This document shows, in pieces, positions 1-64,000 of a stretch of DNA of 64,000 bases. Within the stretch, counting starts at the first letter, position 1; each line of letters begins with the position of its first letter. This DNA is from Thioalkalivibrio thiocyanodenitrificans ARhD 1. GTDB lineage: Bacteria > Pseudomonadota > Gammaproteobacteria > Ectothiorhodospirales > Ectothiorhodospiraceae. The stretch is taken from NCBI RefSeq assembly GCF_000378965.1, contig NZ_KB900536.1:1976052-2040051 (forward strand), in the 5' to 3' direction. Both the position numbers and the translations under genes were made by a program. The notes beneath the pieces are model-generated. The model had not been told where the DNA came from. It saw only the letters and a list, made by a program, of their open reading frames with translations, and did no database searches.

Positions 1-454
1 AGGCACCGATCGTCTCGAAGGCACCGCCCAGTTCCATCGGACCACCCGTGGGCCAGGCCGCTTCAAAATCAGGCCAAAGGAACAGGTGCGTGGCCAGCCC
101 GGTGCCTTCGCCGCCGAGCCAGGGCAGGGCCAGCATGCGGACATAGAACAGGGCCCCGAAGAAGGCGGCGAAGAACATCACCTCGGAGAGGATGAACCAG
201 CCCATGCCCCACCGGAAGGAACGGTCCACCTGGGCGTTGTACAACCCGGCCTGGCTTTCGGAGATCACGGTGCCGAACCAGCCGAAAACCATGTAAAGCG
301 TGACGACCACGCCGGTCAGCAACACCCATGTGCCCGGGGCGTACCCATTGAACATCATGGACGCCCCGACCACCATCAGAAACAGACCCACCGTCGCTAT
401 GATGGGCCATTTGCTGCCGTGCGGAACGTAGTAACCCCCCTGCGCATGCTCCAT
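1..454 (-). CDS. coxC: Cytochrome c oxidase subunit III (partial, 3' end outside window)
   Basis: This is the N-terminal ~151 residues of the membrane subunit III of an aa3-type cytochrome c oxidase. It begins MEHAQGGYYVPHGSKWP, which is typical of the family, and continues through hydrophobic helices including WFILSEVMFFAAFFGALFY with the conserved helix glutamate. The start at 454 follows the ctaG stop by one base and has a purine-rich site (GAGGGGGA) five bases upstream inside ctaG. It is the last visible gene of the ctaC-ctaD-small ORF-ctaG-coxC operon. The reading frame is open to the window edge, so only truncation by the window is seen. Subunit III contains no redox centres and stabilises proton pumping in this family. 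Confidence 0.95.
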   Translation of the reverse strand, partial: MEHAQGGYYVPHGSKWPIIATVGLFLMVVGASMMFNGYAPGTWVLLTGVVVTLYMVFGWFGTVISESQAGLYNAQVDRSFRWGMGWFILSEVMFFAAFFGALFYVRMLALPWLGGEGTGLATHLFLWPDFEAAWPTGGPMELGGAFETIGA

Positions 455-455
455 G

Positions 456-1037
456 TCATCCCCCTCGCTCATCAGATTTTGAATTCCGGCCTTCGGCCAT
501 ATTCGTAACATCGAAGAATGTGTATGCGAGCGTCACACGTTCCACGTTTGCCGGCAGCCGCGGGTCCACCATGAAGGTAACGGGCATCTCCCTGGACTCC
601 CGTGGCGTGAATTCCTGGCGCGTGAAACAGAAACACTCGGTCTTGTTGAAATGCCGTGATGCGGTGGCCGGCGACACACTGGGCACGGCCTGACCGACGA
701 CTTCCGCATTGCGCCGGTTCTGGGCCACGTAGTTCATGGTGTACTGCTTGCCCGGGTGCACCTTCATGGACGACACCTCCGGACGGAAGTGCCAGTCCAT
801 CTGCTGATTGAGCACGGCCACGAACTCCACGGTCACCATGCGGTTCTCGTCCACCTCGAATTCATCGCCGCCCTCGCTGACCAGGGAGGCACTTCGGCCG
901 TTGAGTCCGGTCACCTCGCAGATGACGTCATACAATGGCACCAGCGCGAAGCCGAAACCGAACATGCCGAGTACCACGGCCCCCAGCACGGTTACGGTAC
1001 GCCGACTGCTGCGTCGAGTTGTCTGTGTCATGGTCAT
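456..1037 (-). CDS. ctaG: Cytochrome c oxidase assembly protein CtaG/Cox11
   Basis: A 193-residue periplasmic copper chaperone that, in this family, delivers CuB to subunit I. One N-terminal transmembrane helix (about residues 15-36) is followed by the Cox11 domain. The copper-binding motif CFCFTRQEF is present about two thirds along, and an earlier cysteine lies in YDVICEVTG. The start ATG at 1037 overlaps the stop of the preceding 40-codon gene in an ATGA arrangement, so translation is probably coupled. Length and motif match intact family members. It lies between ctaD and coxC, the usual gammaproteobacterial place. Confidence 0.96.
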   Translation of the reverse strand: MTMTQTTRRSSRRTVTVLGAVVLGMFGFGFALVPLYDVICEVTGLNGRSASLVSEGGDEFEVDENRMVTVEFVAVLNQQMDWHFRPEVSSMKVHPGKQYTMNYVAQNRRNAEVVGQAVPSVSPATASRHFNKTECFCFTRQEFTPRESREMPVTFMVDPRLPANVERVTLAYTFFDVTNMAEGRNSKSDERGG

Positions 1038-1156
1038 CGCATCGAGATACTGATGAAGAATCCCACATAAAACCCCAGGGCGAGCAATGCGATGATCACC
1101 GCCGTCACGATGATCTTGCGACGGCGGCGTCGATCAACATCGACAATCCAGCGCAC
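1034..1156 (-). CDS. Small membrane protein between ctaD and ctaG (40 aa, GTG start)
   Basis: A 40-codon frame fills the ctaD-ctaG gap exactly. Its GTG start at 1156 directly abuts the ctaD stop and its TGA overlaps the ctaG ATG as ATGA. The product starts VRWIVDVDRRRRRK and then has one hydrophobic helix of about 20 residues (IIVTAVIIALLALGFYVGFF). The arginine-rich stretch before the helix predicts a cytoplasmic N-terminus. Many proteobacterial oxidase operons carry a tiny single-helix protein here, generally thought to assist assembly, but I infer that role from position only. The coupled ends and the perfect helix support a real gene. Confidence 0.72.
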   Translation of the reverse strand: MRWIVDVDRRRRRKIIVTAVIIALLALGFYVGFFISISMR

Positions 1157-2734
1157 TCACTTCACCTCGGGCGGCGTGTTGAAGCTGTGATAGGGCGCCG
1201 GCGAGGCCAGCGTCCACTCGAGGCCTTCCGCCCCTTCCCAGACCCGGTCGGGGGCCCTGGCACCGCCACGGACGCACTTGACCACGAGGTACAGGAAGAT
1301 CAGCTGCGCGAACCCGAACCCGAAGGCACCGATGGTGGCGATCTCGTTGAAGCCGGTGAACTGCATGGCGTAATCCGGGATACGGCGCGGCATACCGGCC
1401 AGACCCAGGAAGTGCATGGGGAAGAAAGTCACGTTGACGAAGATCGTCGACAGCCAGAAATGCCACTTGCCAAGCGTCTCGTCATACATGTGGCCCGTCC
1501 ACTTGGGCAGCCAGTAGTACACCGCGGCCATGATGGAGAACACCGCACCCGGCACCAGCACGTAATGGAAGTGCGCCACCACAAAGTAGGTGTCGTGATA
1601 CTGGAAATCCACCGGCGTGATGGCAAGCATCAGACCCGAGAATCCACCGATGGTGAACATCACGATGAAGCCCAGGGCGAACAGCATGGGGGTCTCAAAG
1701 GTCATGGACCCTCGCCACATGGTGGTCACCCAGTTGAACACCTTCACCCCTGTAGGCACCGCGATGAGCATGGTACTGAACATGAAGAACAGCAGTCCGG
1801 CCAGCGGCAGGCCCACCGTGAACATGTGGTGCGCCCACACGATGAACGACAGGAAGGCGATGGACGCCGTGGCGTAGACCATGGACGCATAACCGAACAA
1901 CGGCTTGCGGGCGAAGGTCGGGACGATGGTGGAGACAATGCCGAATGCCGGCAGGATCAGGATGTACACCTCCGGATGACCGAAGAACCAGAAGATGTGC
2001 TGGAACATGACCGGATCGCCGCCACCGGCGGCGTTGAAGAAGCTGGTCAGAAAGTACTTGTCGGTGAGCAGCATGGTCACCGCGCCGGCCAGCACCGGCA
2101 TGGCAGCGATCAGCAGGAAGGCCGTGATCAGCCAGGTCCATACAAACAGGGGCATCTTCATGAGCGTCATGCCCGGCGCCCGAAGGTTGAGGATGGTGGC
2201 AATCACGTTGATGGCGCCCATGATGGAGGAGATGCCCATCAGGTGTATCGAGAAGATCAGGAACGGGAACGCGTCCCCTGTCTGCAGCACCAGGGGCGGA
2301 TATATCGTCCAGCCGCTGGCCGGCGCCCCGCCCGGCATGAACAGAGTCGAGAGGAGCATCGTGAACGCAAAGGGCAGGATCCAGAAGCTCCAGTTGTTCA
2401 TGCGCGGCAGCGCCATGTCCGGCGCACCCACCATGAGCGGGATCTGCCAGTTGGCCAGGCCCGTGAAGGCGGGCATCACCACGCCGAAGATCATGACCAG
2501 AGCATGCATGGTGGTCATGGAATTAAAGAACTGCGGATCCACCATCTGCAGGCCCGGCTGGAAAAGCTCCGCCCGGATGACCAGCGCCATGGCGCCGCCG
2601 ATGAAGAACATGATCAGGGAGAACCACAGGTACAGGGAACCGATGTCCTTGTGGTTCGTCGTGAACAGCCAGCGAGTGATCCCCTTGGGGTGTTCCTCGT
2701 CGTGATGGATAACGTCTGAACTCACCGCACTCAT
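1157..2734 (-). CDS. ctaD: Cytochrome c oxidase subunit I (aa3 type)
   Basis: The 525-residue catalytic haem-copper subunit, which reduces O2 to water and pumps protons. Twelve-helix architecture is evident. The GHPEVY motif (CuB histidine, crosslinked tyrosine and the A1-type glutamate), the HH pair in WAHHMFTVG for CuB, and [14 protein letters not shown] (haem a3 and haem a ligands) are all present. The start at 2734 has AGAGGA eight bases upstream. The order ctaC-ctaD-ctaG-coxC is standard. The GHPEV glutamate marks it as an A1-type oxidase rather than cbb3 or bo3; pairing with a haem-c-fused subunit II shows it takes electrons from cytochrome c. Confidence 0.98.
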
Positions 2735-2771
2735 GTCAGCGTCCTCTTATTCGTTTGACTCGTGAAACCGG

Positions 2772-3902
2772 TTAGCGCAGCGCGCCGATCTGGGGGGGCT
2801 GAATCTGGTCGCCCGTGTCATTGCCCCAGGCATTGCGCTGATAGGTGATTACCGCCGCCAGATCCACGTCATTGAGCTGCGGTCCGAATGCCGGCATCGC
2901 GGTGCCGGACCTGCCACGCATCACAATCTCCATGTGCGCTTCGAGATCACCGGTCGCGATCTCGCTGCCGCTGATGGCCGGAAACACATTGGGGATGCCC
3001 TCACCGTTGACCTGGTGACAGGAAGCGCATTGCGCCTCGTGGACGCGCTGTCCCCGGCTCATGAGGTCCTCCATGGCGAGTTCCGCCGAAGCCAGGGCCT
3101 CTTCGGCGGCGTTATGATCCTGTTGCTCCCTGAGCCAGGCCTCCCAGGCATCCTGCTCCTTGGCCACCACCACGATGGGCATGAAGCCGTGGTCGCGCCC
3201 GCAGAGTTCGGCGCACTGACCACGATAAACGCCGGGTTCGTTGACCTGGAACCAGAGTTCGTTGATGAAGCCGGGGATGGCGTCCTTCTTGACCGCCAGT
3301 TCCGGCACCCACCATGCGTGAATCACGTCATTGGAGGTAAGCAGCAGCCGCACCTTTTTGTCCACCGGCACCACCACGGGGTTGTCCACGTCCAGCAGGT
3401 AGTGCTCGCCCTTTTCCTCCATGCCGAGGATCTCGGTGCGGGGTGTGGCCAGGTTGCTGAAAAAGCCCACGTCCTCGTCGATGTACTCGTAATGCCACTT
3501 CCACTGGTAGGCGGTCGACTTGATGGTCAGGTCCGAATCGGTCGTGTCTTCCATGGCAATGAGGACTCGGGTGGCAGGGATGGCCATACCCACCAGAATC
3601 AGGAACGGAATGATCGTCCACACCACCTCGATGGTGGTGTTCTCATGGAAGGTGGCCGGCTTGGCGCCCAGCGATTTCCGGTGCTTGAGAATGGAGTAGA
3701 ACATCACTCCGAAGACCACCACGCCGATGATCACGCAGATCCAGAAGATCAGCATGTGCAGCCCGTAAACGCGGGCGCTGATATCGGTCACGCCCACGGG
3801 CATATTGAGCCCGTAGTTGGTGGCGAAGGCCGAACCCGAGAGCATCAGGAGAAGCACACCCATGCAGGCGCTCGCCAGCCCTCTCTTCTTTCCAGACGTC
3901 AT
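2772..3902 (-). CDS. ctaC: Cytochrome c oxidase subunit II fused to cytochrome c
   Basis: A 376-residue subunit II with a signal peptide ending near SGSAFA, two transmembrane helices, the CuA cupredoxin domain and an extra C-terminal cytochrome c domain (caa3-like). CuA ligands are visible as HAWWVPEL and YRGQCAELCGRDHGFMP. The fused haem site is CASCHQVNGEG with a probable axial methionine in AMPAFGPQL. The start at 3902 is preceded by GGAGGGGGAG. The fusion supplies a built-in electron-entry haem, common in proteobacteria that respire with soluble cytochrome c. It is the first dedicated oxidase subunit of the operon, after the DUF2244 gene. Confidence 0.97.
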   Translation of the reverse strand: MTSGKKRGLASACMGVLLLMLSGSAFATNYGLNMPVGVTDISARVYGLHMLIFWICVIIGVVVFGVMFYSILKHRKSLGAKPATFHENTTIEVVWTIIPFLILVGMAIPATRVLIAMEDTTDSDLTIKSTAYQWKWHYEYIDEDVGFFSNLATPRTEILGMEEKGEHYLLDVDNPVVVPVDKKVRLLLTSNDVIHAWWVPELAVKKDAIPGFINELWFQVNEPGVYRGQCAELCGRDHGFMPIVVVAKEQDAWEAWLREQQDHNAAEEALASAELAMEDLMSRGQRVHEAQCASCHQVNGEGIPNVFPAISGSEIATGDLEAHMEIVMRGRSGTAMPAFGPQLNDVDLAAVITYQRNAWGNDTGDQIQPPQIGALR

Positions 3903-3926
3903 AACTCTCCCCCTCCAAGACAGACC

Positions 3927-4484
3927 TTAAGATAATTGGTGGTTGACCGCGATTTGCTTTTCTTGATTCGGGGAACCGTGCCTCGATCCGGCAGGCACGG
4001 GCCATGGCGGCGCATGGATGGCCGCGCGCAGCGCCGCAGCCAACCCCTGGCGTTCTTCTTCACCCAGACACCGGCCGATCTCGACCCCCAGATCCGGCGA
4101 CGATATGAACAGCCGGCTGGGGTGCCCTTGCCGGGCCCCGGCATTCAGGATCACCCGCGACTGGCCGCGCGGCAGACGGAAGCGGCGCTCCGGGCGGATG
4201 CCCGCCACCGATATGGTCACCGACGGTGCACTCACGTCGATGATTTCCGTGCGCCGCCCGCGACGATGGACCGCATACAGGGCAATACCCACAGCCAGGA
4301 GTTCAAGCCCCGCAAACGGCGCCACCATCCAGAGACCCGCCAGGACGAAGCCCGACGCCACCAGGAACAGCACCAGCCCCACCAGGGCAATGAACAGACA
4401 GTTGCCCTGCCAGCTCAGAGAGTGGTTGGGACTGACCACAAAGCGACGATCGACATCGTCGGGATCCGGTGCAGCGGCAAGCAT
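3927..4484 (-). CDS. DUF2244 family integral membrane protein
   Basis: A 185-residue protein with two adjacent hydrophobic helices (about residues 28-70), then a soluble domain with RRGRRTEIIDV and RLPRGQSRVILN segments characteristic of DUF2244. The family is repeatedly found ahead of cytochrome oxidase genes in proteobacteria, but its function is unknown. The start at 4484 has GGAG seven bases upstream. It is probably the first gene of the oxidase operon, 24 bases before ctaC. A role in oxidase biogenesis is inferred from position only. Confidence 0.85.
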   Translation of the reverse strand: MLAAAPDPDDVDRRFVVSPNHSLSWQGNCLFIALVGLVLFLVASGFVLAGLWMVAPFAGLELLAVGIALYAVHRRGRRTEIIDVSAPSVTISVAGIRPERRFRLPRGQSRVILNAGARQGHPSRLFISSPDLGVEIGRCLGEEERQGLAAALRAAIHAPPWPVPAGSRHGSPNQEKQIAVNHQLS

Positions 4485-4785
4485 TCAACTCTCCAGCCTC
4501 GCGTACTCAGGCTCAGACCCTCGATAGACTACTTCGGCAATCTAGAGGCACTTCCATCCGCGATAAAACATTATTTTTTTATGGCGCTAATAGGTTTTTA
4601 TGATTTATGGGGCCTATATATTATTTTTTTGACCGTTCACGTCAACTGCTGTGCGTTTTTCTTATAGCATGTATTTATTTTTTTTTAAACCTAATAGCCC
4701 GTTCTCAGACGCCCCCCCTGCAGGCACAGGCCGGCCAGGCCCGCTCCTGAGCACGAGGGGCCGATCCCGGGCGGGGGTGTGTCCT
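4485..4785. other. Intergenic region with AT-rich core
   Basis: No gene is supported here. The stretch from about 4555 to 4700 is strikingly AT-rich for this genome, with several runs of T (4573-4580, 4624-4630, 4677-4686). It holds the probable oxidase-operon promoter and, at the far end, an 11-bp inverted repeat beside the bioC stop. The local composition could mark a promoter region with an upstream AT element. Confidence 0.6.
4618..4645 (-). promoter_or_regulatory. Candidate sigma-70 promoter of the oxidase operon with overlapping palindrome
   Basis: Read on the minus strand, TTGACG (4640-4645) and TAATAT (4618-4623) are separated by 16 bases, about 134 bases before the first gene's ATG. 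The -35 is the left arm of the interrupted palindrome TTGAC-N7-GTCAA (4629-4645), which could be an operator. Its spacing does not fit the FNR box TTGAT-N4-ATCAA. Sequence pattern only. Confidence 0.45.
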
Positions 4786-4796
4786 TCAGGAGCGGG
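4740..4796. repeat. 11-bp perfect inverted repeat at bioC 3' end
   Basis: CCCGCTCCTGA (4740-4750) is the exact reverse complement of TCAGGAGCGGG (4786-4796), with a 35-base loop. The right arm contains the bioC stop codon. No T-run follows on the minus strand, so it is not a classical intrinsic terminator; it might stabilise the transcript end. Confidence 0.5.
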
Positions 4797-5661
4797 GAAG
4801 AATGGGGATATGGCCCTCAGGCCGCCCAGCGGGCCCGGCAGCAGGAATCTCCGGCGCCCAGGCGTGACCGTAGATCACTTCATAGGTGGCCGGGAGACGG
4901 TCGTCGGACAAACGGAACGCGTCGTAGGCTGACTCCACCGTCCGCAGACGGGCGCGGGTGGTCAGACCCCGTTCGCGACCGGCGTTGGCATTGGTGGCAC
5001 CGATCGCGCGCAGGTCGGCCAGCAACCGGCCCAGATCCGGGTAAGTCACCGTCACCATTTCCATATCCATGACCGGATCGGCGAAACCGGCCCGCACCAG
5101 GGCATCGCCGATATCGTGCATGTCCATAAAGACATTCACATGCACATGGTCGGCATCCGCGGCCTGCCAGGCCGCGCGCAGTTCCTTGAGGGTGTCCGGA
5201 CCGAACGTGGTGAACATGAGCAGCCCGCCGGGGGCAAGCACACGCCGGAACCCCCGCAGGGTGCGCTCCAGGTCATTGCACCACTGGAGCGCCAGGCTGG
5301 AGAAGAGCAGATCCAGACTGGCATCGGCAAGGGGCAGGCCTTCCAGATCCGCACATACCCAGTCCGGCCTGCGCCACCACCCGGACTGGCGCCGTGCGCG
5401 CCGCAGCATGGCCAGGGAAAGATCGAGCCCCAGGAGCCGTGCGCGCGGATAGCGGCGACGCAGGCCGCGCGCGCCGCGCCCGGTGCCGGTGCCGGCGTCC
5501 AGGATATGCCGGGGCGCGAGCTTCACCCAGTCGAGGCGTTCCAGGAGACGGTCGCAGATCTCGTGCTGGAGCGGCGCGGCGGCATCGTAACCGGCCGCCG
5601 CCCGATCGAAGGTGGCCCTTACGCGGCGCTTGTCCAGCCGGTAACGATCCCCGTCAGTCAC
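4786..5661 (-). CDS. bioC: Malonyl-ACP O-methyltransferase (biotin synthesis)
   Basis: A class I SAM-dependent methyltransferase of 291 residues. BioC methylates malonyl-ACP to disguise it as a fatty-acid primer for pimelate synthesis. The N-terminal RVRATFDRAAAGYDAAAPLQ segment and the SAM motif ILDAGTGTGRGA are typical, followed by LLGLDLSLAMLRRAR. I chose the GTG at 5661 because it has GGAG seven bases upstream and overlaps the bioH end by eight bases; a longer frame to 5694 adds 11 residues with no better site. The adjacent bioH makes the assignment firm. The rest of the bio operon is not in the window. Confidence 0.9.
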   Translation of the reverse strand: MTDGDRYRLDKRRVRATFDRAAAGYDAAAPLQHEICDRLLERLDWVKLAPRHILDAGTGTGRGARGLRRRYPRARLLGLDLSLAMLRRARRQSGWWRRPDWVCADLEGLPLADASLDLLFSSLALQWCNDLERTLRGFRRVLAPGGLLMFTTFGPDTLKELRAAWQAADADHVHVNVFMDMHDIGDALVRAGFADPVMDMEMVTVTYPDLGRLLADLRAIGATNANAGRERGLTTRARLRTVESAYDAFRLSDDRLPATYEVIYGHAWAPEIPAAGPAGRPEGHIPILPRS

Positions 5662-6403
5662 GGGCCGACTCCATGATCCGTTCCGCCAGGGCATCCGCGT
5701 GGCTGAGGAGGGGGGCGTGGCCCGCCCCGGGGAGCACCTCCACCGGCATCCCCGGGCGCAGGCGCCGCAGGTCGTCGGCCACCGCCCGGGGCACCAGGGT
5801 GTCCAGCGCGCCCAGCACGGCCGAGACGGGGACCTTCAGGGCGGCGAACCGGGAACGCAGGTCGGAATCACGCAGCACCTCAAGCCCTTCGGCCAGCGCC
5901 CGGGGATGAGGCAAGGCCTGAAGACAGCGCGCCTTCAGGTCACGCAGGCCCACCGCGCGTCCGGGCACACCATGGACCTGCAACGCCAGGAAACGCGTCA
6001 GCGTGGCCCGGTAATCCCTGGACAGGTCACGGGCAAAGTCCGCCAGCACCTCCGCCTGCACCGCATGCGGCCAGTCAGCCGCCTGCACGAACCGGGGCGT
6101 GGCCGCCACCAGGACCACACGCACCACCCTGGCGGGATAGCGCTGCGCCATGTCAAGCGCCAGCAGACCGCCCAGGGACCAGCCCACCGCGGTGACCGGG
6201 CCGTCCAGCCCCGCGGCCAGATCGGCGGTGGCACTGCCCAGGTCGCCGAATCGACCCTCCACGGCTCGCGCGCCATGGCCGGGCAGATCCGGCACCAGCA
6301 GCCGCGCACGCCCGGCCAGTTGTTCGGCCAGCGGTTCCCAGACGGCAGCATTCAACCCCCATCCATGCAGGCACAGCAGCGCGGGCTTCACCTCAGCACT
6401 CAC
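5654..6403 (-). CDS. bioH: Pimeloyl-ACP methyl ester carboxylesterase
   Basis: An alpha/beta hydrolase of 249 residues that removes the methyl ester once the pimeloyl chain is built, undoing the BioC step. HGWGLNAAVW near the N-terminus matches the BioH oxyanion region. The nucleophile elbow is GWSLGG; the acid is the aspartate in GALDTLVP and the base the histidine in GAGHAPLLSH. It is transcribed with bioC, overlapping it by eight bases, and is divergent from plsY across an 87-base gap. Complete and full length. Confidence 0.93.
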   Translation of the reverse strand: MSAEVKPALLCLHGWGLNAAVWEPLAEQLAGRARLLVPDLPGHGARAVEGRFGDLGSATADLAAGLDGPVTAVGWSLGGLLALDMAQRYPARVVRVVLVAATPRFVQAADWPHAVQAEVLADFARDLSRDYRATLTRFLALQVHGVPGRAVGLRDLKARCLQALPHPRALAEGLEVLRDSDLRSRFAALKVPVSAVLGALDTLVPRAVADDLRRLRPGMPVEVLPGAGHAPLLSHADALAERIMESARD

Positions 6404-6490
6404 GGATTACCCGGCCTCTCAACTCGGGTATCATCCCCGCTCTGCCATTGATTCGCCCGTACTTCATCCGTCATCCAAGGAATCCCGTTC

Positions 6491-7078
6491 ATGCTGTTGG
6501 CCATTGCGCTGGTGCTCGCCGCTTACCTGATGGGCTCGGTCTCCACCGCCATCCTGGTCTGCCGTATGGCCGGCCTGCCGGATCCGCGCGGACAGGGATC
6601 GGGCAACCCGGGCGCCACCAACGTACTGCGCACCGGCGACAAGGGGGCGGCCATCATCACCCTGCTGGGCGATCTCCTCAAGGGGCTTGTGCCGGTGCTT
6701 GTTGCCCAGGCACTGGGGCTCGGACCCGTGTGGGTGTCCGCCGTGGCCCTTGCCGCGTTTCTGGGCCACCTGTACCCGGTCTACCACGGATTCCGGGGCG
6801 GGAAGGGCGTGGCGACCGCCCTGGGCGTGATCCTCGGCATCCACTGGCTCACGGGGCTGGCCGCCCTGGCCACCTGGCTCCTGATGGTGGCCGTCTTCCG
6901 GATCTCATCCCTGGGCGCCCTGACCGCCGCCACCCTCATGCCCCTCTACATGCACCTGCTCACGGGCGAGCCCTGGTTCGTGCTCGCGGGCGTACTCCTG
7001 ACCCTGCTGGTCTACTGGCGCCACCGCCGCAACATCCGCAACCTGCTGGCGGGGAAAGAGCCGAGAATAGGAGCTTAA
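6491..7078 (+). CDS. plsY: Glycerol-3-phosphate acyltransferase PlsY
   Basis: An integral inner-membrane enzyme of 195 residues that acylates glycerol-3-phosphate from acyl-phosphate, the first step of phospholipid synthesis. The three family motifs are present: GSVSTAILVCR near the start, GSGNPGATNVLR, and GFRGGKGVATALG. Five hydrophobic segments are evident. It sits next to tsaD as in many gammaproteobacteria. Its TAA stop (7076-7078) lies in the left arm of a heptamer hairpin that separates it from the convergent tsaD. Confidence 0.97.
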   Translation: MLLAIALVLAAYLMGSVSTAILVCRMAGLPDPRGQGSGNPGATNVLRTGDKGAAIITLLGDLLKGLVPVLVAQALGLGPVWVSAVALAAFLGHLYPVYHGFRGGKGVATALGVILGIHWLTGLAALATWLLMVAVFRISSLGALTAATLMPLYMHLLTGEPWFVLAGVLLTLLVYWRHRRNIRNLLAGKEPRIGA

Positions 7079-7151
7079 GTGAGAAGGGGGAATTGGGAAA
7101 TTGGAAGTTAAGGCCTTTTACTTCGCACTTCCCAATTCCCACTTCTCACTT
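7077..7151. repeat. Heptamer-repeat hairpin, plsY/tsaD (convergent)
   Basis: A 32-base left arm (7077-7108, heptamers AAGTGAG, AAGGGGG, AATTGGG, AAATTGG) pairs with a 32-base right arm (7120-7151, whose reverse complement reads AAGTGAG, AAGTGGG, AATTGGG, AAGTGCG). Twenty-eight of 32 positions match, around an 11-base loop TAAGGCCTTTT. The hairpin occupies the whole gap, and both flanking stop codons overlap its arms. It may act as a bidirectional transcript end. First member of the family described in the findings. Confidence 0.9.
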
Positions 7152-8146
7152 CAAGACAGTCCCCACCGCGCGCGCGCCCGGATGGTCAGGTCCTCCGATT
7201 CACCCGCCTGCAGCCGAAGGAGGCCGGCCAGCGCGATCATGGCGCCGTTGTCGGTACAGAATTCCAGCGCGGGGTAGTGAACACTTGCGCCCTCGGCCTG
7301 CACCGCCTCCCGCAGCCGCTCACGCAGGCGCCGGTTGGCGCCGACACCGCCGGCCACCACCAGGCGGGCGGCGCCCGTCTCCCGAATGGCCCGCAGACAC
7401 TTGATCACCAGGGTATCCACCACCGCCTCCTCAAACGCCCGGGCCACGTCCGCACGGTCCTGCTCCGTCTCCACCTCGCGAAGGGTGGTGAGCGCCCGCG
7501 TCTTCAGGCCGGAGAAACTGAAATCCAGGCCGGGGCGGTCCGTCATGGGCCGGGGAAAGTGAAAGCGTTGCGGGTCCCCCTGGCCGGCCAGCGCGGCGAG
7601 CGCGGGCCCGCCCGGATACCCCAGGCCCAGGAGCTTGGCGGTCTTGTCGAAGGCCTCGCCGGCGGCATCGTCCAGGCTCTCGCCGAGAATGCGGTAACGT
7701 CCCAGACCCCGGACGTCCACCAGCATGGTGTGGCCGCCGGACACCAGCAGGGCGACAAACGGGTAGGCGGGTGGATCCGCATCCAGCATCGGGGCCAGCA
7801 GGTGGCCCTCCATGTGATGCACCCCCACCGCCGGAAGTCCCCACGCCCATGCAAGACTGCGGGCCACGCCGGCGCCCACCAGCAATGCCCCCAGCAGGCC
7901 CGGACCGGCGGTGTAGGCAATGCCGGAGAGATCCGACGGCCCGGTGCCGGCGTCGTCCAGGGCCTGGCGAATCAGGGGCAGCAGCTTGCGAATATGGTCC
8001 CGGGAGGCCAGTTCGGGCACCACCCCGCCATATTCCGCGTGCAGGGCCACCTGGCTGTACAGGGCATGGGACAACAGCCCGTGCGCGCCGTCCACCACCG
8101 CCACACCGGTTTCATCACAGGAGGTCTCGATACCCAGAACGCGCAT
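7151..8146 (-). CDS. tsaD: tRNA N6-adenosine threonylcarbamoyltransferase
   Basis: A 331-residue ASKHA-fold enzyme that transfers threonylcarbamoyl to A37 of ANN-decoding tRNAs, with TsaB and TsaE. The start [17 protein letters not shown] is diagnostic. The metal-binding histidines are in HHMEGH, and [12 protein letters not shown] and [16 protein letters not shown] are conserved. I take the ATG at 8146; a GTG at 8155 is an alternative with no better ribosome site. Divergent from rpsU, the standard tsaD<>rpsU arrangement. Its TGA lies in the heptamer hairpin shared with plsY. Confidence 0.97.
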
Positions 8147-8164
8147 GCTTCTCACAGGAAATGG

Positions 8165-8304
8165 TCAGGATAAACAGAATTGATCAGGACAGAGGCCATC
8201 GGGACGGAAGCGGAAGCACGGATACCCGCCACCCGCATTCTGACCGGGGAAGTCATTCAGCGTTTCATTATAAGCCTGTCATTCCTCAAAAATCCTGTTC
8301 ATCC
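8165..8304. repeat. Inverted repeat of AACAGGATT-type units in the tsaD/rpsU promoter region
   Basis: The left arm (about 8168-8189, GGATAAACAGAATTGATCAGGA) and the right arm (about 8283-8304) are inverted copies matching at roughly 17 of 22 positions, separated by about 93 bases. The units resemble a nine-to-ten-base repeat around AACAGGAT. It lies between divergent genes, unlike the heptamer hairpins, which sit at gene ends. A half copy of a similar unit array precedes aroB. Confidence 0.55.
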
Positions 8305-8344
8305 CCCCCCATAAAGACCACCCCCCGACCGGCCCAACCAACCT

Positions 8345-8373
8345 TTGGCATTTCCCGCCGGAATCCTTATAAT
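8345..8373 (+). promoter_or_regulatory. Sigma-70 promoter of rpsU
   Basis: TTGGCA (8345-8350) and a perfect TATAAT (8368-8373) are separated by 17 bases, 62 bases before the rpsU ATG. Five of six -35 positions match consensus. Strong housekeeping promoter expected for a ribosomal protein gene. Confidence 0.85.
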
Positions 8374-8403
8374 GCGCGATTCTTCGTCCCCGGGCGCCGG
8401 GGC

Positions 8404-8417
8404 GTTGAACGTTCAAC
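8404..8417. promoter_or_regulatory. Perfect 14-bp palindrome in the rpsU leader
   Basis: GTTGAACGTTCAAC is fully self-complementary and lies about 25 bases downstream of the probable rpsU transcription start. It could be an operator or a small leader hairpin. Nothing identifies a binding protein. Confidence 0.5.
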
Positions 8418-8434
8418 ACTGACAGGATGATCTG

Positions 8435-8650
8435 ATGCCCCACGTACGCGTCAAAGAAAACGAACCCTTCGAGGTGGCCCTGCGCCGCTTCAAGCGCACC
8501 TGCGAGAAGGCCGGCGTTCTGACCGAGGTCCGCCGTCGCGAGTTCTACGAAAAGCCCACGGAAGTGCGCAAGCGCAAGGCCGCCGCCGCGGTCAAGCGCC
8601 AGGCCAAGCGCGTCTCCAAGGAAGTTGCACGGCGCGAACGGCTCTACTGA
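8435..8650 (+). CDS. rpsU: 30S ribosomal protein bS21
   Basis: A 71-residue basic protein beginning [20 protein letters not shown], the invariant bS21 start, and ending in an arginine/lysine-rich tail. It helps mRNA engagement at the anti-Shine-Dalgarno region of 16S rRNA. It normally opens the macromolecular-synthesis operon rpsU-dnaG-rpoD. Here yqeY follows but dnaG and rpoD lie 22 kb away. A strong promoter lies upstream. Confidence 0.98.
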
Positions 8651-8705
8651 ATCCCGCTTACCGGCGATCCGCAGCGGCCGGACACGGCCGCCGGAGAGTT
8701 CAAGC

Positions 8706-9161
8706 ATGTCGGCTGACAGCCCGCTGAAGACACGCATCACCGAGGACATGAAGTCGGCCATGCGCGCCGGCGACAAGGCCCGCCTCGGCACCATCCGCAT
8801 GGTGCTGGCCGGCGTGAAGCAGGTGGAGGTGGACACCCGGGAGGCCCTGGATGATGCCCAGGTGCTGGCGGTGCTGGACAAGATGGTCAAGCAGCGTCGA
8901 GAATCCATCACCCAGTTCCGCAAGGCCGGGCGGGACGATCTGGCCGAGGCCGAGGCACAGGAACTGGCCATCATCCAGGCCTACCTTCCCGAACCTCTGT
9001 CCGAGGCGGAGATCGCGACAATGATCGATGTGGCCATCGCCGAGACCGGCGCGGGGTCCGTTCGCGACATGGGCAAGGTCATGGGCCAGCTGAAGCCCCG
9101 CCTCCAGGGGCGCGCCGACATGGGAGCGGTGAGCAACCAGGTAAAGGCGCGCCTCTCCTGA
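8706..9161 (+). CDS. yqeY: YqeY/GatB-tail family protein
   Basis: A 151-residue helical protein of the YqeY family, related to the tRNA-binding tail domain of the GatB amidotransferase subunit. Segments such as GTIRMVLAGVKQVEVD, SITQFRKAGRDDLAEAE and YLPEPLSEAEI are typical. The start at 8706 has GGAG nine bases upstream. In many gammaproteobacteria the order is rpsU-yqeY-dnaG-rpoD; here the next gene is gltD instead. Biochemical role not settled for the family. Confidence 0.93.
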   Translation: MSADSPLKTRITEDMKSAMRAGDKARLGTIRMVLAGVKQVEVDTREALDDAQVLAVLDKMVKQRRESITQFRKAGRDDLAEAEAQELAIIQAYLPEPLSEAEIATMIDVAIAETGAGSVRDMGKVMGQLKPRLQGRADMGAVSNQVKARLS

Positions 9162-9282
9162 ATCGCCGGCCGCAACCTCACGGGCCCTGGGGTTGCACGC
9201 CGCCGGCCGGCGCATTCATGCTTCCAGACTCTGACAGGCACCCGGCCTCCGCGTGACGGTGCCTTTTCGTGCGACACGTTGA

Positions 9283-10701
<1,419 letters not shown>

Positions 10702-10703
10702 AG

Positions 10704-10811
10704 GCAGTGGCAAGTCTCAAGTGGCAAGTGGCAAGGAAGGCCAAACTTACCCCGAGGGGCGAATACTGGAGCGGAGTTCCTTGCCACTTGAGACTTGAGA
10801 CTTGCCACTTC
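10704..10811. repeat. Heptamer-repeat hairpin, gltD/hemE (CAAGTNN type)
   Basis: Left arm 10704-10738 (units CAAGTCT, CAAGTGG, CAAGTGG, CAAGGAA) and right arm 10777-10811 are inverted copies with 32 of 35 matches. The loop of 38 bases contains CCCCGAGGGG. The element fills the gap after gltD and ends 14 bases before the hemE ATG. The heptamer differs in sequence from the plsY/tsaD element, but the architecture is the same. Confidence 0.9.
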
Positions 10812-10825
10812 CCGAGACTGACCTT

Positions 10826-11878
10826 ATGAGCGAACTCAAGAACGACCGTCTGCTCCGTGCGCTGTTGCGCGAGCCCGTTGACACCACGCCCATCTGGATC
10901 ATGCGTCAGGCAGGGCGTTACCTGCCCGAGTACCGGGCCACCCGGGCAAGGGCGGGCAGTTTCATGGACCTCTGCCAGAATCCGGAGCTCGCCTGCGAGG
11001 TCACGCTTCAGCCGCTTGAGCGTTTCCCGCTGGATGCGGCCATCCTGTTTTCCGACATTCTCACCATCCCGGACGCCATGGGGCTGGGGCTGTATTTCTC
11101 GGAAGGCGAGGGGCCGCGCTTCGAGCGTCCGGTGCGCGATGCCGCGGCCATTCGCGCACTGGGTGTGCCCGACCCGGAATCAGAACTGCGCTACGTGACC
11201 GATGCCGTGCGCCTGATCCGCCGGGAGCTGCATGGCCGTGTGCCCCTGATCGGGTTCTCCGGCAGCCCCTGGACGCTGGCCACCTACATGGTGGAAGGCG
11301 GCTCGTCCAAGGAGTTCGCCCTCATCAAGGGCATGCTCTACGACGACCCGGCCACCCTGCATCACCTGCTGGGCCTGCTGGCCGATGCCGTCACCGCTTA
11401 CCTCAACGCCCAGATCGCCGCCGGCGCACAGGCGGTGATGGTGTTCGACACCTGGGGCGGCAGCCTGACGCCAGAAGGCTACCGGGAATTCTCCCTGGCC
11501 TACATGCAGCGCATCGTGGACCGGCTGACCCGGGAGAATGAAGGCCGGCGCGTGCCGGTGACCCTGTTCACCAAGGGCGGGGGCGCCTGGCTGGAGGCCA
11601 TGGCCGACACCGGCTGCGATGGTCTGGGGCTGGACTGGACGGTCAACATCGGCGAGGCCCGCCGCCGGGTGGGAGAGCGGGTGGCGCTACAGGGTAATCT
11701 GGACCCGGCGGTGCTCTACGCCTCACCCGAGCGGGTACGCGAGGAAGCACGCAGGATACTGGGGGATTTCGGCGAGGGCACGGGCCATGTCTTCAACCTG
11801 GGCCACGGCATCCACCCGGGGATCGATCCGGAAAAGGTGGCGGCGCTGGTGGACGAGGTACACCAGCGCCGGAAGTAA
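10826..11878 (+). CDS. hemE: Uroporphyrinogen decarboxylase
   Basis: A 350-residue TIM-barrel enzyme converting uroporphyrinogen III to coproporphyrinogen III in haem synthesis. The N-terminal [15 protein letters not shown] motif holds the catalytic arginines; [16 protein letters not shown] and [13 protein letters not shown] are conserved. The ATG at 10826 ([10 protein letters not shown]) is chosen over an in-frame start 24 bases earlier that lies inside the hairpin arm. No clear Shine-Dalgarno. The TAA stop is in the left arm of the next repeat element. Confidence 0.96.
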
Positions 11879-11981
11879 GAAGTGTGAACTGGGAAGTGCG
11901 AATCGGATAAGGGCAAACCCCGCGCCATCCGAAGTAGCCGGTCGTTTACTTCCTGCTTCCAAATTCTCACTTCCCACCTCC
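11871..11981. repeat. Heptamer-repeat hairpin, hemE/unknown gene (GAAGTGN type)
   Basis: Left arm 11871-11902 (GGAAGTA, AGAAGTG, TGAACTG, GGAAGTG) and right arm 11950-11981 (reverse complement GGAGGTG, GGAAGTG, AGAATTT, GGAAGCA) match at about 23 of 32 positions with heptamer phase kept. It is a more diverged copy. The hemE TAA and the TGA of the convergent gene both lie within the arms. Confidence 0.8.
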
Positions 11982-12566
11982 AAGGAGCCCCTTCACCTCC
12001 TTGATCCCCGCACGGCGCATGGGCCTGCCGTCCACCGGGCTCTGCGGAGCCTGGCGGATGCCCTTGACCGGGAACACCACCGCCTCCACCTGGGCGGCCG
12101 GCCCGGGGAAGACGACCACCGGGTAGGCCGTGTGGCCCTGAGCGGTGCGCAGACGCCGCTCCTCCCCGCGCCAGCGGATGCCGCGGTCCTCAAGATGGAA
12201 GATGATCTCCTCCACGCTGTCGGCAAACACATGCAGCGTCACTTCGTCGCGGCCGTTGACCACCCCGTCCAGCACCGGCCCCACCAATCGGGGCTCGAAT
12301 GGTTCCAGGAGCTTCATGGCATCCAGCGCCACGGTACGCAGACGCAACAGTTCCGTACGGCGGGAATCATCGTCGAACAGGCGCTGACGCGCCCGCACCG
12401 CATCGTCGATCTCCGCATTGCGGGGCAGGTTGCGGGTCTGGGCCGCACCCAGGCGCTCGGCGGCCTTGCGCTTGGCCAGGCCATAGTCGATGACGCCCTC
12501 GTCAAGGATGATCCGGGCCGCCTCCTCGGTGATGAGGTGGCGCACCCTCAGGTCGTTGGTGGACAC
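11967..12566 (-). CDS. Conserved hypothetical protein downstream of mrcA
   Basis: I do not recognise this 199-residue soluble protein with certainty. It starts at a GTG whose first base overlaps the mrcA stop (TAGTG), so it is probably translated by coupling. The N-terminal half is charged and helical (AKRKAAERLGAAQTRNLPR); the centre reads VTLHVFADSVEEIIFHLEDR and the C-terminal part YPVVVFPGPAAQVEAVVFP. No signal peptide or membrane helix is evident. The central segment loosely recalls minimal nucleotidyltransferase proteins, which I would not assert. The last codons are encoded by the heptamer repeat arm. Confidence 0.75.
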   Translation of the reverse strand: MSTNDLRVRHLITEEAARIILDEGVIDYGLAKRKAAERLGAAQTRNLPRNAEIDDAVRARQRLFDDDSRRTELLRLRTVALDAMKLLEPFEPRLVGPVLDGVVNGRDEVTLHVFADSVEEIIFHLEDRGIRWRGEERRLRTAQGHTAYPVVVFPGPAAQVEAVVFPVKGIRQAPQSPVDGRPMRRAGIKEVKGLLGGGK

Positions 12567-15037
12567 TAGAAAAGGCTCTCGGGTCGGACGCTGTCTGATT
12601 CACCGGAACGCGAGTCCCGACTTGCGGCGCGTCCGCCGGGGTCGCCTTCCGGCACCTGCTCGGGCGTGAAGGTCTCAAAGATCGTGCGCCTGCTTCCGGA
12701 GGAGGCCAGGCGGCCCGTTTCCGCATCGATGCGCACCGTCACCATGCCTTCGGGCTGCGGCAGGGAGCGCTCCGGCCTGCCGTCCAGGGCCACACCCATG
12801 AAATCCACCCAGATGGGCAGCGCCACGACGCCGCCCGTCTCCCGCGGACCCAGCGGACTGTTGTCGTCGAAACCCAGCCACACAGTCGTCACCACGTCGC
12901 GATTGAACCCGCTGAACCACGCGTCGCGCAGATCATTGGTGGTGCCGGTCTTGCCGGCAAGATCAGCGCGTCCCAGTTGTCGCGCGCGACGCCCGGTGCC
13001 CTCCTGGATCACGTCGCGCATCATGCTGACCATCTGGTAGGCATTGGCCGGACTGAGCACCCGCTCGGCCGGCTCGATCAGTGGCAGGGGCGTTGCGCCC
13101 GGGTCCCCGGTCACGGGATGGCCGTCATGATCCACCGGGGTCAGCCCGGCGCCATCCTCGACCACCGAATCACACGGGGGATCGCAGACGCGCCGGGGCG
13201 CGGCCTGAAGCAGCGGTTCGCCGTCGGGCCCCTCGATACGCTCGATGAACCAGGGATCCACCCGGTATCCGCCATTCGCGAACACCGCATACGCGGCCGC
13301 CATCTCCATTGGGGTGACCGTGCCGCTGCCCAGGGCCAGCGAAAGGTTTCTGGGCTGCCGGGACAGGTCGAATCCGAATCGGCTGAGGAAGCCGTGTCCA
13401 TAGCCCACGCCAATGGCATGCAGCAGCCGGATGGACACCAGGTTTCGCGACTGGGCAAGTGCGTCCCGCAGCCGGGTGGGCCCGTAGAACTGCCCGCTGT
13501 AGTTGGTGGGCCGCCAGGTGTCCTCCAGGGCCGCGTCCTCGAATACCACCGGCGCGTCATTGATGAGGCTGGCCGGCGAATAGCCCCGTTCCAGGGAAGC
13601 GGAGTAGAGAAACGGCTTGAAGGCCGATCCCGGCTGGCGCTCCGCCTGAACCGCACGGTTGAAACTGCCTCGATAGAAGTCGAAGCCTCCCACCAGCGCC
13701 TGCAGGGCACCGTCATCGGGATCCATGGCCACCAGAGCCCCGCCGACCGCCGGAACCTGCCCCAGCACCCAGCGCTCGCGGTCTCCGGACGCCCGTTCCA
13801 CCCGGATGAGATCACCCGGCGACAGCACGTCACCGAGCCGCGTCGGGGCATCCCCGGTGCGGGACACATTGATATAGGGACGCGCCCAGGACACCGCATC
13901 CAGATCCAGGGACACGCGGCTGCCGGCCCCCATATAGACCTCGGCCGAGCCTTCTTCCACCTGGATCACGATACCCGGCCACAGCCGCCCCCCCACCCGG
14001 GCCACCCGGGAGAGCACCTCATCCCAGGCACCCTCGTCGGCATGTCCCGACAGGTCGATGCGCGCCTCCGGCCCGCGGTAACCATGGCGCCGGTCATAAC
14101 CGATCAGGCCCTGACGCAGGGCATCGTTGCCGGCCCGCTGCATGCGGCTGTCCAAGGTCGTGTAGACACGGAACCCGTCGGTATAGGCGGCGTCCCCATG
14201 CCGGGCCACCATCTCCTGGCGCACCATCTCACCCACGAAGGGGGCCTCCAGTTGCACCACCGGGTGGTGCAGCCGGGCCGCCACCGGCGCCTGCAGGGCC
14301 TGCCGGTAGTCCTCGGAGGTCACCCAGCCGAGGCTGTGCATGCGGCCCAGCACGTAGTTGCGCCGGATCTCCGCGCGTCGCGGGCTGGTGACCGGGTTGG
14401 CGGCGGACGGCGCCTTGGGCAACCCGGCGATCACGGCGATCTGGTCCAGGGTCAGGTCATCGACGGTGGCCCCGTAATAGACCTGCGCCGCCGCGGCCAC
14501 CCCGTAGGCCCTCTGCCCCAGATAAATCTTGTTCAGGTAGAGCTCGAGGATCTCGTCCTTGCTGAGTTCGCGCTCGATGCGAAGCGCCAGGAAAATCTCC
14601 GTCAGTTTTCGGGTGTAGGTGCGGTCGCGACTCAGGAAGAAGTTGCGCGCCAGCTGCATGGTGATGGTGCTGCCGCCCTGGCTCCGCTCCCCGGTGGTCA
14701 TCAGGTTGTGGGCCGCGCGCAGCAGTCCCTGGTAATCCACCCCCGGGTGGGAATAGAACCGGTCATCCTCCGCGGCCAGGAAGGCCTGCACCATCCGCTC
14801 GGGGACCTCTTGCAGGCGCAGCGGCTCCCGGCGCTGCTCGCCGTACTCCGCGATCAGCAGACCGTCCCGGCTGTACACCCGCAACGGGACCTGGAGATGC
14901 ACCTCCCGAAGCGAGTCGACCTCGGGCATGTCCGGGGCCACATAAATATAGGCACCGGCCACGACCAGGATGCCGACAAAGAAAAGCGCGAAGAGGCTCG
15001 TGACGCCCCAGCGGATCAATTTCAGGATGGCAATCAT
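12566..15037 (-). CDS. mrcA: Penicillin-binding protein 1A, bifunctional
   Basis: An 823-residue class A PBP that polymerises and crosslinks peptidoglycan. One N-terminal membrane helix is followed by the glycosyltransferase domain (AAEDDRFYSHPGVDYQG with the catalytic glutamate; GGSTITMQLARNFFL; YLNKIYLGQ). The transpeptidase domain has the active-site SAFK (QPGSAFKPF), SRN (AQSRNLVS) and KTGTT motifs. An OB-like insertion lies between the two. It is divergent from pilM, the conserved ponA<>pilMNOPQ arrangement. Complete. Confidence 0.97.
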   Translation of the reverse strand: MIAILKLIRWGVTSLFALFFVGILVVAGAYIYVAPDMPEVDSLREVHLQVPLRVYSRDGLLIAEYGEQRREPLRLQEVPERMVQAFLAAEDDRFYSHPGVDYQGLLRAAHNLMTTGERSQGGSTITMQLARNFFLSRDRTYTRKLTEIFLALRIERELSKDEILELYLNKIYLGQRAYGVAAAAQVYYGATVDDLTLDQIAVIAGLPKAPSAANPVTSPRRAEIRRNYVLGRMHSLGWVTSEDYRQALQAPVAARLHHPVVQLEAPFVGEMVRQEMVARHGDAAYTDGFRVYTTLDSRMQRAGNDALRQGLIGYDRRHGYRGPEARIDLSGHADEGAWDEVLSRVARVGGRLWPGIVIQVEEGSAEVYMGAGSRVSLDLDAVSWARPYINVSRTGDAPTRLGDVLSPGDLIRVERASGDRERWVLGQVPAVGGALVAMDPDDGALQALVGGFDFYRGSFNRAVQAERQPGSAFKPFLYSASLERGYSPASLINDAPVVFEDAALEDTWRPTNYSGQFYGPTRLRDALAQSRNLVSIRLLHAIGVGYGHGFLSRFGFDLSRQPRNLSLALGSGTVTPMEMAAAYAVFANGGYRVDPWFIERIEGPDGEPLLQAAPRRVCDPPCDSVVEDGAGLTPVDHDGHPVTGDPGATPLPLIEPAERVLSPANAYQMVSMMRDVIQEGTGRRARQLGRADLAGKTGTTNDLRDAWFSGFNRDVVTTVWLGFDDNSPLGPRETGGVVALPIWVDFMGVALDGRPERSLPQPEGMVTVRIDAETGRLASSGSRRTIFETFTPEQVPEGDPGGRAASRDSRSGESDSVRPESLF

Positions 15038-15082
15038 TCAAGGGGCCCAAAACAAGCCGCGAGGAGGTAGGACGTCGGGAAA

Positions 15083-15111
15083 ATGATACCGTTGCTCTGC
15101 AAAACTGAAAA
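15083..15111 (-). promoter_or_regulatory. Candidate mrcA promoter
   Basis: On the minus strand, TTTTCA (15106-15111) and TATCAT (15083-15088) are separated by 17 bases, about 45 bases before the mrcA ATG. Moderate match to sigma-70. Confidence 0.4.
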
Positions 15112-15155
15112 CCCGTTCAAATAATTGAGAAATTTATGCTAGTTATTTTATGGAG

Positions 15156-15184
15156 TTGGGGCTAGTATCTAGAAAAAATATAAG
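15156..15184 (+). promoter_or_regulatory. Candidate pilMNOPQ promoter
   Basis: TTGGGG (15156-15161) and TATAAG (15179-15184) are separated by 17 bases in the AT-rich part of the gap. It is oriented towards pilM. Confidence 0.45.
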
Positions 15185-15346
15185 TTATACACTGATCCAG
15201 ATAAAAAAAGGGACCTCGGGCATCCACTCTTGGCGCACAGCGGATGGGACCTCCATCCTCGACGACGATTGCGTATTTGCCCCGGGCGGCGGCTCCGCTG
15301 CCGCGCCCCGACAGAGGTGTCGACAACCTGGTCCGGGCCAGAGTGA

Positions 15347-16419
<1,073 letters not shown>

Positions 16420-16420
<1 letters not shown>

Positions 16421-16995
16421 TGTCCCAGATCAACCTGCTCCCCTGGCGTGAGCAACGGCGCAAAGAGCAGCAGAAGGAATTCGGCATCATCGCGGGATTG
16501 TGCGCGGCTGTCGCGGTCGTGGCGGTGTTCTTCGCCCACGTGTACGTCAACGGGCTGATCGAACACCAGGAGGCCCGGAATTCCTATCTGCAGAACGAGA
16601 TCCGCATTCTGGACCGCCAGATCGCCGAGATCCGGGACCTGGAGGCCACCCGTCAGGCGTTGATCGACCGGATGAACGTCATCCAGGAGCTTCAGGCCAG
16701 CCGGCCGGTGGTGGTGCGCCTGTTCGACGAGATGGTCACCACCCTGCCGGACGGGACCTATCTCACCCTCATCGAGCAGCGGGACGCCAACCTGACAATC
16801 CGCGGCCGGGCGGAGTCCAACGCCCGCATCTCGGCGATGATGCGCAATCTGGAGGCCTCCCCCTGGTTCGGCGAACCGACGCTGAACGTGATCGAGACCC
16901 GCGAGGCGAACGGTGTCCGTACCAGGGACTTCTCACTGCGGGTCGGACAGACCACGCCGGGGTCCGATGACGATGAAGAGGATACAGGTGCATGA
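16420..16995 (+). CDS. pilN: Type IV pilus alignment protein PilN
   Basis: A 191-residue single-pass inner-membrane protein. The N-terminal peptide MSQINLLPWREQRRKEQQ is the conserved PilM-binding INLLPWR motif. A membrane helix (about residues 22-45) and a coiled coil lead into a ferredoxin-like periplasmic domain that pairs with PilO. The start overlaps the pilM stop (TGATG) and has GAGGAG nine bases upstream. The acidic C-terminus overlaps pilO by four bases. Confidence 0.97.
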
Positions 16996-17576
16996 ACCTG
17001 CAGGATCTCAACAACGTTGACCTCAAGAACCTCGGCACCGCGCCCGGGCCGATCAAGGCCATCGCCGTCCTGATCGTGGTCATTGCCATCCTGGGGGCCG
17101 GCTACTGGTTCATCATCAAGGATCAGCTTGTACAACTGGACCGGGTACAGGCCGAGGAGACCCAGTTGCGGCAGACCTTTGAGATCCGCCAGCGGCGCGC
17201 GGCCAACCTGGACGCTTACCGCGCCCAGCTGGAAGAGATGCAGCGCACCTTCGGCGCCATGCTGCGTCAGCTGCCAAGCCGGACCGAGGTGCCGAGTCTG
17301 CTGGTAGACATCTCCCAGACCGCCCTGGCCAGCGGACTGGAAATCGAGCTGTTCCGGCCCCAGGCCGAACAGCAGCGCGGCTTCTACGCCGAGATGCCCA
17401 TCGAGATGCGCATGCGCGGAAACTACGAGCAGATGGCCGAGTTCACCAGCGGCGTGGCGAGTCTGCCCCGCATCGTGACCATGCACAACCTGGTGATCCG
17501 CCCCCAGGAAGAGGGCCGTCTGATCATGGAGGCCACCGCCAGGACCTACCGCTACCTGGATGAGAACGATGGCTGA
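16992..17576 (+). CDS. pilO: Type IV pilus alignment protein PilO
   Basis: A 194-residue inner-membrane protein with one helix (about residues 22-45), a coiled-coil stretch (QAEETQLRQTFEIRQRRAAN) and a ferredoxin-like periplasmic domain. It forms heterodimers with PilN and links to PilP. The start overlaps pilN in an ATGA junction and the stop lies inside pilP. Length and layout are standard. Confidence 0.96.
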   Translation: MNLQDLNNVDLKNLGTAPGPIKAIAVLIVVIAILGAGYWFIIKDQLVQLDRVQAEETQLRQTFEIRQRRAANLDAYRAQLEEMQRTFGAMLRQLPSRTEVPSLLVDISQTALASGLEIELFRPQAEQQRGFYAEMPIEMRMRGNYEQMAEFTSGVASLPRIVTMHNLVIRPQEEGRLIMEATARTYRYLDENDG

Positions 17577-18126
17577 TCCTCGCACCAACCCCCTGGTCCG
17601 CTGGGGGCGCCTGATCACCGTACTCGCCACGGCGCCCCTGCTCGCCGCCGCTCTGTCCGGCTGCAGCACCGGCATGAGCGACCTCGAACAGTACGTGGAA
17701 CAGACCAAGGCTCGGCCGGGCGGGCGCGTCGAGCCCATCCCGGAAGTGGAGCCGCACGAGGTATTCATCTATCCGGGCCATGAGCGGGATCCCTTCGACT
17801 CGTCCATCCTTGCACCGAGGCTGCCGGACCGGGAGATTGCCACGAGCACCGTGACCATCGATCCGGACCGTCCCCAGGAGTACCTTGAAAGCTACCCCCT
17901 GGACACGTTGCGCATGGTGGGCACCCTGGAACAGGGCGGCACCCAGTGGGCGCTCATCCGTACCCCCGACCGGACCATCCAGCGGGTGACCACCGGGAAC
18001 TACATGGGCCAAAACCACGGGCGGATCACCGAGATCCGCGAAACCGGCGTCGAACTGACTGAGATCATCCCCGACGGATTCGGCGGTTACATGGAGCAAG
18101 ACACCTCCATTGCGCTTAGCGAATAA
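17569..18126 (+). CDS. pilP: Type IV pilus lipoprotein PilP
   Basis: A 185-residue inner-membrane lipoprotein linking PilNO to the PilQ secretin. A signal peptide with lipobox AALSGC is followed by an unstructured stretch and the HR-like beta domain (LRMVGTLEQGGTQWALIR; VTTGNYMGQNHGRI). The start at 17569 is preferred because GGATGAG lies six bases upstream; a second ATG at 17560 is possible. It overlaps pilO by eight bases. Confidence 0.95.
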   Translation: MADPRTNPLVRWGRLITVLATAPLLAAALSGCSTGMSDLEQYVEQTKARPGGRVEPIPEVEPHEVFIYPGHERDPFDSSILAPRLPDREIATSTVTIDPDRPQEYLESYPLDTLRMVGTLEQGGTQWALIRTPDRTIQRVTTGNYMGQNHGRITEIRETGVELTEIIPDGFGGYMEQDTSIALSE

Positions 18127-18145
18127 GCAACGAGGAACTGACGTT

Positions 18146-20332
18146 ATGAGACTGGCGACCCTCACCTGCCTCCCCCACCGGCTGCGGCACTCCACCCGGG
18201 CATCGGACAGGGGATTATTGCGCGGCCTGACGGCGCTGCTGTTCGGCTGCATCCTTGCCCTCTGGCAGGCAAACGCCCTGGCCTCCGGTAATGCGCTCGA
18301 GCGCATCTCGTTCACCAGTCTGCCGGGGGACCGACTGCAGATCTCCATGAGCTTCACCAATCCCCCGGACGAACCCGCCAGCTTCACCATCGACAATCCG
18401 GCGCGCATCGCGCTGGACTTCCCCGACACGCGAATCGCTCTCTCCCAACGCAGCCAGGACATCGGCGTGGGCCTTGCCCGGTCCATATCCACGGCGGAGG
18501 CGCGGGACCGCACCCGCGTGGTGGTCAACCTGGTGCGCATGGTCCGCTACGACACGCAGGTGCGTGGCAACGATCTCATCCTTACCCTCTCGCCCACGGG
18601 CGACGGCGGCGCACCGGCGGCCGCACCCGGAACCGTCCCCACCGCCGCAGCGCCCGGGCGGCCCGGGCGATCCGTATCCCGGGAACTGACCAACGTGGAT
18701 TTCCGCCGCGGCCCGGAAGGCGAGGGGCGCGTCGTGATCCACCTGTCCGATCCCAGGACGACCGTGGACGTGCGCGAGCAGGCCGGCCGCATCGAGCTTT
18801 CCTTCGCGCGCGCCACCCTGCCCGAGGCACTGGAACGCCGCCTGGACGTGGTGGACTTCGCCACGCCGGTGCAGACCATCGACGCCATCTCCGAGACTGA
18901 CCGGGTGCGGATCCTGGTGGCCACCAGCGGGCGCTATGACACCATCTCGTACCAGATGGAGGACCGGTTTACCCTGGAGGTGAAACCCGTCACCGAGGCC
19001 GAGGCCGAGGAAATCCAGCGCGAGCGCTTCACCTATACCGGGGAGAGGCTGTCGCTCAACTTTCAGGACATCGAGGTGCGCTCGGTGCTGCAGCTGATCG
19101 CCGACTTTACCGACCTCAACATCGTGGTGAGCGACTCGGTGACCGGCAACATCACCCTGCGTCTGCGCAATGTCCCCTGGGATCAGGCCCTGGACATCGT
19201 GCTGCGCTCCCGGGGCCTGGACATGCGCGAGGCCGGCAACGTCATCTACGTGGCGCCCAGCGAGGAGATCGCCGCGCGCGAGCAACTGGAACTCGAAAGC
19301 CAGCAGGTGCTCCAGGAACATGCACCGTTGCGCGCCGAGTTCATTCAGGTCAACTATGCCCGGGCCGAGGATGTGGCGGGCATCATCCGCAGTGAACGCG
19401 CCACCTTCATGTCGGACCGTGGCAGCCTGACCGTGGACAGCCGCACCAACACCCTGCTCATCCAGGACACCGACGCCAAGCTCGAGGAGATCCGCCGGCT
19501 GGTGGACCGCCTCGACGTACCCGTGCAGCAGGTGCTCATCGAGACGCGCATCGTCATCGCCTCCGATGACTTCGCCCGGGACCTGGGCGCGCGCTTCGGT
19601 GTCTCCGGCGCCCGGCAGGCCGGGCGGGGCGTCACGACCATCGGCGGCAATCTGAGCGCCACCGACAGCATGGTCGGCGACGCGGCCACCAACCTGGCCA
19701 CGACCGGCAATCCCTTCCCCGTGGGCGTGCCCGGCCTCTCGGACCGGCTCAACGTGGGGCTGCCCGTCACTGCGGCGGGCGCCGGCCAGTTCGCGCTGTC
19801 CATCCTGCGGCCCGACGTGCTGCTGGACCTGGAGATCTCCGCCCTGCAGGTGGAAGGCCGCGGCGAGATCATCTCCAGCCCGCGGGTGATCACCGCCAAC
19901 GGCCAGACGGCACGCATCCAGCAGGGTGAACGCATCCCCTACCAGGAGGCCACCTCCAGCGGCGCCACGGCCGTGCAGTTCATCGAGGCGGTGCTGGCCA
20001 CGGAGGTGACGCCGCAGATCACCCCCAACGGCAACATCATCCTCAACATCAAGGTGAACAAGGACAATCCGGGCACCCTCGAGGTACAGGGCACCCCGTC
20101 CATCGAGACCCGCGAGGTGGAGACCCAGGTGTTCGTGCGCAACGGCGAGACCGTGGTGCTCGGCGGTGTCTACGAGATCGACACGCTGGAGACCCTGGAG
20201 AAGGTGCCATTCTTCGGCGACCTCCCCGGCCTGCGCCACCTGTTCCGGCGCACCGGGTCCTCCAGCCGCAAGGCCGAACTGCTGATCTTCGTCACGCCGA
20301 AGGTGGTCGATGAGGCCCTTCTTGACCGGTAA
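18146..20332 (+). CDS. pilQ: Type IV pilus secretin PilQ
   Basis: A 728-residue outer-membrane secretin through which the pilus exits. Order: signal peptide, two AMIN domains that bind peptidoglycan (about residues 45-270), STN/N0 domain (LNFQDIEVRSVLQLIADFTD), N1 domain, then the secretin pore with VLIETRIVIA and the C-terminal VTPQITPNGNIILNIKVNKD and ETVVLGGVYE segments. The start at 18146 has GAGGA ten bases upstream. In relatives aroK follows directly; here a lipoprotein gene intervenes. Confidence 0.97.
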   Translation: MRLATLTCLPHRLRHSTRASDRGLLRGLTALLFGCILALWQANALASGNALERISFTSLPGDRLQISMSFTNPPDEPASFTIDNPARIALDFPDTRIALSQRSQDIGVGLARSISTAEARDRTRVVVNLVRMVRYDTQVRGNDLILTLSPTGDGGAPAAAPGTVPTAAAPGRPGRSVSRELTNVDFRRGPEGEGRVVIHLSDPRTTVDVREQAGRIELSFARATLPEALERRLDVVDFATPVQTIDAISETDRVRILVATSGRYDTISYQMEDRFTLEVKPVTEAEAEEIQRERFTYTGERLSLNFQDIEVRSVLQLIADFTDLNIVVSDSVTGNITLRLRNVPWDQALDIVLRSRGLDMREAGNVIYVAPSEEIAAREQLELESQQVLQEHAPLRAEFIQVNYARAEDVAGIIRSERATFMSDRGSLTVDSRTNTLLIQDTDAKLEEIRRLVDRLDVPVQQVLIETRIVIASDDFARDLGARFGVSGARQAGRGVTTIGGNLSATDSMVGDAATNLATTGNPFPVGVPGLSDRLNVGLPVTAAGAGQFALSILRPDVLLDLEISALQVEGRGEIISSPRVITANGQTARIQQGERIPYQEATSSGATAVQFIEAVLATEVTPQITPNGNIILNIKVNKDNPGTLEVQGTPSIETREVETQVFVRNGETVVLGGVYEIDTLETLEKVPFFGDLPGLRHLFRRTGSSSRKAELLIFVTPKVVDEALLDR

Positions 20333-20424
20333 TCCGGGGACGTGAACGACTTGAACAAAAATGACAGCTTCCGGCATCCGATGCATGCCAGGGCTTTGAC
20401 GTAACATCCAAGGGAGCCAGGCCC

Positions 20425-21963
20425 ATGAGCTTTAGAACATTCGTCCGCACTCTGACCGTGCTGCTGCTGATGCTTGCCCTGAACGGCTGCGGCGGCGGCA
20501 GCGGGAGCGGCTTCAACGCCAACGAGAGCTGGGGGATTCAGATCGAGGTACTGCCGCAGCAGACCGTGCCCGTGAATCTGCTTGGCTGGGACCCGTGCCT
20601 GTCGATCGACTGCTTCAATACCGTGGAGGTCAACGTGATCGTGACCGATCACCTGGGCAACCCGGTGCCGCAGGGTACCGACGTAGCCCTGGATATGAGC
20701 ACGGTCGGCCACGGCTACCTCACCCGGCTGGACGATCCCGAGACGGAGGACATCAACGAGTTCACCGGGCGCGATGACGACGGCAACATCGTCGCCCGCA
20801 TGGGCCAGGGGGTGGCGCCGACCAGCGGTGGCATCGCCAAGTTCTTTTTCACCAGCAACGAGAATCCCGGCGACGTGCGCCTGACCGCATCGGTGACCGC
20901 GCCCACCGGGGCGGTGGTCTCCCGCCGGACAACCCTGACCGTCGGCACCGGCACAGGAGGGCTGCCCACCCAGGTGTTGCTGGCTTTCAGCGATGGGGAC
21001 GTCCTGTTCACCCAGGATGTCAACGCCGTCCCGAAGCAGACGCGGGGCGTCGCCCTCGTCACTGACGAGAAGGGTTTCGGCGTGGCAGACCCGGAAGAAG
21101 GCGACAACAACGTGCTCGTCGAGATCATCGCCGGCCCCGGCGCGGGCGAGCACCTGATCGGAGAAAACGCCAATGGGGAGCGCATGGGCGGCAGCGCCCT
21201 GCTGCTGCCCACAGAAGACGGCAAGGCGGTGTTCACTGTCGTGTCCGGCAATCAGCCAGGGCTGGTGGTGCTCCGCGCCACCGCCGACGGCGACGACAAC
21301 AACGTGGACGATGTCATCCTGCAACCGGTGGTCAACCATGCGGACATCCTGGTCACCAGCACCGGCCTGAATCCCACCCTGCAGATCCTCACCACGGAAC
21401 TGCCGGACGGCAACTTCGGCGACAGCTATGCCGCCCAGCTCCAGGCCTCCCAGGGTGTACCCCCATACAACTGGCTGGTCATCGGCGGCCAGCTGCCCCC
21501 GGGCCTGGCGCTCGACCCCAACACCGGAGTGATCCAGGGGTTCCAGACGAACTTCCCCGGCAACTACTGCTTCCTGGTGCAGGTCACCGACAGCACCACG
21601 CCGCAACCGGAGCAGGCCAGCCGCGCACTCTGCATCAACATTGACGGAGAACGCCCCCCGTCGACCCTTCAGATCCGGCAGTCCACATTCAACCTGCCCG
21701 CCGCCTGCGCCGGTGAATCCTATGCCCAGACACTCGGCGCCACCGGCGGCACGCCGCCTTACTCGTGGACCCTGGACTACACGCCGCCCGCAGGCGCCAC
21801 CGACTGGCTGGAGTTGAGCGGCAGCGGCGTGCTCTTCGGCACCCCGGTGGATCCCGATGACATCGGTATCTTCAACCTGGGGATCACCGTCAGCGACGAC
21901 GGCAACCAGGAGGCAATCGGCACCATCCAGCTGGAGGTACTTCCGAGCGGGAGCTGCCCGTAA
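20425..21963 (+). CDS. Ig-like-domain lipoprotein between pilQ and aroK
   Basis: A 512-residue exported protein with a signal peptide and lipobox ALNGC followed by a GGGSGSG linker. The N-terminal half resembles bacterial Ig-like (invasin/Big type) domains: VNVIVTDHLGNPVPQGTDVA, then VRLTASVTAPTGAVVS. The C-terminal half holds two putative-Ig repeats: YAAQLQASQGVPPYNWLVIG with LPPGLALDPNTGVIQG, and YAQTLGATGGTPPYSWTLD. A ribosome site AAGGGAG precedes the ATG. The location suggests a pilus-linked or surface adhesion role, but that is inference. A strong terminator closes it. Confidence 0.85.
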   Translation: MSFRTFVRTLTVLLLMLALNGCGGGSGSGFNANESWGIQIEVLPQQTVPVNLLGWDPCLSIDCFNTVEVNVIVTDHLGNPVPQGTDVALDMSTVGHGYLTRLDDPETEDINEFTGRDDDGNIVARMGQGVAPTSGGIAKFFFTSNENPGDVRLTASVTAPTGAVVSRRTTLTVGTGTGGLPTQVLLAFSDGDVLFTQDVNAVPKQTRGVALVTDEKGFGVADPEEGDNNVLVEIIAGPGAGEHLIGENANGERMGGSALLLPTEDGKAVFTVVSGNQPGLVVLRATADGDDNNVDDVILQPVVNHADILVTSTGLNPTLQILTTELPDGNFGDSYAAQLQASQGVPPYNWLVIGGQLPPGLALDPNTGVIQGFQTNFPGNYCFLVQVTDSTTPQPEQASRALCINIDGERPPSTLQIRQSTFNLPAACAGESYAQTLGATGGTPPYSWTLDYTPPAGATDWLELSGSGVLFGTPVDPDDIGIFNLGITVSDDGNQEAIGTIQLEVLPSGSCP

Positions 21964-21995
21964 ACCGCGGCTCGGTCACCCGATCCGCGCAACCT

Positions 21996-22026
21996 GGCGC
22001 CCGCCCCACGGCGGGCGCCCTTGTTT
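21996..22026 (+). terminator. Intrinsic terminator after the pil/lipoprotein unit
   Basis: GGCGCCCGCC (21996-22005), loop CCAC, GGCGGGCGCC (22010-22019), then CTTGTTT. A perfect 10-bp GC stem with a short T-rich tail. It ends only a few bases before the aroK ATG. Confidence 0.85.
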
Positions 22027-22032
22027 GAGCAC

Positions 22033-22572
22033 ATGACAGACAAGGCCAACATCATCCTGATCGGCCCCATGGGGGCGGGAAAGTCCACCATCGGACGGCA
22101 ACTGGCCGCCGCCCTGCACCTGCCCTTCCGGGACAGCGACCGGGAGATCGAGAAACGCACCGGGGTGGATATCCCCACCATCTTCGAGTTCGAGGGCGAA
22201 GAGGGCTTTCGAGACCGCGAGTCCGCCATGCTGGAAGCACTTTGCGCCGAGCGCGGCGTGGTGCTGGCCACCGGCGGCGGCGCGGTGATGCGCGAAGGCA
22301 ACCGCGCCCTGCTTCGGGACTGCGGCCTGGTCGTCTACCTCAGGACCCCGGTGAAGATCCAGCTGCGCCGCACCGCCCGGGACCGCAACCGCCCCCTTCT
22401 GCAGACCGAGGACCCCAGGGCCCGGCTGGAGGAACTGATGCGCATCCGCGACCCCCTGTACCGGGAAATCGCGGATCTGGTGGTGGACACGGACCGCGAC
22501 TCGGTGCGCAAGGTGGTGCAGGCCATCGCCCGGCATTACCGGCAGCATGCGTCAAGCCGAGATGCAGACTAG
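22033..22572 (+). CDS. aroK: Shikimate kinase
   Basis: A 179-residue P-loop kinase phosphorylating shikimate in aromatic amino-acid synthesis. Walker A is [16 protein letters not shown] binds shikimate and magnesium; FRDRES and LATGGGAV are conserved; the lid is [12 protein letters not shown] chose the ATG at 22033 ([12 protein letters not shown]); a TTG at 22021 overlaps the terminator tail. No good Shine-Dalgarno is visible and the terminator leaves no space for a promoter. The TAG stop touches the nonamer hairpin. Confidence 0.96.
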
Positions 22573-22707
22573 TCACAGAGGTCACAGAGGTCACAGAGGT
22601 CACAGAGAGTGTGCGGACGGACACCGGAAGCCAGAAGCCTGCCGTCCCTGCGGTGCCCCTCGCGGTGACCGGTTGCCCCCGCTCCGTGACCTCTGTGACC
22701 TCTGTGG
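22573..22707. repeat. Nonamer-repeat hairpin, aroK/aroB (TCACAGAGG type)
   Basis: The left arm (22573-22607) is four near-perfect tandem copies of TCACAGAGG. The right arm (22682-22707) is the inverted equivalent, about 2.7 copies, with one change (CTCCGTGACC). The 74-base spacer is GC-rich. Architecture is like the heptamer hairpins but the repeat period is nine. The arms can pair in more than one register. Confidence 0.85.
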
Positions 22708-22749
22708 CGCATACGGGCCTTTGCTTCCAGCCGCGCCTGCGGTTACCCC

Positions 22750-22793
22750 GGAATCCTGTTAATCTTGAACGTCCTGTCCATCCTGCCCATTCG
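22750..22793. repeat. Single array of AATCCTGTT-like units upstream of aroB
   Basis: The stretch reads AATCCTGTT, AATCTTGAAC, GTCCTGTCC, ATCCTGCCC, degenerate nine-to-ten-base units on the pyrimidine-rich side. They are the complement of the units in the tsaD/rpsU element. No partner arm is visible nearby, so this is either a half element or pairs weakly elsewhere. Confidence 0.4.
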
Positions 22794-22800
22794 ACTTCCC

Positions 22801-23886
22801 ATGCAGACCCTGACCGTAGAACTCGGCGAGCGCAGCTATCCCATCCACATCGGGCGCGGCCTGCTCGACGAGCCCGAACGCTTCGCGCCCCATATCCGCG
22901 GCCGGCGGGTGATGATCGTCACCAACGAGACGGTGGCCCCCCTGTACCTCGACCGGGTCAGGCGCACCCTGCGCGATTTCCGGGCCGAGACCGTGATCCT
23001 GCCGGACGGCGAAGCCTACAAGACCCTGGACACACTGAACCGCATCTACACGGCGCTGCTGGAGGGGCGTTTCGACCGCAAGGCCACCCTGGTGGCCCTG
23101 GGCGGCGGGGTGGTGGGCGACATCACGGGCTTCGCCGCCGCCAGCTACCAGCGGGGCGTGGATTTCATCCAGGTGCCCACCACCCTGCTCTCCCAGGTGG
23201 ATTCCTCCGTCGGCGGCAAGACCGGCGTCAACCACCCCCTGGGCAAGAACATGATCGGCGCCTTCCACCAGCCGCGCTGCGTGGTGATCGACACCGACAC
23301 CCTGGACACCCTGCCCGACCGGGAACTGCGCGCCGGGATCGCCGAGGTGATCAAGTACGGCCTGATCTGTGACCGGTCGTTCTTCGAGTGGCTGGAACAG
23401 CACATGGACGGGCTGCTGGCCCGGGACCCGGACACCCTTGCCTACGCCATCCACCGTTCCTGCCAGGACAAGGCGCGGGTGGTGGCCGAGGACGAGCGCG
23501 AAGGCGGACGCCGTGCCATCCTCAACCTGGGGCACACCTTCGGACATGCCATTGAAACCGGCATGGGTTACGGGGTGTGGCTGCACGGCGAGGGCGTGGC
23601 GGCCGGCATGGTCATGGCAGCGCGCATGTCCCGGCGCCTGGGCTGGATCGATGCGCAGGACCTGGAGCGCACGGAACGCCTGATCCGCGCCGCGGGCCTG
23701 CCCGGGGAACCACCGCCGGAACTCCCGGCGCAGCGCTTCAGGGAACTCATGTCCGTGGACAAGAAGGTCCTGGACGGCCAGCTTCGCCTGGTGCTCCTGC
23801 GCGGCATCGGCGAAGCGGTGGTGACCGGTGAGTTCGACCCGCAGGCGCTGGAGGACACGCTCAATGAAGTGCGAAGTGGGAATTGA
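22801..23886 (+). CDS. aroB: 3-Dehydroquinate synthase
   Basis: A 361-residue NAD- and zinc-dependent enzyme converting DAHP to 3-dehydroquinate. The nucleotide motif is [34 protein letters not shown] and the zinc-ligand histidines in [11 protein letters not shown] and [11 protein letters not shown] are present. The ATG at 22801 ([10 protein letters not shown]) gives the usual length; a TTG 36 bases earlier is possible. No Shine-Dalgarno is visible. The last codons (NEVRSGN) and the stop are encoded inside the next repeat element. Confidence 0.97.
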
Positions 23887-23958
23887 GAAGTGCGAAATTG
23901 AGGCCTGCAATCCGGCGACTTTGACTTCCCAATTCTCAATTCACACTTCTCACTTCAT
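23864..23958. repeat. Heptamer-repeat hairpin, aroB/dgt (GAAGTGN type)
   Basis: The left arm starts at ATGAAGTG inside aroB (23864) and runs through GAAGTGC, GAAGTGG, GAATTGA, GAAGTGC. The right arm ends at 23958 and its reverse complement also starts ATGAAGTG, then AGAAGTG, TGAATTG, AGAATTG. Further units (CCCACTTCTGACTTCAC) continue to the dgt start. The aroB TGA is in the left arm. Confidence 0.85.
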
Positions 23959-23979
23959 ACCCCACTTCTGACTTCACGC

Positions 23980-25137
23980 ATGAACGACACCCCTCTCGCT
24001 CCCTACGCCGCCAGCGATGCGACCAGCCGGGGGCGGCTGCATGCCGAACCGGCGCCGCGGTACCGCGGCGCCTATCAGCGCGACCGGGATCGCATTGTCC
24101 ACTCCACGGCGTTCCGCAGGCTGGAGTACAAGACACAGGTGTTCGTGAATCACGAGGGGGACCTGTTTCGCACCCGGCTCACCCACTCCCTGGAAGTCGC
24201 ACAGATCGCCCGCTCCATCGCCCGCGTACTGCGGCTCCATGAAGACCTGACCGAGGCCATCGCGCTCGCCCACGACCTGGGCCACACCCCCTTCGGCCAC
24301 GCGGGCCAGGACGCCCTGAACCGCTGCCTTTCGGCGTTTGGCGGTTTCGAGCACAACCTGCAGTCTCTGCGCGTGGTGGACAAGCTGGAATGCCGCTACG
24401 CGGAGTTCGACGGACTCAATCTCACGTTCGAAACGCGCGAGGGCATTCTCAAGCACTGCCCGCTGTCCATCGCCCGGGAACTGGGCGATGTGGGCAGGCG
24501 CTTCCTCGAACGCCGGCAACCGGCGCTGGAAGCGCAGGTAACGAACCTGGCAGACGAGATCGCGTACAACAATCACGACGTGGATGACGGCATTCGCGCC
24601 GGGCTGATCTCCATCGAACAGCTCATGGACATCACCCTGTTCCGGCGGGAATACGACACCGTGCATGCGCGCTACCCCGCGCTGGACGAAAAGCGCACGC
24701 GCCACGAAGTCATCCGGCGCATGATCAATCGCCTGGTATGCGATCTGGTGGACACCAGCTTGGCGCGCATCCGTGACGCCGACCCAGGGGGCCCCGACGA
24801 TGTACGCGCGTGGCCGGCCCCCCTGATCGGGTTCAGCGACGGCATGCGCGGTGAAAGTCTTGAACTCAAGCGGTTCCTGCGCGAGCATCTGTACCGCCAC
24901 GAACAGGTGGCGCACATGACCCGCAAGGCCGACCGGATCATCGACCTGCTGTTCGCCGCCTACATGGAGGATATCCGCCTGCTTCCCGCCGAACATCAGA
25001 CGCAGGCCCAACGGTTTGCAGCGCAACACGGCGAGGCGGGCCGCGCCCGCGCGGTGGCCGACTACATCGCCGGCATGACCGACCGCTTCGCCATCGCCGA
25101 GTACGCCCGGCTCTCCCACCCCGAGACCCTTCCATGA
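23980..25137 (+). CDS. dgt: dGTP triphosphohydrolase-like HD protein
   Basis: A 385-residue HD-domain phosphohydrolase of the Dgt-like family, which removes triphosphate from deoxynucleotides. Metal ligands are H in [17 protein letters not shown] in [15 protein letters not shown], and D in [35 protein letters not shown] is the usual N-terminal block. Substrate preference cannot be told from sequence. The ATG comes directly after the pyrimidine-rich repeat arm with no ribosome site. The stop overlaps the next gene as ATGA. Confidence 0.94.
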
Positions 25138-26621
25138 CGCAAGACGCCCACGAAACGGCCGATGACATGCTCACCATGGACACCCTGCTGCGCCACGGGC
25201 TGGAGCAGCAGCCGTTTGACGCAACGGCGGGCGAAAGCTTTCTGTACACCGACCCGGCCCTGGACATGGTGGTCGGGGTGCTGCTGGAGCACCTGCGCAA
25301 CGACGACAGCTTGCTGCTGCTCAAAGGCGACGCGGGCGCCGGCAAGAGCACCCAGTTGCTGCGCCTGCTGGGTCGGGGCGCGGATGCCCTGGAGTTCTGT
25401 GCCTTCAAGGCACGTCCCGGCACCAGCTTCGCGGCCGTCGACTTCACCATCCGGAAGTACTGGGACCGATTCGCCGACGGTGAACCGGTGGCCCTGGAAG
25501 AACTGCTCTGCAAGGTGGTGGCCACGGGCCGACGTCCCGTGGTGGTCATCGATGATGCCCATCACCTGGACGCGGAGATCCTGTCGGAACTGGCGCGGGT
25601 CCGCCGCGAGGTGCGCCACCAGTGCGATGTGATGCCGGGCCTGCTGCTGGTCGGCGACCCCGTCCTGGAGGTACGACTGGAACAGGCATCCGAGGCGGAT
25701 GCACCGAAGGAACCCCACATCAGCGTGCAGTTGCGGCCGCTGACCCGGGAGCAGACCGAGGCCTACCTGCGGCATCGCCTGCAAGCGGCGGGCGCGGACG
25801 ACCCGGATCTGCTCGGCGGCGATGCCGCCCTGACCATACATCTGGAATCCGGGGGCCTGCCACTCAGGATGAATGCGGCGGCCAACCGTCAGCTGCGATC
25901 TCTTGCCACGGCGTCAGGCGTGCGGGCGAAGCCGTCGACGCCGCGGCAACCGAAACCGCCGGTATGGCAGCATCGGTGGTTCCGGCCTGTCATGCTTGTC
26001 ATCGTGGCTGTCGGCGCGGTCGCCATCCTGTTGAGTATCTTCTCCTCACCGGATGAACCCCTGGAAACCCGTGAACTCCTGGTGCTGCCGGAACCCCGCC
26101 CTCTCACGCCGCCGCCTCCCGTGCAGCCGGAGCCGCAGGCCGAAACGCCTCCGGCGCGCGACACCCCGCCCGAACCCCTGGCCGAAACGCCGGCAGAACC
26201 ACCCCCGCCCGAGACCCCGCCGTCGCCGGAGGCCCGACCCGAGCCGGCGGACCCCGCCCCGGCCGCCGAGCCACCAGTCGAAGCACCCCCGGCGCCGGCC
26301 CGGGCACAGGAAACCGCCGCGCTGCATGACGCCATCTGGATCCGGGAGCAGCCAGCCGGGTATTACACCATCCAGGTGCTGGGCCTGTCGGACCTCCAGG
26401 CGCTGCGCCGCTACGGCCGCGAACAGGGGCTGGACATGGAACTGGCCTGGTTCCGGACGCTGCGCGACGGCCAGGACTGGTACGTACTGGTGGCCGGGCG
26501 GTATCCGGACGCCGATACCGCCCGGGCAGCCATCGCCGGCCTGCCGGAGGCCGTGCGGCGCCACCAGCCCTGGGTCCGCAGCTTCGGATCGGTCCAGGAG
26601 GCCATGGCTTCGGCTCGTTAG
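25134..26621 (+). CDS. DamX-like AAA ATPase with SPOR domain
   Basis: A 495-residue inner-membrane protein: N-terminal ATPase module (Walker [11 protein letters not shown], Walker [12 protein letters not shown]), one membrane helix around residues 283-303 ([18 protein letters not shown]), a long proline/glutamate/alanine-rich linker (about 310-395) and a C-terminal SPOR domain ([19 protein letters not shown]). SPOR domains bind denuded septal glycan, so a cell-division role is expected. The position after aroB is the damX locus of relatives. The TAG stop lies in the GTGAGGC repeat. Confidence 0.9.
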
Positions 26622-26790
26622 GCGTGAGGCGTGAGGCGTGAGGCGTGAGGCGTAATAACCGTGCCCAGGGATGCTAGTGCCTGCCAATCATTCCCTCATC
26701 CTCATGGGGAAGAACCGGGGTGGGGGTGATTTCACCCCTCCCGCCTAACACCTATCGCCTCACGTCTCCCTTACCACTAACCCCTCACCC
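26617..26790. repeat. Heptamer-repeat hairpin, damX-like/gltB (GTGAGGC type)
   Basis: The left arm (26617-26658) is GTTAGGC, four perfect GTGAGGC and GTAATAA. The right arm (26742-26790), read in reverse complement, gives GGGGTGA, GGGGTTA, GTGGTAA, GGGAGAC, GTGAGGC, GATAGGT, GTTAGGC, keeping heptamer phase. A small perfect hairpin (GGGGTGA-TT-TCACCCC, 26723-26738) lies between the arms. The upstream stop codon is in the first heptamer. Confidence 0.85.
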
Positions 26791-26801
26791 CCAAGAGCCA
26801 T

Positions 26802-26830
26802 TTGAACGGGTCTCCCAAGCCCACTATACT
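26802..26830 (+). promoter_or_regulatory. Sigma-70 promoter of gltB
   Basis: TTGAAC (26802-26807) and TATACT (26825-26830) are separated by exactly 17 bases, about 95 bases before the gltB start. It begins 12 bases after the right arm of the repeat hairpin. Confidence 0.75.
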
Positions 26831-26925
26831 GTCGATCCTTTTGGCCGTGACTTTTTCCCGGCCCCCCGACTGTCATCGGTGGCCTGGTGCCTCGCCCCGG
26901 GCCACGCGCCTGGGAGACACCATCA

Positions 26926-31395
<4,470 letters not shown>

Positions 31396-31400
31396 CGGCA

Positions 31401-31477
31401 GCAGAGACAAGGGGCAAGATACAAGAGACAAGTGGGTTTATCCTTCTTGTATCCTGCCTCTTGGATCTTGTCTCTGC
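31401..31477. repeat. Heptamer-repeat hairpin, gltB/dnaG (NNNCAAG type)
   Basis: A 36-base left arm (31401-31436: GCAGAGACAAG, then GGGCAAG, ATACAAG, AGACAAG) and a 36-base right arm (31442-31477: reverse complement GCAGAGACAAG, ATCCAAG, AGGCAGG, ATACAAG) with a five-base loop TTTAT. The outer 11 base pairs are perfect. The right arm ends six bases before the dnaG ATG, so it covers the ribosome-binding region. Confidence 0.85.
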
Positions 31478-31483
31478 GCCTTC

Positions 31484-33262
31484 ATGATCCCGCAGCATTT
31501 CATCGATGAACTCCTCGCCCGCACGGATATCGTGGAGGTCATCAACGCCCGCGTCACCCTGAAGAAACAGGGGCGTGAATACGCCGCCTGCTGCCCGTTC
31601 CATGGGGAAAAGACCCCCTCCTTCTTCGTCACCCCCGCCAAGCAGTTCTACCACTGCTTCGGCTGCGGCGCCCACGGCACCGCCATCACCTTCCTCATGG
31701 AACACGACAACCTCTCCTTCCCGGAAGCCGTCGAGGAACTGGCGCGTCTGGCGGGCATGGAGGTGCCCCGAGAACACGGAGCCGGGGAGCGGACCGAGGA
31801 CCACCGCCCCCTGTATGACGCCCTGGAGGCCGCGGCGGAACACTATGCCAGGGCCCTGCGCACCAGCCCCGAGGCGGTGGACTACCTCAAGGGGCGCGGG
31901 CTCTCCGGCGAGATCGCCCGGGACTTCCGGCTGGGCTACGCACCCGACGCCTGGGATGGCCTGCTCTCGGTGCTCACGCCCCGGTTCGAGGAAAAACTGC
32001 TGATCGAGGCGGGGCTCGCCATCCGCAAGGAAGGCGGCCAGACCTACGACCGCTTCCGGGCCCGCATCATGTTCCCCATCCGGGACACCCGGAGTCGGGT
32101 CATCGGCTTCGGTGGGCGCATCCTGGGCCAGGGAGAGCCCAAGTACCTGAACTCCCCCGAGACCCCCGTGTTCCACAAGGGTCAGCAACTCTACGGCCTG
32201 TACGAGGCCCGCCGGACCAACACACGGCTCGACCGGTTACTGGTGGTGGAAGGCTACATGGACGTGATCGCCCTGGCCCAGCACGGCATCACCCACGCAG
32301 TGGCCACCCTCGGCACGGCCACCACCCGGGAACACCTGGAGCGGCTGTTCCGGGCCGTACCGAGGCTGGTGTTCTGCTTCGACGGCGATGCGGCGGGGCG
32401 CAAGGCGGCCTGGCGGGCCCTGGAACAGGCCCTGCCGGTGATGCGTGACGGGCGCGAGGCGGCCTTCCTGTTCCTGCCGGAGGGGGAGGACCCGGACAGC
32501 CTGGTGCGCAGTGCGGGTGCGGACGGTTTCGCGGCCCTGGAGAGAGACGCCCAGGCACTGACCGATGCGTTCCTGGAAGGCCTGCGGGAACGCTTCGACG
32601 ACACCACCCGGGAGGGCCGGGCACGGCTGGGGACCGAGGCCGCCCGACTGCTCAGGGAGATGCCCGAAGGGCTGCTCAAGACCCAGCTTGTCAACGACCT
32701 GGCGCGCCTGTGCGGGCTCTCGCCGGAACAGTTTTCCGCCCGCACCGCCCCATCCGGCAGGCCAGACGTCCCGCCTTCCGGCTACCGTTCATCCGCCCCG
32801 AAAGAACGTCCATCGCCCCGGCGGCTTGACATCACCCCGGTTCGCCTGGCCCTGTCCCTTCTGCTCGCGGAACCCCCGCTGGCCGGGCAGGTCAATGACT
32901 GGGCTTTCCTGCGCGGGAGCCCGATTCCGGGGGCGGAGCTGCTTGCCCAGGTCATTGAAACCCTGAAAAACACCCCCAATTTGACCACAGCGGCCCTTCT
33001 GGAACGCTGGCGGGCCAGCGATGAGGGCCGCTTTCTACTAAAATTGGCGCAATGGCGGCCACCCCGGGGAGATGATGCCGCACCCGCCCGCATGCTGAAT
33101 GACGCCATCAGCCGACTCCGCGGCATGCACGATGAGCAGCGCGCGACGGCCCTACTTGAAAAGGCGGCCCGCGAATCCTTGAGCGACGCGGAGAAGCAAG
33201 AACTGAAGCGCCTTCTGGCCGCCCGGAACGGGGCGGACGGGGGCGGTGAATCTGGAAGTTAG
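31484..33262 (+). CDS. dnaG: DNA primase
   Basis: A 592-residue primase making RNA primers for replication. The CHC2 zinc finger is [12 protein letters not shown] with [12 protein letters not shown]; the N-terminal catalytic region has [18 protein letters not shown] motifs are [13 protein letters not shown] and [12 protein letters not shown]; a C-terminal helicase-binding domain follows a proline/serine linker near residue 430. No Shine-Dalgarno precedes the ATG, which abuts the repeat hairpin. It should belong with rpsU and rpoD; rpsU is 23 kb away here. Confidence 0.97.
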
Positions 33263-33281
33263 GGAGCCTCAGGGCTATAAT
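33253..33281 (+). promoter_or_regulatory. Candidate internal promoter for rpoD
   Basis: A perfect TATAAT (33276-33281) lies 47 bases before the rpoD ATG, with only a weak -35 (TGGAAG, 33253-33258) 17 bases upstream, overlapping the dnaG stop. Separate rpoD promoters near the dnaG end are common in relatives. Confidence 0.5.
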
Positions 33282-33327
33282 AGGCGGTTTGGCTTCGGCC
33301 ACGTCTCATGTTTCGGGTAAATCGAAG

Positions 33328-35190
<1,863 letters not shown>

Positions 35191-35193
35191 ACG

Positions 35194-35264
35194 GTCTCAA
35201 GTACCACACGGCCGGTCTCGGACAGGAAGTTCCTTGAGACTTGCCACTTGAGACTTGCCACTGC
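35194..35264. repeat. Degenerate heptamer-repeat element, rpoD/tRNA-Ile
   Basis: The right arm (about 35230-35264) is well kept; its reverse complement reads CAAGTCT, CAAGTGG, CAAGTCT, CAAGGAA, the same type as at gltD/hemE. The left arm retains only TCTCAAGT and AGGAA among unrelated bases, so pairing is poor. It looks like a decayed copy. Confidence 0.65.
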
Positions 35265-35270
35265 TTTTAA

Positions 35271-35347
<77 letters not shown>

Positions 35348-35432
35348 TAAAATCATGAAGTTACGCTCCGTCCTCCAAGAAAATGCAACTCATGTTGACG
35401 GCTTGTAGTCACAATGATTCCAAGCTTAAGTA

Positions 35433-35472
35433 CGGGGGTCAGGGAAGGGGTCAAGTCTAGTATTGTATAGTA
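35433..35472. mobile_element. Possible end remnant of a REP/Y1-transposase-type element
   Basis: The motif GGGGTCAGGGAAGGGGTCAA, followed by GTCTAGTATTGTATAG, resembles the GGGGTCA-rich ends that flank REP-associated Y1 transposase genes in other proteobacteria. No transposase is present. The assignment rests on remembered resemblance only. Confidence 0.3.
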
Positions 35473-35711
35473 ATCCGCAGGAGAGGGAGTCGGGCATTGG
35501 AGTTCGAGGGGACGATTCAAGGAGCTGGGGCAACCAGCACACCTCCCCGGAACGGCCACCCTGCACGGGAACGACGGCGGTCACGGGCGGCGCGGCCGGC
35601 ATCGATCTTGCGGACAAGAAACGAGGCGCCCCGCGTTCTGCCCGGTCCTTCATCATGGACCCCGGTCCGGGCGGTGGCGATCAGACAGGCCGGAACTTTC
35701 AGGTGCGCCCA

Positions 35712-35741
35712 AGAAAACAGCCCCGGCGGTAACCGGGGCTG
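35712..35741 (-). terminator. Intrinsic terminator of the exported-protein gene
   Basis: CAGCCCCGG (35718-35726), loop of six, CCGGGGCTG (35733-35741). On the minus strand the stem is followed by TTTTCTT. Perfect 9-bp stem 36 bases after the stop codon. Confidence 0.8.
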
Positions 35742-35776
35742 CGTCCTGAGGGGAAAAGAAGCCTTCCGAAACAGCC

Positions 35777-36499
35777 TTAGCGACCGTTCCCCCTACCTTT
35801 GCCCGCACCCTGACTCTGAATCTCTTCCGTCCTGCATGACACGTAGTAGTCGTCCACGTCCATCTCGATAGTGGCCAGGTCATAGCCGACACCCGGCCAC
35901 AGGTCGCCGTCACCGCCCTTCGGGCCATACTTCTCTTCCTTGGCGTGGTGATGGGCGATCTGGCTGATGATGCAACCACGCACGCCGCCTGAGGCCGTGT
36001 TGCGATAGTTCGGCGTATCGTTGATGTACTCGTTGGCGAGCGCGGGCGGCGCCTTCCATTCCGCCGAGATCGTGCCGACGGCCGAAGTCACCTCGGCCGT
36101 ATCACAATAGTCGTCGTTACCCCGCTCGCCCGTTACCACCACGACGTAGTCGCCGGGCGCGTCGATATCCACGTTGAAGTTGACGGTGGCATTCACGTTA
36201 TCCGGCGGGTCATTGATCACCAGAACAGAGCTGACGGGCTGGCCATCGAAGGTCACGGTGATGGGCGCCAGCGAGTTGAAATTGAACCCGGATCCGCTCG
36301 CCTCAAGGGTGGCCGACAACGCCACATCCGTTGCCGGGAAGGCGTCCACGTACACGGGATTCGGATTGATGGCCGTAATGGTCAGGTTGCCGGTATCACA
36401 ATCACCATACGCAACACCCGCCCCGCCCAGTGCAAACGCACCGGCCAGGAACGCGGCCCCGGCACGCCGCCGGCATGCATCACGCAAATCGTTTCTCAT
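35777..36499 (-). CDS. Exported protein with Ig/IPT-like domain, function unknown
   Basis: Not recognised as a named family. The product is 240 residues from the ATG at 36499, which has GGGAG about eight bases upstream; an upstream extension to 36628 looks untranslated. A signal peptide ends near GGAGVAYG. The mature N-terminal part (LTITAINPNPVYVDAFPATD; APITVTFDGQPVSSVLV; GDYVVVVTGERGNDDY) has the pattern of an IPT/TIG-like beta sandwich. The C-terminal ~90 residues are rich in histidine, tyrosine and acidic residues, with two cysteines. Single-gene unit with its own terminator. Confidence 0.7.
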   Translation of the reverse strand: MRNDLRDACRRRAGAAFLAGAFALGGAGVAYGDCDTGNLTITAINPNPVYVDAFPATDVALSATLEASGSGFNFNSLAPITVTFDGQPVSSVLVINDPPDNVNATVNFNVDIDAPGDYVVVVTGERGNDDYCDTAEVTSAVGTISAEWKAPPALANEYINDTPNYRNTASGGVRGCIISQIAHHHAKEEKYGPKGGDGDLWPGVGYDLATIEMDVDDYYVSCRTEEIQSQGAGKGRGNGR

Positions 36500-36862
36500 C
36501 GGAATTCTCCCACCAAGAGGTATCGAACAGCAGGACGCCTTTGGTCCGGTTGGATCCGCCCGACCGGACCAGGCACTGCCGAGGCCGATGGCCGCCGCCC
36601 GCTCGGTATCACGGGACAGGCCCTTCAACCGACCGCGCCGGCACCGGCGCTTTCATCGGGCGGGAACACCGGCCGACGCCCGGGCAACCACCGGCCCGGA
36701 ACGGGCCTACCGCACCATGAGATATAAGTCTAGGGAGCCGGCAGGATCAGGTCATGAGCGCCACGAACCGTTTTTCCGGGTAGCGGTCAGGGGGAATCTG
36801 GTATATAAAATGGTACTTGTGTCACAAAATTGAACCGCCACAGTCATGATCAAGAGGCTGAC
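36500..36862. other. Divergent gap before the LuxR-type regulator
   Basis: No gene supported. A TATATAAAA stretch (36802-36810) followed by the 11-bp palindrome TTGTGTCACAA (36817-36827) lies just before the regulator and may be its -10 region and an operator. I see no clear -35 and no promoter for the minus-strand gene. Confidence 0.4.
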
Positions 36863-37585
36863 GTGAGCTCACTGGAACGACCGGAACCCCAACCCATTCG
36901 GGTCCTGCTGGTCTGCGATCTTGCGATTGTGGCGTGGGGCCTGGAGCGGCTCGTGGGTGAACGGGAGTCGGGCCTTGCCCTGGCGGGGAGCGCTGCAACG
37001 CCTACCGACGCCCGGAGTCTCCTGGACACGCAGGCGCCGGACGTGGTCCTGATCGACGTGGACGGCGATCACGGCCCGGACACGGTCGGCGAACTGGCAG
37101 CGGGCCATCGTGCCAAGGTGCTGGCCCTCACAGGTGCCCGGGACGCCGCCACCCACGAAGACATGATGCTCGCGGGCGCAAGCGGGGTGGTTCACAAGTC
37201 AGACGCGGTCGCCACCCTGCTCAAGGCGATCCATCGTGTCCACGAAGGCGAGCTCTGGGCGAATCGCGCGGCCATCGGCCGGGTATTTGACCGGCTTTCC
37301 CGCAGAAAGGCCGTGCCGGCAGCCGGTCCCGAGCAACTGAAGATCGCGCAACTGACCCGCAAGGAGCGCCAGGTTGTGGCGGAGATCGCCCGGGATGCCT
37401 CGACCACCAGCGAAGAAATCGCCGAGCGGCTGCATATCAGCAGGCACACCCTGCGCAATCACCTCACCACCATCTACGGCAAGCTGGAAGTCTCCGGTCG
37501 CCTGGCACTGTTCGTCTACGCCCACCGGCACGGGCTCGCGGAGGCGGAACCCGCGCCCCCGGGAGGGCATCGCAGGGCCGGCTGA
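36863..37585 (+). CDS. NarL/FixJ-type (LuxR-HTH) response regulator
   Basis: A 240-residue two-domain regulator. The receiver domain (RVLLVCDLAIVAWGLERLV; phosphorylation aspartate in DVVLIDVDGD; conserved lysine in GVVHKSDAV) is joined to a LuxR-type HTH (LTRKERQVVAEIARDASTTS; EEIAERLHISRHTLRNHLTT). The usual DD acidic pair at the start is replaced by CD, so metal binding or phosphorylation may be altered. GTG at 36863 has AGAGG five bases upstream; a TTG at 36830 is also in frame. No cognate kinase gene is adjacent. Confidence 0.87.
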   Translation: MSSLERPEPQPIRVLLVCDLAIVAWGLERLVGERESGLALAGSAATPTDARSLLDTQAPDVVLIDVDGDHGPDTVGELAAGHRAKVLALTGARDAATHEDMMLAGASGVVHKSDAVATLLKAIHRVHEGELWANRAAIGRVFDRLSRRKAVPAAGPEQLKIAQLTRKERQVVAEIARDASTTSEEIAERLHISRHTLRNHLTTIYGKLEVSGRLALFVYAHRHGLAEAEPAPPGGHRRAG

Positions 37586-37617
37586 CGCCGGATTTCCTGT
37601 ACAGCAACCCCGGTCGT

Positions 37618-38841
37618 TCAATCCGCGGGTAACACCACGCTCAAGGTCACCTCCACCTCGCGCTCGGCACCGTCGCGCCAGACCCGGAGCGTGACGACGT
37701 CTCCCTCGTCATGTTCGAGTACCACGCGCTGAACATCCATCGCACGGGCGACCTGTTTACCCTCGATGGCGGTGATGATGTCCATGCCGACGGGAAACGG
37801 CCGCCCGTCGATCACCACAGCCTGCGCGGGCCCGCGAATGCCTGCCTGATCCGCCGGACCGCCCTCCGACACGCCTGTGACCACCACACCCCGGGTGGGA
37901 AAGCCGAGTTCCTCGCGGAGCGCCGGCGGATAGTCGGCCACGCGCAGGCCCACCTCCAGCCCCAGCCTCGGGCGCTGCGGCAACTGGGCCGCCGCGGCGG
38001 CGAATCCGCTCAGACCCCCGGCCCGCAGCTCCGGCAGTGCCCCCCGCAGCAGATTGGCCGGCACCGCGAGACCGATGCCCGCGAAGGTCCCGCCCGGCGA
38101 GAGGATCGCGTTGTTGATGCCGATCACCTCTCCCGCGGAGTCCAGAAGCGGTCCGCCGGAGTTGCCCGGGTTGATGGCTGCGTCCGTCTGGATGTACGGG
38201 ATCTCGATACCGATCAGACCGGGCCGTTCGCGTTCCACGGCCGAGATGATGCCCACCGTCACCGTTGAATGCAGTCCGAACGGGTTACCGATGGCAATGG
38301 CCTTCTGCCCGACCTGCACCCGGTCGGAATCGGACAGCCGGATCGGGCCCGGCGCGGGGGACGCCTCCGGGCTCACCAGTTCCAGCAGGGCGAGGTCGAA
38401 GTCCGGGTTCGCCCCTAGCACACGGACCGGGTGCTCCTGTTCCGGGGTGCCGAGGTACGAGACCGTCAGCGTCGCTCCCTGCGCCAGGTCCAGGCCGGGA
38501 TCGGACGGGTCTTCCAGGGCGTGGGCCACCACATGGAAGTTGGTGATGATGCGCCCGTCCTCATCAACGACGAAGCCGCTTCCACCCACCATCCGCGAAC
38601 CATCCCGGTCGGCATCGACGCGCTGCCCCGGCGCTCTCATGTGCACCGCGACGACACTGGGGCCGACCCGCCGGACGACCTCCACCGTGTTGCGTTCGTA
38701 CTGGAGCTTCAGGCGGGCATGGCCATCCGCTCCGGCACCGCCGGCCGCGCCCCAGGTGAGCAGCACGAAAACCAGGCCCGACACCATCCGTCGCACCCCC
38801 GGGGAAACGGCGGCTGTGCGATCCGATTCACTGCTTCTCAT
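37618..38841 (-). CDS. HtrA/DegP-type S1C serine protease
   Basis: A 407-residue periplasmic protease with a signal peptide (RRMVSGLVFVLLTWGAAGGA), a trypsin-like domain with catalytic histidine in IITNFHVVAH, aspartate in NPDFDLALLEL and serine in NPGNSGGPLL, and one C-terminal PDZ domain (RGVVVTGVSEGGPADQAGI). The single PDZ resembles DegS-like members, but a cleavable signal peptide rather than an anchor seems more likely. The start at 38841 has GGAGG six bases upstream. Located downstream of the mtr operon on the same strand, separated by a terminator. Confidence 0.9.
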   Translation of the reverse strand: MRSSESDRTAAVSPGVRRMVSGLVFVLLTWGAAGGAGADGHARLKLQYERNTVEVVRRVGPSVVAVHMRAPGQRVDADRDGSRMVGGSGFVVDEDGRIITNFHVVAHALEDPSDPGLDLAQGATLTVSYLGTPEQEHPVRVLGANPDFDLALLELVSPEASPAPGPIRLSDSDRVQVGQKAIAIGNPFGLHSTVTVGIISAVERERPGLIGIEIPYIQTDAAINPGNSGGPLLDSAGEVIGINNAILSPGGTFAGIGLAVPANLLRGALPELRAGGLSGFAAAAAQLPQRPRLGLEVGLRVADYPPALREELGFPTRGVVVTGVSEGGPADQAGIRGPAQAVVIDGRPFPVGMDIITAIEGKQVARAMDVQRVVLEHDEGDVVTLRVWRDGAEREVEVTLSVVLPAD

Positions 38842-38990
38842 GGCTCCCTCCGGTGGTGACGGCAAGCACGGAAGCACCCGCCCCGGGCCGCCCGGCCTGC
38901 GCCTGAAAGGTCTGGACTGCACCCGGAAGTATAGGAGGACTGGCAACAGGTTTCGTGGCGCCCGTGACCGGCCCCGCGCAGGCGAATGCC

Positions 38991-39034
38991 CAGGCTGAAA
39001 AGACTGCGGCCGACCCCCGAAAGGGGTCGGCCGC
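38991..39034 (-). terminator. Terminator of the mtr operon
   Basis: GCGGCCGACCCC (39006-39017), loop CGAAA, GGGGTCGGCCGC (39023-39034). Perfect 12-bp stem, 50 bases after the mtrC stop. On the minus strand it is followed by AGTCTTTTC, a modest T-rich tail. Confidence 0.8.
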
Positions 39035-39084
39035 CAATGCGTGCGGGGTTTGGGTACCCCGCCTTGCGAAGAAACTCCCTTCGA

Positions 39085-41310
39085 TCAGTTCCGCAGGCCG
39101 TGGACCGTCCTGACATCGGCCACACGTCCCGGTCCATGGCAGGTCGAGCAGGTTTCAAAGCTCGACGCGTCGATGGTCGGCTGATTCCAGGGATTGCCTG
39201 ATACGCCGCCGTTCTGCGTCATGTGCATCTGCGCACCGGTGCTGTCGTGGCAGGAGGAACAGGCTGCCATGGTGGCGCTGACCTTCCAGTGCGTGTTGAC
39301 ATTGGAGGAGCCCCCGATCGAATCCACCGTTGTACCGCGGGGTTCAAGCTCCCGTGCAAGCGGATAGTAGGTGTCACCGTCATGGCACTGGGTGCAATTG
39401 GCGATGTTTCCCGGGAAGCTGCTGCCACTGTCCCAGTGGGACCAACTTCCAAAGCCGGTGATCCATAGGTCGTCTCCGCGGAAGCCGGCCGCGGTGCTGT
39501 GGAGACCGTGGATCATGGCCATGAAGTTGGTCGCCTGCTCCCTCTGACCGTCCGGGTGAGGCAGGTCAATATACGGCCTGGGGTTAAGTTCCCGACGGTC
39601 GATATCGGTACTGTTGTTGTTGTGGCAGAGGATGCACTGCTGGACGTCGTTGTGCCGGTTTCCGCCATGCTTGTTGAAGACACCGACGCGGTCCTCGTGG
39701 CAGGTGGTGCAGTTGGCAACGCTCACCACTTGCCGGCGCGGCTGGCCGCCCACAACCTGGATGGCATTGGATGCCACAAGAGCCGAGAAGTCCGCGCTGT
39801 TGACATTGCCCCCGAGTGTCACATACACCGTGCCTGTAATCCCCTTTCCGGCAAGATCAATGGTGCTGGTATACGTTCCGCCGGACTGGCTCGCCGAGTT
39901 CTGGGCATTGCTCTGTTCGACTGGAGCCCCAGGGCGAGCCTGATCCGGATCAGAGTGCGTGAAGTCGGTATCGAACGCTCCAACACGGATCGCCGCGGAG
40001 AGCACCCAGCCGTCTTCCTGATGGACGACGCGGCTGCCGTCGTACTCAACGCCCCACTGCACCGTCAGCTGATTGCCGACACGTTCGGCACTGTCGATCA
40101 CGTAACGCAGGTTGCCGTCCCTCGCGAACTGCCGCGCCGCGTCCTGATGGGCCTCCACCAGGGTTTCGCTGCTGGCAAAGGGCGGTGGGGTATCCGGGGT
40201 GTGGCAACCCGCACAGGAGGCGTTGTCCCGCGGGCCTGCCGCGTGACCGGCGCCCGTGGCGAAGTTCACATTGTCGTGGCAGGAACTGCAGGCCTCGATG
40301 GTGGGCTTCGTAAACGCCCGGGCGGCACCCGACCCCGCCTGTACACTGTCATGACAGGACACGCAGGTGGCGATGTCGCGCGGGAAGGCGACACCGGTCC
40401 AGCGGGGACGCAGGAACTGCTGCGTGCCGGCCAGCCCGCCGCCGCTGTGAATCTCGTGGCCGAGGTAGGCCAGGTCGACGGCGTTGGGACTGTCGGTGAA
40501 GCTGCTGAAATTGAACTGGTTGTGGCAATTGGAACAGGTTTCCGTACCGATACGGTTACTACCGTGAGCGGACAGGTTGTCGTGGCAGCTGTTGCAGGAA
40601 GCCGTCGCCACGGCGCGCTTGGTCTCGCCCCGCCCCGCATCCATGTAATCGTAGGCCGCCTCCCAGTTGCTGCCGGGCCTCAGCAGCACCACGAAGCGCC
40701 GCATGTCGATCTGCGATGCAGGCACCCAGTCGTCGGCGGTCACGGGTTCAACGCCGTTCAGATACTCGGCGGGGACCTCGTTCACATTAACCGGATAGGT
40801 GTAGCGGTAGGCGTTGCCGCCCAGGGATTCCCACAAGCCTTCGGCATGATTGCCCCGCACCTGATCCGCCTGCAGGCGCGCATGCGGGCCCGTGCGCGGC
40901 CCCCCGGCCACCGTGGTCAGGTAACTTTGCCAGGTCTGGTAGTCGTCCTTCCTCACCAGCCTGGCCACCGTGAACTCCACGTCGCCGGGTGAGGGCTCGA
41001 ACGTCACGCCGAAACCGGAGGCCAGCTGCGCGGTCACCTGGAACTCGACAACCGGCCTGCTGTTGCGGATGTAGGCGTCCGTGATCGTGACCGAGGGCAG
41101 CACATTCGCCGGCGGCACCGGCGCACCCACCGGAGGCGCGGGCGCGCCCGGTTCACCCGGAGGCCCCGTGCGCCCGTCGCTGCCCAGGCAGCCGGTCAGG
41201 CCGACAAGGCTGACGCCGAGGACCATGATCAGCACCACGCGCCACCATGAACCGCGGCCACCGCCAGCGGCGCCATCGACGTGCATATCCCGTGTACGCT
41301 TGTTAATCAT
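39085..41310 (-). CDS. mtrC: Decahaem outer-surface cytochrome, OmcA/MtrC family
   Basis: A 741-residue lipoprotein (lipobox LVGLTGC) expected on the cell surface as the terminal reductase or electron acceptor of an Mtr conduit. Ten CXXCH motifs are present: CNSCH, CSNCH, CVSCH, CSSCH, CAGCH, then after a beta domain CTTCH, CILCH, CTQCH, CSSCH, CSTCH. This is the five-plus-five pentahaem layout of MtrC. After the lipid cysteine comes a collagen-like GPPGEPGAP linker. The start ATG at 41310 overlaps a short upstream frame; a longer frame to 41367 is unlikely. Last gene of the operon. Confidence 0.93.
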   Translation of the reverse strand: MINKRTRDMHVDGAAGGGRGSWWRVVLIMVLGVSLVGLTGCLGSDGRTGPPGEPGAPAPPVGAPVPPANVLPSVTITDAYIRNSRPVVEFQVTAQLASGFGVTFEPSPGDVEFTVARLVRKDDYQTWQSYLTTVAGGPRTGPHARLQADQVRGNHAEGLWESLGGNAYRYTYPVNVNEVPAEYLNGVEPVTADDWVPASQIDMRRFVVLLRPGSNWEAAYDYMDAGRGETKRAVATASCNSCHDNLSAHGSNRIGTETCSNCHNQFNFSSFTDSPNAVDLAYLGHEIHSGGGLAGTQQFLRPRWTGVAFPRDIATCVSCHDSVQAGSGAARAFTKPTIEACSSCHDNVNFATGAGHAAGPRDNASCAGCHTPDTPPPFASSETLVEAHQDAARQFARDGNLRYVIDSAERVGNQLTVQWGVEYDGSRVVHQEDGWVLSAAIRVGAFDTDFTHSDPDQARPGAPVEQSNAQNSASQSGGTYTSTIDLAGKGITGTVYVTLGGNVNSADFSALVASNAIQVVGGQPRRQVVSVANCTTCHEDRVGVFNKHGGNRHNDVQQCILCHNNNSTDIDRRELNPRPYIDLPHPDGQREQATNFMAMIHGLHSTAAGFRGDDLWITGFGSWSHWDSGSSFPGNIANCTQCHDGDTYYPLARELEPRGTTVDSIGGSSNVNTHWKVSATMAACSSCHDSTGAQMHMTQNGGVSGNPWNQPTIDASSFETCSTCHGPGRVADVRTVHGLRN

Positions 41311-41422
41311 GGGTCCAGTCCCCTTCTCTCTCTGCAATTTGATCATGATCCCGCTCCGACGCCTCATGGGTGATGCGGCTCACCGCCATCACCGTGTCTT
41401 GCTGCTGGGCTTCCGTCACCAC
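41303..41422 (-). CDS. Candidate 39-aa ORF between mtrB and mtrC
   Basis: A GTG four bases after the mtrB stop opens a 39-codon frame whose TAA overlaps the mtrC start region. GAGGA lies just upstream, overlapping the mtrB stop. The peptide is hydrophilic and charged (VVTEAQQQDTVMAVSRITHE, then acidic and histidine residues), with no signal or helix. It may be a real small protein or only a translated leader coupling mtrB to mtrC. No homologue is recalled. Confidence 0.35.
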   Translation of the reverse strand: MVTEAQQQDTVMAVSRITHEASERDHDQIAEREGDWTHD

Positions 41423-41426
41423 ATCC

Positions 41427-43412
41427 TCAGAACCTGAACACGCCGGACACGAGGAAGAGTTGCGCGTTGTAATCCCGCTTGTCGGGATTCGCGGTGACCA
41501 CGTTCTCACCGAGCGCCCAGTCCTGCTCGGTGAAGCGCTGATACGCATAGCGGGCACGAATGGACATGTCCCGCTCCTTGTTGTAGAGCTCGCCGTGGAG
41601 GCTCAATTCGATGAAGTTGCTCTCCAGGGCGGGATGATTCGCCGGCATGCCGTTGTCAAAGTCCATGCGGCCCCGCGAGCTCACCTGTACGAACTCGAAA
41701 CCGAGATCCAGCCTGTCCGGACGGTAGGCCCACTGGGCGCCGAAACCGCCCGTCGCGATCACCACGTCCTGTTCGGCCGTCCAGGTCTCCCCCGCGAGAT
41801 CGATCTGCCTGCGGTCCCAGCCCCCGAAGGCATACAGGCTGAGACGTTCCACGGGCACCCAGGTGACCTCACCGTGTGCCGAGAACCAGTCGGCAGCGGT
41901 GCGCCCGTAATCGGACCGCGTGTAATCGTCGTCCGTGTACTGCGCGCGGCCGGAGAAGGACACATCGGGCAGGGCCGACGGCGTATACGTGGCAAAGAGC
42001 CCGACCTGGTAGCGGTCACGGTCGGCGATGTCATAGTTGCGCAGCCCCTCCGGCACCGGGTTGCGGCGGGTCTCGTCATAGGTGGTGCCGTCCTGCTCGG
42101 AGTAGGCAAGGCGGGCTCCGCCGCTGAGACCCGGGGCGAGCGTGGTGTTAAGCTGTGTATGCACCGTGGTCTCGTTGGTCTTGCGGCGGTCCCCGAAGTC
42201 ACGATCCCGTTCGTCGCGCTCCACGCCCGCGCTCAGGCGCGTGCGCGACGCCAGGCGATAGTCGCCATCCACCGAGTAATGCGTGCGCGTGTAGCTCAAC
42301 GGCATCGTCTCTCGGCCTGCCACCTCGTAGACGCCGGTAGTGTTGTCTCGGTCGTCATAACGGAATGCCGCCCGCAACCGCGCACGGTCGCTCAACCGGT
42401 GGGCGCCGCGCAGGTTCAGGGCGGTGGTCGCGATCTCCCCGTCGAGGTTCGTGACCGCAACGCCGTCACGGGTCACCGAGGTCCCCGAGGCGGGGAAACG
42501 GTCGTCCTGAAGCATCCGCCCCAGGTGCAGATCACCGGAAATGCGGGTGCCCTCCGCCACCGTATACCCGCCGGTGAAGCTCAGGCGATGGAAGGTGTTC
42601 TCCGGCTCCAGGCCGAATGTCTCTCCATCCACGAACATCGTCGAACCCTTGTCCTGAGCGAACCTGGACAGGTGGTAGCCGACCCCGCCCTGAAACCGAT
42701 ATCCCATGTAGTTGACGTTCAGGTTGTAGCGGTCGGTGTGGTAATCCACCAGTTCGGGCGCAATGGAACCGGCACCTGCCCCGAACCGGGTCTCGAAGCC
42801 CCTGAGGCGTGTTCCGTCACGGGTCTCCCGGTTGACGTCGCTGCTGATCCGCCAGCGGCTTTCCGGCATCAGGTAGGCGCCGCCGAGGGCGAAGCTCTGC
42901 CGCTCCTGCTCGATATCGAAATCCCGCGGTGTATCGCTGGTCAACTCACGGGTACCCGCGCCGCTGTGCCTGATGTGCACATCCCGCCATTGGTAGTGAG
43001 GCATCTGGCGGAACTCGAAAAAGGTGGAGTACAGCCCCTGGCGGCCGTGATCAAGGCGCAGGGAACGCGAATCCAGGCCCAGGTTGCGGCCCCGCAGCCG
43101 CCAGTAGTTCATCTCTTCCGCGTCGTAGCTCGGCCGCGCATGCAGATCCACATGGAGGTCAAGGAACAGGCCCTCGTCCGTCAGACCGTCGAAGCGCCCG
43201 AACATGAACGAGTCCGTGGAGATATACCCTACCCCCGCCTGCACTTCATGACCCGCCTCGGTCAGACGCTCCCATGCGACCTCGTCACGCTCGACCGCTT
43301 CTCCAAGTTCAAACATGTCGAACTGCGCAACCGCGCCCATCGGAATCATGAACCCGGCGGATGCGAGCATGCCCAGTACGGGACGTCCTGAAATGCCTCT
43401 TGCGGTCTTCAT
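41427..43412 (-). CDS. mtrB: Outer-membrane porin of the Mtr/Pio conduit
   Basis: A 661-residue MtrB/PioB family barrel that sheathes the MtrA decahaem wire through the outer membrane. A signal peptide ends near GAVAQ; the rest alternates short amphipathic strands and ends in a C-terminal phenylalanine (SGVFRF), as for barrel-assembly substrates. Segments such as LYSTFFEFRQMPHYQWRD match the family. I see no cysteine anywhere, so the CXXC motif of Shewanella MtrB is absent. The start at 43412 has GAGGG eight bases upstream. It lies 24 bases after mtrA. Confidence 0.9.
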   Translation of the reverse strand: MKTARGISGRPVLGMLASAGFMIPMGAVAQFDMFELGEAVERDEVAWERLTEAGHEVQAGVGYISTDSFMFGRFDGLTDEGLFLDLHVDLHARPSYDAEEMNYWRLRGRNLGLDSRSLRLDHGRQGLYSTFFEFRQMPHYQWRDVHIRHSGAGTRELTSDTPRDFDIEQERQSFALGGAYLMPESRWRISSDVNRETRDGTRLRGFETRFGAGAGSIAPELVDYHTDRYNLNVNYMGYRFQGGVGYHLSRFAQDKGSTMFVDGETFGLEPENTFHRLSFTGGYTVAEGTRISGDLHLGRMLQDDRFPASGTSVTRDGVAVTNLDGEIATTALNLRGAHRLSDRARLRAAFRYDDRDNTTGVYEVAGRETMPLSYTRTHYSVDGDYRLASRTRLSAGVERDERDRDFGDRRKTNETTVHTQLNTTLAPGLSGGARLAYSEQDGTTYDETRRNPVPEGLRNYDIADRDRYQVGLFATYTPSALPDVSFSGRAQYTDDDYTRSDYGRTAADWFSAHGEVTWVPVERLSLYAFGGWDRRQIDLAGETWTAEQDVVIATGGFGAQWAYRPDRLDLGFEFVQVSSRGRMDFDNGMPANHPALESNFIELSLHGELYNKERDMSIRARYAYQRFTEQDWALGENVVTANPDKRDYNAQLFLVSGVFRF

Positions 43413-43436
43413 TCGTCTGCCCTCGATCACCGCTGT

Positions 43437-44366
43437 TCAGCGCCTGAAATTGAAGCCCTGGGGATGGTTGGAACCGTGAACCTGCGAGTGGCAGTTCAGG
43501 CAACCCCGGCCGGCGGCGAAGCCCGAACTCAGGCGGTCCCCGTCATACATCCGGGCGGCGTGGTCGCCGAAGACCTGATCCAGATGGCACTGCTGGCACA
43601 GTTGCGGTGCCCGGACCTCCAGCAGCCCGCGGTGCACGGAGCCGTGGGGCTGGTGGCACGTGGTGCAGTCCTCGCGCACCGGCAGGTGCTCCCAGAGGAA
43701 CGGCCCCCGCTTGCCCGCATGACAGGAATAGCAGGTTTCATTGAGCGTCGGCTGGTTGAGATCCGCCGCGATGCCACCGGTGCCGTGGGGTTGGTGGCAG
43801 TCCGTGCACCCCATCAGACCGTCGCGCACCGGATGGCGGGACGGACGGCGCAGCTCATGATCCTGCTGCTTGTGGCAGTCGGCACAGACCTGCGGCTGGG
43901 TCACGCGATCGAGCACGTTATCGTGCACCGTGTGGATCTTGTGGCAGGACACGCAGGCCAGACCCGCGAACTCGTGGTTGCTGGCCACCCAGTGGAGCAT
44001 GTGCGGATCCCCCTGATGACAGCTCAGGCACACCTCGTTCTGCATCTCCACCGGCGACTTGTTGCGGCCAAAGACCACTGGCGGCGGAATGCGTTTCTGC
44101 CCTTCGGCGGGCGGCCGCAGATGCTCGTCCGCAACGCCGTGGCAGGCCTCGCAGCCATCGCTTCCGAATGGTATGCGCGGGTCCGCATCCGCCGCGTGCG
44201 GTGTCTGGAGGATGGACAGCACCGGGTATGCCTCGGTCTCGTCGTGACACCGTGTGCACGTCTCCATCTCCCGGGCGAAAAGCCCTTCCGACAGGAGGAG
44301 CACCACGAGCACCAGTGCGAGACCCAGGAGACCCATCTGACCTGCCGTTGATCGAGGTGACGACAT
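43437..44366 (-). CDS. mtrA: Periplasmic decahaem cytochrome, MtrA/DmsE family
   Basis: A 309-residue cytochrome with ten CXXCH sites: CTRCH, CEACH, CLSCH, CVSCH, CADCH, CTDCH, CYSCH, CTTCH, CQQCH, CLNCH. The regular spacing, the CHQPHG repeats and the terminal HGSNHPQGFNFRR are typical of the DmsE/MtrA family. It carries electrons from periplasmic donors through the MtrB barrel to MtrC. The N-terminal hydrophobic segment acts as a signal sequence. Start at 44366 follows GGGGAAGGA. The gene lies directly upstream of mtrB. Confidence 0.95.
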   Translation of the reverse strand: MSSPRSTAGQMGLLGLALVLVVLLLSEGLFAREMETCTRCHDETEAYPVLSILQTPHAADADPRIPFGSDGCEACHGVADEHLRPPAEGQKRIPPPVVFGRNKSPVEMQNEVCLSCHQGDPHMLHWVASNHEFAGLACVSCHKIHTVHDNVLDRVTQPQVCADCHKQQDHELRRPSRHPVRDGLMGCTDCHQPHGTGGIAADLNQPTLNETCYSCHAGKRGPFLWEHLPVREDCTTCHQPHGSVHRGLLEVRAPQLCQQCHLDQVFGDHAARMYDGDRLSSGFAAGRGCLNCHSQVHGSNHPQGFNFRR

Positions 44367-44410
44367 GATTCCTTCCCCTGCCTGAATGGATCTGCCCGAG
44401 ATTCCGGTGG

Positions 44411-45424
44411 TTACTGCTGTCTGGCAATGAAGGACGCTTCACCGCCATCCAGTGCCAGGGTGTATTCAAGGGATACATGGTGGAAACGGTGATCCGTGTA
44501 GTTGTTGTGCACCGCGAATCCGATGTTGTAGTTCTTGCCGGGTTCGAGGTCCTTGTGCTGACCGTCACCCGCCTTGAGCGGCCGGCTGAGCACCACGGTC
44601 CATGTCCCGTCCGCGTACTCGGCCTCGGCGGAGACATTCTGCGCCTCGCGCTCATGGCGCTCCTCCAGGATGTAGCCTTCCACGGCCCGGGGCCCATTGT
44701 CGTGCCGCAAGCGCGCCTGCCAGTACTCCAGGAACATGCCCTTGCCGAAGAGATCCTGGATCTCCGCATCGGGCTTGTAGTTCTCGCCACCGCCGCTGCG
44801 CGTCGCGCCTGTGCGCGAGGCGAACAGGTACTTGGTAAGATCGGCGTCAGACGGGTCACTGGCCATGCCCATGGCATCGTCGTGACAGGCACCCCAGCAA
44901 CCTGCCCGGGTCGCCTCGCGCACGGTGCCGTCATCCAGCATGACGGTCACACGGGCGGCGTAGTCCGGGTCCATCTTCTCGCCGTCATACACGGCCTCGT
45001 GCCATTGCAGGCGGAAAAAAAGGCGGTCGCCGTCGTGGGCGGTCTGCACGTCCAGATCGATGGTGCCGGGCTTACCGGCGGCGGCCATCGGCTTCGGCTC
45101 GAGGTGTGCGCCGCGCCCTTCCGCCGCGACGATGAGATCGCCGATGTCGCGCTGCTCGCCATCGTGGCAGTACATGCAGTTCCTGCCTTCACGGAAGCGC
45201 TGGGCCCCGCTGTGATCCGTCTGGGTCATCACCCATTCGAACGAGGCCTGGCCCGGCGAGAACAGCACGATGGTCTCGCTGTCCACGGCCCCCCAGTTGA
45301 CAGCCATTGCCGGTGCAGCCGCCAGGGCGAGACCGGCCGCCACCAGGGCACCGATGGTCCCGGGAAGAAACCTCGCATGATGTCCCTGAGGGTGGTTGCT
45401 GTCATTGCTCGGATTGATGGTCAT
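44411..45424 (-). CDS. EB_dh-family periplasmic cytochrome (ethylbenzene dehydrogenase haem subunit-like)
   Basis: A 337-residue exported protein with a signal peptide (LVAAGLALAAAPAMA). The beta-sandwich domain (DGDRLFFRLQWHEAVYDGEK; RVTVMLDDGTVREATRAG; GKNYNIGFAVHNNYTDHRFH) matches the haem-binding gamma-subunit fold of type II DMSO-reductase-family enzymes. Two possible c-type haem sites are present: CMYCH and the expanded CWGACH (CX3CH). No catalytic molybdenum subunit is nearby, so an electron-shuttle role between CymA and MtrA is inferred. The start at 45424 has AAGGAG eight bases upstream. Confidence 0.82.
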   Translation of the reverse strand: MTINPSNDSNHPQGHHARFLPGTIGALVAAGLALAAAPAMAVNWGAVDSETIVLFSPGQASFEWVMTQTDHSGAQRFREGRNCMYCHDGEQRDIGDLIVAAEGRGAHLEPKPMAAAGKPGTIDLDVQTAHDGDRLFFRLQWHEAVYDGEKMDPDYAARVTVMLDDGTVREATRAGCWGACHDDAMGMASDPSDADLTKYLFASRTGATRSGGGENYKPDAEIQDLFGKGMFLEYWQARLRHDNGPRAVEGYILEERHEREAQNVSAEAEYADGTWTVVLSRPLKAGDGQHKDLEPGKNYNIGFAVHNNYTDHRFHHVSLEYTLALDGGEASFIARQQ

Positions 45425-45477
45425 GACTCGACTCCTTGGTGTTTCATTCGTTAGCCGTCGATGCCGGGGGAATGGCA

Positions 45478-46083
45478 TCAGAAGGTGAAATCGACCTCAC
45501 CCTCGTCCTGTTCCTCCTGGGGCATCTTGGGCATCTGGTGGGCAATGCCCTGATGACAGTCGATGCAGGTCTCGTTGGCCTCGATGGCCTCCGCGTGCTG
45601 GCGCTGGGCGCGCAACGGCTGGGCCTCCAGGTCCATCGCGTCCCATTCATGGCAGTTGCGGCACTCGCGCGAATCCGTGCGCTGCATGGAGTCCCACACG
45701 CGCTCCGCGAGCAACAGCCGGCGGGCCTCGAACTTCTCGGGTGTGTTGATCGTGCCGCGCAGCTTGTGCCACACCTCCGCGCTCGCAACGATCTTGCGCC
45801 GCACCTTGTGCACCCAGGGGTCCGGCACATGACAGTCCGAACAGGTGGCGCGCACGCCGCTGTCGTTGGCGTAATGCACGGTTTCCTTGTACTCCTCGTA
45901 CACGTAATCACGCATCTCGTGACACGAGGTGCAGAAGGCCATGGTATTGGTGGCCTCCATGGCCGTATTGAAACCGCCCCACAGGAGGATGCCCGCCAGG
46001 ATGCCGCCGATGACCAGCGTGCCGGAGGCATAACGGGCACTTGGACGGCGCATGGCGTTCCAGAATCGTTTCAGGAATTTCAA
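45478..46083 (-). CDS. cymA: NapC/NirT-type tetrahaem quinol dehydrogenase (CymA-like)
   Basis: A 201-residue inner-membrane cytochrome with one N-terminal helix (about residues 21-42) and four haem motifs: CTSCH, CSDCH, CRNCH, CIDCH. MAFCTSCHEM with the following glutamate-rich segment is typical of the quinol-oxidising NapC family. First gene of the mtr operon: it would oxidise membrane quinol and feed the periplasmic cytochromes. No napA or nrf genes are near, which supports CymA-like use. A sigma-54 promoter lies about 100 bases upstream. Confidence 0.92.
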   Translation of the reverse strand: MKFLKRFWNAMRRPSARYASGTLVIGGILAGILLWGGFNTAMEATNTMAFCTSCHEMRDYVYEEYKETVHYANDSGVRATCSDCHVPDPWVHKVRRKIVASAEVWHKLRGTINTPEKFEARRLLLAERVWDSMQRTDSRECRNCHEWDAMDLEAQPLRAQRQHAEAIEANETCIDCHQGIAHQMPKMPQEEQDEGEVDFTF

Positions 46084-46184
46084 GACACCCTCTCCTTGTT
46101 ATCCTTGTGGCGCCGGGCACCACCCTGTGGACGTGCCTGATGCCCGCAATCTGCCCGGGCTCTTCAGGTCTTGCTCTACCTGCA

Positions 46185-46200
46185 AGCAATGACCTTGCCA
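46185..46200 (-). promoter_or_regulatory. Sigma-54 promoter of the cymA-mtr operon
   Basis: On the minus strand TGGCAAGGTCATTGCT matches TGGCACG-N4-TTGCW with one difference and exact spacing: GG at -24 and GC at -12. The expected start is about 90 bases before the cymA ATG. A sigma-54 activator with an intact GAFTGA loop is encoded 2.7 kb away. Confidence 0.75.
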
Positions 46201-46257
46201 GTTACGGGTAAAATAATGATCCGCGCGAAATCAGCAACTTACCAACGGCACACGGTG

Positions 46258-46272
46258 AGATCTTCCAGATCT
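46258..46272. promoter_or_regulatory. Candidate upstream activator site
   Basis: AGATCT-TCC-AGATCT is a 15-bp inverted repeat about 60-70 bases upstream of the sigma-54 -24 element. CAGATCTTC recurs at about 46318. Also, TGCGCAG occurs twice 32 bases apart (about 46283 and 46315), near three helical turns. Any of these could be the activator-binding site; position is the only evidence. Confidence 0.35.
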
Positions 46273-46361
46273 ATCAGCCGAGTGCGCAGTTCCTGACCAG
46301 TATCGGTCGATGGCTGCGCAGATCTTCACCGCAGGAACGCGGGATCGCCCAGGGACCATTC

Positions 46362-46389
46362 TTGCCTTGACCACCGGGCTTGATATAGT
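46362..46389 (+). promoter_or_regulatory. Candidate sigma-70 promoter of the small anchored protein gene
   Basis: TTGCCT (46362-46367) and TATAGT (46384-46389) are separated by 16 bases, 53 bases before the ATG at 46443. It is divergent from the cymA promoter. Confidence 0.45.
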
Positions 46390-46442
46390 TCGGGCGACAC
46401 TTTCAACCCACGGCAGGGAGATCGATATGGAGCGGCACAGTC

Positions 46443-46877
46443 ATGGCCCGGCGTAGAAAGAACCCCGCCAGGATCCCCCGGTGGGTCCGCTGGACACTCA
46501 CCATGGGGGTACTGGCAGGGTCTGCGCTGCTGATCCTCGGCCTGCTTCCGCGCGGCGGACTCAGTACCGATCTTTCACGCATCGGTCAGGGCCAGCCGCT
46601 CGGGGTCGTGACCTACGAAACCGCGCATCCGGCCAGCATGGCGCTGATGGATGTCGTCAACGATTTTCGTGCCGAGACCCGTCTGGACATCGATTTCGTC
46701 GTGGCGCACCTGGGGTCACCGGACGGTGACCGGTTTGCACGCCGCTACGGCGCCTCGTCTCCCGGGCTGCTGATCTTTTTCACCGGGGAAGGCGAGCGGT
46801 ATGCCGTATTGCGCGTGCCGGAAACCACGGCGGAGATTCGCGAAGTCGCGGAGCGGATCGCCCAACCGCACCACTGA
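46443..46877 (+). CDS. Membrane-anchored thioredoxin-like protein lacking cysteines
   Basis: A 144-residue protein with a basic N-terminus, one membrane helix (about residues 17-35) and a soluble domain that looks thioredoxin-like in pattern: GVVTYETAHPASMALMDVVN where WCXXC would be expected, IDFVVAHLGSP, then GLLIFFTGEGERYAVLRVP and a terminal helix. There is no cysteine, so it cannot be a disulfide oxidoreductase. Fold assignment is tentative. Start 46443 has GGAG ten bases upstream. It is transcribed away from cymA, so it may share regulation. Confidence 0.65.
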   Translation: MARRRKNPARIPRWVRWTLTMGVLAGSALLILGLLPRGGLSTDLSRIGQGQPLGVVTYETAHPASMALMDVVNDFRAETRLDIDFVVAHLGSPDGDRFARRYGASSPGLLIFFTGEGERYAVLRVPETTAEIREVAERIAQPHH

Positions 46878-46957
46878 ACCCACGACCGGCATGATTACGG
46901 GTAACCGCGGCACGTCGGCAGCGTCGACGGCCGCAACAGAAGGAAGAACCCGGCGGC

Positions 46958-48718
46958 TCAGCCCGCCGCCGGGACCAGCGGTGACCCCCGGGGCGCTGCT
47001 GTGGCGGCCGAGGCGACCTGCGGCGGCCACCGGACCGTGAAAACCGTACCACCGCCCTCCCGGGGCGCGTGGTCGATGGATCCGCCCACCTGCATGATGT
47101 GGCGATACACCAGCGCCAGGCCCAGCCCCGTACCGCCTTCCCGGCCCGTCACGAACGGCTCGAACAACCGGTCCCTGATGTGGGGCGCGACACCGGGGCC
47201 GTTGTCGGAAACCACCAGTTCGGTGGCGCCGTCGGGCGCCACGCTGGCTTCGACCCAGACCCGGCCCTCCGGGGGGACCACCTGGATCGCGTTGCGAACC
47301 AGATTCGCCACCACCATACGGAAGCCCCCGGGCGGTATCTCCACCGGCATGTCGGCCGTGCTGACGCTCAGCGTGATGCCCTCCTCCTGCGCCATGTTGC
47401 AGAACTTGCCGTAGCAGTCCTTCAGGGCCTCGCGCAGGGAGAGCACGGTGACCTCCTGCTCATCGCCCCGAACGAAGTCCATGAAGTCGTTGACCAGTTG
47501 GTCGATGCGATTGATCGACCGCAGCATCACGCGCCTGTCCTCATCCGGCAGATCGGCCGCCTGGCACAGCAGCTTGATGGGCGCAATGTCATTCTTGATC
47601 TCGTGGCTGAGCTCGGAGGACATCTCACCGAGAGTGGACAGCGCACGAAGCTTTGCCACCCTCTCCTTCAGACGCTGGTATTCGGTGAGATCGGTGATGG
47701 TGACGACCGTCATGTCGTCGGAACGACGAAACGAGATCAACGCGGGGAACCGGTACTTGCAGATGACCAGCGGGGCTTCCAGCGTGCCCGAGTCCTTTTC
47801 CTCCAGTTGGCGGGCCAGTTCGATATGATCCGATCCGGCGCAGAGTTCCCTGATGTGCTGATCCCGGCAACCCCCGCACTCCCGAAGCGCCTCGACCTTT
47901 CTGTTGACATGACGGATAAAGCCTTGCGAGTCGATCAGCAGGACATACTCCTGCACGCTGTTGAGGATCCACTCGGAGAGGCGCAACTGATCAAAGGCCT
48001 GGATCAGCTCGTGCTCAAGCATGTCAAGCTCATCCCCGCGCACCGACGGATCCCCCCGCCCCCCGCCGGGAGAGCCGCCCGAACCGGCGAAGTGAAGGGC
48101 CATGCCCGGATGCGCACCGGCGCGCCCCAGTATTCGCAACAGGCGACTGCGCCACAGCAATGCAACGGCGACCCCCAACAGGCACGCCAGCAGGGCAAAC
48201 GCCCCCGTCACAACGACGATGGCGCTTCGGACGGGGGCGAAACTGGCGGACATGGCCTCGTGGTTCCAGACCAGCACCAGCTCGCCGATCATCCCCCGCA
48301 GGCCCATGATGGGGATGTACTCGGCAGATACATTGGGCGGAGGGCTGTAGGGCGCATACACGCCATAGACGGCGGGATCGGAGTGGGCAAGGAGATTGCC
48401 GTATTCGTCCAGCACCGCGGCGCTGGTGATGTAATCAGGGCCGGCGAGGGACCGGGCCAGCCTGAACAGCTGCCAGTAGTCGTGCGTGGCCACGCTGGAC
48501 GCCACAAGACCGTGGTCATGCTCCAGCAGTGAAGCGACGACGGCCTGGGTGCGTTCCTCGATCAGGCCGTGCGCGTACTGATAGAGCCAGATGGTCAGGG
48601 GGATGGTGACCATCAGCACCACCAGCAGGAATGTTGCGGCCAGGCGTACCCCGATGCCCGAGAACGGATTTCGGTGAAGCCGGCCGGTCTGTAGCTCTGC
48701 GGACATTGGCGCTGCCAT
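46958..48718 (-). CDS. Sensor histidine kinase with cysteine-containing PAS domain
   Basis: A ~586-residue kinase. Two helices (about residues 22-45 and 165-190) flank a periplasmic sensor of about 120 residues. A PAS-like domain follows (SVQEYVLLIDSQGFIRHVNR) with cysteines in RECGGCRDQ, RELCAG and VICKYR, then HisKA (SSELSHEIKNDIAPIK, phosphorylated histidine) and HATPase (NLVRNAIQ, DNGPGV, GGTGLGLAL). ATG at 48718 is used; GTG at 48727 and ATG at 48706 are alternatives. It is 43 bases after the sigma-54 activator gene and surely its partner. Confidence 0.9.
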   Translation of the reverse strand: MAAPMSAELQTGRLHRNPFSGIGVRLAATFLLVVLMVTIPLTIWLYQYAHGLIEERTQAVVASLLEHDHGLVASSVATHDYWQLFRLARSLAGPDYITSAAVLDEYGNLLAHSDPAVYGVYAPYSPPPNVSAEYIPIMGLRGMIGELVLVWNHEAMSASFAPVRSAIVVVTGAFALLACLLGVAVALLWRSRLLRILGRAGAHPGMALHFAGSGGSPGGGRGDPSVRGDELDMLEHELIQAFDQLRLSEWILNSVQEYVLLIDSQGFIRHVNRKVEALRECGGCRDQHIRELCAGSDHIELARQLEEKDSGTLEAPLVICKYRFPALISFRRSDDMTVVTITDLTEYQRLKERVAKLRALSTLGEMSSELSHEIKNDIAPIKLLCQAADLPDEDRRVMLRSINRIDQLVNDFMDFVRGDEQEVTVLSLREALKDCYGKFCNMAQEEGITLSVSTADMPVEIPPGGFRMVVANLVRNAIQVVPPEGRVWVEASVAPDGATELVVSDNGPGVAPHIRDRLFEPFVTGREGGTGLGLALVYRHIMQVGGSIDHAPREGGGTVFTVRWPPQVASAATAAPRGSPLVPAAG

Positions 48719-48761
48719 CCCCTCCACCCCGCGGAAAGTGCATCCCGCAGGCGAGCCGCCG

Positions 48762-50147
48762 TCAGGCGCCCGATGATTCCTTGATGTCCGACAGGAGGCC
48801 GAACTCGCGTAATCTCGCCCGCAGTGTATTGCGGGAGATATCCATGACCTCCGCCACGCGGCTCTTGTTGCCGTTGTAGCGATCCAGGGCCAGCGTCAGC
48901 ACCTCTTCCTCGAAACGGGACATGAGTTCACGCAGACGGCCCTGGGCAATCGCGGATTCGATGATGGCATGCAACATATCATCGGCATTGCCGGCCTCCA
49001 CGGACGGCTGTTCGGGCTTGAGATCCAGCCGCTCCAGGAGCCCGGTCTTCTGCTTCGCGGCCGTCCGATACACCGTGTTCTTGAGCTCCCGGACATTGCC
49101 GGGCCAGGCGTGGGCCCGGGCCTGCTCCAATGCCTGTTCGGTGACGCCTTCGATCTGCAGGTCGAGTTCCCGGTTGACCGCGGCAACGAATCCCTTGATC
49201 AGGGACTCGATATCCTGGCTTCGCTCACGAAGCGGCGGGATGCTGATGGGGATCTGTGCCAGACGGTAATAGAGGTCGCGGCGGAACCGTGACTGCTCCA
49301 CCAGTTCCTCCAGGTCCTGATTGGTGGCCGTGACCAGGCGCACATCCACGTGGCGCGGTGTCGATTCCCCCAGGCGATGAAATGTCCTGTCCTCGAGGAA
49401 TCTCAGCACCTTGGCCTGGCAGCTGAGGGGCATGTCGCCGATCTCATCCAGAAACAGGGTGCCGCCGGCCGCGCTTTCCACCCGCCCGGGCGTGCTGCGC
49501 ACGGCACCGGTAAAGGCCCCCGCCGCATAGCCGAACAGCTCCGCCTCCAGCAGCGTTTCCGGCATGGCCGTGCTGTTCAGGGCCACGAACGGTCCGTCGG
49601 CCCGCGCGGAGTGCGCATGGATGATATGCGCGGCCACATCCTTGCCGACACCGGTCTCGCCGGTAAGCAGGACGCTGAGATCGTTGGTGGCCGCCAGTCC
49701 CAGGGACTTGAATACCTCGACCATGCACGGCGCCGGGCCCTGCACCGTCATCTCCGGTATCGCCGCGGCGGGCGCCGGGGCCTGCGCGGCCTTCTTCTCA
49801 AGGGCCTGGGCCACGGCCTTGACAAGCTGTTCGGAACCGATCGGTTTGCGCAGGATCTCCACCGCGCCGTACTTGGATGCCGAGACGATGTTGTCGGGTG
49901 AGGCGTAGGCCGACAGGATGATCACGGGGATGCCGTTGCCTTCGGCCCGCAGGCGCTCCAGCAGGTCGATGCCGGATTCTTCCTCGAGGCGGATGTCGAG
50001 AATGGCGGCATCCGCCTGGTCGACCACCGAGAGCGCATCCCGGCCATTGGACGCCGCCAGTACGTCCAGCCCCTGGCTCTCGAGGACCCGCCGGACCGCG
50101 TAGATGATCTCGTCGTGATCGTCTACGATCAGAACCCGTCCTTTCAT
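48762..50147 (-). CDS. NtrC-family sigma-54-dependent response regulator
   Basis: A 461-residue activator: receiver domain (RVLIVDDHDEIIYAV; phosphorylation aspartate in AAILDIRLEEE; lysine in ILRKPIGS), AAA+ domain with Walker A GETGVGKDV, intact sigma-54 contact loop GAFTGA, Walker B GGTLFLDEIGD, arginine finger RFRRDLYYRL, and a Fis-type HTH (NGNKSRVAEVMDISRNTLRA). ATG at 50147 has GGAGG six bases upstream. It lies 58 bases after ccmI on the same strand and ahead of the kinase gene. The cymA sigma-54 promoter is a likely target. Confidence 0.93.
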   Translation of the reverse strand: MKGRVLIVDDHDEIIYAVRRVLESQGLDVLAASNGRDALSVVDQADAAILDIRLEEESGIDLLERLRAEGNGIPVIILSAYASPDNIVSASKYGAVEILRKPIGSEQLVKAVAQALEKKAAQAPAPAAAIPEMTVQGPAPCMVEVFKSLGLAATNDLSVLLTGETGVGKDVAAHIIHAHSARADGPFVALNSTAMPETLLEAELFGYAAGAFTGAVRSTPGRVESAAGGTLFLDEIGDMPLSCQAKVLRFLEDRTFHRLGESTPRHVDVRLVTATNQDLEELVEQSRFRRDLYYRLAQIPISIPPLRERSQDIESLIKGFVAAVNRELDLQIEGVTEQALEQARAHAWPGNVRELKNTVYRTAAKQKTGLLERLDLKPEQPSVEAGNADDMLHAIIESAIAQGRLRELMSRFEEEVLTLALDRYNGNKSRVAEVMDISRNTLRARLREFGLLSDIKESSGA

Positions 50148-50205
50148 GGCGACCTCCCTCGTGTCCTGCGTTCCCATCCGGACCGGCGGGGGCCTGTTCA
50201 TGGCC

Positions 50206-51120
50206 TCAGCCGTCGCCGGCAAGCGCGGTCACTTCGTCCAGGTTGGAGCGGATGATCGAGGCCGCCTCGGACTCCGGCGGCAACACGGTGAGCAGTCGTT
50301 CCCAGTATTCCCGGGCGCCGGCGTAATCCGCCTCATAATAGGCGGCACTGCCGGCCATCCACAGGCCCTGGGGATGTTCCGGGGCCAGTTCCAGCGCCTG
50401 CTCGAGCAGTTCCTTCGGCTTGCCCTGCAGGCCGCCGCTTGCCTCGGACAGCACGTCGGCATACTGGATGAGCAGATCCGGATCACGGTGTCCGTCCAGG
50501 GCCACGGCCTCTGCGAAGGCCTCGCTGCTTTCCTCGAAACGCTCCAGGAACACCAGCGTGCGCCCAAGCAGCACCCAGCCCATTCGGTCATCCGGATTGG
50601 CGGCCAGGCGCGCGCGCAGTTGCACGGCCAGCTCCTCGAATGCCTCGGTGTCGTGGGGGCCGGCCGGCACGCGAGCCCCGCCGCCCTGCTGCGGAGCGCC
50701 ACTCTGCGCCTGCCGCTGATTCGTCCCCTGCGCCCCCATGGGCACCACATCCGAGAATCCGACGTTGCCGTACAACCCCAGGGCCAGCAGCGGGACCCCG
50801 ATGGCCGCGATCGCCCCGGAGGCGATCATCAGGGGACGCTGCACGGAAGCCCGCACGGGGGCGCCGCCCTCGGGATCCACCGCGCCGCTCAGGACCAGAT
50901 CCTTTTCCAGGTCGGCCACGGCCGCGTCGTACTGTTCCCGGGTCAGCGTCCCCTGGGCCAGGTCATAGTCCAGTTCCGCCAGCCGATCCCGGTAAATGAC
51001 CGCGTTCACCTCACGCCGGGACCGCCGTCGGCCGCCCGCATCCCACAGCAGCGGATAGACCACAAAACCCACGGCCAGGACACAAAAGGCCACAACCGCG
51101 ATCATGAAGGTCATGCTCAT
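50206..51120 (-). CDS. ccmI: Cytochrome c maturation protein CcmI (CycH)
   Basis: A 304-residue membrane protein with two helices (about residues 5-25 and 97-120) and a periplasmic TPR domain (MGWVLLGRTLVFLERFEESS; YADVLSEASGG; GLWMAGSAAYYEADYAGA). CcmI chaperones apocytochromes to the CcmF/H haem lyase. The cytoplasmic loop has RDRLAELDYDLAQGTLTREQ, a leucine-zipper-like signature of the family. Last ccm gene in the series. Confidence 0.93.
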   Translation of the reverse strand: MSMTFMIAVVAFCVLAVGFVVYPLLWDAGGRRRSRREVNAVIYRDRLAELDYDLAQGTLTREQYDAAVADLEKDLVLSGAVDPEGGAPVRASVQRPLMIASGAIAAIGVPLLALGLYGNVGFSDVVPMGAQGTNQRQAQSGAPQQGGGARVPAGPHDTEAFEELAVQLRARLAANPDDRMGWVLLGRTLVFLERFEESSEAFAEAVALDGHRDPDLLIQYADVLSEASGGLQGKPKELLEQALELAPEHPQGLWMAGSAAYYEADYAGAREYWERLLTVLPPESEAASIIRSNLDEVTALAGDG

Positions 51121-51138
51121 TCTTCGTCCCTCATCGAG

Positions 51139-51660
51139 TCATTCGCCGCGCCGGAACCGCTCCAGGGCGTCCCGCTCCCGCGCGGTCAAGCCTTCGCGGC
51201 CCACCAGCCGGCGGCGCTGCCGCACGACCTGCATCCAGATCAGTCCGCCCACGACCAGGATCAGGAAGGGGCCGGTCCACAGCAGCACGGTATTTGCCTG
51301 GAACGCGGGCCGGTAGCGGACGTAGTCACCGTAGCGCTGGACGAGGAAATCGATAATCTCCTGCTCACCGGCCCCAGCGGCCGTCATCTCATAGACGCGC
51401 CGGCGCATGTCACCCGCCAGCGCCGCATTGGACTCGTAGATGGTCTCGCTCTGGCAGACCGTGCAGCGCAGCTCACGCACCAGCTTCTGATACTGCGCCT
51501 CCTGCTCGGGAGTATCGAAGTCCACCGGATTCACCAGTGGCGCCGCGGTGCCGGCGCCGCCGGCCGCGACCGCCAGGACCAGTCCGGCCAGGGCAAGCAG
51601 CCGGCCCGCCGTCGCGTACAGCCGGTCATGGAGACGGGTCTGGATCACATCGCCATTCAT
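51139..51660 (-). CDS. ccmH: Cytochrome c maturation thiol protein CcmH
   Basis: A 173-residue membrane-anchored thioredoxin-like reductant. It contains the diagnostic RCTVCQ motif (LVRELRCTVCQSETIYESNA) that reduces apocytochrome CXXCH cysteines. Signal peptide at the N-terminus and one C-terminal helix. ATG at 51660 overlaps the dsbE stop as ATGA; longer readings upstream run through dsbE in another frame and are not real. No NrfE-type second copy is seen. Confidence 0.95.
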   Translation of the reverse strand: MNGDVIQTRLHDRLYATAGRLLALAGLVLAVAAGGAGTAAPLVNPVDFDTPEQEAQYQKLVRELRCTVCQSETIYESNAALAGDMRRRVYEMTAAGAGEQEIIDFLVQRYGDYVRYRPAFQANTVLLWTGPFLILVVGGLIWMQVVRQRRRLVGREGLTARERDALERFRRGE

Positions 51661-52193
51661 CGGTTTTCCGCCTCTATCTTCGCGATCAACGGCAGGATCT
51701 CTTCCCGGATGATCTTCGGATTGAGCGGGCCGATGCGCTTGTAGCGGATCGTCCCCTGGGGGTCGAGGAGGTAGGTTTCGGGCGTCGCGTAGACTCCCCA
51801 CTCCATGCCGGCCTCGCCATCCGGATCGAAGGCGATCTTTTCGTAGGGATTCATGTCCGCGGACAGGTAGCGCCTGGCGTTCTCGCGCGTATCCCGGTAA
51901 TTGAAGCTGTGTATCCTCATGCCCTGTCTGGCGAGTTCCATGAGATAGGGTTTCTCCGCCAGGCAGGTGGAACACCAGGACGCCCAGACATTGACCAGGG
52001 CGGTCTCGCCGATGAAGTCCGCCTCCGTGATGGTCACGTCGGGATCGAAGAACGATTCCAACTGGAAGGCCGGCGCCGGCTTGCCCACCAGCGGCGACGG
52101 CAACGCGCGGGAATCCATGCCCAGGCCCACATAGAACAGCCCCAGCAGGGCCAGTATGGCCACCAGGGGCAGCAGGATGCGGCGCAGCATCAT
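51657..52193 (-). CDS. ccmG: Cytochrome c maturation thioredoxin CcmG/DsbE
   Basis: A 178-residue membrane-anchored periplasmic thioredoxin that keeps CcmH or apocytochrome cysteines reduced. The active site is WASWCSTCLAEKP. The usual CcmG motif is WCPTC, so serine replaces proline here. The acidic GMEWGVYATPETYLLD loop is characteristic of the family. N-terminal helix about residues 5-24. It overlaps ccmF by four bases and ccmH by four bases. Confidence 0.94.
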   Translation of the reverse strand: MMLRRILLPLVAILALLGLFYVGLGMDSRALPSPLVGKPAPAFQLESFFDPDVTITEADFIGETALVNVWASWCSTCLAEKPYLMELARQGMRIHSFNYRDTRENARRYLSADMNPYEKIAFDPDGEAGMEWGVYATPETYLLDPQGTIRYKRIGPLNPKIIREEILPLIAKIEAENR

Positions 52194-54196
52194 TCAAGTA
52201 CCTCCTGCCGGATGGGCCGCTCCGGAGGCGCCTTCCCTTCCTCGGTAACGAAGGCTCGGTCACTGGCGAGGCGATAGCGCCGGTCGGCGGCGGCCAGAAA
52301 ACCGCCAAAGGCCATCAGCAGACCGCCGGTCCACATCCAGAACATGTACGGCTTGTAGTGCAGGCGCACCAGCCATGCGTCCCCTTCCAGGCGTTCGCCC
52401 AGGGACACGTACACGTCCCGGGTCGGCCGCCGGTTGAGGGACGCCTGCAGCATCGGGTTGTCCGGCTGGGAATCGTAGTACCGGCGCTGCGGGGTCAGCG
52501 TGCCCACGGTCCGGCCATCGCGGGTCACTAGGATCGAGGCCTGGTCGGCGTCGAAATTGGAGCCCCGAACCGGCTGCACGCCCAGCAGGGTGAACTCGAA
52601 GGCGCCCGCCGTCGCCGTATCCCCGGGCGCCAGGCGCACGTCCCGGTCGATCTCGTAGCTGTTGACCATGGAGATGGCCACCACCACCAGGGCCAGGCCG
52701 GCGTGGGCCAGATGCATGCCGAAGAAGCTGGGGCGCAGGGCCCGCAGCATGCTGCCGATGCCCTGGGAGCGGCGCCGCATCATGCGGTTGCGGATGTCCA
52801 CCGCCGCCGTCAGCAGGATCCACACCGCCAGCCCCAACCCCAGCGCAGTGAGCGGCTTCCACGTGCCCATGGTGAGCGGCCATGCGATGCTCAGCCCCAG
52901 GGTCACCAGGAAGACCCATCGCAACTGCCGGGCCGACTCCATGGGATCGGCCTGTTTCCATGCGATCAGCGGCGCGATGCCCACCAGAAAGAGCATGGGC
53001 AGCATCAGGGGCATGAAGACCGCGTCGAAGTAGGGAGGGCCCACCGAGATCTTGCCCAGCCCCAGGGCATCCAGTGCCAGCGGATAGAGGGTGCCGACGA
53101 ACACCGCGGCGCAGGCCACCACCAGCAGGACGTTGTTGGCCAGCAGCAGCGATTCCCGGGAATACCAGCCGAAGCCGCCGCCCAGCCCCACCTTGGGCGC
53201 GCGAATGGCGTACAGAAGCAGCGAACCCAGCAGCGCCACCGCCAGCATGCTGAGCAGGAAGATGCCGCGATCCGGGTCGGCCGCGAACGAGTGGACCGAG
53301 GTGATCACGCCGGAGCGCACGATGAAGGCGCCCAGGATGGTCAGCGCGAAGGCCAGGATGGCCAGCATGACGGTCCAGACCTTGAAACCGCCGCGTTTCT
53401 CCGTCACGGCGAGTGAATGGAGCAACGCGGTGGCGGCCAGCCACGGCATGAACGAGGCGTTCTCCACCGGATCCCAGAACCACCAGCCGCCCCAGCCCAG
53501 TTCATAGTAGGCCCACCAGGAACCGACGCCGACGCCAAGGGTCATGAAACACCAGGCCACCGTCGTCCAGGGCCGGGACCAGCGCGCCCAGGCGGCATCC
53601 AGCCGGCCGCTGATCAGGGCCGCGATGGCAAAGGCGAAGGCCACCGACATGCCCACATAGCCCATGTAGAGCAGGGGCGGATGGACGATCATGCCCGGAT
53701 CCTGCAGGAGCGGATTGAGGTCCATCCCGTCCGCAGGCACCCGGGCCAGTCGGTTGAACGGATTGGAGGTCAGCACCGTGAAGGCGAGGAAACCCACGGA
53801 GACCATCCCGAGGGTGCCCATGACCCGGGCCAGCATGTCCCTGGGCAGCGCCCTGCTGAAGGTGGCCACCGCCACGCCCCAGGCTGCCAGGACCGTGACC
53901 CACATGAGCAGGGACCCCTCGTGACCGCCCCAGACCGCCGTGATCTTGTACTGGATGGGCAGATTCAGGTTGGAGTTGCGCGCCACGTACTCCACCGAGA
54001 AGTCGCTGGTCACGAATGCCCAGGTCAGCACGAAGTAGGAGAAGACGAGAAAGACAAACTGGCCCACCACCAGCGAGCGCCCGGTGCGCATGAGCCGCTC
54101 ATTGCCGGTGCTCGCGCCGACCAGGGGCAGCACACTCTGGGCCACGGCCAGGCACAGGGCCAGGATCAGCGCGAAATTGCCGAGTTCAGGTAACAT
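52190..54196 (-). CDS. ccmF: Haem lyase CcmF
   Basis: A 668-residue polytopic membrane protein ligating haem to apocytochrome c. The WWD haem-handling domain reads GWGGWWFWDPVENASFMPW, with conserved flanking histidines (HPPLLYMGYVG; FGMHLAHAGLALV). About 15 hydrophobic segments plus a large periplasmic domain. Begins MLPELGNFALILALCLA, standard. It lies between ccmE and ccmG. Confidence 0.97.
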   Translation of the reverse strand: MLPELGNFALILALCLAVAQSVLPLVGASTGNERLMRTGRSLVVGQFVFLVFSYFVLTWAFVTSDFSVEYVARNSNLNLPIQYKITAVWGGHEGSLLMWVTVLAAWGVAVATFSRALPRDMLARVMGTLGMVSVGFLAFTVLTSNPFNRLARVPADGMDLNPLLQDPGMIVHPPLLYMGYVGMSVAFAFAIAALISGRLDAAWARWSRPWTTVAWCFMTLGVGVGSWWAYYELGWGGWWFWDPVENASFMPWLAATALLHSLAVTEKRGGFKVWTVMLAILAFALTILGAFIVRSGVITSVHSFAADPDRGIFLLSMLAVALLGSLLLYAIRAPKVGLGGGFGWYSRESLLLANNVLLVVACAAVFVGTLYPLALDALGLGKISVGPPYFDAVFMPLMLPMLFLVGIAPLIAWKQADPMESARQLRWVFLVTLGLSIAWPLTMGTWKPLTALGLGLAVWILLTAAVDIRNRMMRRRSQGIGSMLRALRPSFFGMHLAHAGLALVVVAISMVNSYEIDRDVRLAPGDTATAGAFEFTLLGVQPVRGSNFDADQASILVTRDGRTVGTLTPQRRYYDSQPDNPMLQASLNRRPTRDVYVSLGERLEGDAWLVRLHYKPYMFWMWTGGLLMAFGGFLAAADRRYRLASDRAFVTEEGKAPPERPIRQEVLE

Positions 54197-54199
54197 GGA

Positions 54200-54649
54200 T
54201 CAGTACTCCTTGCCGGCGCCCGGCGGATGCCCCGCGCGTTCGATGGCCGCCTGGGCCTCGGCGGGCATGTACTCCTCGTCGTGGCGTGCCAGAACCTTGT
54301 CCGCGTGGAACGTGCCATCCGCGTCGATCCGGCCTTCCGCAACCACACCCTGACCCTCCCGGAACAGGGCGGGCAGGATACCCTCGAAGGTCACCGGGAC
54401 GCTCATGGCGGTATCCGTGACCCGGAACGATACCTGGACGGACTGCTGGTCACGCACGACACTGCCCGACTCCACCAGCCCGCCGATGCGGAACTTGCGT
54501 TCCGGCAGCTCGGTCATGGCCATCACCTCCGAAGGCGTGACAAAGAACACCATGGAATCCCGGAAGGCGTTGAGGATCAGCGCCGTGGCGATCGCCAGCC
54601 CCGCCAGCACGCCCGCCACCAGCGCCAGTCGCTTTTGCCGTTTTGTCAT
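54200..54649 (-). CDS. ccmE: Haem chaperone CcmE
   Basis: A 149-residue periplasmic OB-fold protein anchored by an N-terminal helix (about residues 8-28). The covalent haem histidine and nearby tyrosine are in VLARHDEEYMP. VTFEGILPALFREGQGVVAEG is the conserved core. It overlaps ccmD as ATGA and precedes ccmF by three bases. Confidence 0.97.
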   Translation of the reverse strand: MTKRQKRLALVAGVLAGLAIATALILNAFRDSMVFFVTPSEVMAMTELPERKFRIGGLVESGSVVRDQQSVQVSFRVTDTAMSVPVTFEGILPALFREGQGVVAEGRIDADGTFHADKVLARHDEEYMPAEAQAAIERAGHPPGAGKEY

Positions 54650-54840
54650 GTCATATCTCCCGGTGACTGCGCGGAAGCCGTCCGTCGCAGGCGCCGGACC
54701 AGCATGGCCCGGGTGCGGCGGCGGCGGCGGCGCAGAAACAGCACTTCGGCAATCAACAGGGCGGCGAACAGGCCGTAGGAGCCCCAGACATAGGGCCCGT
54801 GGCCGCCCATGGCAATGAAATCACCCACACCATCCCACAT
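54646..54840 (-). CDS. ccmD: Haem exporter accessory protein CcmD
   Basis: A 64-residue single-helix protein that helps release holo-CcmE from CcmABC. It has the conserved FIAMGGHGPYVWGSYG stretch, one helix and a very basic tail (RRRRRRTRAM). Overlaps both ccmC (one base) and ccmE (four bases). Confidence 0.93.
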   Translation of the reverse strand: MWDGVGDFIAMGGHGPYVWGSYGLFAALLIAEVLFLRRRRRRTRAMLVRRLRRTASAQSPGDMT

Positions 54841-55661
54841 TACGAGCGTCCCTCTTCACGAATGGTTCCCGGCGCGTCCGCCACGGACGCGTTGCGGTCC
54901 CAGACCCCGCTATCGCCATCCCGGATGAGATCCCGCACCCACTGGGTCTCCGCCTCCCGCTCCAGCACCTCCACCTGTGCCCGGCGCAGGGCGATGGCAG
55001 CACAGTACAGCCAGCAGGCGCCCGTCATCAGAAGCAACGCGGTGAACATGGAGGGTGCCATGGTAGGCGCACTGGTCAGGGTGACCGACATGCCCTGGTG
55101 CAGGGTGTGCCACCACTCCACGGAAAAGTAGATGATCGGCACGTTGATCGCGCCCACAAGGGCCAGCAGCGAGGCCGACCGCGCACCATTCTCGCGGTCA
55201 TCCACGGCGGTACGCAATGCCATGTAGCCGAGATACAGGAACAGCAGAACGAGCGTGGAAGTGAGCCGGGCGTCCCAGACCCAGTATGTCCCCCAGGTGG
55301 GCGCGCCCCACAGGGAGCCGGTCCACAGGGCGATGAAGGTCATCAGGGCCCCGGTGGGGGCGAGGCTGCGGGCCATCATGTCGGCCAGCCGGATGCGCCA
55401 GACCAGATGAATGACCCCGTACACGGCCATCAGCAGGTAGATGAACATGCCCATCCACGCCGCGGGCACGTGGATGAAGAGAATCCGGTAGCTGTTGCCC
55501 TGCTGGTAGTCGGGCGGCGCCACGAAGAAGCTGGTGTACAGACCCGCAACCGCCAGCACGACCGCGCCGCCCACCAGCCACGGCACCAGCACCTGCACCA
55601 GGACATGGAAGTTCCGGGGTGCGGCAAACGTCAGCCACGGTATGCGTCGAAACACCATCAA
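54840..55661 (-). CDS. ccmC: Haem-handling membrane protein CcmC
   Basis: A 273-residue six-helix protein that loads haem onto CcmE. The WWD motif reads WGAPTWGTYWVWDARLTS, with flanking histidines in ILFIHVPAAWMG and EWWHTLHQG. The C-terminal ~40 residues (VEVLEREAETQWVRDLIRDG) extend beyond the usual end, a common variation. Two ATG codons in tandem open the gene. Confidence 0.96.
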   Translation of the reverse strand: MMVFRRIPWLTFAAPRNFHVLVQVLVPWLVGGAVVLAVAGLYTSFFVAPPDYQQGNSYRILFIHVPAAWMGMFIYLLMAVYGVIHLVWRIRLADMMARSLAPTGALMTFIALWTGSLWGAPTWGTYWVWDARLTSTLVLLFLYLGYMALRTAVDDRENGARSASLLALVGAINVPIIYFSVEWWHTLHQGMSVTLTSAPTMAPSMFTALLLMTGACWLYCAAIALRRAQVEVLEREAETQWVRDLIRDGDSGVWDRNASVADAPGTIREEGRS

Positions 55662-55702
55662 TCAACTCCTTCCCGGAAAATAGTCAAAACAGGCGGCTCC
55701 GG

Positions 55703-56371
55703 CTAATCGAGACTGATGCGCAGGGCCCCGGCGACGGCCAACGGCACCAGCGGCAGGGCAATCGCAAGCATTGCCCCGAGCAGGGACAGATGCGCGTACG
55801 GACCGGCCTGGTGCATGGCCTCGGACACCGCCCCGGAACCGATGATCAGCACGGGGATGTACAACGGCAGCACCAGCAGCGCCATCAGGGCGCCGCCCGC
55901 CCTCACGCCCAGCATCAGCGCGGCGCCGGTGGCCCCCAGCAGGCTCAGCACCGGCGTGCCCAGGGCGAGCGACCCCATCAGGACCACCAGCTCGAATCCG
56001 CGCAGCCCCAGCGAGTAGCCGAGCAGCGGTGACAGAATGACCAGCGGCAGCCCCAGGGACAGCCAGTGGGCGGCGATCTTGCCCAGGGCCACCATCGGCA
56101 GCGGCTGGCGGCTCAGGACGATCTGCTCCAGCGTACCGTCGCGCCAGTCGTCCGCGAACAGGCGGTCCAGGGAGATGAGACTGGCAAGCGCCGCCGCCAC
56201 CCACACGCCACCCGGCGCCAGCGCGCGCAGGATCTCCGGTTCCGGCCCCACGGCCAGGGGAAACAGCGTGGTCACGATGATAAAGAACGCCACCACGGTC
56301 AGGATATCCTGCCGCCGCATGACGATCAGTGAGACATCGCGCCGCACCAGTGTCCACAATGACCTCCACAT
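55703..56371 (-). CDS. ccmB: Cytochrome c maturation ABC permease CcmB
   Basis: A 222-residue six-helix permease of the CcmABCD complex. LFADDWRDGTLEQIVLSRQP near residue 70 and LGTPVLSLLGATGAALMLGV are family signatures. It pairs with CcmA, whose gene ends six bases before it starts. Confidence 0.95.
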   Translation of the reverse strand: MWRSLWTLVRRDVSLIVMRRQDILTVVAFFIIVTTLFPLAVGPEPEILRALAPGGVWVAAALASLISLDRLFADDWRDGTLEQIVLSRQPLPMVALGKIAAHWLSLGLPLVILSPLLGYSLGLRGFELVVLMGSLALGTPVLSLLGATGAALMLGVRAGGALMALLVLPLYIPVLIIGSGAVSEAMHQAGPYAHLSLLGAMLAIALPLVPLAVAGALRISLD

Positions 56372-56377
56372 GATTCG

Positions 56378-56989
56378 CTAACTCAAGTCCAGGATGTTTG
56401 CCTCGCGCAAACCGTCAATGGGCTGATGACTGGTGGTGACCACCAGGCCGCCTTGCGCCAGATGCATCTCCAGCAGCTCAAGGAGCCACTCGACCGCGCG
56501 CACATCCAGCGCGGTCAACGGTTCATCAAGCACCCAAAGTGGACTCGAAGAAAGCAGCAAGCGGGACAGCGCGGTGCGCCGGCGCTGGCCCTGAGAGAGA
56601 TAACGCACGGGGATGTCTTCATAACCGGCCAGACCGACCTCTTCGAGGGCGTCGAGGCAGCGTGCCTCGTCGAAACCCTCACCCCGCAGGCCCTGCTGGA
56701 CGGCCAGGTTCTCCAGGGGCGTGAACTCGTCCTTCACCGCATCCCGGTGACCCACATAGATGAGATCCGTACGGGCGGACTCATCCAGCCGGCGGATATC
56801 CTCGCCGCGCAGGGTGACCTGGCCCGATTCCAGCGCCGTCAGGCCGCAGATGGCGCGCAGCAGGGTGGTCTTGCCGCAGCCGTTGCGCCCGCGCACGAAC
56901 AGCAACTGGCCGGGATCGACGTTGAAATCAATCCCTGAGAACAACGGCCGGCCGCCCCTTCGACAACTCAAGCCTTCGGCCTTCAGCAT
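56378..56989 (-). CDS. ccmA: Cytochrome c maturation ATPase CcmA
   Basis: A 203-residue ABC ATPase powering release of haem-loaded CcmE. Walker A RGRNGCGKTTLL, signature YLSQGQRRRTAL, Walker B PLWVLDEPLTALD and switch histidine VVTTSHQP are all intact. First gene of the operon ccmABCDEFGHI. The upstream gap contains a probable promoter. Confidence 0.96.
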   Translation of the reverse strand: MLKAEGLSCRRGGRPLFSGIDFNVDPGQLLFVRGRNGCGKTTLLRAICGLTALESGQVTLRGEDIRRLDESARTDLIYVGHRDAVKDEFTPLENLAVQQGLRGEGFDEARCLDALEEVGLAGYEDIPVRYLSQGQRRRTALSRLLLSSSPLWVLDEPLTALDVRAVEWLLELLEMHLAQGGLVVTTSHQPIDGLREANILDLS

Positions 56990-57113
56990 GACGGTGACCT
57001 CACTGTATGGACGAGCCGGGGGGCGACACGTGGCACTTCGCGGACCGGCTCACCATGGGTCTGAATATACGCGCTTTCCTGCCGACCCCGTGAGCCCTTC
57101 GAGATGATCTGAA

Positions 57114-57141
57114 TCAATACTTGATAAATAGGGTATGTCAA
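57114..57141 (-). promoter_or_regulatory. Candidate sigma-70 promoter of the ccm operon
   Basis: On the minus strand a perfect TTGACA (57136-57141) and TATTGA (57114-57119) are separated by 16 bases, about 125 bases before the ccmA ATG. Confidence 0.5.
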
Positions 57142-57528
57142 TAGTTGACCACATCAGTATGTAATCGATCAATGCCGCTTATGGGATTGATTCCCTAAGT
57201 ATATCCGCTTGCCCGGTCTACCCGAAGCCCGGCGGGCCATCCGGATCGGACCGACCACGAACCCCAGCCACACACCGCGCACGCACTCCGACAGTGCGGC
57301 GCCACGCTCCCCTGCACAACCGTGAGGCATGTCAACGCCGCCGTGCATGGCGACCATGGCCCCTACCACAGCATGCGGCCCGGATCACGGCCCGTGCGCC
57401 GGCGGGCTGGCCGACCGGGTGATGTACCGGCGAACCGCTTGCCGCAACCCGTTCCGCCCCCGGCGCCCAGGACATGGCCTGCCGGACACCCGCTCCGCGC
57501 TCCCTCCCGGGGCCGGCATCGGACTTGC

Positions 57529-57544
57529 TGGCACAGATATTGAA
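57529..57544 (+). promoter_or_regulatory. Weak sigma-54-like site before the cyanate operon
   Basis: TGGCACAGATATTGAA has a perfect -24 half and correct spacing but GA instead of GC at -12, which is usually critical. It lies 47 bases before the cynA start. Nitrogen control of cyanate use would make sense, but the match is incomplete. Confidence 0.3.
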
Positions 57545-57590
57545 GGGGGTCCCTCCGGACACAGACGAAACCCGGCCGGAGAACTGACCC

Positions 57591-58988
57591 ATGAGCACCA
57601 AGAGCCTCGGCAACCCCTACGACCCCGATGCGGATCTGAGCCACGCCCGTTGCGACCATGCGCACGGCATCTGCCATCACGGGCATGACCATGCGCACCG
57701 GCGCGAGACGGCCACGGACACGGCGCCCGATGACGAGGCCATCATCGACCGGGCCGTGGAAAGTGCCGTGGTGCGCGGCATCTTCCAGCACAGCGAGATG
57801 GACCGGCGGCGTTTCCTGAAGCTCATCGGCGGCGGCACATTCGCCGCCGCCCTGTCCAGCCTGTTCCCCATGGACGCGCTCAAGGCCGCGGTCAAGGACG
57901 GCATGGGCCAGCCGGAGAAGCGGAAACTCAGTGTCGGCTTCGTGCCCATCACCTGCGCCACACCCATCATCATGGCGCACCCGATGGGCTTCTACAGCAA
58001 GTACGGCCTGGACGTGGAAGTGATCAAGACCGCCGGCTGGGCGGTGGCCCGGGACAAGTCCCTGAACCGCGAGTACGACGCGGCCCACATGCTCTCGCCC
58101 ATGCCGCTGGCCATGACCCTGGGCGCGGGCTCATCCTCGGAACCCTTCCTGATGCCCGCCGTGGAGAACATCAACGGGCAGGCCATCACGCTGCACCTGA
58201 AGCACCGGGACAAGCGCGACCCGAAGCAATGGAAGGGCTTTCGCTTCGGCGTACCGTTCGAATACTCCATGCACAACTTCCTGCTCCGCTACCTGGTGGC
58301 GGAACACGGGCTCGACCCGGACCAGGACATCCAGATCCGCGTCGTGCCGCCGCCGGAGATGCTGGCCAACCTGCGCGCGGAAAACCTCGATGGATACCTG
58401 GCGCCGGACCCGTTCAACCAGCGCGCGGTATGGGAGAAGGTCGGTTTCATTCACATGCTCACCAAGGAGATCTGGGACGGACACCCATGCTGCGCCTTCG
58501 CCTGCTCCCAGGAGTTCGCGCGCTCGATGCCCAACACCTTCGGTGCATTGTTCCGGGCCATCGTCGACGCCACCCACTACGCGTCGAACCATGACAACCG
58601 CAAGGAGATCGCCGAGGCCATTGCGCCGCGCGCGTACCTGAACCAGCCGGTGCCGGTGGTGGAGCAGGTGCTCACAGGGCGCTTCGCGGACGGGCTGGGC
58701 AACATCCGGGACGTGCCGGACCGCATCGACTTCGACCCTTTTCCCTGGCACTCCATGGCCGTCTGGATTCTCACCCAGATGAAGCGCTGGGGTTACATCG
58801 AGGAGGAAGTGAACTACCAGGCCATCGCGGAGCAGGTCTACCTGGCCACCGAATGCGGCGACCTGATGCGCGAGCTGGGCTACGAACCGCCCACGGAGAC
58901 CTACAAGGGCTTCTCCGTCATGGGCAAGGCCTTCGACTACGCCGACCCCGACGGCTACGTCCGCAGCTTTGGCATCCGCAGGGGCTGA
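57591..58988 (+). CDS. cynA: Cyanate/nitrate-type ABC transporter substrate-binding protein
   Basis: A 465-residue NrtA/CmpA/CynA-family periplasmic binding protein. It has an unusual N-terminal ~65-residue extension with a Cys/His-rich cluster (ARCDHAHGICHHGHDHAH), then a twin-arginine motif DRRRFLKLIGG and hydrophobic stretch, then the binding domain (LSVGFVPITCATPIIMAHP). Tat export is therefore likely. Cyanate specificity is inferred from cyanase at the end of the operon; nitrate or bicarbonate binders look alike. Confidence 0.85.
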   Translation: MSTKSLGNPYDPDADLSHARCDHAHGICHHGHDHAHRRETATDTAPDDEAIIDRAVESAVVRGIFQHSEMDRRRFLKLIGGGTFAAALSSLFPMDALKAAVKDGMGQPEKRKLSVGFVPITCATPIIMAHPMGFYSKYGLDVEVIKTAGWAVARDKSLNREYDAAHMLSPMPLAMTLGAGSSSEPFLMPAVENINGQAITLHLKHRDKRDPKQWKGFRFGVPFEYSMHNFLLRYLVAEHGLDPDQDIQIRVVPPPEMLANLRAENLDGYLAPDPFNQRAVWEKVGFIHMLTKEIWDGHPCCAFACSQEFARSMPNTFGALFRAIVDATHYASNHDNRKEIAEAIAPRAYLNQPVPVVEQVLTGRFADGLGNIRDVPDRIDFDPFPWHSMAVWILTQMKRWGYIEEEVNYQAIAEQVYLATECGDLMRELGYEPPTETYKGFSVMGKAFDYADPDGYVRSFGIRRG

Positions 58989-58991
58989 ATC

Positions 58992-59825
58992 ATGCTGCAC
59001 AACCAGACCCTGCGCGCAACGCTGCTGTCGGTCGTCCTGCTGGTGCTGGCGCTCGGCGCCTGGGAGCTGTCCATCAGCGCTCCGCCGGCCGGGTCCGGCG
59101 AACTCAGCGAGTACGAGCAGATGATGGGCGCGGCGGCCTCCCGGGCGGGCGTGCCGCCGCCCTCGGTGATCCTCGCCCACGCCATGGACGAATTGAGCCG
59201 CCCGTTCTATGACGCCGGTCCCAACGACAAGGGGATCGGCCTGCAACTGGGCTACTCCGTGGCGCGCGTGATGGCGGGCTACCTTCTGGCGGCGATGCTG
59301 GCGATACCGCTGGGCTTCGTGATCGGCATGTCGCCGCTGCTCAATCGGGCGCTCGATCCCTATATCCAGATCCTCAAGCCCATCTCGCCGCTGGCGTGGA
59401 TGCCGCTTGCACTGTTCGTGATCAAGGACTCGGGCCTGTCCGCCATCTTCGTGATCTTCATCTGCTCCATCTGGCCGATGCTGATCAACACCGCCTTTGG
59501 CGTGGCGAGCGTCAAGCGCGACTGGCTCAACGTGGCGCGCACACTGGAAATGTCGCGGCTCCGCACCGCGTTCACCGTCATCCTGCCCGCTGCCGCCCCC
59601 ACCATCCTCACCGGCATGCGCATCGCCATCGGCATTTCCTGGCTGGTGATCGTCGCCGCCGAGATGCTCGTGGGCGGCACCGGCATCGGCTACTACGTGT
59701 GGAACGAATGGAACAACCTGGACCTTGCCAGCGTGGTGTTCGCCATCATCATGATCGGTCTGGTGGGCATGGTGCTCGACGGCATCCTCGCCCAGGCAAG
59801 CCGCCTCGTACGTTACCAGGACTGA
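58992..59825 (+). CDS. cynB: Cyanate/nitrate-type ABC transporter permease
   Basis: A 277-residue NrtB-family permease. After an N-terminal helix and a periplasmic loop (residues 30-65), about five helices surround the EAA-like loop ([20 protein letters not shown]). The C-terminal part [20 protein letters not shown] is highly conserved in NrtB/CynB. It starts three bases after cynA. Confidence 0.9.
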
Positions 59826-59839
59826 CTCAAGGAGTCCCC

Positions 59840-60751
59840 ATGAACAGGCAATTTCTGCAGATCGAATCCCTGGCCAAACGCTTCCCGCAACCCGGCGCAG
59901 GGGAGGAAGTCACCGTGTTCGACCAGGTGAGCTTCCGCATGGAGAAGGGGGAATTCATTTGCATCATCGGGCATTCCGGTTGCGGCAAGTCGACCATCCT
60001 CAACGTGCTGGCCGGGCTGGACGCGGCCAGTTCGGGCAGCGTAATCATGGACGGCAGGGAGGTGGCCGGGCCAAGCCTGGATCGCGGCGTGATCTTTCAG
60101 AACCACAGCCTGCTGCCCTGGCTGTCGGCCTTCGGCAACGTCGCTATGGCGGTGCGCGCCCGCTGGCCGAAATGGCCCCGCGCCAGGGTTCTTGAGCACA
60201 GCCAGCGCTACCTGGAGATGGTGGGGCTCAAGGGCGCCGAGGACAAAAAACCCTCGCAGCTCTCCGGCGGCATGTGCCAGCGGGTGGGCATCGCCCGGGC
60301 CTTTGCCATTGAACCCAAGCTGCTGCTCATGGACGAGCCCTTCGGCGCGCTTGACGCCCTGACCCGCGGCCTGATCCAGGAAGCGCTTCTCGATATCTGG
60401 AGCCGCACCCATCAGACCGTCTTCATGATCACCCACGACGTGGACGAGGCCATCCTGCTGTCCGACCGCATCCTGCTCATGACCAACGGCCCGGACGCGC
60501 GCATCGCCGAGTCCGTGCGCGTGGACATCGACCGGCCACGGGACCGCGCGGTGCTGCATCAGCACCCGGCCTATTACCCCATCCGCAACCACCTGGTGGA
60601 TTTCCTGGTGAACCGCAGCCGGGAGTTGCAGGGGGCCGATGCGCCCGCCTCGGCACCGGACGAGGCGGCATCCCCCAGAGACGTCAACCCCGCAGCCCGA
60701 TGGCGTGAAACCGGGCCCGGCGGGTCCCGTGCGGTTCCCTCACCCGCCTGA
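59840..60751 (+). CDS. cynD: Cyanate/nitrate-type ABC transporter ATPase
   Basis: A 303-residue ATPase of the NrtD/CynD type. Walker [11 protein letters not shown]-loop [13 protein letters not shown], signature [14 protein letters not shown], Walker [16 protein letters not shown] and switch histidine [10 protein letters not shown] are intact. ATG at 59840 has AAGGAG upstream. The final ~35 residues are low-complexity (Ala/Pro/Arg). The usual regulatory domain of NrtC is absent, so this is the stand-alone ATPase. Confidence 0.9.
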
Positions 60752-60791
60752 ACGGCACCCATTCACAACACAACACAGGAGCAGCAAAACC

Positions 60792-61235
60792 ATGATGAGC
60801 AAGACCGACATGACCCGGGCCATCCTCGAAGCACGGGATGCTAAAGGGGCCACCTGGGAGGGCATTGCCGAGGCGGCGGGGCTGGCCCCCGTCTACGTCA
60901 CCTCCGCCTGCCTGGGGATGAACCATCTCAACAAGGAAGCCGCCGACGGCCTGTGCAGCTATCTGGGGCTGGACGCATCGGTGTCCAAGGCGCTCCAGGC
61001 CTTCCCGCACAAGTCCTGGGACAAGGCCGTGCCCACGGATCCCCTCATCTACCGCCTCTACGAGATCGTCGGCGTGTACGGAGGCACCATAAAGGAGCTG
61101 ATCAACGAGAAGTTCGGCGACGGCATCATGAGCGCCATCGACTTCAGCATGCACATCGACCGGGTGCAGGATCCGAAAGGCGACCGGGTCAAGGTGACCC
61201 TCAACGGCAAGTTCCTGCCGTACAGCAGCTGGTAG
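60792..61235 (+). CDS. cynS: Cyanate hydratase (cyanase)
   Basis: A 147-residue enzyme that converts cyanate and bicarbonate to ammonia and CO2. The helical N-terminal domain (ATWEGIAEAAGLAPVYVTSA) is followed by the unique decamer-forming catalytic domain PTDPLIYRLYEIVGVYGGTI with catalytic Arg and Glu, and the catalytic serine in DGIMSAIDFSM. It follows the ABC transporter by 40 bases. It supports use of cyanate as nitrogen source, or detoxification if thiocyanate is oxidised via cyanate. Confidence 0.97.
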   Translation: MMSKTDMTRAILEARDAKGATWEGIAEAAGLAPVYVTSACLGMNHLNKEAADGLCSYLGLDASVSKALQAFPHKSWDKAVPTDPLIYRLYEIVGVYGGTIKELINEKFGDGIMSAIDFSMHIDRVQDPKGDRVKVTLNGKFLPYSSW

Positions 61236-61369
61236 GGGTCAACGGGGAGGCCGGGCAGCGCTGCCCGGCTTCCGCCCGCCGATTCCGGGCAGGCGGTGAG
61301 GTCGACGCCCGGATCCTGTCACCCGTACCGTGGCATGATAGCTCCCTTCAAAACCCCTCGGAGCGACCC

Positions 61370-62035
61370 ATGCCCCAACCCCATAACGCCGCCCGGCCAC
61401 CCCCGCATGCCCTGCTGCTGGTGGCGCCCGGATGCCCGCACTGCGCCACCGTACTCGACGGGCTGGCGGCCCTGGTCAAGGAGGGGACGCTGGGACGCGT
61501 GGAAGTGGTGAACATCGCGGTCGAACCCGAGGCGGCCCGTGAACTGAATGTGCGTTCCGTGCCGTGGACGCGGATCGGCCCGTTCGAGCTTGCCGGCCTG
61601 CACAGCCCGGAGGAGCTCCGGCACTGGTCGGCGCTGGCCGGGCGCGATGAGGGCATGACCGAGTACCTGGCGGATCTTCTGGCCACCGGGCGGCGAGCCC
61701 AGGTGGCCGGGCGCGTCAGGCGGGAACCGGGCCTCATCGCACGCCTCGCGGACCTTATCGGCGACAGCGATAGCGAACTGAGCGTGCGCATCGGCGTGAT
61801 GGCGACCCTGGAAGAGCTGCAGGACGAGGGCCTGCTCACGGGGCAGGCCACCTGGTTCATGCCGCTGACCGGACATGCCGACCCCCGCGTGCGCGCCGAC
61901 GCCTGTCACGCACTCACGCTGACCGGCGGCGCCGAGGCCCTGGACACCCTGCGGCGCTGCGCCGACGATCCGGACCCGGTGGTCCGTGAAACCGCGGCCG
62001 ACGGCATCGATCTGCTGAGCCGGACAAAAACTTAA
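61370..62035 (+). CDS. Thioredoxin-like protein fused to HEAT repeats
   Basis: A 221-residue cytoplasmic protein. The N-terminal part is a short thioredoxin-like domain with a redox CPHC motif (LLVAPGCPHCATVLDGLAAL) and cis-proline region SVPWTRIGPFEL. The C-terminal part has two HEAT-like helical repeats (LTGHADPRVRADACHALTLT; ADDPDPVVRETAADGIDLL). The start at 61370 has GGAG six bases upstream. Role unknown; HEAT-thioredoxin fusions are known but uncharacterised to my knowledge. Its TAA is in a heptamer repeat. Confidence 0.85.
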   Translation: MPQPHNAARPPPHALLLVAPGCPHCATVLDGLAALVKEGTLGRVEVVNIAVEPEAARELNVRSVPWTRIGPFELAGLHSPEELRHWSALAGRDEGMTEYLADLLATGRRAQVAGRVRREPGLIARLADLIGDSDSELSVRIGVMATLEELQDEGLLTGQATWFMPLTGHADPRVRADACHALTLTGGAEALDTLRRCADDPDPVVRETAADGIDLLSRTKT

Positions 62036-62165
62036 GAAGTGGGAAGGGAGAATTGGGAAGCGGGAACCGGCCCCGCTCTTTCGTACCTCCCGATTCACGC
62101 TTCACACCTCACACTTCGCCCTACATTTCCCACTTCGCACTTCGCACTTCGCACTTCGCACTTCA
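62034..62165. repeat. Heptamer-repeat hairpin, HEAT protein/kinase-like gene (GAAGTGN type)
   Basis: The left arm (62034-62066) reads AAGAAGTGGGAAGGGAGAAT and on; the right arm (about 62087-62165) is longer and ends in four perfect tandem GCACTTC units. Pairing is possible in several registers. Stop codons of both convergent genes fall in the arms. Perfect right-arm tandem copies suggest recent expansion. Confidence 0.85.
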
Positions 62166-62897
62166 ACCCCATTCCATCGTCTCCAGGTATTCCTTCAGCT
62201 GCCCCGCCGTACGGAATTTCCTGAGGATCAGCGTGCGCTTCAGCCCGCAGCAGATGGCCTTCACTTCCGGGGGCAGCCTGGCGTAGCGGGCAGCGCCGCC
62301 CAGGGATTCATGGAAGATGTGAATGAGGTTGACCACATCGTCGTGGATGTTCTCGGCACGCGGGCGGCCCCAGTGAAACAGGTCCAGCAGGCGCAACTCG
62401 AAACCCAGCCCGTAGCGGCTCACGATCACGTTGTCGGTATGCAGGTCACCGTGATAATCGCCCATCTGGTGAATGCACTCGATACCCCGGGCCAGGGCGT
62501 GCAGCAGGTGCAGTGCCGGGAACGGGGAGAGTCTGCGCCCCTTCTGGCGGCGGATGAACGCCGAGAGCAGCTCGCCTTCCACGAACTCCGACACCAGGAA
62601 CGTGACAGGCATACCCTCGAGGATCACCCGCTCCTGGGTGAAGTACTGGATCACGATGGGGCACTGGCGCAGCTTGTGCAGCTTGCGGGCGTAGAAGATT
62701 GCCGCCCGGTCCCGGGGGTTGCGCCGGGGAAAGAAGAACTTGGCGGTGCGCTCGATGCCGGTGGCCAGCTCGCGCACCCGGTAGACCTCCCCTTCCCAGC
62801 CGGCGCCCAGGTAGTCCATGACGACGTACTTGCCCAGCAGGCGCCGGCCCGGCTCCAGGGCAAAACCATCGATGTGCCTCGACTTGGCCAGACGCAC
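62163..62897 (-). CDS. Small protein-kinase-like protein
   Basis: A 244-residue single-domain kinase. The glycine-rich loop is DYLGAGWEGEVYRV, the ATP lysine TAKFFF, the catalytic loop YHGDLHTDNVIV with the expected HxD and N, and the metal-binding site LRLLDLFHWG (DLF in place of DFG). I place the start at the GTG at 62897 (VRLAKSRHIDGFALEPG), with GGGAG about ten bases upstream; extension to 63101 would overlap the divergent gene. Substrate unknown. Perhaps a Bud32/RIO-like or stress-linked kinase, but no firm assignment. Confidence 0.8.
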   Translation of the reverse strand: MRLAKSRHIDGFALEPGRRLLGKYVVMDYLGAGWEGEVYRVRELATGIERTAKFFFPRRNPRDRAAIFYARKLHKLRQCPIVIQYFTQERVILEGMPVTFLVSEFVEGELLSAFIRRQKGRRLSPFPALHLLHALARGIECIHQMGDYHGDLHTDNVIVSRYGLGFELRLLDLFHWGRPRAENIHDDVVNLIHIFHESLGGAARYARLPPEVKAICCGLKRTLILRKFRTAGQLKEYLETMEWG

Positions 62898-63072
62898 CTC
62901 CTGCCGGCTCCCGCCCCATGAACAATGGTGCTGTGGGAAACTGGGAACTATACACTCCGGAAAACGCTGATCAAGCACATGCGGGTCGACTGAGATTGCC
63001 CGGCAATTCCTCGGCAGACCCGCGAGATAAATGAGAGGATATCGGCAGCACACCCGCATCGAGGAGGCATTC

Positions 63073-63858
63073 ATGGACAAGGTCTTCAATACCTCACCCA
63101 ACCTTCATATACCCACCCTGTACCGGGTGGAGCCGGACCGGCCCTACCAGTGGCTGGCACGGGGTTGGAAAGACATCAAGCGCACACCGGTGCTGAGTCT
63201 CGGGTATGGCCTCTTCTTCACCCTGGTGGGCTATGCCCTGATGCTCGGCGCATGGAACGAGCCCTGGCTGGTACTCATGTTCCTGGCCGGCTTCCTGCTG
63301 GTGGGCCCGCTCTCCGCCCTGGGGCTCTACGAGATCAGCCGACGCCAGGAGCGCGGGGAACCGGTCACCCTGAGGGACACCCTCACGTCCTGGCGCCGGA
63401 ATCCCCTGGGGATCTCCCTGTACACGGTGTTCCTGGGTCTGATCATGATCGCCTGGATTCGTTTCACGAGCCTTATGATCGCCCTGTTCTTCCAGGCGGT
63501 CCCGGACAAGCTGCAGGAGAGCTGGCTGGCCCTGTTCACCACCGAGCAGGGCTTCGGCTTCTTCCTGGTATTCAGCGTCAGCGGCGGGCTGGCGGCCCTG
63601 GTGGTGTTCATCACCGGCGTCGTTACCCTGCCCATGATGAAGGAACGCCGGCAGGACGTGATCACCTGCGTGGTCACCAGCGTAAGAGTCGTTCAGCATA
63701 ACCCCGCCCCGATGCTCCTCTGGGCGCTGATGCTGGTCACGCTGATCGGCCTTGGGTTCGCCACCTTCATGCTGGGCCTGATCGTGATCCTGCCCCTGCT
63801 GGGCCATGCCACGTGGCACGCCTACCGGGACCTGGTGGACCGGGAGGTCGTCGCCTGA
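63073..63858 (+). CDS. DUF2189 integral membrane protein
   Basis: A 261-residue protein with six hydrophobic helices. After a soluble N-terminus (YQWLARGWKDIKRTPVLSLG, the family hallmark) come helices around residues 36-80, 115-145, 165-195 and 215-250. DUF2189 members are sometimes mislabelled as oxidase subunits; no haem or copper ligands are present. The start at 63073 has GAGGAGG five bases upstream. Divergent from the kinase-like gene. Function unknown. Confidence 0.88.
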   Translation: MDKVFNTSPNLHIPTLYRVEPDRPYQWLARGWKDIKRTPVLSLGYGLFFTLVGYALMLGAWNEPWLVLMFLAGFLLVGPLSALGLYEISRRQERGEPVTLRDTLTSWRRNPLGISLYTVFLGLIMIAWIRFTSLMIALFFQAVPDKLQESWLALFTTEQGFGFFLVFSVSGGLAALVVFITGVVTLPMMKERRQDVITCVVTSVRVVQHNPAPMLLWALMLVTLIGLGFATFMLGLIVILPLLGHATWHAYRDLVDREVVA

Positions 63859-64000
63859 CGCGGGCGGCCGTGGCTACCGTTCGAACCCCGGAAGCACGGC
63901 GCGGCCAAGGCACCTGCCCGGGGCAGTGCAGGCTTCTCCCCAAAAGCCTGATGACCATCCTCGGCCTTTGGCAACGAACGGAGCGCTGTGCTATACAAGA
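63859..64000. other. Trailing intergenic sequence
   Basis: The last 142 bases after the DUF2189 gene carry no recognisable gene start, hairpin or RNA. Confidence 0.5.

Follow-up and report, generated by a model that had tools for sequence, protein, structure and literature searches.

The question raised by this locus of Thioalkalivibrio thiocyanodenitrificans ARhD 1 is what carries electrons across the periplasm between the quinol dehydrogenase and the outer-membrane conduit of an Mtr cluster, and whether a gene lying between cymA and mtrA encodes that carrier. The locus lies in the window, i.e. the whole stretch of 64,000 nucleotides that was analysed. A preliminary description had placed an EB_dh-type haem protein with a CX3CH motif between these two genes, which holds once the strand is specified: the gene occupies the minus strand (45424-44411), and the translation of the plus strand of 44411-45424 is unrelated to the EB_dh protein. 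Its product is most likely a soluble periplasmic dihaem cytochrome of the PcrO/NapO type which would shuttle electrons from CymA to MtrA, or the reverse, a role supported by homology, synteny and gene fusions.

The gene product is 337 amino acids long as read from its ORF. The ATG at 45424 is preceded by AAGGAG and the stop codon ends at 44411; an alternative in-frame ATG at 45478 touches the cymA stop codon and has no AAGGAG-like site. The Pfam EB_dh domain (E 4.2e-38) spans residues 129-336 when numbered from this upstream start, and all residue numbers given below count from ATG 45424. The N-terminus, judged by eye, is a Sec signal peptide ending in AAAPAMA before VNW. Both the normal and the expanded haem site of the earlier account can be read in the protein; CMYCH (C83, C86, H87) lies N-terminal to the EB_dh domain and CWGACH (C176, C180, H181) lies inside it, and from these motifs two covalent haems are predicted, with H71, H306 and H315 as candidate distal ligands. 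That the gene might prove to be a non-haem remnant had also been considered. A Thioalkalivibrio MAG holds a near-copy, and comparison with this orthologue over 334 codons gives dN 0.057, dS 0.293 and dN/dS 0.195 (0.117 for cymA and 0.158 for mtrA in the same comparison), which places the gene under purifying selection and rules out a remnant; since the motifs are also kept across the family, their occurrence by chance is excluded.

The cluster runs on one strand in the order cymA, EB_dh gene, mtrA, mtrB, mtrC/omcA, with gaps of 53, 44, 6 and 59 nt. The presumed inner-membrane partner, cymA (45478-46083, minus strand, as for all genes of the cluster), encodes a NapC/NirT tetrahaem quinol dehydrogenase (PF03264, E 5.7e-75; four CXXCH), and the presumed outer-membrane partner, mtrA (43437-44366), a decahaem cytochrome of the DmsE/MtrA family (TIGR03508, E 1.6e-80; ten CXXCH). 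These are followed by the MtrB/PioB outer-membrane barrel gene mtrB (41427-43430; PF11854, E 1.1e-101; TIGR03509, E 5e-91) and a gene for an mtrC/omcA-type surface cytochrome of the OmcA/MtrC decahaem family (39085-41367; TIGR03507, E 2e-97). The three TIGRFAM models each score above their cut-offs, which identifies an MtrCAB cluster. An intrinsic-terminator-like hairpin found by consensus scan directly 3' of mtrC (39006-39034, minus strand; 13-pair stem) is a plausible operon end, weak alone, as the window holds two such sites against 3.9 expected in shuffles.

Upstream of cymA there is a sigma-54 type -24/-12 site, TGGCAAGGTCATTGCT (46185-46200, minus strand), the sole match in the window (0.27 expected) to the -24/-12 consensus; in the MAG relative the GG and GC are kept (TGGCAAGGTAATTGCG), and the full pattern is not matched there. 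The next genes upstream on the minus strand encode a sensor histidine kinase (46958-48727; PF00512/PF02518) and a sigma-54-dependent response regulator (48762-50174; PF00072/PF00158/PF02954), and the -24/-12 site beside them suggests that this pair may control the Mtr operon. Between cymA and the kinase gene, a plus-strand ORF of 144 amino acids (46443-46877), whose start resembles a membrane anchor and which looks thioredoxin-like, has no Pfam match. Further along are the cytochrome c maturation system I genes ccmI, ccmH, ccmG, ccmF, ccmE and ccmC (50206-56371, minus strand; PF23914, PF03918, PF08534, PF16327, PF03100 and PF01578), of which the last ORF (55703-56371, minus strand) is ccmB-like by the appearance of its sequence and its position. 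ResB is encoded elsewhere in the genome. The text of Baker et al. (2022, PMC8805035) accords strain ARhD1 an Mtr order of A-B-C, a complete ccmA-I set adjoining it and system II genes elsewhere.

The protein had been called gamma-subunit-like, after the molybdoenzymes of the ethylbenzene dehydrogenase/DMSO reductase family, in an Mtr operon with no molybdoenzyme nearby. The setting is confirmed, as PF00384 (molybdopterin oxidoreductase) has no match within the 64-kb window and its seven matching pieces in the rest of the genome all lie about 0.5 Mb or more away; a gamma subunit of a local molybdoenzyme was thereby rejected. The likeness itself stands for the fold. Foldseek searches with an AlphaFold2 model, built from a four-row alignment of the window protein and three relatives, returned the molybdoenzyme gamma subunits EbdC (2ivf_C, E 3.4e-9) and NxrC (7b04_C, E 6.7e-8), and VIA-align gave Z 14.0 for EbdC (181 aligned, rmsd 4.0) and Z 12.9 for NxrC (178 aligned, rmsd 3.6). 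As carbohydrate-binding module 9 chains score Z 11.6 and below, little under EbdC, the model supports the EB_dh fold class and no function. Its mean pLDDT is 51.3 and its pTM 0.59, with the haem regions under 50, and so no reading of haem pockets or ligands is drawn from it; the structure prediction proposed for the haem pocket thus recovered the fold class and not the pockets. With these two subunits of type II molybdoenzymes the window protein shares its beta-sandwich, and the two haem motifs of its family fall outside the aligned parts. The motif 1 region gave a match to cytochrome c'' (1e8e) at E 0.14, a hint only.

The same genome encodes a third EB_dh protein (C1:1473328-1473993, locus L002). 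A molybdoenzyme match at 1476665 is some 3 kb away, and no CXXCH protein was found in that stretch; this one is likely a genuine gamma subunit. It seems highly improbable to us that the window protein is another, i.e. that it binds haem b as the gamma subunit of a type II molybdoenzyme of the DMSO reductase family whose other genes lie elsewhere, its own gene being stranded in the Mtr operon. In favour of this are the Pfam EB_dh hit, the structural likeness to EbdC and NxrC and a partial hit to TIGR03477 (E 6.9e-15), but the last scores 54.9 bits, far under the cut-off of 169.85, PF00384 is absent from the window, L002 looks like the real gamma type of this genome and the covalent-haem motifs are conserved in 101 relatives of the window protein.

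By sequence the window protein belongs to the PcrO/NapO family, which is where the gamma-subunit comparison fails. In Azospira suillum PS, PcrO and NapO are described (PMC5845722) as soluble carriers with two haems that supply PcrABC and NapAB, and the genetics reported there put them in the electron path from NapC-type quinol dehydrogenases to the reductases for perchlorate and nitrate; a pcrO napO double mutant grows on neither nitrate nor perchlorate, and either gene rescues it. A carrier role in vivo is known from A. suillum alone. One perchlorate island was found in all (L267), identified through TIGR03479, TIGR03478, TIGR03482, PF06778, NapC and MoaA. Its PcrO is a 305-amino-acid EB_dh protein (CVGCH and CWATCH), the alpha subunit of its type II molybdoenzyme is truncated where the stretch ends, and the neighbours encode a beta subunit, a tetrahaem cytochrome, a chaperone, chlorite dismutase (PF06778), NapC and MoaA. 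At L254, napC is followed by a NapO-like EB_dh protein of 275 amino acids (CIGCH, CWQTCH), with napB, napH and napG on the opposite strand some kilobases away. Both labels rest on gene order. In full-length BLASTP the window protein shares 26% identity with the L267 PcrO (355 columns, E 3e-29) and 29% with the NapO-like protein (E 1e-33), which are 70% identical to each other. Common to all are EB_dh homology, two haem sites, predicted solubility and a gene beside that of a NapC/NirT quinol dehydrogenase (cymA here, 53 nt upstream), and the L267 PcrO and the window protein further share the CXXCH plus CX3CH pair and the DHSG and RFHHVS landmarks. The differences are the 26-29% identity, a separate tree clade and the acceptor, which for PcrO and NapO is a periplasmic reductase and for the window protein would be the MtrAB conduit. 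The 26% identity to PcrO and the weak structure model count against the shuttle role.

The haem sites themselves were followed through the family. Of 82 domain pieces found, 72 were kept for the tree and counts (at least 200 amino acids and at least 195 profile positions), with L143, on the same contig as L004, left out; the genome sets are samples, and the search models were seeded from motif-bearing rows, so that motif-less relatives are under-sampled in system-wide counts. Haem-type domains make up 67 of the 72, both motifs being present in 65 and the other two being cut before motif 1, and the spacer of the second motif is three residues in 67/67. All 34 further loci from the order of G746 carry both motifs. 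Across the resulting 101 haem-type rows (67 + 34), CX3CH occurs in 101/101 and CXXCH in 99/99 of those covering the region; C176, C180 and H181 are invariant (101/101), a tryptophan follows the first cysteine of CX3CH in 99/101, and H71 (98/99), H306 (99/100), H315 (100/100) and M187 (98/101) are nearly as constant in the haem-type alignment. In the five motif-less paralogues both second-site cysteines are lost (5/5, with G and I/A/V instead) and the second-site histidine in 4/5, and H315 is kept in 5/5.

These patterns bear on whether the protein could hold one covalent haem only, the CX3CH stretch binding a metal or forming a disulfide in a structural role. CX3CH is not a textbook motif and a PDB sequence search found no structure of a two-motif member, which leaves some room for this idea; we nevertheless judge it unlikely, as the three residues are invariant in the haem-type rows and disappear from the motif-less paralogues, the A. 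suillum work (PMC5845722) gives PcrO and NapO two haems each, and CX3CH is counted, in PMC6295460, among the atypical haem sites of other cytochromes, e.g. ImcH.

The preliminary description had further suggested that the expanded site would test the range of the adjacent ccm system. This expectation did not survive, as CX3CH is fixed in the family and a fused, CWITCH-bearing relative occurs in a genome with ResB and no match to CcmE or CcmH, so that the site makes no special test of the neighbouring ccm genes. CcmE was found in 277/369 genomes of the class, i.e. in 37/40 with a haem-type member versus 240/329 of the others (Fisher p 0.006). The CcmE-negative G129 and G135 are fragmented assemblies in which CcmH is present. 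In G369, rated 100% complete, neither CcmE nor CcmH was matched, ResB is present, and the family member is a NapC fusion with CWITCH (L098). This suggests that cytochrome c maturation system II can serve CX3CH too, with an assembly gap as the alternative explanation for G369; attachment at CX3CH is probably not peculiar to Ccm, and the idea of a Ccm-specific motif is weakened accordingly.

In the class sample, 41/369 genomes have a family match, G345 having a motif-less copy only. At 32 loci NapC is joined in one chain to a single EB_dh domain or to two, and 30 of these loci have a cd1 nitrite reductase match adjoining, mostly with cupredoxin and haem d1 genes; for the remaining two (L093, L097) the contig stops on that side. 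These 'NirT'-like fusions carry the dihaem domain of the window protein, CXXCH and CX3CH included, and differ from it in being covalently joined to tetrahaem NapC, sometimes with two tandem EB_dh domains, and in an acceptor that is presumably NirS or the neighbouring cupredoxin. The tandem forms (L099, L101, L102, L103 and L104) are 914-989 amino acids long, with CXXCH and CX3CH in each EB_dh domain and eight haem sites per chain. The fusions argue that the EB_dh domain takes electrons straight from NapC-type haems. The genome of the window encodes a 554-amino-acid dihaem fusion of its own (L146, C1 near 3399600-3400620), flanked by genes for a cd1 nitrite reductase-like protein and a cupredoxin, and two family members would thus serve two chains in one cell.

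Where NapC and the EB_dh protein are encoded separately, the pair lies beside nirS, near nap genes, or beside genes for FccA and a sulfide dehydrogenase flavoprotein. The row napC, EB_dh, FccA-like cytochrome and flavocytochrome c sulfide dehydrogenase flavoprotein is found by Pfam at L134 and L139 and by similarity at L241, L244, L247, L251, L253 (fused form) and L258, and suggests a possible sulfide-to-quinone route through the NapC/EB_dh module. At L114, L115 and L116, napC and the EB_dh gene are directly followed by a gene for a 400-411-amino-acid protein with one CXXCH (L114:8252-9451, plus strand; L115:5959-7185, minus strand; L116:8281-9513, plus strand). These proteins have no match at Pfam cut-offs or in NCBIfam and a weak porin match in two of the three. 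Their N-terminus may be Cyc2-like.

Clusters with mtrA, mtrB and a family member comprise the window, L004, L005, L119, L124, L128 and L135, and the order seen in the window recurs in the Thioalkalivibrio MAG (L004, with one extra EB_dh gene) and in Rehaibacterium terrae (L005). The extra gene (L004:8044-9411, plus strand), between the orthologue of the window gene and mtrA, encodes a lipoprotein-like dihaem EB_dh protein of 456 amino acids with CVNCH and CWVTCH. MtrB was found in 28/369 genomes of the class and an EB_dh gene beside mtrB in 4 of these (G000, G073, G118 and G365), where random placement would, on a rough estimate, give about 0.013. Mtr linkage is nonetheless a minority condition among MtrB genomes, which counts against the shuttle role.

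The same figure can be used to argue that the protein acts on a soluble substrate itself, as a terminal reductase or oxidase of the periplasm that has CymA in common with the Mtr system and carries nothing to it: MtrA can do without the gene in the 24/28 MtrB genomes that lack it beside mtrB, and the gene stands as a unit of its own, with complete modules on either side. This we consider quite unlikely, since relatives adjoin NirS, the sulfide dehydrogenase (FCSD) and perchlorate reductase and lie near Nap genes, a spread of partners that fits a shared carrier better, and the PcrO/NapO genetics (PMC5845722) also speak against it. Those genetics argue, in favour of the shuttle, that the domain hands electrons to varied partners, and it is synteny that names MtrA as the partner here. 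We know of no measured contact of a dihaem beta-sandwich protein with MtrA.

The phylogeny with other Mtr-linked EB_dh proteins, called for in the preliminary description, was run, and indicates repeated recruitment. In a 74-row tree, from which eight rows (five motif-less, two short and one on a long branch) were left out together with two thirds of the NapC fusions, the window protein falls in a clade of nine rows (support 100/99) made up of five Mtr-linked rows, L114, L115, L116 and L105; the EB_dh gene of L105 lies at the end of its contig, and in that genome mtrB lies at the start of a different one. The clade contains no nir, nap, pcr or sulfide row, and the PcrO and NapO-like rows group with the nir rows in which NapC and the EB_dh protein are separate genes. 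L124, L128 and the second copy of L004 are Mtr-linked yet lie outside the clade, and this scatter implies that the Mtr link arose several times. The Mtr label changes six times on the 72-domain tree, at least five of these being forced by supported branches, and four times on the 74-row tree, the long branches L128 and L135 being insecure; a single origin of the link is rejected.

The earlier account saw the protein as a shuttle in place of FccA or STC. A shuttle remains its best-supported role, on the strength of the PcrO/NapO genetics and the NapC fusions; the comparison needs amending, as it is PdsA that takes the more nearly equivalent place in other Mtr clusters. The Shewanella proteins FccA and STC/CctA share with the window protein a presumed position in the electron path, and are tetrahaem proteins unrelated to it; no CctA family match was found. 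PdsA of Vibrio and others is likewise dihaem, periplasmic and encoded beside cymA and mtrCAB, with the same presumed job, but is a class-I-type cytochrome c with two CXXCH and is unrelated in sequence, and the window protein matches neither NF049874 (PdsA) nor class I cytochrome c, so that identity with PdsA is rejected. The two PdsA-type neighbours tested from other Mtr loci matched NF049874 at E 7e-48 and 6e-26, both under the model cut-off. Six Mtr loci with an EB_dh gene (the window itself is outside this set) have no PdsA-type gene, and the other 27 Mtr loci examined have PdsA-type genes in nine and the EB_dh family in none. As they share none of these loci, the two families look like alternatives for the same place, although the numbers are small.

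In the scheme that we infer for haem occupancy, ligands, partners and direction, electrons would pass from quinol to CymA, then to the dihaem EB_dh protein and on to MtrA, at the side of the MtrAB-MtrC conduit that faces the periplasm, the route being reversed if the cell takes up electrons. Haem 1 would sit on CMYCH in the N-terminal extension and haem 2 on CWGACH within the EB_dh beta-sandwich, and with H71, H306 and H315 conserved as candidate distal ligands, bis-His ligation is possible for both. More tentatively, and with slightly less than even confidence, the clade of the window protein may be dedicated to outer-membrane conduits, one dihaem design, with an invariant CX3CH site that either maturation system could build, having been repeatedly recruited to link NapC-type quinol dehydrogenases across the periplasm to MtrAB and to single-haem, Cyc2-like porins, replacing FccA, STC and PdsA.

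The carrier family is known from nitrate and perchlorate respiration, and its tie to extracellular electron transfer is new within the open literature searched, in which none of the papers listed joined PcrO, NapO or an EB_dh protein to Mtr in its text. The terms ethylbenzene and DMSO reductase do not occur in the searched text of Baker et al. (PMC8805035), whose figures or supplements may show the gene unnamed. With CX3CH invariant in more than 100 relatives, including one in a system-II-only genome, the family forms a natural set on haem attachment at a stretched motif. Of the steps of Mtr-type extracellular electron transfer, crossing of the periplasm is the one that varies most, and to it would be added a carrier that has a known nitrate and perchlorate ancestry and a fold that none of the usual shuttles has, by which one exchangeable module ties Mtr clusters to NirS, Nap, Pcr and sulfide-dehydrogenase systems.
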